The position numbers and the translations under genes were made by a program. Source: Gymnogyps californianus (taxonomy: Eukaryota > Chordata > Aves > Accipitriformes > Cathartidae). From it: a stretch of DNA of 64,000 bases. Every line of letters begins with the position of its first letter. Positions within the stretch are counted from its first letter, which is position 1. Below the pieces are notes generated by a model. It had not been told where the DNA came from. It made no database searches and saw only the letters and a list, made by a program, of their open reading frames with translations. This document shows, piece by piece, positions 1-64,000 of this stretch. The stretch is taken from positions 19,410,937-19,474,936 of the forward strand of contig NC_059475.1 of assembly GCF_018139145.2 (NCBI RefSeq). The letters run 5' to 3'.

Positions 1-306
1 CCCTCCCAAATCAAAGCAACATTAAGGAAACCTACACCTTCTGTTTTTATAACATACACATTGCCTTTTGTTTAACACGTTGGTGCTGATCCCTGGCAGA
101 TGTAGTTTACATGCTTCTTGCCTCCTCCACCACTACGGGGTGAACTCTTCACAATATCCTGTTCAAAGTGCTATGAACATATCATACACAGCCATTTGCA
201 CCTCTGCAGAATAGGACCACTTTCTAGACAGACCACCTGTTGCTAATACATGGCAATAAAACTGCTGCACAAGAAAACAACAGTATGGTCTTTACTCACT
301 TGTTAC

Positions 307-2373
307 CGTTCACTGTGATGCCTGTCTCCTTCACCTCCAAGATGACTCCATCAATGGTGACAGTGAAGTAGATCAGGAAGCTATTCTTGTCACTGCGCCT
401 GATTTGGATGTTAAAATCCTGGTAGCTGTCATTGCAGTGCGAAGCAAAGACATATGTGCAGGTTCCAGGAAAAGTGAACTTAACATGGTCAAATGTATGA
501 AAGTGGAAATTGCCCCAGGTGGCACATTCACTCCTACTGACAGTAGAGACCTGGACTAAAGAAAGAGTCATAGGAGGAGAGCTTAGAAATTCACCCCACA
601 TGGGATGCTTTGCTTTTTTTTTTGTTGAAAAACATGAGAGATTTTCAAAGGCAAAAATGATTTAACCTCTGGAAGATACTAGCTTGTGGGAAGGAGTTCC
701 ATCTCACTGAATTTTTGAAGTCCATGCCAGAGATACCTCCAATGTGAGCAGATGAGCCCAGGCTTCTTTGAAGTTAACAGTGAGAAGCAGAAGAGGTTCA
801 GCTTCCCTACCTTACAGATCTACTGTTGTCATTTAACCCCAGCCGGCAACTAAGCATCACACCTAGGAAGAAGATGCTCCAAGACCGTATGTTTCTCTCC
901 ATTGTCTGTAAAGGTTGCTGAGGGGTGCCAATGTAGATGGCACCCCTCAGCATTTACACTGTAGATACATTTACACTGTAGATATCTAAAGTGAAGTGAG
1001 GGGAATCCCACCCTGTCTGCCTAAATCTCATTTATACTTTTGAAATCCTGCTTCTTAACACAGGCAAGGCTTTGGTCCAAAGTCTTGAATTGAGTCCCTT
1101 CCAGGAGATATCACAGGTCGCATGACTTTTCAGTAAAATGGCAGCCACTGATCTCAGCAGTTGAGGCTGCAAGCAGCTTCAGCAGTTGACTCAGAGCTAC
1201 TTGTTTTTCATCTCAACCAAAACTCATGTCTTGGACCTCTGAGCTGTACCTCTGTCAAAAGTATTGATACATACTTTAAGTGCATGTAAGACATAACTTC
1301 AGAAAGTAGTTTTCATACCACTGAGCTGCACAAAGCCAGTATGAATCACCTTGAATTAAATAAGATATGCTTGCTACAAAATGCTTTTAGCATTTCTTCT
1401 AGGCTCATCTGAAAGAATGACACATGAAAATGGGCAAATTTCTTTGTATTGTTTATGTAACATATTTAGGAAAATCAACATAGCAACATCTATCACAGAT
1501 CAAATAAAAAAAAGTCATTAATGTACTCAGTGAACTCTAAAATGTTATTAAATATTCCTACCTAAGAACCAGCAGGGGAACACTGAAAAATTCAGATCTT
1601 GATGTTAGAAATGTGCAACACAAACTCAAGTGCCAAGAGGTCCTTACAGAAACACCTTTTTAAAGGAACTGTAATTTGCCATAGGTGTTTGCAGCACTAA
1701 AGTGGAGTAGGGTAATTTAGCACTTTTCTACGCAATAATGAGGGGAGATGAGACAGTTTGGCTATTCTTGGAAGCAGAGTTGCTAGAATTACTAAGACAG
1801 CAATAACTGTCACATCAATTGTTTGTGTATCAAGCAACTGGGAAAAGTGTAAGACATTCAAAACCAAACCAGGAGGTAACAGTGCAGCAGACCACAAAAA
1901 ATGTGATTACTCCTAATGCAGTATTTCATACTGGTCAATCAAGCCTAGCAGGCATTATGGTAACATACTTCTTCTATAAAGAATATATGTGAAATGTGTT
2001 GAAAATGTTGTCACCATTTTTTTATACTGCAAACTGCATCCAGAGAGTCTCCTCTTTAAGATTAGTCACTTAGAACATAAAACCATTGATAAACTACCTA
2101 GTAGTGAATGAAAAAAAGTAAAATACTTAAATGATTGACGTTAAGGATGAAAATGTACAATGTTAAACAGTATCTGGCATGCCTACAGCTCTTACATGAA
2201 TATGGTACACATTTTCACTTGACAACTCTATTTGTCACCTATGGAGAGCAATATGTGAGCAAATAGTCTGAGAATTAGATTTTTTTCTTACCTATCTGAA
2301 CTGGTTCTTTGCCCTTGCAACAACTCCAAATTAGGCAGAAGATCCAAAATGACCTCCCCTTTTTTATTTCCAT
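307..2373 (-). CDS. MUC5AC: Next gel-forming mucin, probably MUC5AC (5' end only)
   Basis: Two coding exons of a second secreted mucin, same strand, downstream of MUC2. Exon 2373-2292 (82 bp) starts at an ATG in good context (AAG before, G after) and encodes a signal peptide, MEIKKGRSFWIFCLIWSCC, ending at G|GTAAGAAA in phase 1. Exon 555-307 (249 bp, TTTAG acceptor, G|GTAACA donor) takes up that phase with VQVSTVSRSECATWGNFHFH and FTFPGTCTYVFASHC, then YQDFNIQIRRS, the first VWD domain. FNIQIRRS and the MUC2-MUC5AC order in other vertebrates favour MUC5AC; MUC5B is possible. Further exons lie left of base 1. A small extra exon in 556-2291 cannot be excluded. Confidence 0.75.
556..2291 (-). 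other. First intron of the MUC5AC-like gene
   Basis: No further exon found. It holds a perfect inverted repeat (917-951) and a doubled 17-bp sequence CATTTACACTGTAGATA from 951. Confidence 0.6.
917..951. repeat. Perfect 13-bp inverted repeat with 9-base loop
   Basis: GCTGAGGGGTGCC, nine bases, then GGCACCCCTCAGC. Confidence 0.85.
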
Positions 2374-2381
2374 CTTGCCAT
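2364..2381 (-). other. Short upstream ORF overlapping the MUC5AC-like start
   Basis: An ATG at 2381-2379, 8 bases before the main ATG and out of frame, reads M-A-R-W-K then TAA, overlapping the main start. Its context is weaker (T at -3) than that of the main ATG, so leaky scanning should reach the mucin start. Confidence 0.5.
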
Positions 2382-2440
2382 GAAGCGGTAACTTGAAAAT
2401 CCTTCCAGGGAAGTGTTTTTTTCTTGGCTTATAGGCAGAT

Positions 2441-2447
2441 TTTTATA
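2441..2447 (-). promoter_or_regulatory. TATA box of the MUC5AC-like gene
   Basis: TATAAAA on the minus strand about 68 bp before the start codon, which predicts transcription from near 2410-2417 and a 5' leader of about 40 bases. It is the only good TATA close to the signal-peptide exon. Confidence 0.6.
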
Positions 2448-5400
2448 GTCCAGGAATTTGGCATGAGAACAAAACATTGATGGCAGGGTCCCTGAAAGGT
2501 GGAGCTTCATTCAATTTTCTTTCAGTGGTTCATGTTTAGCACCCAGCAACCTCCTGTCTTTCAGATAAGACAGGTATTCAGTTCTCTCTTGCTTTATGTG
2601 GAGACAGAGAGCTGTCCTTTTCTTATTTCCTTTCTTTAACATAGGTCCCCCTATCCCCACCCCTACAGTGTTGCTGTTTCTTTGGCAACAATAGTTTTTC
2701 ATAACATCTGATTAGTAACAAGCAATCATTGCCCTCTTCCAGAGCTCTTCTCTGGCTTCCACATCAGCACAGTTCCCCAGCTCAAGAAAAAGTGTTTGTT
2801 GCCTCTGCTAGCTTGATGGTGACTTCTAAATGTTAGAGCAAAAAATATTGTAAGGTCAGGCATAATGTATGGTTTATTTAGAGCAAAAACTTTTGGAAGG
2901 AGGGCAATGTCCTTTAAGAAGTGTATCCAAAATATCTTGCAAAAAAGGCCAGAGATTTACTGCTTCAACAGACCAGGAATGACATTAGTCCACAAAGTGC
3001 AAACTTTTCACCTCTACTGCACAAATGGGATTTAATTGCACCAGTCAGACATGGGAAGTTAGTTTATTCTTTATGCACACAGAGGTGGTGGTTTCTCCAA
3101 ACAAGATAAGGGAGCAGTGCCCAAGTCCCACCAAAATGTAGATCACAATTTATTCCTTCACCTCCTAAATTACACTGCTGCAAAAGGGTCCCCTGATGCT
3201 ATCAGAGTGCTTCAATACCCTATTACATACCCCTAAAAAATCTAGCAGGCTCAGTCACGAGCTGATCTACATTCCACTGTAGGACAGTTCTTAGATACCC
3301 TGTCACAGACGTTTGATGTTAGTAATTTTAGGGTCTCTTTTAGAGATTTACTTGGTCTGTTGGCACAAGCTGACCTAGCATTTCTTCACCGTATCCGTGC
3401 CTTGGGGGAACTGCTCCTGACACAGAGGAAGCCTCTCACCTCATCCCAGCAAATCAAACACGGGTAACAGACATCCCCACACTTTCAACTGCACCATGCC
3501 CCTTTGGGAATACACTAATGCCAGAATGATTGCCAGTAGTAAGTGGGCACAAATACAGTTTAAAGTGGACTTAGATTTCACCCTTGTTGCAAGCCCTCAG
3601 GTTGAGTCTGTCCATGCACTTACTGGGGAATATGCATGCCCTTTTATCTTGTTGCCAGACAGTAACCTGGTCCTTGAGAACCGCATCTTGCTCACTACTT
3701 TACCAAGCTTTCCAGCATTTACAAAGTTAAGTGTCCTAAAGCTGGTCCACTGCTTCTTTCAGCTGTTCCCCCTACACAGTTAGGAGCCACTTACTAAGTG
3801 GCTTGGAGAATTGCAGGTGCAAACGTCTGCCAGATAAAGATTTGCTGCTGCTGTTGCTCTTAAGAAAATCCTGCACTAGCGGGCGAGAGCATTGTGCAGT
3901 ACATGAAACATGAGTTCATGTTACCCCTTTCCCACTGTCCGTGCCCCATTAATTCCATTGTCAGTCGCACTTGAGGCAGGGCACTACTAGAAGGTAAAGT
4001 CTGTTCTTGAAGCCCTGCCATTTTGGCTGGAATACAGAACCAACAGACTTTACGGCACTGGTGACAGAAGTAGTAGGCTTCTGCTGCTTTTCCTTTTAAA
4101 CACAACACATCTTCCCTGCTGATCTCCATACAAATAGTTACGAAGTAAACCAGCAGAGTATCTAGTAGATAAACCATACCACGAGAATATGACATTGTAG
4201 ATATGACGATGATCTGAAATCAAATACAGTGCAATAGTAACACTCAAATTCAGCAGATTCCCATGGTAACTTTCAAATTGAGTTCTTGTTCAGGCCACAG
4301 AACAGTGTTAATGGCAGGTGTGGGGAAGGACTGTGAAGCCCAGGAGAAAAAGCACATAGGTCAGTAGACCACAGACACTGACAAAGAGAGCTTAGTTAAA
4401 AGATGGAAAGCTGAAACCTATTAATTTTCCCAAATCAAAGTTAGTGTCAAAATCCAAATGCAGAACTCTGCTGAGATAGAGTCCATTTTTTTTAAATCAC
4501 AGTCCTCTTCCTTTCCCATTCCCACCCAGGCAATCAAGGCACCTATTTCATTCATATTGGTATGAGAGCAGAAAGAAGAATAGGACTCTAGGAGTATGAT
4601 TCCTGACGCTAGAAAAAAAATCCCTTTATTCCCAGCGGGCAGCACAAAAGCAGCAGGAATCACATATGAACTACTTGCCAAAGATTCAACTACTTCAGGT
4701 TGGAGTAGTCCTTAGATGACAAAGACATGGTGACGCTGACCACTGCAACTCCCAGCCCTTTGTCTTCTACATGTGGGGTGGTTCAGGGGCATGCCAGGGT
4801 GGGCAGGAGGGATGAGTTAAGGCATGATTTCCCCCTGCAAGCCCCACTTAGCACTTAGGGGCCTGGGAAGAACATGAACAGCTCATGTTAAAACTGTGTC
4901 CAAGGAACAGACAGAATAAAACAAATAATTCATTGAACCACCATCCACTTACGCTCCACTCAGCAGAGAAAGTAGTATCAGTCTTCTGGGATCCTCCCCT
5001 GAGAAAAGCAAGAGCACATCTCTTGCTACTCAGAGAAACAGGAAACCCAGTCCTCTTGCTTTGTACCTAGCCATTTTCTTACCTCTGCTTGTCTGCTCTG
5101 TCATTTTTGCCATTCCTTTGCCATTTCTTGGGAAGCAGAGTTCCTGTCAGTGACTAACCAGAGCTGCTGTTTCTGGCTTCTCCACAGAGATTGCTGGCTA
5201 CACTCCTTAGAAATCACTGGATGCTTCAATCCCCTGCAATGATTTCAGAGCTACTGACAGGGGAAGGATATTTGCATTAAAATGAAGTTTTTATATTCAA
5301 GTGTGGCAACACTGAGGTTTTCAGAAGAAATACATGGTAGCTTTTCAGAAGCAAATTCAGACTGACAGGGAGCTTGTGAATATGTTGATCACACCACTGA

Positions 5401-8400
5401 ATCTTTGCTATTGCAGGCACGCAAGTTGTAACTATTGCCCCTGCAGTGACATACTGGGATTAATAACTCTTCCCTTTATTGGACCCTGTGGCATAAGAGG
5501 CCTTCACTCTGCTGCAGCTGTACTAGCAAAAAGAACAATTCCTCTTGGCCCCTTTACAGCTCATTTCATGGATCATTTGCCATTTAAAGGTATGTGATTT
5601 TAGTAAATACAATAGGTAAATATTAACTCCGCTTCTTTATTGCCACTGACTCACTGGAGATAAACCGTCATGAAGCTAATGTAATACACCAGTGACTCAC
5701 ATCTCATATTCTTTGATACAAACTTGGCAGAGAGACACTCAAATTGGGGGTATCTGGTGGATTAATGCCATTCATAGCCAGCCACTGTACTGAAGCCTGG
5801 CAGTTGCGTTTGTATCATACCCTTCTGTCAAAAGGTGATCCCATAAGTACTGTAAAGCGTTAAGGCTACCAAGACTTTTATAACACGCCATCCTGGGTCA
5901 GTCTGAGCACTGGTAGGGTTCAGCTTGGAAATCCTCTAATATTCCAGTTCACTTCAGGCAAAGCTGGTACTGCTTCTTAAAATGTGAATCCACTATAAAA
6001 TGGTGTTTTACAAGCACTGCCTAGAAAATAACTCTAGAGAAATGCTGTGTACTTCATTAATAAGGTAATGTTAACGAGGAAAACAATTAATTTGGATTTG
6101 ATGTCAAGCCCTCTTGTGCCGATAATCCACATGATAAAAACATCTGAAGTGATTTTGGCAAAATGTTTTACATAACTGATGGTTACAACACTAATTTGCA
6201 CATTCTAAGTTGCCAGAAGAATTCAAGAACAACATGGATTATATTTTTATCCTTGGTATAATCCCATAGAATTTAAGAAATTCACGTCAACGGTTTATTT
6301 GATCCATCAGGTTTGCATCCACCACACAGTTTGAAATGGCTGGCAGTAAGTATAAGGTGATCTGCAACAGGCAGAGGAAAAGCAGGGAACGGATCTCTGT
6401 CATTCATTAACTGTCGATTAAAATACAAGAAGAATGCCTTCAGTATTTTAATTTTGATTGATAGGAGATGGTTGGGTGTTTTCTTACATTTTGCCTTAGA
6501 ATGAACACAAAGCTCCTTAACCTCTCATCTTGCCATAGGCTTCCTTGACTTTTCCTGAACTAATCAAGGGCATTAGTTACTCCTGTTTGCAAGGAATCAG
6601 TTCAGCTGCTCTTTTCTGTTTGTTTGTTTTTTTTTTTTTTAAGAAGATGTAGATCTTTCAAAATCCACATACAAGGAGTAATGACACGGCTGATTGGTGT
6701 TTGCGCACACAGGTCTCATTGACCTATTGGCACTTCCTCAGGTAAGAAAGACTCCCTGCATAGAAAGCCATCTCATCAGGAGGTTGGGCCCTTGAGCTTT
6801 TTCTACTTGAAAGATTTTTCTTTAAATAACCTTCCTGGTGAAAAATATGGAGTAGCAGAACAAAGGGAACCCAGGGCCCCATGTGGGGAAGGATATGAAC
6901 GTTCTGCTTTAAGAATTAGAACTTTATGGGTTTCAGGCTAGAGCAGATTCCACTCCTTTTTTTAAAACAAATTTCTTATTTCATGGATGCCAAGACAATT
7001 GAGAAAAGGCCACTGCATACTTAATGCTGAAGTCTGTATAACCCTGAAATTACATGAAATTACATACCCAGTAACCATGTCCACCGTGACTGAAAGTTAC
7101 TGCAAGCCAAAACAAAGGCAGAGAGATGGGGCAGAGAACAGGTTGAGGTGAGAAGCTAAGCAACCTAGGCCTGTTTTTTTCCTAAATTGGACTTACACTA
7201 GGTCCTTATTAAGGACCTGATCTAAAATTCTGTCAGAGCATTTCTACGGGACTCATGAGATTGTGATCCTTCCAACATGAACCATGATATTTCGCAGTAA
7301 GCAGCTAACTTTTCTACGTCATCCAAGTTTCAGAGCTTGCCTTGCCTTAAATGCTGTAGCCACTAAAACCAAAGCAGTTTTGTAGGTGGCTGAATACCAA
7401 TTTTCTTTTAAATTCAAATGACTATCCAGAAAGAGGAAAAACAAGACAAATGGGGCCACAGTCTTTCCCCAGGTCTCTGCTTAGCATGTTGCGGAAGTTA
7501 GAATTAGCCACCCAATAGCTAGTTGCCCTTAGCGTGCTGTGTTTAGCTCAGGGTCCCTGTGTTTTTAAGAAGGAGAAGAATGAGCGTACTGCTCCCATAG
7601 ATGCTCCAAACGAAGTGCAAGAAGTGCTCAACTACACTAGTCCAAAGGGACAGGCTATTGAAATTTCACTGCTGTGTCAGGTCACAGGCACTGTGTAGAG
7701 CCATGTTCCTTGATCACAGTTCCTGTTGCCTTTTGTTACTGCTTAAAAGAGAGCTGCATGAAGCAAAGGTGCTCCTTCTCACCCCAGCTCTGCCATACTT
7801 GCTCTCTACTTGATTTCTGCCAAATAGGGTAGTTGTATATATGTTGCTTCACTTAGTATTCGAGGTTTCTTCTCCAGCTTGCTCCCCACATACACGCTAA
7901 TCTTTGCATGATTTGAAAATCTGTAATGTTTCTCTTATCATTAAGTCAGACTGAGATTAATGGCCTTGGTATGGTCAGGCAGTAGCTTCTTCTATGTGCG
8001 AAGATTAGCATTTGTGTGACTAACTGAATTAGGCTCTCATGACTAGTCCTTCTGTTTAGCCTTCAAAGCAAATGAGAAGGTTTTCACCTGTCAAATATGC
8101 CATATAATATGACCAGGAACAAATTTCCAGAACAATTCTTACAAGCTACTCTTTGTAAGAGTAATTGCTTATCACTGGAAGATCCATGATTTCCTGGAAC
8201 TAAGGAAGCTCAATGGCAGTTGGGAGAACCCATTTCTTTGTCAAATGTGGAGAGGAGGCTAGCCAAAAGCATAGCAAAAGGTGACATAAAGTGTTTTCTG
8301 TCTTTAAACCACTCTGCAACAGAAAGACGTTCTGATATGGAAGTTGTTCATGGAAGCAATATCAAAAATACATTATGAGTTCTACTATGTTTGGTGAGTT

Positions 8401-9477
8401 TTCTTAAAGTCTTGGAATAAGGAAAAAATTACAGTGGTGTTTTTCACTGTTCTAGAGACAAGTCTGTGAAAGGAATTCAAGCATTTTACATATGAATGCC
8501 GAAAAACGGGAACATTAAAGGACGTCCAGTTTGAACATATCAGATTTTAAAAGGGTGATGCTGAAAAAGAACTTACAGGATTCTCTACATTAGTTATGGG
8601 AATATGGCTTACTTAGCCTGGTTGGAAGTTAGTCTGGGAGGTTGCCAGTTAAGAACATAGCTGTTTGTGGTAGCCTGAAAAGATGGAGTTAATTTAGGAA
8701 ATTTGGCCGAGGAAGAGGGCTGCTTAACTTGAAGAACTTGTTCTGCCTTAAAATACCCCTACTCCTCAAAGCTTCTGCTGGGACATGAAATTTCAGAAAT
8801 TGTATATCAATGTTAAAGTTATTTAAATGTATTTCAGTTTTTGTGGCACCTAAAGTTCACAAGAATTTTCTTTCTTATGATCTTAGAGTTTGTAAGTCTA
8901 TTTCTGCCTCTTTTCCCAGTATCTGAGTTTGCTTTGCTACACAAGTTCAAACAGTGTATAACAAGCGCCGTAACTACATGATTATTTACTCAGGACTTTG
9001 CCTTTGCTGAAGTCCTTTCATTGGGGCTTATGTGCAGAGTTGCATGTGCTTAGCTCGGTGAAGTGTGGTTTAGCAAAGTACAGTCCAACAGTAAACATAC
9101 TGAAAATTTTATCTTACCCTTCCTCTCCTACAGCACAAAATGATAGTTATAATACACAGTTACATCACTAAACAAGATAGTTATTGGATCAGAAATCCCT
9201 ACTTTGTATTATTTTGGGGAGGGTTCTTCTTGGTTTGCATGTGGCTTTTTCCCCCCTTCTGAATCCCATCTACCTCATCTCAGATAGCAGCAGTGATTTT
9301 TCCATATTGCTAACAAGTATTTTCCTTTCTGCCCCTGGTGTTCTCAAAACACTTGTCCAGTAATGGTTCATAAAACAAATGTGCTCACTTTATCAGCAAA
9401 TCTTCTGAGAACTCCTTTTTAACTCTAGATGAAAGTCCTCACTGTATTACTGTAGAGTCATCTGAACAATATTGAGT

Positions 9478-10175
9478 TTCCAGTGCATCTCCAGATAATT
9501 AGGAAGAAATTGTCTGAGCTTCAAACTACCTTGGAGAAGAATACAACTGGAAATGAAACCCATGTACTTCCACAGATAAGGTGCACGCCACAATTGCCTT
9601 GCTTCCAGGGAAGCATGTAACCTACCATAAGGAAGGCTCAGGGTGCAGCTAAGGGAATACTTGTGTGTATCCCCACCAAATGGCCCACAATGCAATAGGA
9701 CAATGAGCTTTTTCTTTTTGCTTATTAGAGTGGCCAAGTGTGTCAAGAGCTGCACTGGAGGCCCTCAGCTGCAGTGCTCTTCTCTCGTGTGGCAACAACA
9801 CCCTCCCTGAGCTGCAGCTAACCCCCTCAGGTTTGCTCCAGCATTTGGCAGTGGTCTCCTACAGCTAGCTCTACGCTGTAAGAAGCTTCCGGTAAGACTG
9901 CAGCTGCCTGAGAAGGATTTCCTTGAGCTTCCAACTGCCTTGGAGGAGCCTGCAGCTGAGGCAAGGACTCAAAATCACAACCTCTGGCAACCAAGGCAAT
10001 AATCATGCTACAGGTAAACGCCAGCTCCAGCCTGTACTTGGGAATTTCAGCCTGCCCGTATCTGTCCTTCCTTCCCTTAGGGAAAGCAGCAATAAGGAGG
10101 CCATGATTTTGTTTTGTTTTGTTTTGTTCACTAGAATGTCCAAGCAGGTTCAAGCACTTCTTTGAAGGCCTCAGG
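9478..10175 (+). repeat. Diverged ~280-bp direct repeat
   Basis: CTGAGCTTCAAACTACCTTG near 9510 pairs with TTGAGCTTCCAACTGCCTTG near 9923. A second matching block is TAGAGTGGCCAAG near 9727 against TAGAATGTCCAAG near 10132. Nothing coding is evident in either half. Confidence 0.55.
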
Positions 10176-13057
10176 GACATGTTCAAACCCCATGTTTAGA
10201 GGAACTCTGCTCATGTGTTGCTTAGGGACAATGTGACAAAGTGAGGCCAAACCAAGCAGCTCTCGGAGAGCAAGAGCTAGGACCCTGGCTTTTGGTGTCT
10301 TCAAAGGCTGTGTGGCTAGAAGTCCCACTTGCCTCCCAAGAAGGCTTCCTCCTTTTTCAAGGCAAAACTGAAACTGCTAAGTAACTGGAGATGAAGAAAA
10401 AGAAACAAACCAAAAAGAAACCCTTTGCCACCAATGAAAGTCTCAGAGTCTCACAGGACTCGGGCATGGAGACATGACAGTGTATTAGCCACTCTGCCAC
10501 CCAGCTGAACTCTGCTGGGGCTCTTGCTACTGCTCCCTTTTTGCCAGACTCCAGAAGACAAGGAAATTCCTGGAGAATGGAGTCATTCTCAGAGGACAGA
10601 GGGAGTCAAGCCCATTCCCTTCCAGCACCAATGCTTTTTCTGAAGCTGCCAGTGCCCCTTGCAGTAGGTCCTGCCTGGGAGACAATGGGATCAGAAAGTC
10701 CCACCACCTCCTCTGAGCCCCTAAAGGGCTGACATTGCCTTGTGAGAGATTTCTTCAGTTTGTCCCTTGGGTTTTCCAGACGAATCTCTGCTTGTGACCT
10801 GCAGACCCAACAGCTCTTGCTTAAGAAACAAAATGCTCCATGGGATCAGGTAGGACAGGTCTCCATTTACTTCGAAGAGGGTTACAGGGAGGAGCAAAAT
10901 CACTGCTCACTGCCACTACTACTCTCTTTGTAGGGATACACAGTTAAAGCTTCATTCCTTCCTTTCTCTCCAAAAGACTATTTGTGGATTTCTCTGCTGG
11001 AAAAAGTTTAATCTCTTCAGTTTTGTCATGCGGTTCCAATGGAAATACAGGTGCGAACTGAACTGCAAAGTTCTAAGGTGACTAAGAGTGCAGAAAGGGG
11101 TGGAGGTTTGACTTGTACAGTTTGACCTGGAACTGCCAAGCACTTGTAAGTAAGAATTCTCTGACAGCACCTGCTTGGGAGCCTGCTTATGGGCAGCACT
11201 GACACAGCACCAAAACTGAAGGGGCTGCTATAATCCAGAGCACTGTAAGGAATGCCATCCTGTGCATGCATGTAAATTCCTGTCAGAATAATTTTTTTTT
11301 CAGTGCTTACTAAGAGCATACAAGTGTCTGCGGGGAAATACCAGCATTCATTCTTCTCAGAGGTAAAACCCTCTACTTGATGAAGTACAAACTCCCTTTT
11401 GGAGGCAGCTTGCTTTTTTGTGTCCGAAGTGATTTTACATTCTTAGCCATAGGCTGCCCTGCAGTGGCGAAGCCAAAATCTGCAGCCTTACTGACTTTTA
11501 TACAGGATCTTTTAACTTCCTTATTTAGAAGTAGTTTGCCCATCACTAGAAGGAACAGAAAGACCCCGTGCAAACTACAGAACAAACGAAAAAAATTAAG
11601 CAAGGGAGATTTTAGTCTTCAGTGTAAATATAGTGTGCAGCAAAATGCCACTACGGTCTTGGAATATTTTATTACTTTTTCGTAGGAAACAAGGCAGATT
11701 TGATCACACCTTGTATCAGTTTGTCTCCAGAAGCTATTTGCTGACTTCAGCCAAATTTAACTGCAAAAATGAATCTCAAAGACAGCCAAATGTCAACAGA
11801 TTTTTAGAAAAGTGTTTTTTGCAAACGACTCGAGGAAATGTATGGCTGTAGTGTCAGCACAGAAATTGTTAGGCAACAAAGAATCCACAGAGGAGAGTGA
11901 CCTTGTAAATGCCCCAGGAGAAAAGTCTCAGTCACATCTCACAATGAACCTAGAGATAGAAATCCTTAGAAACCCATACTAAAGCAGAAACCAGCCTTCA
12001 TCAGTTCTGGAGCTTGCTTTGTAAACTGACAAAACTTCCTTCTTCTTAGATCAGCTACCTCTCCCGTCCACAGAAATTAGCTCTCTAATCATAGTATTCT
12101 AAAGATGGAAAACCTCTGCAGTTTCATTTTCTGTGCATTCCTGTCAGTGTCTGCTTTCTAAGCTGCAACACATTTGGCAGGGCTAGTAGCACAAAATGGT
12201 GCCACCAATTCCTTAGCTAGCAAAGATGCTTGTATTCAGGTTGGCTGTGGCTCAAGCAGTTACTTTAAGTTCTCAGAAGGGTAAAGCACAATTAGTGTTC
12301 ATTAACAGGACAAAATAATACCAAAAACATTTTTCACACATAACAGAAGGTGTGGATTACCCTCATTGTACTTCAGATGATTCAAGAGAGAAGTCCATCT
12401 CTCAGCTAATCTCCTTCATCTCCCCTTACAGTAAGATCAGATAAACAGGCACTTTAGAATGCAATTCAGCTAACCTCCTTTGGCTATGTCCTTTGTTGTG
12501 AGACAAATGAATGTCGAAAATGGCTATTTGTCTCAATTTCCTGTAGAGGAAGCCTAGGATTACTAGCTCAGAGACGGGCATCTGTTTTGCAAACGTTGGA
12601 ATTTGGAGACCTCTTACTAGAGTACTAACTATACATGCCTCAAGCACTGTGAATGAACTTCATATTCTCATAGTTGAGGGACTGCTTTCTCAGTGAAAAT
12701 ACATAATTGTGATGAACTGAGACAGTTCTAACATACACAGCCCTGCTAAAATGAAATCTGGTGCTGAACTAGAAGTTTCTCCTAGTCATCTGAATCACTT
12801 CATGATGCATTATTCATCTTTGGCTTTGTTCTAGCAGACAGCATCAACTTCTGCCCCACCTTACACATTGGGTCATCCAGACAGTACCTTCTAATATTTC
12901 AGTTTTTAAGGAGCCAGAAATAGATACCCCCAAAATTTAGGAAATATGTCAATTGACTTCCTGTAACTTGAAAAAGAACTTTTCTTCTCTTTTAAAACTC
13001 AGGCTCATCAAGGCAGCATGTGAATAAGTACAAAACTCATGTTTTTTGAAATACGCT

Positions 13058-13063
13058 TTTAAT
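13058..13063 (-). promoter_or_regulatory. Possible MUC2 polyadenylation signal (ATTAAA)
   Basis: An ATTAAA hexamer on the minus strand about 225 bp past the stop codon. I saw no AATAAA on that strand closer to the stop. One hexamer in AT-rich DNA is weak evidence; the true 3' end may lie further on. Confidence 0.25.
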
Positions 13064-13288
13064 CATTCAGAGAAAATAAGCTGATTATAAAAGGACCCAA
13101 AAGGCTGTGCACTTGGAAGAATACAAATTTGTGTTCTTATTTTGTGCACAAATAAATAGAGCATTGTTAAAAATAATCAGAGAACAAACAGGATGCAGTA
13201 ACTGGGAAAAGCAAAGTTCAAAAGTAGTCAAGGAAGATGAGAATGGTGCATAGTCCTTTTAGTTGAATGCTGCTATGTTTTTTGCCCT

Positions 13289-16200
13289 TCACTTTGATGT
13301 TAAGCTGATGGCCCTCTTGATACGGTTCAGAGTACTCGCCTTGTCATTTTCTTCTGTGCTCCGCAACTCACTGGATTGTGAGCTGCTGCATTCAGTGTCT
13401 TGACAACTGCAGCTTTCCACATATATATACTTATGTGAAATTGAATACCCAGTGGGGCATTTCAGTTCCACTTCCCTCACAGTAGTCCTTGATTCCCTGC
13501 AGCAGGAACAGCTGTGGTCCATAGAATTGGCCTCAACAGAGTATCTGTTAACATGGAAAATGGCAAAATTACTCTGTGCCAGAAGCCAGCATACAGAGGA
13601 GGGGGTGAAATTAGGTACAGAACTTGTGAGAAGTTTGGAATAATATGTAGAAGAGCCACAGTTGTGGCTAATGAAAGTGCTAAGCTCATCTGACAGAGCA
13701 GTGGTTATAACAGTATGCTTTTAAAATTCATTGCATTTGCTGAGATTTTTTCTGGTAAAACAATTAGTATCGAAGCCCTAGTAAAAAGCCCAGTGAGATA
13801 TGGACTGTTAAATACACTAGATCAACAATTAAGGGCAGACAAAACCCTGACCTGAATAAGAAAACTGCATAGACAAGTGGCTACAATGCCATCTACAATG
13901 GCATCACATCAATCGATTGGCTAAAAGGGCTACAATTGCATGATGTGAATCAAAGTGCATATCCCAAAACAGGCAGTGTTAACAGGAGGGGGAAGCAGCA
14001 GCTCTTTCTGTTCCTATCTCACAGCAAAGTATTTTTTGCAGCCTTGTGTTCATCAGCTTCCCAAGCACCATTCCTAACCTGCAGAATCTGTCAATATCAG
14101 GCTATAAACTGTGTCAAGAGCCATCTTTTTCTTGTATTTGTGTGCAGAGGCAACCACAGCAAGACTCTAAGATGATAAGGTATTTCAAAATACTAATAAA
14201 CCCCCTGGCTAATTGGGGTTCAATCTGAGACTAAAGATCAGTTTTCTCCCATCTAAGGTGCCCTGTGGCATATTCAGTGATAGGCATGTTGACAATTTCT
14301 TTGGGGACTTAGAATTGTTTTTCCAGTGTTTTAATAGCTCAGTACCAGGTGTCCTACTAGCCACTTTCTTATAGCCACTTTCTTATAGCCACTTTCTTGT
14401 AGATTCTCTCATTTCTGAGAAAAATGTACAGTAAAACTACTCTACTAACACCACCCCTAAAGCATTTGTTTTCTAATTTCTTTACTGCATAAAAATTGTG
14501 CGTGTTTGAATCTTCCTTTAAAAGATGTATGTGTATTTCATTTTAGATGTTAATTATTGAGAAGCAGCTTTTCATCTTATGAGCATCAGGTATGGCTGCT
14601 CTCTGAGCTCATTCCCATTACAGGAAATAATCCATGTTCTTTTGTGGTAATTTCTAGCCAAGGCGGTCTGACACAAATGACAGACAAGCCAGCTCTTAAC
14701 GGATGAATAGACTTTATCATAGCTGTCTGAATCCCAAGGCAATTTGATACACTTTTCTGCTTTGTATTAAGATGAATCAACTGTTCAGTCACAGATTTCA
14801 TGATTTTGTGCCCGTGATTTGGGGAGTTGATAGTTTCATGTCTTCTACCATTCTGTAGTCTACCTATTTATTGTTCCTCTTATATAAACAAGGCCAGTGC
14901 CAGCAGAATTCAAATCTCATTGTCTGATCAGTTTACTTACAGCGAGAAAGTTCCACATGTTCCTTCACATTCAGCCATGACAACTCTGTCCACAGAACGG
15001 CAGCCCTTATAGACGATAAAGTCTTTTCTTTGACGGACAGAGCACGGTGTGGGACTATCCAGAGGTGCACCTATAGGGAAAGATGAGAAAATACTTTCAG
15101 TGAAATAGATCCAGAAGTTCCTTGCAGTTCAGCACTCTCTGGGCTTCACTAGTGCACTCAAAGAATTGTCTTAAGTGGTCTTTCTGCTTCAGTTTAAACT
15201 TTCCCAGAGAGATCGGACAGCGAATGCTTGGAATAACAAACATAAATATAAAAGTATCTATTTAAATACAAACATATCAGCCTCTATGGCTGGAAAACAG
15301 GTTGATTTAAGAAGAAAATTAATTTTCTGTATTGTTGATTCAGGTACACTGGCATACTTACAGGTTTTGCAACAACCGTTAGGTAAGAATGTAATAGTTC
15401 CCTAAAAGAAAAAAGAGACAGGAAAAAATAATATTATTTTCTTTCCATGTATTAAACAGGCTTTTAGGCCAATAACTGAGGAGAGAAATTCCTCAATGGC
15501 TGGAAATAACCAGCGAAAACTGTAGCGTTGATCTGAATAAACAAAGATAATGGTCTCTTTCAGACTTGAAATCTATCAATTTACAAAGGATTGTGGAAAT
15601 AAAGATAATGCTTTGAAGGAAGTCTACAGGTAACATCATGCAATTTTTCCTCAGAAACAATTCCAAAAAATGTTTTCTCAGAGACTTCTGTATCTGAATG
15701 GGGAGTATTGTCCTGGTTTCAGCTGGGATAGAGTTAATTTTCTTCCTAGTAGCTGGTATAGTGTTATGTTTTGGATTTAGCATGAGAATAATGTTGATAA
15801 CACACTGATGTTTTTAGTTGTTGCTAAGTAGTGTTTATACTAAGTCAAGGATTTTTCAGCTTCTCATGCCCAGCCAGCAAGAAGGCCGGAGGGGCACAAG
15901 AAGCTGGGAGGGGACACAGCCAGAACAGCTGACCCAAATTGGCCAAAGGAATATTCCATACCATATGATGTCACGTCCAGTATATAAACTGGGGGGAGTT
16001 GGCCGGGAGGGGTGCATCACTGCTCAGGAACTAACTGGGCATCGGTCGGCAAGTGGTGAGCAATTGCATTGTGCATCACTTGTTTTGTATATTCTAATTC
16101 TTTTAGTGTTATTATTGTAATTATATTATTATTATTACTATCATTATCATTGTCATTATCATTATTTTCCTTCCTGTCTGTTTTAATAAACTGTCTTTAT

Positions 16201-16826
16201 CTCAACCCACGAGTTGGGGTTTGGTTTTTTTTTTTCCTCTGAATCTCTCCCACATCCCACTGGGTGGGGGGAGTGAGCAAGGGGCTGCATGGTGCTCAGC
16301 TGCTGGCTGGGGTTAAACCACAAGTATGCATGGTGTTACTGGCAGCCTACTGACTGAACAGCTTGTGTTTCTGTAACATTCAAGAAAACATGGTTCTTGT
16401 TCAGACAGGACCCTGCACAAAGCAGTCAGCAAGGACTTTGTATCTCAGTGCTGGCCAGTGTTTTGGCTACTGAGAGACAGCTGCCATTATAAGCCTTGAA
16501 CTCTTACCCAGATATCTTATTTTATACACTCTATAGGTCTGTGCATGGATGCAGCAGAAACTTTTGCCCTTGGGACTGAGAAACTTTGGTGAAAGGTCAT
16601 CAGAGCTTAATTTGACTTTTGTTGCTAGTTAGGTGGCTGAACTAAACCGAAGTAATCTATGCATTGAGTAGAGAGTAAGTCTTCCATATTTACTTACAGG
16701 TTTGCAGCTCTCCTCATTGAATGCCGGGCAGGTAATCTCAGATGTGGAAGAGATAAGCTGGTTGTGGATATTCACACAGCTATAAATGGTGCAGTTGTTG
16801 TAAGGATCATTTTTAAACTCTCCAGG
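13289..16826 (-). CDS. MUC2: MUC2 exons: last VWC segment and C-terminal cystine knot, with stop
   Basis: Four exons: 16826-16698 ([20 protein letters not shown], ends NEESCKP), 15401-15362 (40 bp, [13 protein letters not shown]), 15070-14941 ([30 protein letters not shown]) and 13544-13289 ([42 protein letters not shown] stop at 13289-13291). The last three form the CTCK domain, which in mucins makes the C-terminal disulfide dimer in the ER. The tail after the last cysteine pair is basic ([12 protein letters not shown]), as in mammalian MUC2. The intron between the first two exons holds a solo LTR. Confidence 0.92.
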
Positions 16827-19800
16827 CTGCAAGTGAAATACAAAATGTAATAAGGAAAGCTGAAGGGAGCTCAGACAGAAATTTTCCTGTCCTCTGACAA
16901 TGACTTTCCTCCTGTTTCCCAGTCAATTATTTTTAGGTTAACAGTCATTTTGGATACAGATTATTACATATATTGCAGTATGCTATACGTGGAGAGAATC
17001 TTCAGTTTTACATGGGATTTCCCTTGGAAAAGAAAAATCCCTCTAAAGTACGTAGAGTACATCAGAGTTATTAACAAAATCATCCATGCCAATGGGTTTT
17101 GCCTAGGGAAAGCTAAACTGTTATATGGTAATTAAGAACAATCCTCAACCTTTACCTTAGAGGGGCAATAAAATTGTTTCATACACAGGCTTTACTAGTG
17201 TTTTTCAGTACAAAGAAATCCAATAATATAGAAAAGCCCAAGCTTCCAGATATTGCAAGAAAAACCCTTCCAATAGTATTGGATTTGTCATTCCAGGAAG
17301 AGCCTTCCAGAAAATTTGATTTCATGAGTCCTTCCTTCAGGCTAAAAAATTGTAGATAGGCTTTGCTTTAGGTGAGCCTCTAACCTTTCAGGTGCAAACT
17401 TACACTAAGCCTATCTCTGACAAGAAGATGTTCCCTCTCTGAAAGGGGGAACTTTACAAATTTGGTAGAAACATAAGATGTAGAGCATACTTACACTCAA
17501 GATGAGGTCAGAATTGCTTGCTGTATGTACAACACACTTAGTCTGCACACATCTTCCACAACATTCACCTTTCACTGGTTGACGTTCATATCCCTAGATA
17601 TTAAAATTATTTAAAAATGAAAGCACTGATAGATGTGTTTTTGAGAAATAAATGAAAATATACTAACCCATTAATTGATTATGCTTTGAAGTGCACTCTA
17701 AATTTGTGCCTTTCTGTGCCTTTCTGTGTTCCAACTCAATGGAAGACAAGTAATAAAAGCAGGCTATAGATGGAATAAATTAAAGCACTATAATAAATAT
17801 GCCTAATAATTAAATATCATTCCATTAAGTGCTCTACAGAAATTTCCCAGCTAATCATCCCAATGTGAACTGAATACTGTAAGTAACACAATCAAGCTTC
17901 ATGCAATAGATTGCTCAAGGACAGTTGGTATCCATGCTGGAGTTGGACTCTGGATTTCTGTTCCCTGTCTTTTGCTTATACCACTCATTGATCAAACTGC
18001 TTTTCATGTACATGGGTATTTGGGGTTTTTTTGTTTGTTTTAAGTTTGTCACTTACTGGTTCACAATATGTGTTGCATGGAATATGTTCACATGAGATGA
18101 TATTCAGTTGAGTGCTGACGTTAACTTCGTTAGTGCAGAAACAATTCTGACACTTATCAACAAAGACTGAGGAATTAGGCTATAAATTTTAAGAAAAAAA
18201 GATTCATATATTGAGATATGACATGTGACAGACATTTCTTAATTTCAAAAAAATCTGTAAACCAAGCAATGGAAAAGGAAACAATCATAACAACTGTTGG
18301 ATAGCTATTTGGCTAGTCATTTATGAAGACAACATTTTAAATACCAAATTTAATTTAACGTATGTCTTTACTGAAGTCCTATATAGCAATGATAAACTCA
18401 GATATTAAAAGGACAGGTGTCATACAAATATCTGCAATAAAACAATTACTAGACCCAACAGAATTTATTAGGAATCTAAGTCTGTTTAGAATAATACTTA
18501 TTTACAGATCTTTTCATTTTTGAAAGCAGAGTCTAAAAACTGCAATAACACGCTGACAGTAAATGTGGACTGACTTTTTAAAATGCATGAACACTTAAAT
18601 CTAAACCCAAATCTCTCTCTGATACTGGCATAGAAACAACTCTTCAGTCTCTTTCATACACAGCAACCTTTTCAGAAAAGATTTAGGCTTTGTGAAATTG
18701 ATGAACTCCTGACAGAAATTTGAAAATTTCTAAAATAATGATTGCACTAGATAAACCTCCTCATAGCACTTCTGATGATAAAGTATACTAACTGGTCTTT
18801 TAAGCATTTTCAGAATACTGTTGAAATAGGAACTTACCAAGAACTCAGCATTCTGATGTACACAAACCCTCTTGGGAACTGTTAACAAGCAAGGATTTAG
18901 GTGGTTAAAAGGGGGGGTGGGGAAAGTTCTTCACCCCACTCTAGTCAAACTCATTTCTTCCACAATGAATCACAATGCATATGGTCAAATACATTGGTTA
19001 TTCCCCATTTCTGGTAGCAGATATGACATATATAAAGTATAAGAACAAATACTGCATGTGCAAAAAGGGAGGAAGATTTGGCCGATATACGCAGTCCAGT
19101 GCATAGCCAAGAATGCACACTTAACAGGTACAAATAGTTCCTTGTTTCAATTACCAAGAACAATGCAGACTTTATAAAGCTGCCTTCTATTGGGGATGCT
19201 TACAGGGACATTTTACTAGATTAAGCTGAGACCACAGTCCCAGTTAATTCTGTAGCTGTTCTTACATGTACTTACAAACAGGAAAATTGAACTTGAGCCA
19301 CCTGAGTTATATCTGATTTTGTAGTTGTTCGTCATAACCATAGCAGTAGTAACCAATGTTAATAGTAACCAATTTGTAGAATCTGACTGTATTTATTACC
19401 TCTTTCAATAGGCTATTGCATACAGTCTTACTAAGTGTGATGCTAAATTATGTAATATATAATGCTAATCATTGTAATATATTTCCAAGGGACTTACCAC
19501 ACTGGTACACAGGACAGCACTGACCACTGGGAATATGTGAATGAACTTCAAATCCCAGTGTACACTTGGGGGCTTTAGTTGTGCACAAGCTTGTATTGCA
19601 TTCTGAAAAAAAAGGAATAAGCCACTAAATCATGGCTACTAGAAACAGGCATCTATCAAAGCATTTAGGATAGACTTCCCATTGTTAGGAAACAGTTCAG
19701 ATCCTCTCCAAAGAAACAAATTGCAGAAAGACAACATATTTTTCCTAGTGAATCCAGGCACTGGATTGAGGGACTGCACTAGTTTATGAAACTTTTTCTA

Positions 19801-22800
19801 CTATGTAATTACCAAGTGTTAAAAAAGTGTAACAATTCTTTGCAGAGAAATAGTGGACAACTGTTACTGTCTCCAAGGTTGTAGGCAACTGCCACAAAAT
19901 GAAAACCCACATAGAATTCCATAATCTATCTGCATTTTACTTGAACAAAATGTGGCCCTGAACTCAAGAACTATGGATTCAGTTATGTTGAGTGCCCTAA
20001 TTTTAAATTCAGTTACGCTGAGTCAATGCAATATTAAAACATATTTTCCTTAACACTGGGCAAGCTGATTTTAAAAAGCATGAGGAAAGATACTACTTTG
20101 TGACTCCCTGCTGCAGGTCTCTGATGTTAAACTTGTTCAGTTCTCTTTTCCTTTCTACTCCTAAAAGGTATAGAAAGACTAGAAACAAAAGTATAAACTC
20201 ACTGCAAGTGACAATGGGGCAGCAAGAGTCTTCAGAATTGACTTCATTGACCTCATAGAAGCCTTCTCCATCACAACTGATCTTATTTTGTTTGGCACAT
20301 TCATGAGGCTCACATACAATGCCATTTCCACCTTCCAGGCAAATACAGTCCTGACAGTCTACTGTAAACTTTTCCCCAAACTGTCATGAAAGAAAATAAA
20401 GTGAGTGATTGCATGGCTACCAACTAAAATGAACTGAAGTAAAAACAGGAATGAAAAGTTGCGACACCACAAAACAAGACTGCACCAGTGGAGACCACTC
20501 TTCTCTCCCCACCCCCAGCCTCTACTTGAAATACCAAAGCATATCGCAGCATACCTCTCTTGGTATCTTATCCACTCCAACACAGCCTGTGAAAATATCA
20601 AAATAAATTTCCATTACCACTCATATAACAGTAGACATCTCTACTGTATGTTGTATGAGTACTGCATACAGTCAGATCTATGTTGCATACATGAGAAGGA
20701 AACAACAAAGAGAAAACAAACATGCATCCAAGTGAAGCAGTAAAACTCACCACAGGTTTTTACACAGACATCCACACCAGAGTCATACAGCATTGTTCCA
20801 TTAGGACAGAAACAGCCTTCCACTTTTTTAGCTGAAGTTTCATTTTGTTGACTGTATGAGACAAAATTCAGAGGAACACCATTACTGTTATAGGCAGGCA
20901 GAGCAGATTATGCCAAATAACCTTTCACTGAAGATACAGTGGCAAATGATCTGCACATTTGCAATTTAGGGATTGTCAGTGTTCATGTTTGGTATAGCCA
21001 AACAACATATACAGTACAGGCACCCAGATATAGGATCAACAGAACAGTGGTACCAAATTTGACAGTCAATTTAAGACATGACACGAGGGTGATTTCTCTC
21101 ATCCACCTATGTATTAGATATGACTGAACAGTTGTATGAGCTATAACTAAGTGAAGGAATTATTTACCTTGATTTGCAGGTTATCTCTTTAATAGGACCA
21201 CATGCTCTGTATTCTTTATCTGAGGGGCATTTATAAGCTGGAATGGGAGAATAAAAAGGAGGAAGAGCTCAGTAACAATATCATATAAAAGCCCCATGAC
21301 CTTATGCCAAGAAGTTAAACACTGACTACTCATTTTCCTATGTATCTTTGACAATCTTGAGAAGCAAAGAGAAAAAAAAACAGATATCAGATTCGTGTCT
21401 CTGAATGGAATTATTTTACACAATTTAGCCGTAGAGATATAGCACCATACTATACGTTAAGGAGATAAAGCCAAGAGTCTACATCTTGATTACAATTTTT
21501 TTCATAATTTCGGTCTCTTTTGCACAAGTTCTCAAAGGGGAGTGTATTCCGACCCTCTGTCCTTTTCTTACTACAGCTGAAAATGAATGCATATCTCACT
21601 AAATACAGTGTGATCTGCTAATGCCTGCAAAACACAAAACTGCCTGTGTACAAAAAAGTATCTACTGATACAGATGTTTCTGGCACAGTCAATAGATGTA
21701 TGTTTTTGCAGGCTCATTTATCATTTCCATTGCTAAAAATGTTGCTTGTAAAATTACTTAAGGAAAGCAGCCAGTGTGATTTATTGGTGTCTTCCTGGCT
21801 CAGAAAACAATATGACTTACCGTTAGGACATTATTGCCGAAACAGTTCCATATAAGCTTTCCTAATAGTTCAAGATAAATGGCCAAATACTTACAGCAAA
21901 CACCATTGGTATGACTCCTCCAGTCAATGCATACGCTTTGATCAGCGCAGGTGGCAGCATAGATCTGCAGACTTGAGCATTCCAGGTCTAAGTTGGGAAG
22001 TACACAACTATCAAAAACACAGGCTGCATAGTACTTTTCAGGCCGGACAAAGCCATGGCATGGCTCGAACACACTGGAAACAGAAACATTTATCATTATT
22101 AGTTACTGAATAATCCATGAATTCTTCAATGTGCTTAACATGTTATAATGTGGCAACACTGGTGCTTAAGGAGAGGTGAACAGGGGCTATTACTGAGAGA
22201 TTTTTACTAAGAGCACTTATCTAGATTGTAACCTTTCAACATATCTTAAAGTATTCTCCCCTCACCTACAAACCACTCAGGCACCAACATTTTCTGTCCA
22301 GGAGCTACATGAATATTGTCAAGCGTAACCATGAACTGCTTTTCTAAAAAGATTTTGTTTGATTTTTTTTTTTTTTTTAATTCTGACACGACGTTCTAAA
22401 GATGAAGATCTCTCTTTTCAGTTGGACTCTGTTTTCTGCTAAGTGAGCGTAGGAAAAGGCAAGAGAATAGGACAGTGGAGGGCAGAGAGCATAGGAGAAC
22501 GTGAGAACATCAAGAAAGGTTAATGTAGCGAAGCAAACTATCAGCAAAGAATGACATCTAGAAACAGTTAAAGGAATGGAAGCAACCCACAAAGCTACAA
22601 GAAATGGAGCAATAGTTAGAAACACTTTTTATTGAGAAATGAATCCTAAAATTGCCAGTTAATTTGAAGGTCAAAGGCTTATAAACCCCAGAGGAATGTC
22701 TACCTTCCCAAAAGAAGCTTGCAGATGGAAGATTCTTTGCAAGACTGCGTTGGGGTTGTGCTAGGTGCTTTTGTAGGAATTAGGCCTGGAGAGCACTGTG

Positions 22801-25800
22801 GTTTGGAGGGGTCAACAACTTGCCAATGGTCTGCCATGGTTTCACAGTTTTCTGCAATGTTTCCATTCGGCAACATGCAGTCATCTGCTGTGTTGTTATT
22901 GCAAGTACCTAAAATTGGTAAGGGGAGAAAGAATTCACTCACAGATTTGTTATCAAATTCCATTCATCTTTGTGGCAGGGCTGTCATTTACCCATTTGTG
23001 GTTTTCCGAGAGTACAAAAATTACAAAAGTAAGCCTTACCACACTGCCCATAAGTGTTGTTGCCAAACAAGCTGTAGGGCATTCTGATAGAAAAGGACAA
23101 GCCATTGTACGTCACATTCATTTTTAGTTCAGGAATTTCCACTACACGGTTTATGCCTGATTCATAGATGCTCAAGCCAAATTTTTTATAAGGCAAAGCC
23201 ACTGCCTGTTTGTTTACTGTCACCTTATAAATAAAAGAAAACAGAAGAGACATAAATTTAGTTTGACTTTAGAAAATAATTGACTGTTCATTACTTTGCA
23301 TTGGAGATAGAATGTAAAGGCAAATAACGTGCTTTTAGTTTGTAACAAGTGTCCCTGTGTTTCCTTTTATGTTACTGGAAAGTCAAACTTTTCTTCTCTG
23401 TGCCAAAGAACAGGCCTATCAGCCACTGATAAACTAGGCTAAAATTCAGAGTTTAAACCAGCTAAATTCTAACACTCAACAGATTTATTACAGTGACTAT
23501 GGCATTGAGGACACCCTGTGAAAGTGCAATTTAAAATTCTTCTAAATTCCTAGTGCACACAGTTTTAACTTTCTTGGTATAAAGGGAACATGCTTGTAGG
23601 AAAATTAAACGAAAGAAATAAGCCAAAATCTGTACTATTTATTTAAATACAGTAGCCATGATATACCTGTGGAACTAACACTACTATTTTTACTCAGCAA
23701 TGGTAGATTTCCTTGCTTTGGAGAAAAAAAAGAGGTCTAAATGTTGCAAATTTTCAATAATATGTTGCAACCTAACTTGTAATATTCCTACACAGTAATG
23801 TACAAAAATAAACCAAATAAGCCCCACAAAAGCCTAAAACCAAACACTTCTCACCCAATTTTGAAGCCCCAAAGCTGGGGCATCATGTTTATCAATGAAA
23901 TAAACACATAAGAGCCCCTGTTCTGAAAAATTAAAAAGGTGACACCAATCAAAGCTAGCAATGGTACTTTTTAAAAATGCTTAAGCCCAATACTTTATTG
24001 TTATGTCTAGTTTACGTTATATCCTCCCATTCAACATTTATTCTTTCCTTTGTTACATTAATATTAATTATAAATTACTTTATTTTATATCCTTAACTCT
24101 TAACAATTTGTCCACATTTGTGTATTTAGGAATGATAAGGCACTGCAAATATTTGAGATAAAAAAGGGAAGAAGCTGTAGAAATTTTTCCCCATATGCAG
24201 AGTCAAAAAAGCAGTCCTTTAAAGCAGTTTTTATATATTATATAATCCAAACTGGTATTAAATCTAAAACACAGATTCCTTTTTAATTTTTTTTCCTAAC
24301 ATTGTGAATATAATTATCAGGTTGATGCTGTATTAATATTTTGATCAAGAAATCAACGGTAACATTCTCCAATACCTCTACTTGTAGAGTATTTGGTTTG
24401 ACTGTTGCTATGCGCACTTCCTGAGTCTCGTGTCTCACAATGAGCGTTCGAGGACAGGAGACTACATCCCGTGTATCACAATGGTAGTTATCAATGTAGA
24501 CACCAAAGTTGTCAACTTTCTTATAAATCTCTTCCACAAGGACGTATGTACAATTCCCTTGATAGCTGTAGTACAGTCCATCAAAAGTCATGTAATGTGG
24601 GTCTCCCCAGCCAGTGCAGTAGCCTGCAAAAACATACAGCTAGGTTAGCTTCTTATGGCAACATACAGAATCAGATCAGACTACAAACAATATCTGTATG
24701 TGTGGGATTCATCTCATCTAACTTCAAGCATTTACATTTTCAAAGTGTATATGTCAATGCATGAGCTCATTAGCCAGAACTCATAAATAATAGAGAAAAA
24801 CAGGCACTTTCAGGGCATAGTTCATCTCACATTTCTTATAGACAACTGAGAATAGGATTAACTGCACCCTAGATACACTTTTACCGATAGTCCAAACAAG
24901 TAACTTATACGCAGGCTTCTAGCCTATAGATGTCTGCATCTGGACATTTAAATCCTGCCTTGGGAGACCAATTTGTTCTACTAACACAATGGTTATGTAG
25001 AAATGATGGCAAATTAACTAAAAGCCCCCAATTAGCTAAAAAGAATCAATGAAGTACTCCAAACAGCTCAACACTAGAAGTCTGAGGGTCACTGCCCTGT
25101 GCGATACTTGTCCCCTGATAAATATTGTTGCTCTTGACACTAGTATTGTTCCCACAGGAGATAAAATACTCAACAAAATATTTACTTACAATCACACTCC
25201 CAGTGCCAACAGCATCCATCCTCATCAATGACTGGCACAGGAGAAAGCCCATTGGCACAGGTAGGTTTAGGAGGTGGATTACAGATTATGGGAACCATTT
25301 GGATTATATTGTCTTCTATACATATTGCCTTAGTGCAGTTACAGAGCCACCATGACTCACCTGGCTGTGTTTGGAAAGAGTCGGGGAGGGGGAAGAGAGA
25401 GAGAAACCTTATGAAACAGTCAGACTGACAACAGTTATACCTGAATATCTTTTGCAGAGTTTTAAAACACCGTACGTTTATTGACAATTTTTCCCCACTA
25501 GAAGTCTGAAAATGGGAAGGAAGTGCAGCAGTCAGCACCATCAAGGCCTGCAAGATGAGCTAGCACGACTGAGAGCTGCTAAGTGAAAAGCATTACTTAT
25601 AAAAGTCAAACCAGTAACCTGAAGTGGGAATTGCCTTTTTTAGTTTCAGCTATCTAAAAGCTAGATGTCTGATCTAATCTCATCACCTAGACTCCCTCTC
25701 TAATCAACAGTGAAAGACACTGATCAATATCAGTGATCAATATGTGATCAATCCTATTCCTTGAATGCCTAAAACAGATTAACAGCTAAAGCTACAGTGA

Positions 25801-28800
25801 ACACCAGCTATTTGGGGAGTAATGTCTAAGGTGATTATGTGCATGCATTGTGACTGTATGCATTTTTTCTATCTTCCACCAGTTTTTCAGCCATGTATAA
25901 TTTTTATCCCTGCAGATCTACTGAGCAAGTTGGGACATCAAAGCTGCGAGGAGGCTTTAGAAATGTACAAGACATTAGCTTGTCTGTGTAAGAGATGGAG
26001 GGTTCCAAAAAACTCAGAACTCTGAGTCAAATTTCACGAGCATTTGAATGTGGTGATCTGTTTCACAGTCCTCTCCTGAAACCAGACTATGACCAAGTAT
26101 GACTCATTCCAAACTTGGACTAGTTCAGCCCTGTGGTTTCTTGTTGGGCTGCACTGTACACACAGAAACAACTTTTCCCCACTCTGGACCTATTCAAAAG
26201 CAGAAACATAAAAGATAGTTTAGCACCACTTAGCCCTTGGTCACCTCTTCATCAAAGCTATCCTACAATAAAGAGAAATATTAAGCTGTGATCTAACTCC
26301 TTGAAGAAACCCTTTTAAAAGTATCCTTAAAGAACTAATAGCAGTATATAAGCTATCAAACCAAATATCATTGGAAGTCATACTGATACCCAAGAAAACA
26401 TAAAGAAATAGAATGGACTGATACTTCCTTTTCTATCCAGGTTAATACCTACTCTGTATGTTACTAACATTGAAATTATGTGCCTAGTCTCCATCCAAAG
26501 CAGAACGTTAAAAAAACTCATGAAATCTACCCACCGCATAAGATTCATTAGGTAAAATAGAACAATTTCTTCCAGGAGTGGTTGGTGGTGGACTTGTAGT
26601 TGAACTTGAAGCGCTGAGTGGAGTAACTGTACTGTATGTAGAACTTCCTGCAATGGAGACTGCACTTGATGTTGCAGTTGGCCCAGAAGTACTAGTTGAG
26701 CCAGGGGAAACAATTTCGGAGGTGGTGGTGGTGGTGGTTGCAGTGATTGTGGCAAAATTAGTAGAGGTTGTTCCTGAAGTGGTGGTAAAAGATTCTGTTG
26801 GAGTTGTACCAGAGGTGGTGACTGCCACGGGGCTTGTTGACACTGATGGTGGTGATACAGTCGTGCTGGCTGTAGGCTCCGGGGAAGATGGTCCTGAGGT
26901 TGTGGTGCTGATGGCGGTGGTGGGTGATCTTGTTGGAGGGCTCCCGGTCCTTGTGGTAGTGGTCTCTTGGCTAGATGTTTCCATCACTATTGTGGTGCTG
27001 TGGGGAGTGGATCTTGAGGGTGTGGGGGCCAAAGTAGTGGTTTTGGAGGTCGATCCTGTTTCAGTGACTCCAGAGGTGGTGACTGTCACTGGGCTTGTTG
27101 ACACTGATGGTGGTGATACAGTCGTGCTGGCTGTAGGCTCCAGGGAAGATGGTCCTGAGGTTGTGCTGACGGTGGTGGTAGGCGATCCTGTTGGAGGGCT
27201 CCCAGTCCTTGTGGTAGTGGTCTCTTGGCTAGATGTTTCCGTTATTATTGTGGTGCTGTGGGAAGTGGATCTTGAGGGTGTGGGGGCCAAAGTAGTGGTT
27301 TTGGAGGTCGATCCTGTTTCAGTGACTCCAGAGGTGGTGACTGTCACTGGGCTTGTTGACACTGATGGTGGTGATACAGTAGTGCTGGCTGTAGGCTCCG
27401 GGGAAGATGGTCCTGAGGTTGTGGTGCTGATGGTGGTGGTGGGTGATCTTGTTGGAGGGCTCCCAGTCCTTGTGGTAGTGGTCTCTTGGCTAGATGTTTC
27501 CGTCACTATTGTGGTGCTGTGGGGAGTGGATCTTGAGGGTGTGGGGGCCAAAGTGGTGGTTTTGGAGGTCGATCCTGTTTCAGTGACTCCAGAGGTGGTG
27601 ACTGTCACTGGGCTTGTTGACACTGATGGTGGTGATACAGTAGTGCTGGCTGTAGGCTCCGGGGAAGATGGTCCTGAGGTTGTGCTGACGGTGGTGGTAG
27701 GCGATCCTGTTGGAGGGCTCCCAGTCCTTGTGGTAGTGGTCTCTTGGCTAGATGTTTCCGTTATTATTGTGGTGCTGTGGGAAGTGGATCTTGAGGGTGT
27801 GGGGGCCAAAGTAGTGGTTTTGGAGGTCGATCCTGTTTCAGTGACTCCAGAGGTGGTGACTGTCACTGGGCTTGTTGACACTGATGGTGGTGATACAGTA
27901 GTGCTGGCTGTAGGCTCCGGGGAAGATGGTCCTGAGGTTGTGGTGCTGATGGTGGTGGTGGGTGATCTTGTTGGAGGGCTCCCAGTCCTTGTGGTAGTGG
28001 TCTCTTGGCTAGATGTTTCCATTACTATTGTGGTGCTGTGGGGAGTGGATCTTGAGGGTGTGGGGGCCAAAGTAGTGGTTTTGGAGGTCGATCCTGTTTC
28101 AGTGACTCCAGAGGTGGTGACTGTCACTGGGCTTGTTGACACTGATGGTGGTGATACAGTCGTGCTGGCTGTAGGCTCCGGGGAAGATGGTCCTGAGGTT
28201 GTGGTGCTGATGGTGGTGGTGGGTGATCTTGTTGGAGGGCTCCCAGTCCTTGTGGTAGTGGTCTCTTGGCTAGATGTTTCCGTCACTATTGTGGTGCTGT
28301 GGGGAGTGGATCTTGAGGGTGTGGGGGCCAAAGTGGTGGTTTTGGAGGTCGATCCTGTTTCAGTGACTCCAGAGGTGGTGACTGTCACTGGGCTTGTTGA
28401 CACTGATGGTGGTGATACAGTAGTGCTGGCTGTAGGCTCCGGGGAAGATGGTCCTGAGGTTGTGCTGACGGTGGTGGTAGGCGATCCTGTTGGAGGGCTC
28501 CCAGTCCTTGTGGTAGTGGTCTCTTGGCTAGATGTTTCCGTTATTATTGTGGTGCTGTGGGAAGTGGATCTTGAGGGTGTGGGGGCCAAAGTAGTGGTTT
28601 TGGAGGTCGATCCTGTTTCAGTGACTCCAGAGGTGGTGACTGTCACTGGGCTTGTTGACACTGATGGTGGTGATACAGTAGTGCTGGCTGTAGGCTCCGG
28701 GGAAGATGGTCCTGAGGTTGTGGTGCTGATGGTGGTGGTGGGTGATCTTGTTGGAGGGCTCCCAGTCCTTGTGGTAGTGGTCTCTTGGCTAGATGTTTCC

Positions 28801-31800
28801 ATTACTATTGTGGTGCTGTGGGGAGTGGATCTTGAGGGTGTGGGGGCCAAAGTAGTGGTTTTGGTGGTCGATCCTGTTTCAGTGACTCCAGAGGTGGTGA
28901 CTGTCACTGGGCTTGTTGATACCGATGGTGTTGACCGTTGAATAGTGGTGCTTATGGTAGACGCTCTACTTTCTATTTCTGTCGTTCTAGTTGTTGGCAG
29001 TGGGGTAGCTGAAGGTGTAACTGTAGTACTCATCGTTGTTGCTGTTCCTGATTCAGATGTTGTATCCTCTTTAAGACAGGGAGAAAACACAGTAGTTTAG
29101 TTTAAGTAAGTAGGCAAATTGCATTTGTTATTACCTTCATTTCATTTTTAATAAGCAAATGAAATTCAAAAAACCTAAGCATAGGGTATTTAGATAGGAA
29201 TAAAGCAGAAACTGTTTTATTAATGGCTTTTGCATAACAGAGGGATTATTTTAAAAATCTCCTACATGTTGCATGGGAGACATTGATGTAAACACTTTAT
29301 CAATGATCAATGTCAGATGGAACAGCTGTCCGTAGTATTAAAACTTTATACTACAGAGAAAAGTTCAGCAGTCCTAAATACAGGGGAATTCATTGAGTTT
29401 ATCAGTGAACTCTTTGATTAATTCTGTATTACTGTCATGCTATATTCTATGGATAGACCACTGTTCCCTGTGCTACTTCATGTGGCATGTTCATACCAGC
29501 ATTGATTATGCTCAGAGTCATTTGATTCTGCTGAAACTGAGCAGTTGCTGGGGCAATCTGTATTCCATACCTAACTCCCAGGCCTTTAAGACTACTCACC
29601 CACAAGCTATTTTTGCATGGTAGGAACCCTAAATTGACTTTTCTGCTTTTTCCTTCTCACATGACAAAGCCAGTTTTCATTATGGGCCCTAATGCAGGCT
29701 CCTTTAAAACAGTTTTTGATTAGCATTTTATAAATTGCTCACGATTCTCAGAGACCAGCCTCAGAACCATTTGTTTGTGCTTTTACAGCATGATGTAAGA
29801 GACACATGGCAGATAGAGAAGCACTGTGCACATCATGAGTGCATTCATAATGCTGGAGGATAGGAGGAAGTAAGATATGCTGCTTCTGCGCACACAGTCC
29901 ACAAGGACAGTCCTTCAACTAAAATTAATTCACATTTGGGTGAGGACAGGCAAACTACTTCTTGTTCAGAAAGAAATATAGAAAAATATGGTATACTGTC
30001 AAGAAGCAGATTGACTAGGATGTTAGGGGGTTTCACACCCTAACAAGGTGTGTTTAGAGGGTAGGTTTAGCTTGGACATAAGGAAGAAATTTTTTGTGAT
30101 GAGGGTGGTGAGACACTGGAACAGGTTTCCCAGAGAAGTTGTGGATGCCCAATCATTGGAAGCGTTCAAGGTCAGGTTGAATGGGGCTCTGAGCAACCTG
30201 ATGTAGTGAAAGATGTCCCCGCCCATAGCAGGATGGGGTTGGACTAAAAGACCTTTAAAAAGGTCCCTTCAAACCCAAACTATTCTATGATTCCACGATT
30301 TGTTTGGAAATATACATCAACTACACTCCCTCAGAGCACAAAAATTAAGACACACGTTAAGCTGCCGATAGACCTTGATTTCTCCCATAGCAAGGCAACA
30401 AACGACAACGCAGCCAGAGAATTACTTATTGCTTCTGAAGTCGGAGGCAGCGAGGTTTTGGTGATTATTGTTGGTGTTGGGAACGTACTTTCAGGAGTTG
30501 GGGTGGGTGCTGGTGTGCTAGGAACAGTCATCGTTGTCGCCAGGGTGCTGCTGGTTGTGCTGCTGGGGGGCATCGTGGTGGTGGCGGTGCTGCTGGGAGG
30601 CTCCGATGGCGTTGGCGTTGGCGTGGGAGTGGTTGTCGATACGGGTGGAGAGGACACTGTGCTCGCTGTGGACGAAGGTGGGGCGGTCGTGGTGCTCGTG
30701 GTGGTAGTTGTAATACACTCTGGTACGGCGGGGAGGCAGCAGACCCTGATCTCGTAATTGAGGCAGACCGGCATCGGTATTATGCCTCCTATGACCTGAT
30801 CACGATTGTTACAGATGAGCCCTGTGTTAACATTGCATTCCACGGTCTGCCCTAAATCTGCAATGGGAGTGTGAGGGAACTGCTTTGCTCTGCATGAAAT
30901 ATCCTCAGCTTTCGCGCAGACCCAGGAGGCGTTGCTCTTCAGAATATTCTCAAAGGTTTCGTAGTCACCACCGTTTCTGTCAGAACTATGTGGGTAGCTC
31001 ACATCAATCCAGTCCGTCCAGGTGCAGTCACATTCTGGGGGACAACAACAAGAGGAACAATTAGAAACAGCCGGAACAGAGACAAGAAGCCGGGGCACCA
31101 GCACACTCGTGGGTGGTGCTCTGGGCGTCCACTGCACACAAGGGTGCCCCTCGGGCACTGCCACACCAGTCAGCCAACCCTGGCCACAACAAAGCGCACT
31201 TGTGTGGGCAGGTCTTCCCTTCTTGGCCCTACAAAACACGTTAGGGCCAAATCAGGACACAGGCACTGCCGAGCCATGTGCGTCTCCCCCTCGCAGCTAG
31301 GGCACATTGCTGTATTGGGCTTCTCATGTGCAAAAACCACTCACATAAGGGCAACATATGAGGTGGAGCAGGACTAAGCAGGGACTCCCGCCACTCCCTC
31401 ACCTTCTCGTGCCACTCACACCACTTCACCATCTCAGGGAGAAATCAAACACCAGGAGGGGTCGTGACCACAAAGGAAGCAGGCACAGGACACACACTGC
31501 TGCCAAAACGTCAGCTTGCTTCCCAGCAGTGCGGGGTAAGCTGGAGAACAACCCTCATGGGAATGCTGGGAGAGCCCGACTGCCCAGAGCTTTGGTCCAT
31601 AGCAAGGGGCAACCCGCGGTCTGAAACCTTTCCCAAACCCTGCCGGGGAAAACCTTCGAAGCTTCCTACAGCCAGAACTGCAGGTGAGTGGCAGCAACGG
31701 CCACAGAGGCAACGCAAGAGAAGAAAGGGAAGAAAGTCTGCACAGCTGCGCCCAAACCGGCGCCTGAAATGACGGTGCCACAAAACCAAGCCCCACTCCC

Positions 31801-34800
31801 GTCCCACACCATGGGTCCCACTGAGTACATTCTCTCCAGCTGAAGGACGAGGTCCAACAGCAGCAAAAGCAAGATTTCCCATCAGCTCAGTATCTGTCTA
31901 AGCTGGGCAGAGGCACAAGGATGAAAAAACTCCTAGTGTTCCCAATAACCAAAGGAATGGAACCGAGAACCAGAAACGTGTTGTGCACTCTCCCTCCTAA
32001 ATGGGGAGCTCATTACAGGACCCACTCTACTCCACTCTTGTGAGACCCCACCTGGAGTACTACATCCAGCTCTGGGGTCCCCAGTACAAGGAAAGACATG
32101 AAACTGTTGGAGCGGGTCCAGAGGAAGGCCACAAAAATGATCAGAGGGCTAGAACACCTCCCCTGTGAAAAGAGGCTAAGAGAGTTGGCGTTGTTCAGCC
32201 GGGAGAAGAGAAGGCTCCGGGGACAGCTTCTTGCGGCCTTTCAGTATATAAGGGGGGCTTAGAAGAAAGACAGAGAGACAGGTTTTACCAAGCCTTGAGG
32301 TCACAGGACAAGGGGCAACGGTCTTAAACTGAAAGAGGGCAGGTTTAGCTTGGACATAAGGAAGAAATTTTTTGTGATGAGGGTGGTGAGACACTGGAAC
32401 AGGTTTCCCAGAGAAGTTGTGGATGCCCAATCATTGGAAGCGTTCAAGGTCAGGTTGAATGGGGCTCTGAGCAACCTGATGTAGTGAAAGATGTCCCCGC
32501 CCATAGCAGGATGGGGTTGGACTAAAAGACCTTTAAAAAGGTCCCTTCAAACCCAAACTATTCTATGATTCCACGATTTGTTTGGAAATATACATCAACT
32601 ACACTCCCTCAGAGCACAAAAATTAAGACACACGTTAAGCTGCCAATAGACCTTGATTTCTCCCATAGCAAGGCAACAAACGACAACGCAGCCAGAGAAT
32701 TACTTATTGCTTCTGAAGTCGGAGGCAGCGAGGTTTTGGTGATTATTGTTGGTGTTGGGAACGTACTTTCAGGAGTTGGGGTGGGTGCTGGTGTGCTAGG
32801 AACAGTCATCGTTGTCGCCAGGGTGCTGCTGGTTGTGCTGCTGGGGGGCATCGTGGTGGTGGCGGTGCTGCTGGGAGGCTCCGATGGCGTTGGCGTTGGC
32901 GTGGGAGTGGTTGTCGATACGGGTGGAGAGGACACTGTGCTCGCTGTGGACGAAGGTGGGGCGGTCGTGGTGCTCGTGGTGGTAGTTGTAATACACTCTG
33001 GTACGGCGGGGAGGCAGCAGACCCTGATCTCGTAATTGAGGCAGACCGGCATCGGTATTATGCCTCCTATGACCTGATCACGATTGTTACAGATGAGCCC
33101 TGTGTTAACATTGCATTCCACGGTCTGCCCTAAATCTGCAATGGGAGTGTGAGGGAACTGCTTTGCTCTGCATGAAATATCCTCAGCTTTCGCGCAGACC
33201 CAGGAGGCGTTGCTCTTCAGAATATTCTCAAAGGTTTCGTAGTCACCACCGTTTCTGTCAGAACTATGTGGGTAGCTCACATCAATCCAGTCCGTCCAGG
33301 TGCAGTCACATTCTGGGGGACAACAACAAGAGGAACAATTAGAAACAGCCGGAACAGAGACAAGAAGCCGGGGCACCAGCACACTCGTGGGTGGTGCTCT
33401 GGGCGTCCACTGCACACAAGGGTGCCCCTCGGGCACTGCCACACCAGTCAGCCAACCCTGGCCACAACAAAGCGCACTTGTGTGGGCAGGTCTTCCCTTC
33501 TTGGCCCTACAAAACACGTTAGGGCCAAATCAGGACACAGGCACTGCCGAGCCATGTGCGTCTCCCCCTCGCAGCTAGGGCACATTGCTGTATTGGGCTT
33601 CTCATGTGCAAAAACCACTCACATAAGGGCAACATATGAGGTGGAGCAGGACTAAGCAGGGACTCCCGCCACTCCCTCACCTTCTCGTGCCACTCACACC
33701 ACTTCACCATCTCAGGGAGAAATCAAACACCAGGAGGGGTCGTGACCACAAAGGAAGCAGGCACAGGACACACACTGCTGCCAAAACGTCAGCTTGCTTC
33801 CCAGCAGTGCGGGGTAAGCTGGAGAACAACCCTCATGGGAATGCTGGGAGAGCCCGACTGCCCAGAGCTTTGGTCCATAGCAAGGGGCAACCCGCGGTCT
33901 GAAACCTTTCCCAAACCCTGCCGGGGAAAACCTTCGAAGCTTCCTACAGCCAGAACTGCAGGTGAGTGGCAGCAACGGCCACAGAGGCAACGCAAGAGAA
34001 GAAAGGGAAGAAAGTCTGCACAGCTGCGCCCAAACCGGCGCCTGAAATGACGGTGCCACAAAACCAAGCCCCACTCCCGTCCCACACCATGGGTCCCACT
34101 GAGTACATTCTCTCCAGCTGAAGGACGAGGTCCAACAGCAGCAAAAGCAAGATTTCCCATCAGCTCAGTATCTGTCTAAGCTGGGCAGAGGCACAAGGAT
34201 GAAAAAACTCCTAGTGTTCCCAATAACCAAAGGAATGGAACCGAGAACCAGAAACGTGTTGTGCACTCTCCCTCCTAAATGGGGAGCTCATTACAGGACC
34301 CACTCTACTCCACTCTTGTGAGACCCCACCTGGAGTACTACATCCAGCTCTGGGGTCCCCAGTACAAGGAAAGACATGAAACTGTTGGAGCGGGTCCAGA
34401 GGAAGGCCACAAAAATGATCAGAGGGCTAGAACACCTCCCCTGTGAAAAGAGGCTAAGAGAGTTGGCGTTGTTTCAGCCGGGAGAAGAGAAGGCTCCGGG
34501 GACAGCTTCTTGCGGCCTTTCAGTATATAAGGGGGGCTTAGAAGAAAGACAGAGAGACAGGTTTTACCAAGCCTTGAGGTCACAGGACAAGGGGCAACGG
34601 TCTTAAACTGAAAGAGGGCAGGTTTAGCTTGGACATAAGGAAGAAATTTTTTGTGATGAGGGTGGTGAGACACTGGAACAGGTTTCCCAGAGAAGTTGTG
34701 GATGCCCAATCATTGGAAGCGTTCAAGGTCAGGTTGAATGGGGCTCTGAGCAACCTGATGTAGTGAAAGATGTCCCCGCCCATAGCAGGATGGGGTTGGA

Positions 34801-37800
34801 CTAAAAGACCTTTAAAAAGGTCCCTTCAAACCCAAACTATTCTATGATTCCACGATTTGTTTGGAAATATACATCAACTACACTCCCTCAGAGCACAAAA
34901 ATTAAGACACACGTTAAGCTGCCAATAGACCTTGATTTCTCCCATAGCAAGGCAACAAACGACAACGCAGCCAGAGAATTACTTATTGCTTCTGAAGTCG
35001 GAGGCAGCGAGGTTTTGGTGATTATTGTTGGTGTTGGGAACGTACTTTCAGGAGTTGGGGTGGGTGCTGGTGTGCTAGGAACAGTCATCGTTGTCGCCAG
35101 GGTGCTGCTGGTTGTGCTGCTGGGGGGCATCGTGGTGGTGGCGGTGCTGCTGGGAGGCTCCGATGGCGTTGGCGTTGGCGTGGGAGTGGTTGTCGATACG
35201 GGTGGAGAGGACACTGTGCTCGCTGTGGACGAAGGTGGGGCGGTCGTGGTGCTCGTGGTGGTAGTTGTAATACACTCTGGTACGGCGGGGAGGCAGCAGA
35301 CCCTGATCTCGTAATTGAGGCAGACCGGCATCGGTATTATGCCTCCTATGACCTGATCACGATTGTTACAGATGAGCCCTGTGTTAACATTGCATTCCAC
35401 GGTCTGCCCTAAATCTGCAATGGGAGTGTGAGGGAACTGCTTTGCTCTGCATGAAATATCCTCAGCTTTCGCGCAGACCCAGGAGGCGTTGCTCTTCAGA
35501 ATATTCTCAAAGGTTTCGTAGTCACCACCGTTTCTGTCAGAACTATGTGGGTAGCTCACATCAATCCAGTCCGTCCAGGTGCAGTCACATTCTGGGGGAC
35601 AACAACAAGAGGAACAATTAGAAACAGCCGGAACAGAGACAAGAAGCCGGGGCACCAGCACACTCGTGGGTGGTGCTCTGGGCGTCCACTGCACACAAGG
35701 GTGCCCCTCGGGCACTGCCACACCAGTCAGCCAACCCTGGCCACAACAAAGCGCACTTGTGTGGGCAGGTCTTCCCTTCTTGGCCCTACAAAACACGTTA
35801 GGGCCAAATCAGGACACAGGCACTGCCGAGCCATGTGCGTCTCCCCCTCGCAGCTAGGGCACATTGCTGTATTGGGCTTCTCATGTGCAAAAACCACTCA
35901 CATAAGGGCAACATATGAGGTGGAGCAGGACTAAGCAGGGACTCCCGCCACTCCCTCACCTTCTCGTGCCACTCACACCACTTCACCATCTCAGGGAGAA
36001 ATCAAACACCAGGAGGGGTCGTGACCACAAAGGAAGCAGGCACAGGACACACACTGCTGCCAAAACGTCAGCTTGCTTCCCAGCAGTGCGGGGTAAGCTG
36101 GAGAACAACCCTCATGGGAATGCTGGGAGAGCCCGACTGCCCAGAGCTTTGGTCCATAGCAAGGGGCAACCCGCGGTCTGAAACCTTTCCCAAACCCTGC
36201 CGGGGAAAACCTTCGAAGCTTCCTACAGCCAGAACTGCAGGTGAGTGGCAGCAACGGCCACAGAGGCAACGCAAGAGAAGAAAGGGAAGAAAGTCTGCAC
36301 AGCTGCGCCCAAACCGGCGCCTGAAATGACGGTGCCACAAAACCAAGCCCCACTCCCGTCCCACACCATGGGTCCCACTGAGTACATTCTCTCCAGCTGA
36401 AGGACGAGGTCCAACAGCAGCAAAAGCAAGATTTCCCATCAGCTCAGTATCTGTCTAAGCTGGGCAGAGGCACAAGGATGAAAAAACTCCTAGTGTTCCC
36501 AATAACCAAAGGAATGGAACCGAGAACCAGAAACGTGTTGTGCACTCTCCCTCCTAAATGGGGAGCTCATTACAGGACCCACTCTACTCCACTCTTGTGA
36601 GACCCCACCTGGAGTACTACATCCAGCTCTGGGTCCCCAGTACAAGGAAAGACATGAAACTGTTGGAGCGGGTCCAGAGGAAGGCCACAAAAATGATCAG
36701 AGGGCTAGAACACCTCCCCTGTGAAAAGAGGCTAAGAGAGTTGGCGTTGTTCAGCCGGGAGAAGAGAAGGCTCCGGGGACAGCTTCTTGCGGCCTTTCAG
36801 TATATAAGGGGGGCTTAGAAGAAAGACAGAGAGACAGGTTTTACCAAGCCTTGAGGTCACAGGACAAGGGGCAACGGTCTTAAACTGAAAGAGGGCAGGT
36901 TTAGCTTGGACATAAGGAAGAAATTTTTTGTGATGAGGGTGGTGAGACACTGGAACAGGTTTCCCAGAGAAGTTGTGGATGCCCAATCATTGGAAGCGTT
37001 CAAGGTCAGGTTGAATGGGGCTCTGAGCAACCTGATGTAGTGAAAGATGTCCCCGCCCATAGCAGGATGGGGTTGGACTAAAAGACCTTTAAAAAGGTCC
37101 CTTCAAACCCAAACTATTCTATGATTCCACGATTTGTTTGGAAATATACATCAACTACACTCCCTCAGAGCACAAAAATTAAGACACACGTTAAGCTGCC
37201 AATAGACCTTGATTTCTCCCATAGCAAGGCAACAAACGACAACGCAGCCAGAGAATTACTTATTGCTTCTGAAGTCGGAGGCAGCGAGGTTTTGGTGATT
37301 ATTGTTGGTGTTGGGAACGTACTTTCAGGAGTTGGGGTGGGTGCTGGTGTGCTAGGAACAGTCATCGTTGTCGCCAGGGTGCTGCTGGTTGTGCTGCTGG
37401 GGGCATCGTGGTGGTGGCGGTGCTGCTGGGAGGCTCCGATGGCGTTGGCGTTGGCGTGGGAGTGGTTGTCGATACGGGTGGAGAGGACACTGTGCTCGCT
37501 GTGGACGAAGGTGGGGCGGTCGTGGTGCTCGTGGTGGTAGTTGTAATACACTCTGGTACGGCGGGGAGGCAGCAGACCCTGATCTCGTAATTGAGGCAGA
37601 CCGGCATCGGTATTATGCCTCCTATGACCTGATCACGATTGTTACAGATGAGCCCTGTGTTAACATTGCATTCCACGGTCTGCCCTAAATCTGCAATGGG
37701 AGTGTGAGGGAACTGCTTTGCTCTGCATGAAATATCCTCAGCTTTCGCGCAGACCCAGGAGGCGTTGCTCTTCAGAATATTCTCAAAGGTTTCGTAGTCA

Positions 37801-40800
37801 CCACCGTTTCTGTCAGAACTATGTGGGTAGCTCACATCAATCCAGTCTGTCCAGGTGCAGTCACATTCTGGGGGACAACAACAAGAGGAACAATTAGAAA
37901 CAGCCGGAACAGAGACAAGAAGCCGGGGCACCAGCACACTCGTGGGTGGTGCTCTGGGCGTCCACTGCACACAAGGGTGCCCCTCGGGCACTGCCACACC
38001 AGTCAGCCAACCCTGGCCACAACAAAGCGCACTTGTGTGGGCAGGTCTTCCCTTCTTGGCCCTACAAAACACGTTAGGGCCAAATCAGGACACAGGCACT
38101 GCCGAGCCATGTGCGTCTCCCCCTCGCAGCTAGGGCACATTGCTGTATTGGGCTTCTCATGTGCAAAAACCACTCACATAAGGGCAACATATGAGGTGGA
38201 GCAGGACTAAGCAGGGACTCCCGCCACTCCCTCACCTTCTCGTGCCACTCACACCACTTCACCATCTCAGGGAGAAATCAAACACCAGGAGGGGTCGTGA
38301 CCACAAAGGAAGCAGGCACAGGACACACACTGCTGCCAAAACGTCAGCTTGCTTCCCAGCAGTGCGGGGTAAGCTGGAGAACAACCCTCATGGGAATGCT
38401 GGGAGAGCCCGACTGCCCAGAGCTTTGGTCCATAGCAAGGGGCAACCCGCGGTCTGAAACCTTTCCCAAACCCTGCCGGGGAAAACCTTCGAAGCTTCCT
38501 ACAGCCAGAACTGCAGGTGAGTGGCAGCAACGGCCACAGAGGCAACGCAAGAGAAGAAAGGGAAGAAAGTCTGCACAGCTGCGCCCAAACCGGCGCCTGA
38601 AATGACGGTGCCACAAAACCAAGCCCCACTCCCGTCCCACACCATGGGTCCCACTGAGTACATTCTCTCCAGCTGAAGGACGAGGTCCAACAGCAGCAAA
38701 AGCAAGATTTCCCATCAGCTCAGTATCTGTCTAAGCTGGGCAGAGGCACAAGGATGAAAAAACTCCTAATGTTCCCAATAACCAAAGGAATGGAACCGAG
38801 AACCAGAAACGTGTTGTGCACTCTCCCTCCTAAATGGGAGCTCATTACAGGACCCACTCTACTCCACTCTTGTGAGACCCCACCTGGAGTACTACATCCA
38901 GCTCTGGGGTCCCCAGTACAAGGAAAGACATGAAACTGTTGGAGCGGGTCCAGAGGAAGGCCACAAAAATGATCAGAGGGCTAGAACACCTCCCCTGTGA
39001 AAAGAGGCTAAGAGAGTTGGCGTTGTTCAGCCGGGAGAAGAGAAGGCTCCGGGGACAGCTTCTTGCGGCCTTTCAGTATATAAGGGGGGCTTAGAAGAAA
39101 GACAGAGAGACAGGTTTTACCAAGCCTTGAGGTCACAGGACAAGGGGCAACGGTCTTAAACTGAAAGAGGGCAGGTTTAGCTTGGACATAAGGAAGAAAT
39201 TTTTTGTGATGAGGGTGGTGAGACACTGGAACAGGTTTCCCAGAGAAGTTGTGGATGCCCAATCATTGGAAGCGTTCAAGGTCAGGTTGAATGGGGCTCT
39301 GAGCAACCTGATGTAGTGAAAGATGTCCCCGCCCATAGCAGGATGGGGTTGGACTAAAAGACCTTTAAAAAGGTCCCTTCAAACCCAAACTATTCTATGA
39401 TTCCACGATTTGTTTGGAAATATACATCAACTACACTCCCTCAGAGCACAAAAATTAAGACACACGTTAAGCTGCCAATAGACCTTGATTTCTCCATAGC
39501 AAGGCAACAAACGACAACGCAGCCAGAGAATTACTTATTGCTTCTGAAGTCGGAGGCAGCGAGGTTTTGGTGATTATTGTTGGTGTTGGGAACGTACTTT
39601 CAGGAGTTGGGGTGGGTGCTGGTGTGCTAGGAACAGTCATCGTTGTCGCCAGGGTGCTGCTGGTTGTGCTGCTGGGGGCATCGTGGTGGTGGCGGTGCTG
39701 CTGGGAGGCTCCGATGGCGTTGGCGTTGGCGTGGGAGTGGTTGTCGATACGGGTGGAGAGGACACTGTGCTCGCTGTGGACGAAGGTGGGCGGTCGTGGT
39801 GCTCGTGGTGGTAGTTGTAATACACTCTGGTACGGCGGGGAGGCAGCAGACCCTGATCTCGTAATTGAGGCAGACCGGCATCGGTATTATGCCTCCTATG
39901 ACCTGATCACGATTGTTACAGATGAGCCCTGTGTTAACATTGCATTCCACGGTCTGCCCTAAATCTGCAATGGGAGTGTGAGGGAACTGCTTTGCTCTGC
40001 ATGAAATATCCTCAGCTTTCGCGCAGACCCAGGAGGCGTTGCTCTTCAGAATATTCTCAAAGGTTTCGTAGTCACCACCGTTTCTGTCAGAACTATGTGG
40101 GTAGCTCACATCAATCCAGTCCGTCCAGGTGCAGTCACATTCTGGGGGACAACAACAAGAGGAACAATTAGAAACAGCCGGAACAGAGACAAGAAGCCGG
40201 GGCACCAGCACACTCGTGGGTGGTGCTCTGGGCGTCCACTGCACACAAGGTGCCCCTCGGGCACTGCCACACCAGTCAGCCAACCCTGGCCACAACAAAG
40301 CGCACTTGTGTGGGCAGGTCTTCCCTTCTTGGCCCTACAAAACACGTTAGGGCCAAATCAGGACACAGGCACTGCTGAGCCATGTGCGTCTCCCCCTCGC
40401 AGCTAGGGCACATTGCTGTATTGGGCTTCTCATGTGCAAAAACCACTCACATAAGGGCAACATATGAGGTGGAGCAGGACTAAGCAGGGACTCCCGCCAC
40501 TCCCTCACCTTCTCGTGCCACTCACACCACTTCACCATCTCAGGGAGAAATCAAACACCAGGAGGGTCGTGACCACAAAGGAAGCAGGCACAGGACACAC
40601 ACTGCTGCCAAAACGTCAGCTTGCTTCCCAGCAGTGCGGGGTAAGCTGGAGAACAACCCTCATGGGAATGCTGGGAGAGCCCGACTGCCCAGAGCTTTGG
40701 TCCATAGCAAGGGGCAACCCGCGGTCTGAAACCTTTCCCAAACCCTGCCGGGGAAAACCTTCGAAGCTTCCTACAGCCAGAACTGCAGGTGAGTGGCAGC

Positions 40801-43800
40801 AACGGCCACAGAGGCAACGCAAGAGAAGAAAGGGAAGAAAGTCTGCACAGCTGCGCCCAAACCGGCGCCTGAAATGACGGTGCCACAAAACCAAGCCCCA
40901 CTCCCGTCCCACACCATGGGTCCCACTGAGTACATTCTCTCCAGCTGAAGGACGAGGTCCAACAGCAGCAAAAGCAAGATTTCCCATCAGCTCAGTATCT
41001 GTCTAAGCTGGGCAGAGGCACAAGGATGAAAAAACTCCTAATGTTCCCAATAACCAAAGGAATGGAACCGAGAACCAGAAACGTGTTGTGCACTCTCCCT
41101 CCTAAATGGGGAGCTCATTACAGGACCCACTCTACTCCACTCTTGTGAGACCCCACCTGGAGTACTACATCCAGCTCTGGGGTCCCCAGTACAAGGAAAG
41201 ACATGAAACTGTTGGAGCGGGTCCAGAGGAAGGCCACAAAAATGATCAGAGGGCTAGAACACCTCCCCTGTGAAAAGAGGCTAAGAGAGTTGGCGTTGTT
41301 CAGCCGGGAGAAGAGAAGGCTCCGGGACAGCTTCTTGCGGCCTTTCAGTATATAAGGGGGGCTTAGAAGAAAGACAGAGAGACAGGTTTTACCAAGCCTT
41401 GAGGTCACAGGACAAGGGGCAACGGTCTTAAACTGAAAGAGGGCAGGTTTAGCTTGGACATAAGGAAGAAATTTTTTGTGATGAGGGTGGTGAGACACTG
41501 GAACAGGTTTCCCAGAGAAGTTGTGGATGCCCAATCATTGGAAGCGTTCAAGGTCAGGTTGAATGGGGCTCTGAGCAACCTGATGTAGTGAAAGATGTCC
41601 CCGCCCATAGCAGGATGGGGTTGGACTAAAAGACCTTTAAAAAGGTCCCTTCAAACCCAAACTATTCTATGATTCCACGATTTGTTTGGAAATATACATC
41701 AACTACACTCCCTCAGAGCACAAAAATTAAGACACACGTTAAGCTGCCAATAGACCTTGATTTCTCCCATAGCAAGGCAACAAACGACAACGCAGCCAGA
41801 GAATTACTTATTGCTTCTGAAGTCGGAGGCAGCGAGGTTTTGGTGATTATTGTTGGTGTTGGGAACGTACTTTCAGGAGTTGGGGTGGGTGCTGGTGTGC
41901 TAGGAACAGTCATCGTTGTCGCCAGGGTGCTGCTGGTTGTGCTGCTGGGGGGCATCGTGGTGGTGGCGGTGCTGCTGGGAGGCTCCGATGGCGTTGGCGT
42001 TGGCGTGGAGTGGTTGTCGATACGGGTGGAGAGGACACTGTGCTCGCTGTGGACGAAGGTGGGGCGTGTCGTGGTGCTCGTGGTGGTAGTTGTAATACAC
42101 TCTGGTACGGCGGGGAGGCAGCAGACCCTGATCTCGTAATTGAGGCAGACCGGCATCGGTATTATGCCTCCTATGACCTGATCACGATTGTTACAGATGA
42201 GCCCTGTGTTAACATTGCATTCCACGGTCTGCCCTAAATCTGCAATGGGAGTGTGAGGGAACTGCTTTGCTCTGCATGAAATATCCTCAGCTTTCGCGCA
42301 GACCCAGGAGGCGTTGCTCTTCAGAATATTCTCAAAGGTTTCGTAGTCACCACCGTTTCTGTCAGAACTATGTGGGTAGCTCACATCAATCCAGTCTGTC
42401 CAGGTGCAGTCACATTCTGGGGGACAACAACAAGAGGAACAATTAGAAACAGCCGGAACAGAGACAAGAAGCCGGGGCACCAGCACACTCGTGGGTGGTG
42501 CTCTGGGCGTCCACTGCACACAAGGGTGCCCCTCGGGCACTGCCACACCAGTCAGCCAACCCTGGCCACAACAAAGCGCACTTGTGTGGGCAGGTCTTCC
42601 CTTCTTGGCCCTACAAACACGTTAGGGCCAAATCAGGACACAGGCACTGCCGAGCCATGTGCGTCTCCCCTCGCAGCTAGGGCACATTGCTGTATTGGGC
42701 TTCTCATGTGCAAAAACCACTCACATAAGGGCAACATATGAGGTGGAGCAGGACTAAGCAGGGACTCCCGCCACTCCCTCACCTTCTCGTGCCACTCACA
42801 CCACTTCACCATCTCAGGGAGAAATCAAACACCAGGAGGGGTCGTGACCACAAAGGAAGCAGGCACAGGACACACACTGCTGCCAAAACGTCAGCTTGCT
42901 TCCCAGCAGTGCGGGGTAAGCTGGAGAACAACCCTCATGGGAATGCTGGGAGAGCCCGACTGCCCAGAGCTTTGGTCCATAGCAAGGGGCAACCCGCGGT
43001 CTGAAACCTTTCCCAAACCCTGCCGGGGAAAACCTTCGAAGCTTCCTACAGCCAGAACTGCAGGTGAGTGGCAGCAACGGCCACAGAGGCAACGCAAGAG
43101 AAGAAAGGGAAGAAAGTCTGCACAGCTGCGCCCAAACCGGCGCCTGAAATGACGGTGCCACAAAACCAAGCCCACTCCCGTCCCACACCATGGGTCCCAC
43201 TGAGTACATTCTCTCCAGCTGAAGGACGAGGTCCAACAGCAGCAAAAGCAAGATTTCCCATCAGCTCAGTATCTGTCTAAGCTGGGCAGAGGCACAAGGA
43301 TGAAAAAACTCCTAATGTTCCCAATAACCAAAGGAATGGAACCGAGAACCAGAAACGTGTTGTGCACTCTCCTCCTAAATGGGGAGCTCATTACAGGACC
43401 CACTCTACTCCACTCTTGTGAGACCCCACCTGGAGTACTACATCCAGCTCTGGGGTCCCCAGTACAAGGAAAGACATGAAACTGTTGGAGCGGGTCCAGA
43501 GGAAGGCCACAAAAATGATCAGAGGGCTAGAACACCTCCCCTGTGAAAAGAGGCTAAGAGAGTTGGCGTTGTTCAGCCGGGAGAAGAGAAGGCTCCGGGG
43601 ACAGCTTCTTGCGGCCTTTCAGTATATAAGGGGGGCTTAGAAGAAAGACAGAGAGACAGGTTTTACCAAGCCTTGAGGTACAGGACAAGGGGCAACGGTC
43701 TTAAACTGAAAGAGGGCAGGTTTAGCTTGGACATAAGGAAGAAATTTTTTGTGATGAGGGTGGTGAGACACTGGAACAGGTTTCCCAGAGAAGTTGTGGA

Positions 43801-46800
43801 TGCCCAATCATTGGAAGCGTTCAAGGTCAGGTTGAATGGGGCTCTGAGCAACCTGATGTAGTGAAAGATGTCCCCGCCCATAGCAGGATGGGGTTGGACT
43901 AAAAGACTTTAAAAGTTTCAAACAAATATCTATGATTCACGATTGTTTGGAAATAAATCAACTACACTTCAGAGAAAAAATTAAGAACACGTTAAGCTGC
44001 AAGACCTTGATTCTCCATAGCAAGGCAACAAACGAAACGCAGCAGAGAATTACTTATTGCTTCTGAAGTCGGAGGCAGCGAGGTTGGTGATTATTGTTGG
44101 TGTGGGAAGTACTTTCGGAGTTGGGGTGGGTGCTGGTGTGCTAGGACAGTCATCGTTGTCGCAGGGTGTGCTGGTTGTGCTGCTGGGGGGATCGTGGTGG
44201 TGGCGGTGTGCTGGGAGGCTCCGATGGCGTTGGCGTTGGCGTGGGAGTGGTTGTCGATATGGGTGGAGAGGACACTGTGCTCGTTGTGGATGAAGGTGGG
44301 GCTGTGAGAAACAGCAAGGACAGAGAAAACAGACAAAGGTGCAACATGCATGAGTGGGACGCGATATGCACTGAACAGAAGTTATGCGTTAGGCAGCTGC
44401 CACAAATCTATAGCTGGCAGCCCACTTTTATCACAGTAAAGGCCTGTATCACTAGGCGTTCCTTTCTGGCCACAGAAAGCAGACTAGTTGCAAATCAGTG
44501 CACTGGCAGGGTCATGACAATCCTTTCCTAGCAAAGAGACTAGGCATGTTGCTGTAATGTGCTTGTCACTAAATCAAAAATACCTACCAATAGGTAAGAC
44601 ATGAGGAGGAGTAAGGCTCTGTGAGGCTTTCTATCTCTGCCTTATTGCTTAGAACACCTTCCCATCTCATGGAGTAAGAACTGAGAGGGGAAGCTGTGGT
44701 CTGAGAAGGAAGCATGCACAGGAATATGTTCCTGCCTGATTGTCATGTTATTTCCCTGTGGTGCAATGTCAGCCTGATGAAGAGGTTCACAGAGTACTAG
44801 TGGATCTCAGCAACCAAAGACCACAGTCCACACCAAGTGGCAGCCTGCAGAGTGAAAATGTTCCCGAAAGCCTGCCAGGGGAATCCTTCCTTCCTAGATC
44901 TATAACCACAGGCAAACGTTAGCACAGCGGGAAAGCAGGAGGAGAAAGGGAAGGAATTCTGCACAGCCCCACCAGACAATGCCTAATATGATGGTACTCT
45001 AAATCAAGGCCTATTCTAATCTCACGCAAAAGGTCCTTCTGAGAATCTTCTTTCCAGCAGAAGGACAGAGCTCCAAACCAGCATAAGTAAGACGTCCTGC
45101 CAGATCAGTATCTGCTGTGGAGATGACATGCCTTTAGTAGATGACAGCCCTTTATTTCTCCTGTGGCAAAGCAAGAGCAGAGAGTATTGGTCTGCTAAAT
45201 ACCTGAAGAGGTTGAAGTTACTGGGGTGGTGACTGATGGTGTGAATTCGCTTGTGATGGTTGGGGTGGGTATGGGTGTGGTGGTAATTGCTGTTGGCTGC
45301 CTGGCTGTAGTGGTGATGCGTACTGTCGTGCTGGTGGTGGTTGAAGTTGTAGTTGGTGTTGGACTCAGCGTACTCGGAGTCTCACAAGAAATTTCACGCC
45401 GCTCACAACAGTTTACCCTGATTTCATAATTATAGCAAAGTTGCCACATAGTTGCATCTTGCTCCTCATTTTTACAGATTAGTCCATATGTAACATTACA
45501 CTCTACTTTCTGGCTAAGTTCCTCTAAACTCACATCGGGGTTATCTTTAGCCCTGCATTCAATTTTTTCAGGAGCTTTACATATTTTGTTTCCATGTTCA
45601 TTTCTTATTGCATCGTAGGTTTCATAGTCACCGCCATCTTCTTCAGGTTTACTAACATCAAACCACTCAGTCCAATTACAGATTAATCCAAAGCATGGAG
45701 CTGCAAGAAAAGAGAGAGATTCAGCATCTGAGCTTACAAAGAACATTCTGAGAAGATTAATTTTGTATTCTATTCCATTAAGGACTAGAACAATGCATTG
45801 CAACTTGTAATTTTTGCAAGAGTAAAGAGTTCTAAAATTGGTTCTATATTACCAGGTTTTTCAACAGGAAGCTTCACATCAAAATAAAATCACCGAGCTG
45901 AAGCCTTTAAAGGTCTTTCTTCTCTCTATATTTATCACACTTTTGCAATTTTAAAAAATTATTTATTTTTGTTTTAAATATATTTTTCTGTAGTGCCATC
46001 TTTAATTTACTCTTCCTTTAAATGTTCCTTTGACATTTTTTAACAACTTAGTTTTCTATTTAAAACTTACTTGTAATTACTGGAGGACTTGTAGTGGTAA
46101 CTGAAACAGAAAAAAAAGATTACTCCATCATCTGCAAGCTTTAGAAAAAAATATAATAGTAGTTTTAAATATCCTAATTATGTTTTTTTGCTGAGACTAC
46201 TGAGACAATTTCTACTATCCCAGCAGGATATTGAGATGCTAACATGTTTTTCAGAATTAGGAAGGCACCCTGTACATTTGCAGTTACAATTTCTTCCATG
46301 AGAAGTAAATCAACTCAAAGTGTTAAAAATCTTTCTTAGTGTAGTCTGATAAAACTATTCATAAGTATCGCTCTATTTGTGTCAACTATAAGCCCATATA
46401 CTTGTACATTCTATCTTTAAAGTATTTTCCTTAAAGAAAATAATTTTTAGATGCACTTTATTGAAGATTTACCTGTGGTGGTAAGAGTACTGGTAGGAAA
46501 GGAGGTTGAAATGGTTGTAGGTGAAGTAGATGTCAGACAAGGATAAGTACTTCCAACAACTATAGAACCATTTTCTGCACAAATGTATGTTATACATATA
46601 TTTCCATCCTGTATTTGTGCCACAGTTTCACCCACTTCATAACTCGTTCCATTGATGACACAAGGACACCCTGTAAGAAAGATCTTTACTGTGCAATGTT
46701 TCTACTACCAGGTAAGAGACAAAGGCAAAATACTTATGGACAAGTAAGCATTTACATGAGTCATGTGTGCTCCTTTCAGAGCTATACCTGGAGCTTAGAT

Positions 46801-49800
46801 CTAATACATTGCACTAATTTATCTTTACATTTAGAGGAACATTAAAACATATTTAATAAAGCCCTGCATAAAATGCTGAGAAGAACAGACTTACAAACCA
46901 GGTTTCAAAATGTTCTGAGAGAAATAACAACTGCAATTTACTATCTATCATCTGACACTTTTCTATAATACTACATGTTCTGGGAGGGCAAACTCTTGTA
47001 GTGAAATCCATTAGTTTGGATATGGGAGATGGGGAGAAAGAATAAAGGGACATGACAAAGGTTGAACAAGAATTACTAACAGCAAGGTTCAACAAAAGTG
47101 CTGCCCAATTTTCTTTGGCCATAACTTTCACTTTCACTGGAAAGAATTATTCCAAATCAGTACTAAGTCTTTTGTAGAGACAGACGTAGCAGTTCTATGC
47201 ATTTTTTTCTTTTTATTTGTAGAAAAAAAGAAACGTTATTTACCTAGGATTGGTGTACACTGTATGGATCCTGAAGGGCCACAGACACTAAAAGCAATAT
47301 TTTCAAAAATTAAAATGTTGCAGATGTTTTATGGCACCCGTTAGCAGAGCCAAAAGCACAGAAACATAGAAATTTGTCACTTATCTTCATTCATACTACT
47401 GGATATTTTTCTGGGTGTAATATATTCCAATATTGTCTATCATTATTTCATTCAAACTAAGTCATCACTTTCATTCTTTAAGTACAATATCTTAAAACTA
47501 TCATGAACCGCTTTGTGTTGCAAGTTGCAATAGTGCAATAATAACTGTTTTTCAGAGCAGTGATCTCACAGCTAGATCAGGGTTTTTTTGTCTCTGGTCA
47601 CCATGTGGAGTCATAGATGTCAGTGCTATCATTAGTAAGGCCCTAGGAATGAGCAGTTAGGACTTAACTATCTCTTTCAGGGCTAGTACAGATCTTTTCA
47701 GATTACAGTGATTTTGAAATCCCAGTTTTAAGTGAGAGTGCAAGGTAGAGTAGCCCCTCTCTTCCCAAAGAGCAATGAGAATCAAAAGGTTGTTCTAGAG
47801 ACACACCTAGGTTTCACGCCATCATATAATTCATGACACTTCGAAGAGTATATTTAATGAATACACTTATTATAATGACACTATCAACCTGAAATCTGGG
47901 TTATGATGGCTTTGGAAAATTATGAATGAAAAGTTTAGAATCTATACATATTTTAAGAAGTGCAGCATTTTTTGAGTTTAAGTCTCAACTGGAATAAATG
48001 GCATTGTTCCTCTGATTTGTATAGATAAATGCTAGAATATGCCAGCTCTTCAGTTGAAGTTGCATGTCTATTTGCTTGAGGCCCAGTAAAGTAAATGAGG
48101 GGCTCAGCATACATAAATTCTTTCCTGAACTACTGCAATTGTTTCTGCATGTTTTATATACCATTTTGTACAGTTCTCTTCTGTGGCTATTTCGTTCCCA
48201 GGGGGAACATAAATTCCATTGATGTAACACCAACATTGATCTTCAGGCACACATTCCTTTGTCTCTTCATTATAAATAGGCTTGTCCTTAGGGCATCTGG
48301 GGTAGCAACCTGTTGATGACAAGTAGAACAGTATACAGGACGAAGAAAAAGTGTGAAGAGTTAATTCAATGATAGGATACCTTCTGAAGGTAAATGATTC
48401 TCACTGAATCAAGCATAGTGAAAGGAATCGAAAATTTCCAATTCAAATTAATCCTTGGACAACTGGTCTTTCCAAAAGACTTAAATCAGACAAGTCTCAT
48501 TGATAATACTGGGGTGAGGAGGATTAAATAAGAGTTTAGTCATGAAAACTAGGGAAGTTGTTTTTTCCTAGTTCAAGATCTTGGAGAAACCCCAAATTTA
48601 TAGAAATTTCTATGGGCAGCTAGTAATTTTAAGAGAAAGAAACATCCTGCTTTTTCTACAGATATTGAAATGTGATCACTATATCAATAATACTTTTGTG
48701 AAGAATATGGAAGTGGATTCATTAACAAACAGGTTTTTCACTACATTTATTGGAACACTAGACCTTGTTTATGTGCCTTTAATAGACCAGGTATCTCCAC
48801 CCCAAACAGATAATTTATCTGTATTTTTCCATACCCTTCGCCAGTGACGCACACCCCACCTGCACGGGTTTAATTGTCTGTCAATTCTCATTGCATTTTT
48901 CATGTAAATACACTTTTAAAAAATTATTGTGTCCTGCTTCCAAACAAACTCTCATAAAATCCAATTCTTAATTACATAAAGACTTCTTTATACTGCACTG
49001 GAGTTCTAAATATCCTATAAACTGAATGACCATGTAATTAACGGGTACTTAAAAGTCACTTCACACTGCCAGACTGGACTAAAGATGTCCTAGTGTGCTC
49101 TATATTTCCAATGAAGATTAAAAAAAAAAAAATTTAGAAAGATAATTGGATATATAATAATCTGCCTTCTGACACTTTCCAAATCTTCCTATTAATCTAA
49201 GACAATCCATTTCAAAACATAGTTAACTTTTTTTTTACTTTTTTTTTAATATATATTTTGGTTATGGGTTTGGGGGTTTTTTTGTTTTGTTACCAGCAGT
49301 TCAAGGATTAAAATAACAAAGTCAAACTCTGGGCATTTCTTTCCAATCCCTAAACTGGAGGTAACTGCTTCCAGTCCAGATCAAAAAGACTGTATGGCCA
49401 AAACTGTGGCTGTTTTCTCCAACTTTATCATGTGGTAAACCAGAAGATATTTGTAAAGTCATTCACATTCTTGGATCATTGCAGTCCCCATAACGTGAAA
49501 TTCATCTTCAGTTATCAAGCACAAGGACTTTCACCTACTAATACATTTATAAATGAAATACACTAAAAATGGAGGTAGTCCCCAGTAGCCCTCAGACAAC
49601 ATTTTGTGGTCTCTGTTAAGAATCCAATATATAGCAGCACCAGTGTGTCTGATATCAAAGATATTTTCAATTGTAAAGATAGGAAGATGCTGCATATTAA
49701 TCTAATAAAGTCAAGATGGATCTGATGCATAAAGAATGATAAGGTTAAAAACCCCCAACTATCTGTAACTTACTTCTTTGCCATGTAAAATGTTTTCCTT

Positions 49801-52800
49801 CTCTTGAAATGCCCTTAGGATGGGATGCAAAATAACAATGGTGGAATAATCTTGCATGTTTCAGGATATTATCCAAGAAGAGACCTAGTTTTATGGCTGA
49901 CAGCAATGCAACTATCACCCACTGATGTTAATAAATAATAAATTACATTATAGGAAACATTTATGTAAGAGTGGAGACAAATTCAACATAACAGATTTAG
50001 GAACATCTCGTCAAGCTGACTGACTATTCCATATTCATTAGATGATTCCTGGAGAAAGTTATATGAAGTAAAATACAAAAACGGTAAGGAATTTACTACC
50101 TTCCAGGTATGGTACTGAAAAGTTGGTGCTGACATTATTAATCATCCTGCAGGTCATGATATTACTGCCACAAGGCTCATAGTGCCAGTCACACTCATTA
50201 CGAGGGTTGTAGTAGTCACAAAATATCGCTGATGAGAAAAAAAGAGAAGCTGATTAAAAACATGATTGCCAGAATGCAGCTCTGATCAGATCTTTAAAGG
50301 TACAAGCTAAATGAACCTACATGTTAAGCCAGCAAAATTTCTCTTGAGGTATAGGACCTAGACTTTCTTCTACTATACTTAAACATGGGGTACATCAAAA
50401 TTTGGGGTCAAAACTCTGGGGCCCAAGATTTTCATATTAAACTCAGGTTGCAGGGTAAAAATGTTTGATTCAAATCACAAAAAATTAAAGAATTAGTGTC
50501 CATTTTAATTTAAAATTAAGGGTAAATTTCTGAGAGCATTTTTCTTCCCTAGCTACCTGCAAACTCCTAAAAACTCTTGCAGTATATTCAAAATAGTTCT
50601 ACCTTGCTGTATCACGTGGGCTGAGAGTCACCTCCAGCAGGCCAAGAGCAAACATATGAGACGGTATGGATACAACTTAAAACAGAACTCAGCTTAGATG
50701 ACTATGGACAGAGGAAGGAGCTTTTATAAACTTATATATCAGAGCTGACTGAAACTTATAACTTCTGTTTCACTGACTTCTTACACTTAAAAACTACAAC
50801 TAACCTTAATTCCGAATCAGAATGAATTTTTAAAATTAAAAAAATTTACATTTCTGCCACTTAGAATCTCAAAATTTTGATTTGAGCGCTTTTGGAGGAA
50901 ATATTAATTTAAATATTATTTTACATTATTTTATGACATATTGGTATGAGCATTAGCACCACAAATGGACACTGCTTCATATACTCAATACTGACTAGGT
51001 TCATCTACACAGGAGTACTTCTATATACTTTTGCTAAAATCAAATTCTGAATAATTTGAAAAAATGAGAGAGGAGAAAGATAACAGGAGTTGCAGTTCAC
51101 CAATTATCAAGCAAAATGGAAGGATGACTTGAAACCTAGCCTTAATAGGAAAAAAAAAAGGAGAGGAGAGGAGAGGAGAGGAGAGGAGAGGAGAGGAGAG
51201 GAGAGGAGAGGAGAGGAGAGGAGAGGAGAGGAGAGGAGAGGAGAGGAGAGGAGAGGAGAGGAGAGGGAAGAAAAAGGAAAAGGAAAAGGAAAAGGAAAAG
51301 GAAAAGGAAAAGCACAAGCAAAAGCAAAAGAAAAGAAAAAGAAAAAGAAAAAGAAAAAGAAAAAGAAAAAGAAAAGAAAAAGAAAAAGAAAAAGAAAAAG
51401 AAAAAGAAAAAGAAAAAGCAAAAGCCAGGCTGAATAAAAGATAATTGAAATATACAAATTTAATAGTTCTGTTTGTTCCCGATATGCTGCAAAAATAAAT
51501 TGCATTGCATAGCCAGCATGACCTTACAGTGATAGTATTAATGATTTATTTGATAGGCTTTCTGACAGCAGCCAGAAAGACACAGTTGTGTTTAACTGTT
51601 ACTCACGACATATATCAGGAGTTCTCCAGAAAACACAGGCCTGAGCCTTGGTACATTCTTGAGCATATGCAGCAACTGCAGAACAGAAGCACTCACAATC
51701 TCCACCACTGTCACAAGAACAGGCATCATGAACGCAAGCTTCGTAGAAAGGAATTGGGTCCACCTGTTGGGGAAAGAAATGATGCCCCAGTTCATCTTCA
51801 AATTAGTTTTCAAACTAGTAAGCTTGAGAAATCTCTTGAGATATGGGAATTGAGCCGAGCAGGAATGAGACAGTTTCTAAGAACTACCAAATCACAAACA
51901 AACATTATAGGCTTGAAGCTGCTTAACGTATTTTGGATAATAACAGACTTAAAGTAATATAGTACCTTCATAATTTGCTATGACTGAAAAAATAAAATAA
52001 GAGTCCTTGGCAGTGCCCACATTTTCTAATGGAGTTCCATTTTACTGCTCTCAAAACCAAGTTCGATTGATGCCAAGGAAGTCCTATCTTCCAGTAAGCT
52101 TTGCCAACCAAGTGGTGAGCAATATCAGAAAGGCTGCACTTCACAGCAAACATGAAGCAGAGAATTTTGTGCTTGCCAGTGTCTGGAGTTTATCCAATGA
52201 CACATTAGCAAAACATTTCCACTTTTTTGCTTGGGACTGCAAGAGGAGAAACTTAGACTGGATTTTAGCTGCTGAAGGAATCAACATAGAAACACATACT
52301 AAGTTAATTAAATTAATAATTTTTTGTGACTTTTCCACTGTGAGTTAAGAACAAACTGTTGTTAATATTACCATACTTCAGGAAAGAGACAAGAAACAAA
52401 TAGGAGTGCTCTCTGTGCACTGTGCTCTGGATGCTGTGGGCCTGACATAGTGCATGTTATGACAATTTGGAGGCACAGTACTAGCAGCTAAGCCTGTCTA
52501 AACTGCGTGATGTCAGTGGTTTCCAAGAAGATCCCTTCTGTGGGTTGAATATTACAAGGATCAGTGGTCTCTTCAACAGCCACCTTTCAAGTATAGTATG
52601 CATTTCTGTCAGAAGACGAGTGTGATGATCGCAAGGCCTTTCAGAACTTATACTATTGATAGTCTCTCAACAAGAGACAGTGCAACTGCAGCACATACAG
52701 ACCTGTTCAGGCTAGATTTATGAAGCTAGCTGGCACAGCAGTAGCAGTGAAACTGTGGTGATGAATATGGGCTTGTACAGCTGGGGCTGGCACCACTACT

Positions 52801-55800
52801 GACACAGTCCCATTGCCACGGATACTCAAACTACTTTGACTAAGGCTAGCTGAAATGTGCTGACACCTGTAGCTGTACTGAAGACTTAATTGAAGATCAT
52901 TCTATTTAACCATCTCTTCATTCATTTCTGATGGTCTCTCTGCTTCTGCAGTAACAGAAATGCACTGTGCTGTCCCATCACTTACTGCCCTCTACAAACC
53001 TTGGAGTGGCAAATTTTAAAGACTTCACTCCGGATGATGCTGCATTCTTTCTCTGCCCAGGACTTCCGATGCGGTTTCACATCACAGGGCTTAATCTCTT
53101 GTGTGACATCTGAGCACATGGAAGACTGTTTCCAGGAATTCCCAAACTTTAGAGCATTAGTCTCCTGCAGCCCACTCCTTGTTGTAAAGTCATTGTTAGA
53201 CTTGTCATCAAAGTTGCCACATAGACCACACACTTTGCCCTGGAAAAGAAAATTAATATATCCACAGCTTTTAAATATACCATGGAAGTGAGAAACAGAC
53301 TCGAGTAAAGTAAGAGCAAAACATTAACATTAAAAAGGACAACTGACTCTCTTTGTAAATGTCGTATTTTCATCTTTACTTTCAAATCATTTGTACAGAA
53401 ATTAAACTTCATTTGTCTGTGTACTCAGCAAACTATTCAGCTGCCATGTCTTCCCTCCTTGAAACCAATTATATCTAGTGTATTTCCATGTCTCTGTGGC
53501 GGCCCTTCGTCCAACTTATAACACTAAAGAGTGGCTAAGCCTCTTTCAGCTGAGAAGAATTAATTTATTTTCTATTCTTCTCACTTTATCATAACTCAGC
53601 TATTAATATAAGCCTGAGGGAATTTCATTCTGCTCAAAACTGTTTTTATTAAAAGCTTCTAACACAATGAGCACCATTTCTTTATCCATGGAAAAAATGG
53701 ACAGGGACTCATTGTTCTCAAAAGAATTTAGCAACTTGCTCACAATAGTGAATTTTTGGTAGTGCTATTTAAGGTACATCAGCCCCTTCAAGCAACAGTA
53801 TGTCTCTGTTTATACAACCCCACACCTCCTCATTCAGCCCAATGAATTCAGTAGTCTATAATTCAGCATGCTGATTTTCAGAAATCAGAACCATCTCCAT
53901 ACATTGCATAGAGAGTCTGATTTTAACTCAGGGCTGAGATTCCATGCAGGTTTCCAAGTGCATGTACAGTCAGTTTGCATGCCCTAAATTACTTCGGATG
54001 CTTGGCTCTTAATATTCACAAACTCAGAATGCCTTAGACGTTTAGCTTTATTGCAGTCATATGCTATGCATCCTCTGCAATGCATTGTGATGGACTGTAA
54101 GGAACTCCAGTAGCACCTCTGCAAGCTGTGATAGTAATAATGTAAGCTAATCATCAATGTGCAGAGGATATAGGAATTAAACACGGAGTCAGAATAAAAG
54201 AACATTTATGTTTCCTTATCTCATTTATCAATTCATACTACTACTTCAGAAAAAGACAGACAGGTCCTAACTTTGTAATCAGGGGTCAGCTTGATGAAAA
54301 CAGTAGTCTTCTTATCCCAGATAAGCATCACACCATTGCTAGCCTCAATAACGAGGTAGAGGCCAACTGTCCTGTTCCAATAATGCACATCATCACCAAT
54401 ATCTCGCTGAATTTCTTTATAACCTTTGTTCTCCAATTTCAGTTCAGTTTTCTGAAAGATAAAAAGAGAAATGTTTTAACACTAACTTTTATGATGAGAT
54501 AAAATATTAGATGCTCGTAACAATACAACTCATTGTGAAACCAATAGCTCAAACTCTTGGATGACTTTCCAAGATGACAGAAAGTGGTGTAGCACCTTTG
54601 TTTGAGAGAGGTTTCAGTACCAGATAATCTACACTTTTACAGATTAATTTGATAAGGCCTCTAACATTTATTTGTTATAGCTGCTTTTAGGGACGTGGCT
54701 TTGGAGCATTACTTTCTTTGAAATACTTGAATACCGATATATACTCACTGAGTATTGTTACTCACCCCTAGAAACATTTTAATAGCCTTTGAGCAGGTGA
54801 CTCCTGTAGTTCCACAAGGGACGTTCTCTGTGATGATACTGAACGAGCCACTGGAATTTTTGTCACCACAAAAATCCTGTTGAAAAAGGAAAAAATGCAC
54901 ATAAGAAAATTAGGTGGAATATTTAATTTTTAGTTCAATCTCATAATAACTACAATCATTTAAATCTCCACAATGTATAAATTGTTACTGCTGCTTCATA
55001 TGTGAAATCCTACATACATATATTTTTACAGACGCATGTACATATACACATACATCTCTGCATACATATAAACAGTTAATACAGTCTCATATGTGGCAAA
55101 ACCTGGGAAATAAGTGAGAAAATAAAACAAAATGAGGAATATATCTTTAAATATAAATATCTTTGGTTTGTAAACTTAGAATTTTGATTTATTTCACAAC
55201 TCATAATGAGCTGTTAGCTTTCACTATAAAATAGTCCTGTTACATACAATTTATGACCACTGTATCAGAAAAAAAACCACATTCACACAGCTTGTCTGCA
55301 CTGAAAATACAGAATTTATCTTGGCAGAATGTGTAAATACCTCAGGAACAGTGATGGCAGGCAATAAGAAATGACAAAACCAAAGAGGAAAGTAGATCTT
55401 CAAGGCAATCAGATGCCATTTCAGCCCTCCTGATGAGCATTACCTGAGTAGCAACATATTCACAACTCCCATCAAAGTCATAGAATTTTCCATCAAAGGT
55501 GATATAATGGCCACTTCCATATATCATACAAGTCCCATAGCACACATCTTCAGTGCAGCTCCAAACCCCTTTTTGGCAGGTACTAGAAGAGAGCAGAAGA
55601 GTTGAATTTTCAGATCTCACCAAGAGTGTGCTGTTTGGAAAACTGCAGAACAAACCGAGCAGCTACCTGATATAATGTGATAACATGCACAATACCCATT
55701 TCAGTGTCACAGAGTGTCTTAGGTTTCGACTTCAATAGTTTAGCCTGTTTTTAAGCCTATAACATGATTTTTAACTCTGGCCAGCTACATTTTTTAGATC

Positions 55801-58800
55801 TGATAGTGTTTATATTTAAAAAATGAGTGCACTTTCCCAATAAGAGATGCCTACTGAAAACAGAGGTAGCTATTACCCCAGTATTTTCAGTACAATCTGT
55901 ATTTCCTCAGAGAGCAAAAAGTATGCCTGAAAATAAAGGTTTCTACTTGCAGCTATGGCAGCCACTGTAGTACATAAGCCTAGACATGAGTATTAATTTA
56001 CTGCATAGAACATATTCTAGAAGAGAGCACAAAATTATAATTTACCAGGTGTTGCAGTTCACTGTTATCTTCTGTCCAGGAGAATACCACTGGTTGTTAT
56101 GAATGCATGGGCAGTCCTTCTCCTCAACACAACCCCTTTCCCATCATCAAATAGACCTTCAGGACACACACAGCCTGAGATACACTCTGCCTGGAACTAA
56201 GGAATATAAGGAGAAATTGTTACTTTATGAAAAAGCACTGCATTTTAATTCCACTTCTTCATAAGCAGTCTGGTAAAAACTCCATTTATAACCAAACAGC
56301 CTAATATTGACTAGTTTTAGAAAGTTTTTCTTTCTAGGTTTCTAATGTTTTTCTTTTCTTTTTTGATTGTCTAAGAACCCAAATTGTATTTCACTTGGGA
56401 GGTACAACTCTACTGAAGACACAGTAAAAAGAAAAAGGAGAGGGAAACCATAAGGGGAATCATCGTGAAATTGGCAAAGGAGTAATATCATTGGGGAGAA
56501 AAGAAAGGAAGATTAAACCAAAAAGAAACTGTTAGTTACAACTGCGTTTTCTGTGTTGCACTGTGTCATTTAAAGAATACAGAATAAAGAAAACATGACA
56601 TGGAGAAAAATTGATTACATACATGATTAGTTCGAGGAGTATGACAGCTAAGTTGTACAGGCGTTTGCAAAGTCCACTTTGGGGATGCATTGCAGTCAAA
56701 GTACGTCTTGTTAGAAGAACATTCTGTTGCACCTGAAAGGTACATTGTTGGTTTAGATGAATCAAGAAAACGTAAAAGAAATGCGTGTGAGAGGTGGTAG
56801 TTACTGAGTCAGAAATCTCAGGGTATGCCTATCCTTATGAAAAAAAGCCTTGGTGAAGACAGAACAAAGTGAAAATGCGTAACTTTCACATAAAGAGAAA
56901 AAACAAACACGCAAAACAAATAAGTGGAGAATTCAAACGGAAAGTGTAGGTTTGGGTTTGGAGGTTGGGTTATGGTTTTTATTTTATTTTACTTTATAAA
57001 CTGTCACTTACTTTTCATTCTTATTGTCACTGAAGTACACTGGACCTTTGCATTTCGGCAAACACTAGAAAAGAAGTGAAGTAAGTAGAAATTAAAAAAA
57101 AAAGTAAGCTCAGTGTCTTCAATTTAAATCTAAGGATTTGTTTGTATAAATTTATCAAAGACGTCCTGCATAATTTCTACTGATGTTTCAAGGTGAACTC
57201 TATTGAAGCGCACTCATTAATTTTCACTTGGAGAATAAGTGTAGCAAGATTTTAGGCATAATGCACAGAAAGGTTATGTTTTAAGGAATGACAGCTATTC
57301 TATTAATCCTTAATACTATGCTTTTTGATGACTCAGGAAACAGATAATAATGATAATTTAAATCAAGGCCTTCGTTTGGTTACACAGTGTATTTTCATGC
57401 CTATTCAACTCATATGCTGCAAATTTGTTGGCTTGTATGCTTCCTTCAGAGAAGGAAGTATTTCACAGTTTGCACTGATGATTCATGCAGCCAACAGCTG
57501 TCAGAGTTCATGATAAAAAAATACCAGAATTGTGAAAGCTGCTTTCAAAAGCCTATACTAGAGTAAATACATATCAAGGGGACCTTCCTCCCATGGAAAA
57601 CACAAGCAATCTGTCTCTTACAGAAAAGGAAACAGCAACATAACAGTATAGCTGGCCTTTTATCTTCCTTTTACCCTTCTGCTCAACAAAGCCCTATTAA
57701 CAGTGCAGCTTCAGAGTAATGTTTATCTGTGAAGGCCAGTACTTACACCTCCAAAGCTGCACTTCTCAATTATTAATAAATTACATTGCAACAGGATGAT
57801 GCTTTGCTTAGCATGAAGATGTTGTGAAACGTATCACAAATGTTCATTAAAGCACCAAAAAAAGCTAAGCAGCTTACACCTAATAAGCAACTTTTAAAAG
57901 GGCTTTTATCCCCACAAACAAGAAGCCACAATAAAACATACCAACGTTCTCCATCTTTTGTGACATATTCCCCTGGTTCCAGGTATGATCCCTTGTAATA
58001 ACATGGGCACTTGGAGATAGGCACACAGGTACCCTGGTTATCCAAGTATGTATTATACGGGCAGCCACAGCCATCCACAGGGGCAAAGTCTTGCAAGCAA
58101 TGCTTTTCACCATCAGCAAGGGAGCGACAGGTTTGCTGGCACATTGTAAGATTGTAAAGGAAGATTTGATTTCCTGGGCAGGCAGACATTTCACTAGCTG
58201 GAGGAAAAATAAACAAACTGATAAATAAGGGATGCAGGATGGACAATTTAACCTTGACATGTCCGTTTTGGTTTCTTTGGCTGTGCAGCATGTAATGGTA
58301 AAAATACTCCCTTAGATTTTATTAAAGTACAAAAATATCATAAGTCTCAAGTAATGCTAACTTTGTTTACCAGTTGAAGACTTCTTTTTCACTGCTACTA
58401 ATAGTTTCTACTTTCATACCTGTATTTCACATACCGATAATCAGAGAGAGAGCACAACATAATAAACTCATCGTCTCAACAATACTGTACTGTTGATGAA
58501 AAGCAAGCACAATGATAAACAAAGACACTGATAAGCAAAGACAATGTAAAAGCCATGGTGGCTGGGATTCCATTAGTCAAAGATAGAAATAGCATTATTA
58601 TTTAAACTGGGGAAAGAAGGCGGAAGTGAAAAATACTGCTTTCTACTTTTAAATGTCATGAACAAATGACAGCTAAAGAATATAACATGACTTAGTAAAC
58701 ATTATAAGCATTATCTTTTTAAGTCCATTAGACAGTTCTAAGATACTCCAAATCTCTTAACATTGAGATCACTGACAACCAAATTCAGAGAGAACCCGCT

Positions 58801-61502
58801 TATTTCTCGTGGTTAATTAATTCCATGGGGATTACAGTTCCACTACTTACTGCAGACACTTTTTCTCCAGCCTCCCAGTATGATCCCTTTGAAAGCACAG
58901 GCTCTTGAGTAAGAGGACAGGGCGGCACACAAGCATTCTTCATTGTCTTCACAGAGGCAGGTGTCATATTTACATTTCTGAAAAAAGAATGAAAGGCTCA
59001 GTAAGCCCACAGGACACCAATGGAGAATTGCAACTCAGTTGCTATGAAATATCCTGTGTCCTTTTTCTGATGTTGTTTTTATTAATTCCCATGATCAGAG
59101 AACAATGGAAGGAATGGACAAAGACCAGAGACTGAAAGTGCTGCTTCATTTCATACACAATGAAAATGTTTGGATGCTTATCCTAACCTAAGCCAAGCCT
59201 CTTGAACCTTTAAAAAGTAGCCAGCCTCCTAAAAACACCTTTCTTAAAGGATTTTGATACCATTCTTTCTCAGTTACAACTTAGAAATGCAGAGATCCAT
59301 AAAAATTAAAAATTATCATGGCAAAATACTAACCAGACCTATGAAGACCTTCACAAAATTCGAGCTCAGACTGAGTTCCAGGTATGAGCAAAGACTTAGG
59401 AATTTCTTCTTTTTTGCTCAGGTAAGCCTCACTTACCACTCAACAGTGATAAGCACAGGGGAAAAAGAAACCATGGAGATTCTGGCATGAAAATTATCTG
59501 GTGTTACATTCCAACCAATATAGGAAACTTAATAAATATTTACCTTTTTTTTTTTCTGACTTAATAGCAACTAATGTGTAAGGGTAGACTTAAACTTTCT
59601 TTGCACACCTGTATCTCTTGAATCTTCTTTCCAGTTCAAATATCCAATCCAATAAAAATGTACATTAAATGCAAACCACAAGAAACCAGAAGAACAAATT
59701 TACCTTTTTCTTCAGCAGCACTCCATAAGAATCTCATCATAGGAGATACTTTGGATGCATGCCTCAGTTAATCACTGCCTCAGTTAATCGTGCAAAAACT
59801 TCACCAACTCCTATGGGCAAGCTACTCAGTAATGTCTGAAATGTCTGAACAATGATAAATGTCTACAGTCATCCATCTGAAATAAAGCAATACTAAAAAG
59901 AGTGCAAGATTACAATACCTTATAGTATTCTGAAGGATCAATAATTAAGTGACATCTTGCAAAAGGACCCTCTGAGTTTTTTAGCAAAGAACACCAATGC
60001 TCAGCATAATTTGCTGCAAAAAAGGAGAAAAATTAAATTATATCATTATATTCATTATATTCACTTAATCTTCCTTGTGCCATGTCTAGTTATGTTGTCA
60101 CATAAATGCAATGCAACAATATAAATGAGAGAACTGTGTGCACTTTGGGGAGTGGAGAAACTACATGCAATCACTGTACATATATTTCTATTCTCTGATT
60201 CAGTTACCTAGCAGTGGACACGCAATCATAAAATCAAAAATCCTATCTTACTGCTGCAACTTGTCTACATGGAATTGTGACAGCCCTTTCCATTTGGGGA
60301 CCATAAAGCTAAGGTAAATATAGGGATAAATAATACTAGGAAATACAAGCTGCCTTTGCAGATAATATAAATTAACGACCTTGCTTCCCTATCTTCTAGC
60401 TCAGGATTCCTCTACAATCACCCCCTAAACTTTCACTTCAATTTGATGGGAAATCATTGCTCGTACATATACATACTCGCAGAAATTAGTTATTAATTTG
60501 ACAGTCCTCTAAAAAAACTTCAATGCCACACTACAACTCTTACACGCTTGTTGCAGTAATACACAGCAAACACTGGTCATTCTGGCAGAAGCCAACCATC
60601 TGACTTATTAGTGTGCTTACCACTTTCAATGCTGAGACTGCAGGGGTCTTCCAGCTTTTCTACCTGGTCTGTACAGGTGGACTGAGCTTTCCAGGTGTTA
60701 GCAAAGGCAGATCCTGTAGCTTCTACCAGCCCACTGGTTGTTTTAAAGTCATCGCCTTCCATTCCATTAAAGTTTCCACAAAGACCTATTGAAAAAGAAG
60801 GTAAAAATTTTACCTAATTATTACTCATTCTCATTCTAAAAGGTCAAAGGGAAAGGGACAACTGATCACAAACATTAGAAACAGAAATTCATACAGCTGA
60901 TTATATCACCTCAATATTAATGCATACTATAAGTACTGAAGATTTAGGAGCCCTATTTTAAATCTTTAACCTCTTGAGAAGAATAATCTTCATTAAGATA
61001 TCTCTGCCTCAGGAGATCACCACCCTAACCTGCATTTTTTATGCTTTCTGGTGCTATTAAAACCACAAAACACACCAAAAGCCTGGTTTTGTGGATAGCT
61101 AAAAATTAAACTGAATACAAAAGTAAGGAATATTCTAAGAAACATTCATGTACTGGCACTGGAGTGATAGGTCACTTCAATATGAAATAATAAAAATGCA
61201 TTTCTGGTTTGCTTGAGTCCATTCTCTTCCTGTCTTTTGGTTTCTGCTTTTAGTTTCCTTCTCTTGAATCAATAAGTAGCACGAATTATCACTCATGTAA
61301 AGAATACATGACTCTTCAGCTATGGAACAGCATGGCTTTGCTTCCCATTTGAATAGACACTTGCCTTGAAGTTTTCCTTGAACTGATTGATCCACAGTCA
61401 CAAACAGCTGCATGACTGGAAACAACTGGATCTGCAGCTGAAGCCCAAAAGAAGTTTGTACAACAAGGTAGTAGGAAGATGGCTTGAATACTGAGAAGCT
61501 GG
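13289..61502 (-). CDS. MUC2: MUC2, gel-forming secreted mucin (5' end outside window)
   Basis: Secreted intestinal-type mucin that polymerises through its von Willebrand D assemblies and cystine knot and is O-glycosylated on Pro/Thr/Ser regions. I reconstructed 44 coding exons with matching phases. 5' to 3' (high to low coordinate): 61502-61365, 60785-60621, 60013-59919, 58977-58851, 58197-57942, 57064-57012, 56732-56623, 56190-56046, 55582-55444, 54876-54766, 54451-54272, 53239-53000, 51763-51607, 50228-50100, 48309-48162, 47287-47244, 46670-46473, 46100-46071, 45700-45203, 44301-44054, six CysD exons, 29068-26531, 25370-25200, 24623-24376, 23223-23040, 22908-22704, 22073-21895, 21237-21168, 20851-20751, 20586-20555, 20380-20203, 19602-19498, 18878-18838, 18179-18057, 17593-17495, 16826-16698, 15401-15362, 15070-14941, 13544-13289. 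MUC2 rather than MUC5AC/5B is chosen from diagnostic stretches such as [28 protein letters not shown] and [14 protein letters not shown], which resemble mammalian MUC2. Breaks: a 1-base frameshift in exon 56190-56046 and indels in several array exons. Confidence 0.92.
14361..14402 (+). repeat. 14-bp unit repeated three times
   Basis: CCACTTTCTTATAG twice, then CCACTTTCTTGTAG, in the last MUC2 intron. Confidence 0.8.
15709..16322 (+). mobile_element. Solo LTR of an avian endogenous retrovirus
   Basis: A 614-bp element beginning TGTCCTGGTTTCAGCTGGGA and ending GGGGTTAAACCACA, with TG...CA termini and a perfect 5-bp target duplication AGTAT (15704-15708 and 16323-16327). It holds a TATA-like TATATAAA near 15980 and an AATAAA near 16186. 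No internal retroviral genes are present, so it is a recombined solo LTR, in a MUC2 intron and antisense to the gene. Confidence 0.88.
16104..16170 (+). repeat. ATT/TCATTA-rich simple repeat inside the LTR
   Basis: Runs of TTATTA and ATTATCATT units within the solo LTR. Confidence 0.7.
17495..20586 (-). CDS. MUC2: MUC2 exons: VWC modules of the C-terminal region
   Basis: Six exons: 20586-20555 (32 bp, [10 protein letters not shown]), 20380-20203 ([20 protein letters not shown], then DSCCPIVTC), 19602-19498 ([27 protein letters not shown]), 18878-18838 (41 bp, [14 protein letters not shown]), 18179-18057 ([32 protein letters not shown]), 17593-17495 ([20 protein letters not shown]). They form consecutive VWC-type folds marked by C-x-x-C-x-C and CC-x-x-C patterns. 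Two are micro-exons accepted on splice sites and phase. Confidence 0.88.
20751..22908 (-). CDS. MUC2: MUC2 exons: end of D4, C8-4 and TIL-4
   Basis: 22908-22704 encodes [20 protein letters not shown], then [18 protein letters not shown] and [12 protein letters not shown]. 22073-21895 encodes [20 protein letters not shown], then [20 protein letters not shown] (C8-4). 21237-21168 encodes [20 protein letters not shown]. 20851-20751 encodes [20 protein letters not shown], completing TIL-4. Phases run 2, 1, 2, 1 and close at each junction. Confidence 0.9.
23040..25370 (-). CDS. MUC2: MUC2 exons: VWC-like module and VWD4
   Basis: 25370-25200 (171 bp) encodes [18 protein letters not shown], then [20 protein letters not shown] and ECDC. 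24623-24376 (248 bp) opens VWD4 with [20 protein letters not shown]. 23223-23040 (184 bp) encodes [20 protein letters not shown], then [24 protein letters not shown] (24595-24606) is the motif at which MUC2 and MUC5AC D4 domains are known to be cleaved between Asp and Pro at low pH. Acceptor of the first exon: the CCAG two dinucleotides inside the exon-like CACAGCCAG is the one that keeps frame. Confidence 0.9.
26531..29068 (-). CDS. MUC2: MUC2 large PTS (mucin) exon with eight 86/87-residue repeats
   Basis: A 2538-bp exon that is Thr/Ser/Pro-rich throughout and therefore the main O-glycosylated tract. It has a unique lead (about 45 residues, [20 protein letters not shown]), eight tandem repeats starting [20 protein letters not shown], and a unique tail ending [15 protein letters not shown], where cysteine reappears. 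Acceptor CTTAAAG|AG, donor G|GTAGAT, phase 1 on both sides. There is no cysteine inside the repeats. The repeat is unlike the 23-residue human MUC2 repeat, as expected since PTS tracts evolve fast. Confidence 0.93.
26840..28935 (-). repeat. 258/261-bp coding tandem repeat, 8 copies
   Basis: Spacing of an anchor (GGGAAGATGGTCCTGAGG on the plus strand) at about 26881, 27142, 27400, 27661, 27919, 28180, 28441 and 28699 gives periods of 261, 258, 261, 258, 261, 261, 258. Three repeat types can be told apart: [41 protein letters not shown] (one codon shorter) and [13 protein letters not shown]. In protein order they run VM, II, VT, VM, II, VT, II, VM, a three-repeat higher-order unit of about 780 bp repeated twice plus two. 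Confidence 0.9.
29069..30054 (-). other. MUC2 intron 3' of the array
   Basis: Unique AT-rich intron between the last CysD exon and the large PTS exon; no coding or repeat signal apart from the CR1 edge at its right end. Confidence 0.6.
30055..30300 (+). mobile_element. CR1 LINE 3' fragment, truncated at the array edge
   Basis: 3' part of a CR1 (ACTGGAACAGGTTTCCCAGA, ending in the TTCTATGATTCCACGAT tail). Upstream similarity to the other copies stops at about 30055. Confidence 0.85.
30426..31034 (-). CDS. MUC2: MUC2 CysD2 exon, array copy 6 (3'-most, intact)
   Basis: 609 bp, open and in frame. It splices in phase 1 to the large PTS exon at 29068. The CysD half resembles the second CysD of mammalian MUC2 ([14 protein letters not shown] against a closely similar stretch there), so the amplified unit descends from CysD2, not CysD1. 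Confidence 0.92.
32003..32578 (+). mobile_element. CR1 LINE 3' fragment in array unit
   Basis: Carries the C-terminal reverse-transcriptase-protein remnant ([20 protein letters not shown]) and the CR1 3' end, antisense to MUC2. Confidence 0.88.
32704..33312 (-). CDS. MUC2: MUC2 CysD2 exon, array copy 5 (intact)
   Basis: 609 bp, open and in frame, same protein as the copies at 34983 and 30426. Acceptor CCCCCAG precedes AATGTGAC; the donor is AATAA|GTAATT. The intron that follows holds a CR1 fragment on the opposite strand. Confidence 0.92.
34281..34857 (+). mobile_element. CR1 LINE 3' fragment in array unit
   Basis: Same insertion as in the other units, with one extra T near 34472 (GTTTCAGCC for GTTCAGCC). 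Confidence 0.88.
34983..35591 (-). CDS. MUC2: MUC2 CysD2 exon, array copy 4 (intact)
   Basis: 609 bp = 203 codons, phase 1 at both ends, so any number of tandem copies keeps the reading frame. It encodes a CysD domain ([18 protein letters not shown] at the start, [44 protein letters not shown]) and then about 95 residues of Thr/Pro/Ser-rich sequence. WTDW is the canonical W-x-x-W motif. Confidence 0.92.
36560..37134 (+). mobile_element. CR1 LINE 3' fragment in array unit
   Basis: Same insertion, with one G fewer near 36632 (TCTGGGTCC for TCTGGGGTCC), which happens to open a longer CR1 frame. Confidence 0.88.
37260..37867 (-). CDS. MUC2: MUC2 CysD2 exon, array copy 3 (one single-base deletion)
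   Basis: 608 bp, with one G missing from the G6 run near 37397-37401 in the PTS half. The CysD half is intact and carries one synonymous-type difference near 37847 shared with copy 1 at 42396. Same splice sites as the other copies (CCCCCAG acceptor, GTAATT donor). Confidence 0.82.
38835..39411 (+). mobile_element. CR1 LINE 3' fragment in array unit
   Basis: Same insertion as in neighbouring units; one G fewer just at its left edge. Confidence 0.88.
39535..40141 (-). CDS. MUC2: MUC2 CysD2 exon, array copy 2 (two single-base deletions)
   Basis: Same exon as its neighbours but 607 bp: one G is missing from a G6 run near 39673 and one from a G4 run near 39789, both in the PTS half. The CysD half (WTDW to [10 protein letters not shown]) is intact. 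Read literally it shifts frame, but both losses are in homopolymers and look like consensus error. Confidence 0.8.
41108..41682 (+). mobile_element. CR1 LINE 3' fragment in array unit
   Basis: Same insertion; one G fewer near 41325 (CTCCGGGACAG for CTCCGGGGACAG). Confidence 0.88.
41808..42416 (-). CDS. MUC2: MUC2 CysD2 exon, array copy 1 (5'-most)
   Basis: A 609-bp exon encoding CysD2 ([38 protein letters not shown]) plus PTS. It has one base fewer near 42005 (GCGTGGAG for GCGTGGGAG) and one base more near 42066, so total length is kept and about 20 residues of the PTS are read in another frame (they become [18 protein letters not shown]). The CysD half is intact. Confidence 0.85.
43381..43940 (+). 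mobile_element. CR1 LINE 3' fragment in partial array unit
   Basis: Same insertion; the last part (from about 43905) shows many small deletions, including in the 3' tail. Confidence 0.82.
44054..44301 (-). CDS. MUC2: MUC2 exon: PTS-only remnant of a CysD2 unit
   Basis: This matches the PTS half of the six array exons ([19 protein letters not shown]) but the CysD half is absent. Where CysD code should begin, the minus strand has a strong acceptor (pyrimidine run ending CTCACAG at 44302-44304), so it can splice as a PTS exon in the same phase-1 frame. It is 248 bp against 258 bp for the matching part of a clean copy. Between 44054 and about 44220 all differences from the array copies are short deletions, probably sequence error, so the true exon may be in frame. 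Confidence 0.6.
44302..45202 (-). repeat. Diverged ancestral relative of the array intron (no CR1)
   Basis: This intron between CysD1 and the PTS-only exon aligns along its length with the intron of the array unit. An example is AAAGGGAAGGAATTCTGCAC against AAAGGGAAGAAAGTCTGCAC, followed by matching blocks to the CTTTATTTCTCC stretch near 45150. By eye the two are roughly 70% alike. The CR1 fragment present in each array unit is missing, and this copy is AT-richer. No coding exon seen inside. Confidence 0.75.
45203..45700 (-). CDS. MUC2: MUC2 exon: CysD1 domain plus PTS tail
   Basis: A 498-bp phase-1/phase-1 exon. It encodes a CysD (Mucin2_WxxW) domain beginning [20 protein letters not shown], with WTEW as the hallmark tryptophan motif, ICRAK-type cysteines, [18 protein letters not shown] and [11 protein letters not shown] at its end, followed by about 55 residues of Thr/Pro-rich sequence. 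CysD domains sit between mucin tracts and are thought to make non-covalent or cross-linking contacts that set mucus mesh size. It differs clearly from the amplified CysD2 type downstream and matches the first CysD of mammalian MUC2 in position and type. Confidence 0.92.
46071..46670 (-). CDS. MUC2: MUC2 exons: VWC-like module then first PTS stretch
   Basis: 46670-46473 (198 bp) encodes [20 protein letters not shown] and a small four-cysteine fold, then turns to Thr/Ser/Pro-rich sequence ([20 protein letters not shown]). 46100-46071 is a 30-bp micro-exon encoding [10 protein letters not shown], with clean TTTCAG and GTAAGT sites and phase 1 on both sides. It is too short for most ORF callers; I accept it for its splice sites, phase and PTS composition. 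Confidence 0.82.
47244..48309 (-). CDS. MUC2: MUC2 exons: TIL-3 and E3 module
   Basis: 48309-48162 (148 bp) encodes [19 protein letters not shown], then [15 protein letters not shown], a TIL module with the usual C-x-C pattern. 47287-47244 (44 bp) completes it with [15 protein letters not shown]. Splice sites are CAG/GTATAT and TAG/GTAAAT, and the phases close at both ends. This is the carboxyl end of the N-terminal multimerisation region. Confidence 0.9.
50100..51763 (-). CDS. MUC2: MUC2 exons: C8-3 and start of TIL-3
   Basis: 51763-51607 (157 bp) encodes [20 protein letters not shown], then [18 protein letters not shown] and VFWRTPDIC, the core of the third C8 module, whose cysteines form interchain bonds in human MUC2 and VWF (family knowledge). 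50228-50100 (129 bp) encodes [20 protein letters not shown] and ends VPYLEG, the start of TIL-3. The intron between them carries the polypurine tract near 51160-51420. Confidence 0.91.
51158..51425 (+). repeat. Compound polypurine microsatellite
   Basis: About 105 bp of uninterrupted GGAGA pentamers (about 51160-51266), then AAAAGG and GAAAAA hexamer runs to about 51425, a purine-only tract of roughly 250 bp but for a few C. It lies in the MUC2 intron 50229-51606, so the transcript carries the pyrimidine strand. Open frames across it are an artefact. Confidence 0.92.
53000..55582 (-). CDS. MUC2: MUC2 exons: end of D', complete VWD3 and start of C8-3
   Basis: Four exons. 55582-55444 encodes [16 protein letters not shown] then [20 protein letters not shown], the opening strand of VWD3. 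54876-54766 encodes [20 protein letters not shown] and ends [10 protein letters not shown]. 54451-54272 encodes a segment ending [17 protein letters not shown]. 53239-53000 encodes [18 protein letters not shown] (CGLCG motif) and runs into C8-3 ([15 protein letters not shown], then CHSK). All phases are 0 within VWD3. The donor of 54451-54272 is GTTAGG, a weaker but acceptable site. D3 is the assembly through which family members form amino-terminal covalent oligomers. Confidence 0.92.
56046..56190 (-). CDS. MUC2: MUC2 exon: D' TIL module, with a 1-base frameshift
   Basis: The exon begins [19 protein letters not shown] and should continue into a cysteine-rich stretch. The frame breaks inside a run of four C on the plus strand (56133-56136). 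Past the run, the +1 frame gives the expected family sequence, with cysteines at the right spacing and a codon phase that fits the next exon. The exon is 145 bp where 146 would keep the phase. All neighbouring exons are intact, so a homopolymer under-call in the assembly is the likeliest cause. A real loss-of-function allele is the alternative. Confidence 0.85.
56623..57064 (-). CDS. MUC2: MUC2 exons: end of E2 module and start of D'
   Basis: Two short exons. 57064-57012 (53 bp) completes the codon left open upstream and reads [18 protein letters not shown], a VWC/TILa-like strip. 56732-56623 (110 bp) reads [17 protein letters not shown], later [11 protein letters not shown], the start of the D' TIL module. 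Splice sites are canonical (TAG/GTAAGT and CAG/GTATGT). Confidence 0.87.
57942..60013 (-). CDS. MUC2: MUC2 exons: C8-2 domain and TIL-2 domain
   Basis: Three exons. 60013-59919 encodes [20 protein letters not shown] and ends DPSEYYK; 58977-58851 encodes [20 protein letters not shown] and ends GGWRKSVC; together they form the cysteine-rich C8 module of the D2 assembly. 58197-57942 (256 bp) encodes a TIL (trypsin-inhibitor-like) module with [18 protein letters not shown], then [12 protein letters not shown] and [14 protein letters not shown]. Junction phases agree (0, 1, then 2). In this family the D1-D2 assemblies control pH-dependent packing and disulfide-linked multimer formation in the secretory pathway. 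Confidence 0.9.
60621..61502 (-). CDS. MUC2: MUC2 exons: C-terminal half of VWD2 and start of C8-2
   Basis: Two exons, 61502-61365 (138 bp) and 60785-60621 (165 bp). The first encodes the end of the VWD2 beta-sandwich ([20 protein letters not shown], then MQLFVTVDQ). The second opens with LCGNFNG, the CGLCG-type motif of VWD domains, continues with [20 protein letters not shown] and NTWKAQSTC, and enters C8. The donor of the first exon is best read as a GC donor (CAAG|GCAAGT): only that choice gives QG-LCGNFNG in frame. The second exon has an ordinary TAG acceptor and GTAAGC donor. The preceding exon of D2 is not in the window. Confidence 0.88.
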
Positions 61503-64000
61503 CTGAAAAACAAAACATGAACTGTGCCGTAAACACACACATAGGCTCCCAAAAAGAAACACTTGTTAGATTCCAAGGTATCACCTGCCATGAAAACTCT
61601 GAGATCAGGATCAAATTAATCATATTTTTCCTCTAAAAAGCGCTGGCCATCTAGATACAATGCTGGTCCCCACTAACTTAATAAGTTGATTACCTATAAT
61701 GACTCATCCCTAGGATCAGAACCAGATTCAGATTTTCTGCAATACAGCTTCAGTGCTAACTCGTTAATGCTGAGCAATCTGAAGAGCAAGAGTTTTTCTG
61801 AGAAAGTATTATCCCAGCACTGTTGCATACAATAAGTAATAGGCATGTCTCTACAAGCCAATACATAGCTAAATACTACTACTATAAAATGTTAGATGCT
61901 TATACATAAGTTAATCAAGCCATTATAGAAAAATCAGCAGAACCGACATACAAAATCAGCATAGTGGAGGAACCAGGCTTCCTAATTAGAATCATAGAAT
62001 CATAGAATATCTTGAGTTGGAAGGGACCCGTAAGGATCATTGAGTTCAAATCCCTGCTCCTTGCAGGACTACCTAAAACTGAATCATATGACTAAGAGCG
62101 TCGTCCAGACACTCCTTGCACTCTAACAGGCTTGGTGCTGCGACCACTTCCCTGGGGACTCTGTTCCAGTGACCAACCACCCTCTCAGTGAAGAACCTTT
62201 TCTTAATGTCCAATCTGAACTTCCCCTGATGCAGCTTCATACCATTTCCTCGTGTCCTGTCACTGGTCACCAGAGAGAGGAGATCAGCACCTCCCCCTCT
62301 GCTGCTCCTCTTGAGGAAGTTGTAGGCTGCGATGAGGTCACCCCTCAGCCTTCAAATCAAGTGACCTCAGCTGCTCATTACAAGTCTTGCCCTCGAGACC
62401 TTTCACGATCTTGGTCGCCCTCCTCTGGACACTCCAGTAGTTTGACGTCCTTCTTATATTGAGGCACCCAAAACTGAACACAGTACTCGAGGTGGGGCTG
62501 CACCAGTGTAGTGTAGAGTGGGACAATCACCTCCCTCAACCAGCCAGCTATGCTGTGCTTGATGCACCCCAGGATACAGTTGGCCCTTCTGGCTGCCAGG
62601 GCACACTGTTGACTCATATTCAACTTGTCATCAACCCAAACTCCCAGATCTCATTCCGCGGGGCTGTTCTCCAGCATCTCATCCCCCAATTTGTATGTAT
62701 AACCAAGATTACCCTGTCTCAGGTGCACAATCCGGCACTTGCTCTTGTTAAATTTCATATGGTCAGTGATTGCCCAGCTCTCTAGTCTGTCCAGATCTCT
62801 CTACCCTTGAGGGATTCCATAGCTCCTCCTAATTTAGTATCATCAGCAAACTTACTTAATGTACATTCAACTCCTGCATCCAGACCATTTATAAAAAAAT
62901 TAAAGAGCGCTGGCCCTAAAATTGAGCCCTGGGGAGCCCCACTGGTGACTGGCCACCAGCGTGATGTAATCTCATCTCATTCTCTTTGAGCCTGACCTGT
63001 CAGCCAATTGTTCACTCAACGTATTATGGACTTGTCTAGGTGTATGCTGGACATTTTGTCCAGAAGGATACTCTGAGAGACAGTATCAAAAGCTTTGCTA
63101 AAGTCCAAAAAACCAACATCTACTGGCTAATAAATTTCTTATAGCCAATCTATTATTATATGCTCTATTTATCTATTTAATCTACTTATTAGATGGTCTG
63201 TTCTGTTGACTAGAGCACTTTAATTTCTCTAAACTTTCAGCTACGCACTGTAATTGTTTTTGCGCAAGCATTCGTGAACATATCATCCCATGAATCCTTG
63301 TCCTTTCAGATAAAGAATTACTTTCTTGCAAGTAACTTGCTATCTGCAGATAGGCCAGTAAATAAGAAGCAACACATACTGTGTCAGTGTGCTGCCTGAA
63401 CATATCTAAAAAGGAGTGATAAAGAGAAGTTCTACATTCCTTTCAAAAGTTACTCCCAGAGCTCACAGCTGCTGTCTGATAGTGACCTTCCACCAGAAGT
63501 TAGGCTCCTAAATTAGGTGATCTGAGTCAGCCTCTGAAAGTGTTTAAATCCACTGAGTATATAAAAAGATGCTGATGTCTCAAGTGAGCTGGGAAGATGA
63601 GAAGGTGCTACACATTACATCCTTCTTTCCTGCCCTGGTTGACCAGAAAACACAGCAGTTACCTTCTGCCAGGTTTTCTTCCCACAGGAAAAAAAAAAAG
63701 CATGGGGAAGAAGTGGGGTGGGGTGGGGTAGACATGCCTGAGCCTCACCATGACTGAAAGCCAGGACATGCCCACATCACGTAGTCAGACTTGGAAAGTG
63801 CTAAATATCCCTTTTCATAGGCAGGTTAAGTTATCTGCTTTAAATTTAAGCCATGACAATTCCTCTTTCCCAAGCTATACGTCGAACTATATTCAAGATG
63901 TATGAATAAAGTGAAGGGATATTTTTTTCAGTCATCCACTGTATAGAGTCAGTGTGCCCATGAAATTCTCAGTGACGGCTACTAAATCACATCCATCCCC
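61503..64000 (-). other. MUC2 intron at the right edge
   Basis: No D2 exon recognised in 63131-64000; the next upstream exon must lie past the window. The middle is the CR1 fragment. Confidence 0.65.
61988..63130 (-). mobile_element. Longer CR1 LINE fragment with reverse transcriptase remnant
   Basis: Reverse-oriented CR1: the plus strand starts with the ATCATAGAATCATAGAAT end. On the minus strand, pieces of the ORF2 reverse transcriptase are readable in broken frames ([30 protein letters not shown] with the FADD catalytic box, [40 protein letters not shown]). It is 5'-truncated and frameshifted, so inactive. It sits in the MUC2 intron 5' of exon 61502. Confidence 0.88.

Follow-up and report, generated by a model that had tools for sequence, protein, structure and literature searches.

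Six exons lying in tandem and nearly identical to one another in a mucin gene raise the question of whether they reflect a recent duplication, an error of assembly or an older array kept uniform, and of what their number may mean for the protein. We followed this question in a 64,000-nt stretch of the Gymnogyps californianus genome (hereafter the window), which an initial annotation had assigned to MUC2. By its sequence and exon plan, the array-bearing gene is bird MUC2 on the minus strand. Counterparts of 35 of the 46 chicken MUC2 exons tested were found in order by splice junctions and length, 30 of the 35 being equal in length, and the closest annotated proteins were mucin-2, both of which support the assignment. 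Protein comparisons covered the best 120 matches among proteins of 0.55–1.75 times the query length; among the matches listed, residues 1–450 of the query, a region without CysD, showed 96% identity to goshawk, eagle and buzzard mucin-2 (Accipitridae) and 95% to Neopsephotus, Pygoscelis and Strigops. Exons 20–30, the exon of unit 1 and the large PTS exon join into an open reading frame of 1672 codons with no stop.

Features of the MUC2 array and its flanks, in window coordinates
Feature	Position	Strand	Evidence or remark
Counterparts of chicken MUC2 exons 47-51, 53, 55-64 (and 54)	13046..25364	-	match to chicken exons
Large PTS exon, past array; 261-bp repeat x8.2 copies	26535..29068	-	repeat and ORF analysis
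Array, six complete units	30056..43710	-	low edge within CR1-like element
CysD2 exon, unit 1, 609 bp, 203 codons, clean	30426..31034	-	PF13330 (Mucin2_WxxW) E 2.8e-26
Unit 1 array intron, CR1-like part removed; GC 0.561	31035..31990	-	limits by eye
CR1-like element between units (one copy)	31991..32580	+	ORF; 67% identity to 61990-62227; limits by eye
CysD2 exon, unit 2, 609 bp, 203 codons, clean	32704..33312	-
CysD2 exon, unit 3, 609 bp, 203 codons, clean	34983..35591	-
CysD2 exon, unit 4, 608 bp, PTS part frameshifted, stops	37260..37867	-
CysD2 exon, unit 5, 607 bp, PTS part frameshifted, stops	39535..40141	-
CysD2 exon, unit 6, 609 bp, PTS part with one deletion and one insertion	41808..42416	-
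Partial seventh unit copy	43711..44305	-	like stretch after CysD1 in raptor and Falco proteins
Poor-sequence patch	43907..44208	.	37 bases missing against unit consensus, zero substitutions; alignment-block coordinates
CysD1 exon (CysD1 + PTS), chicken exon 30 counterpart	45203..45700	-	splice junctions; PF13330 E 1.4e-29
Counterparts of chicken MUC2 exons 12-29	46071..61502	-	splice junctions as in chicken

The six near-identical tandem units of about 2.28 kb proposed initially were borne out in the assembly: they start head-to-tail at 30056, 32334, 34613, 36890, 39166 and 41438 and measure 2272–2279 bp (2.27–2.28 kb, n = 6). Substitutions between units numbered 0–4 per pair (mean 2.13, 15 pairs), a divergence of ~0.09%, and this in-register near-identity across 14.2 kb excludes a chance match. 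Six is the copy number in the assembly only, the exact number being a prediction from it. In the window, the introns and the CR1-like insert, whose family name, like that of the element at the low edge of the array, we take to be CR1, were as uniform between units as the exons. Identity through protein selection alone was therefore rejected, and we infer recombination instead. The high edge of the array falls near a splice acceptor and the low edge inside the CR1-like element, which suggests a possible origin by unequal exchange between repeats. Seen in isolation, the window does not separate recent duplication from homogenisation.

Each unit holds one CysD2 plus PTS exon with phase-1 ends, and since the consensus exon is phase 1 at both ends, as first noted, a unit can be added or removed with the reading frame preserved. 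The CysD part and the splice sites are intact in all six units, whose translations each show the WTDW motif and ten cysteines (counted by eye). The domain matched Mucin-2 chain 8s03 with 85.4 bits, 6tm6 with 70.6 bits and Mucin-5AC chain 8ov0 with 86.3 bits; the 8s03 record itself names Mucin-2, and we take this chain to be CysD2. The higher score of 8s03 over 6tm6 and a domain tree in which CysD2 is clearly split from CysD1 uphold the CysD2 label. Together with the CysD1 exon upstream of the array, the six copies give the seven CysD domains counted earlier, which stand as a predicted total. The further claim of a 203-codon exon in every unit held for units 1, 2 and 3, but units 4 and 5 are frameshifted and unit 6 carries two compensating shifts that leave ~20 codons out of frame. 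If such shifts were real, the array would be decaying and the mucin truncated, as the stops met by units 4 and 5 as assembled might imply. This reading is highly improbable: the shifts are homopolymer deletions, a similar one appears to be present in exon 19, outside the array, and the CysD parts and splice sites are preserved throughout. Among 15 deletions in the units, 14 lie in homopolymer runs, a pattern on which real frameshifts were rejected and which, in units 4–6, looks like that of sequencing error.

Beyond unit 6 lies a partial seventh copy, whose exon (44054–44301) has its own splice acceptor and encodes PTS only, so that a seventh CysD2 exon at this place is ruled out. Neither this PTS-only copy nor the frameshifts had been recorded in the initial annotation. 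Of the 37 bases missing from the poor-sequence patch, 24 are C on the plus strand. Together with the homopolymer deletions and the near-identity of the units, this patch at one end of the array would fit an assembly artefact, in which faulty gap filling or haplotype joining turned one real unit, or a few, into many. We nevertheless regard an artefact as unlikely, because five substituted columns vary among the units in a non-repeating pattern, with one separating units 1–3 from units 4–6, another setting units 4 and 6 apart and two private to unit 1, and because both the layout and the base composition described below point away from it.

Five raptor MUC2 gene models had the same layout as the window, consisting of CysD1, a CysD-less PTS stretch, a varying number of CysD2 copies, a last copy with its own tail and a large PTS region, with CysD2 present in 2, 4, 5, 5 and 9 copies. 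The artefact reading is opposed by this shared layout, which includes the PTS-only copy, and by a GC content of the array intron unlike that of the rest of the gene (0.561 vs a mean of 0.351 and a maximum of 0.431 in 34 other introns). CpG of the array intron (0.40) exceeded the mean of the other introns, 0.17, without reaching their maximum of 0.65. With regard to GC-biased conversion, GC at fourfold sites gave a mixed picture, with 25 of 41 positions in CysD2, 7 of 31 in CysD1, 17 of 29 in exon 23 and 15 of 35 in exon 48; differing sites, which were not polarised, showed a G/C excess of 33 to 16 (p 0.02).

The comparison was extended to 57 bird species (one of them the genus Amazona), mapped by hand and each represented by its best model; the count excludes short fragments and some matches (crane, ibis, turaco, pheasant, pigeon, duck and others). 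Among the gene models in the matches listed, at least three CysD domains occurred in 33 of 57 species, two in 13 and one in 11, and the models of Morphnus and Tympanuchus reached ten and eight. The low counts of one or two CysD may perhaps stem in part from incomplete assemblies. A horse "mucin-2" with seven CysD (P0054) was set aside as a possibly mis-named paralogue. In these gene models CysD counts, whose comparison among related birds had been named as a check, vary between species, with raptor CysD2 copies ranging from 2 to 9. The amplification first described in this MUC2 is present in the assembly but is not unique, as gene models show the array in many bird lineages; the human gene with its two CysD, the original contrast, is not the nearest comparison when chicken is reported with four and the models of Morphnus and Tympanuchus have ten and eight. 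Annotated goshawk isoforms carry 4, 3, 2, 1 and 0 CysD2 domains; identical exons make such annotations ambiguous.

Within raptor species, the units differed by a mean of 0.07 residues per 196 (43 pairs), and between species by 5.5, with a minimum of 2 (147 pairs); both comparisons exclude the last copies. The PTS-only stretch was nearest to the units of its own species in all five raptors. In a tree of 90 domain rows, labels changed 39 times, against a minimum possible of 36 and a mean of 75.1 after shuffling. The domain tree was built from 32 hand-picked proteins plus the window, including crane, kiwi and a crow fragment, and 22 of its 52 inner branches were drawn open. Exceptions to uniformity in the tree were the galliforms and Cygnus, with two diverged CysD2 types, and Athene noctua, whose two copies did not group. 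The copies thus appear mostly uniform within species and different between them, though not universally so. A single recent duplication burst in this bird, lacking continuing homogenisation, would account for the ~0.09% divergence and for the tail type that all six units share and raptors show in the last copy only. Such a burst is nonetheless very unlikely, given a layout common to raptors whose units are uniform within and different between species, the presence of the partial copy in raptors too, and an array intron whose high GC suggests a long history.

We therefore consider it probable that the locus is a genuine repeat, an old bird exon array kept uniform within species by recombination while its copy number changes. 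In the proposed mechanism, the CysD2-plus-PTS exon, present six times with its introns in the assembled bird MUC2, would be homogenised within species by unequal crossing-over and gene conversion as the copy number shifts. Each added unit is predicted to contribute one more CysD2, and a chain with more units would have more sites for cross-linking and form a tighter gel, an effect on mucus that we infer, as did the initial annotation. It is conceivable, if rather doubtful, that bird MUC2 acts as a self-homogenising dosage module, in which chromosomal gain and loss together with splice skipping of interchangeable CysD2 exons would yield a ladder of mucins differing in their number of cross-link sites, like the one seen in the annotated goshawk isoforms, so that gel tightness evolves, and is perhaps regulated, by exon count.

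A 2025 structural paper treats CysD number as a notable difference between the human respiratory mucins, with nine and seven, and MUC2, with two (PMC11912381); taken as a general rule, this contrast does not agree with bird MUC2 models of up to ten CysD. The five raptors with 2, 4, 5, 5 and 9 CysD2 copies would offer natural material on CysD dose, TGM3 cross-linking and mesh size. Apart from two chicken papers, a literature search, with most subscription papers outside its reach, found none on such bird arrays or their concerted evolution.

Several known systems bear comparison. In chicken MUC2, at least three CysD domains were reported in 2006 (PMC1552070) and four in 2013, when the authors already suggested smaller pores (PMC3549977); a four-CysD chicken MUC2 and the smaller-pore idea are thus already known. 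The chicken gene resembles the present one in identity and exon plan, in exceeding human MUC2 in CysD number and in the repeats around its CysD exons (PMC3549977, PMC1552070). It differs in having four CysD rather than the seven predicted here and diverged CysD2 types (within-chicken identity 57–99%), and the parts consulted of the two papers give no account of identical units, introns included, in a clean tandem array (PMC3549977, PMC1552070). Human MUC5AC likewise shows Cys-domain copy variation in a gel-forming mucin, between haplotypes (PMC11344006), but within a single exon, large and central, of a respiratory mucin, whereas here the comparison is of exon-plus-intron units of MUC2 and only between species. 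For human MUC2 CysD2, the literature reports weak homotypic dimers stabilised by the transglutaminase TGM3 (Recktenwald 2024, cited in PMC11933400); the domain is of the same type by sequence (8s03, 85.4 bits), with one copy in human against six here. Finally, the engineered CYSx12 protein, which also carries many CYS domains per chain, decreased mesh size and slowed bacteria (PMC6861317), although it was recombinant and added to mucus, whereas the present array lies within MUC2 itself and its effect is a prediction.

Comparison of the six units bore out in the assembly what the initial annotation had claimed, namely six near-identical ~2.28-kb units: any two differed by 0–4 substitutions in ~2.27 kb (mean 2.13, 15 pairs). 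Relative to the unit consensus, substitutions affected five columns, and there were 15 deletions and two insertions, all of one base. Because 14 of the 15 deletions fell in runs of at least three equal bases, which make up a fraction of only 0.212 of the unit (p 4e-9), they bear the mark of sequencing error. The array is a real feature of the assembly, containing sequence errors and of uncertain copy number. Uniformity was lower at the edges: two of the five substituted columns occurred only in unit 1, which forms the 3′ end of the array, and the partial copy has four substitutions at its start. A second CR1-like element (CR1 presumably being the family of this element and of the insert in the units) lies elsewhere in the window.

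Coordinates of the array and of other features in the window
Feature	Position	Strand	Description
Unit 1	start 30056		exon 609 bp
Unit 2	start 32334		exon 609 bp
Unit 3	start 34613		exon 609 bp
Unit 4	start 36890		exon 608 bp
Unit 5	start 39166		exon 607 bp
Unit 6	start 41438		exon 609 bp
Partial copy, whole match to unit	43711-44305
Partial copy, segment	43711-43906		zero differences from unit consensus
Partial copy, segment	43907-44208		37 bases missing, zero substitutions
Partial copy, start	44209-44305		four substitutions, zero gaps
Exon 19 counterpart	56046-56196	-	151 bp (152 bp in chicken); frame switches inside exon
Large PTS exon, tandem array	26809-28934		8.2 copies of 261 bp, 95% match
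Repeats in a MUC2 intron	51159-51424		pure AGGAG repeat (21.6 copies, 100%), then AAGAAA repeat
VWD-like exon	320-661	-	same strand as MUC2, beyond its 3′ end
Second CR1-like element	61990-62650		opposite orientation, 67% identical to element in units

Chicken MUC2 exon lengths and splice junctions (PMC3549977, Table 2), sought in the window, placed the greater part of a MUC2 gene on the minus strand, the array falling after the exon 30 counterpart and before that of exon 47. Matches were found for 35 of the 46 exons tested (30 of the 35 at the same length), and a counterpart of exon 54 is present in addition to these 35. Unmatched exons 5–11 are expected at or beyond the window end, exon 32 weakly matched an array exon, and exons 31, 33 and 46 had no credible match in the window by splice junctions and length. 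Joining exons 20–30 to the unit-1 exon and then to the large PTS exon gave 1672 codons with no stop. The missing base of exon 19 is probably a sequencing error like those of the units, in a G-run outside the array. In the large PTS exon, shared 31-mers peaked at offset 780, not 261, pointing to a higher-order repeat made up of three units. The VWD-like exon matched IgGFc-binding protein (E 7.9e-32) and Mucin-5AC (E 2.8e-31), and is perhaps part of the next gel-forming mucin gene.

The exon of each unit starts with AATGTGACTGC after an AG acceptor, ends with GCAATAA followed by gtaattctct, and is in phase 1 at both ends, confirming its proposed symmetry. A 203-codon exon had been claimed for every unit; this held for units 1–3, which are clean, and failed in units 4 and 5, where stops are reached in the PTS part, and in unit 6, where one deletion is offset by one insertion. 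The CysD part is intact in all six units, in agreement with the predicted seven CysD domains (CysD1 plus six CysD2). The PF13330 profile matched CysD1 (E 1.4e-29) and CysD2 (E 2.8e-26), and the repeated domain matched PDB chains 8ov0 (Mucin-5AC, 86.3 bits), 8s03 (Mucin-2, 85.4 bits) and 6tm6 (Mucin-2, 70.6 bits), of which we take 8s03 to be human CysD2 and 6tm6 to be CysD1. An 11-residue loop of the window CysD2 is retained, in variant forms, across bird CysD2 copies (33 combinations of genus and loop were listed).

An acceptor of its own precedes the exon of the partial seventh copy, which begins at 44301 and lacks a CysD; the intron upstream is paralogous to the array intron but only distantly so (69% across 304 columns). 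With exon borders inferred from the proteins, a CysD-less stretch beginning APPSST (AAPSST in Buteo) follows CysD1 and precedes the CysD2 copies in Falco and in five raptor gene models (Morphnus, Aquila, Buteo, Accipiter and Harpia), so this oddity is common to several birds, though damaged in the window.

The same raptors pointed to concerted evolution. With last copies left out, unit pairs within species (43) differed on average at 0.07 of 196 residues (maximum 1), compared to 5.5 of 196 (minimum 2) for pairs between species (147). In all five species the PTS-only stretch resembled the units of its own species more than it did the corresponding stretch of any other; the three differences from the units in Buteo all lie within its first 19 residues. 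In a tree built on 90 domain rows, taken from the window and from 32 proteins picked by hand, 39 label changes were required (least possible 36, shuffled mean 75.1), with 11 of its 52 inner branches starred and 22 open. Running counter to uniformity, however, CysD2 falls into two diverged types in Tympanuchus, Coturnix, Numida, Cygnus and chicken, and Athene noctua has two copies that the tree does not place together. Protein selection alone as the cause of uniformity was ruled out, since across the window units the uniformity of the exon is matched by that of the introns and of the CR1-like insert. At a bird mutation rate of ~2e-9 per site and year, the 0.09% divergence between units would place their shared ancestor, as a rough order of magnitude, at 0.2 million years ago. 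Only the last raptor copy ends in ...TIITKTPLPPSSEAI (TPVPP in Buteo), all others ending in ...TYTTTSS; every window unit with an open frame shares one 15-residue ending. A copy of the last type may have been the source from which the window units spread.

GC content was 0.561 in the array intron and 0.468 in the adjoining intron, compared to a mean of 0.351 (maximum 0.431) in 34 other introns of the gene; array intron CpG was over the mean and under the maximum of other introns. Among differing sites of paralogous introns, 33 had G/C in the array and A/T in the other, and 16 the reverse (p 0.02), a looser global alignment giving 110 versus 53 in the same directions. Fourfold sites gave a mixed picture, with G/C at 25/41 in CysD2 versus 7/31 in CysD1 (p 0.0017), 17/29 in exon 23 and 15/35 in exon 48. 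This unpolarised pattern would fit GC-biased gene conversion.

To count CysD domains, we built a profile from the bird MUC2 models; it found four in chicken protein L7XFH1, our positive control, equal to the published number. Among the matches listed, manual mapping to 57 bird species gave 33 with at least three CysD, 13 with two and 11 with one; low counts may reflect incomplete assemblies. The highest counts were in Morphnus guianensis (10), Tympanuchus pallidicinctus (8), and Aquila and Buteo (6 each), so that the seven predicted here would rank third among species counted. The window offers a striking instance of an array that is not unique among birds; among the papers listed in our literature search, the chicken case was the one such array in print. 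Annotated goshawk MUC2 isoforms P0180, P0184, P0187, P0197, P0198, P0032 and P0033 contain 4, 3, 2, 1, 1, 0 and 0 CysD2, with P0184, P0187, P0198 and P0033 differing by steps of 196 residues, a ladder reflecting either exon skipping or ambiguous annotation. Protein P0001 of Chrysolophus pictus, with 17 CysD domains 47–54% identical to those of the window, is apparently part of another gel-forming mucin.

PMC11933400, citing Recktenwald 2024, reports that MUC2 CysD2 forms weak homotypic dimers stabilised by TGM3; PMC6861317 reports that a secreted CYS-domain protein (CYSx12) lowers mesh size and hinders bacteria, and the chicken paper (PMC3549977) had proposed that pores might become smaller as CysD number rises. 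By analogy, each unit would add one CysD2 contact and one PTS linker, and any effect of CysD2 number on mucus is hypothetical. Compared with the four CysD published for chicken MUC2, seven are predicted in the window, and the CysD2 loop resembles QKPGGVIPMAF in the presumed human MUC2 CysD2 of chain 8s03.
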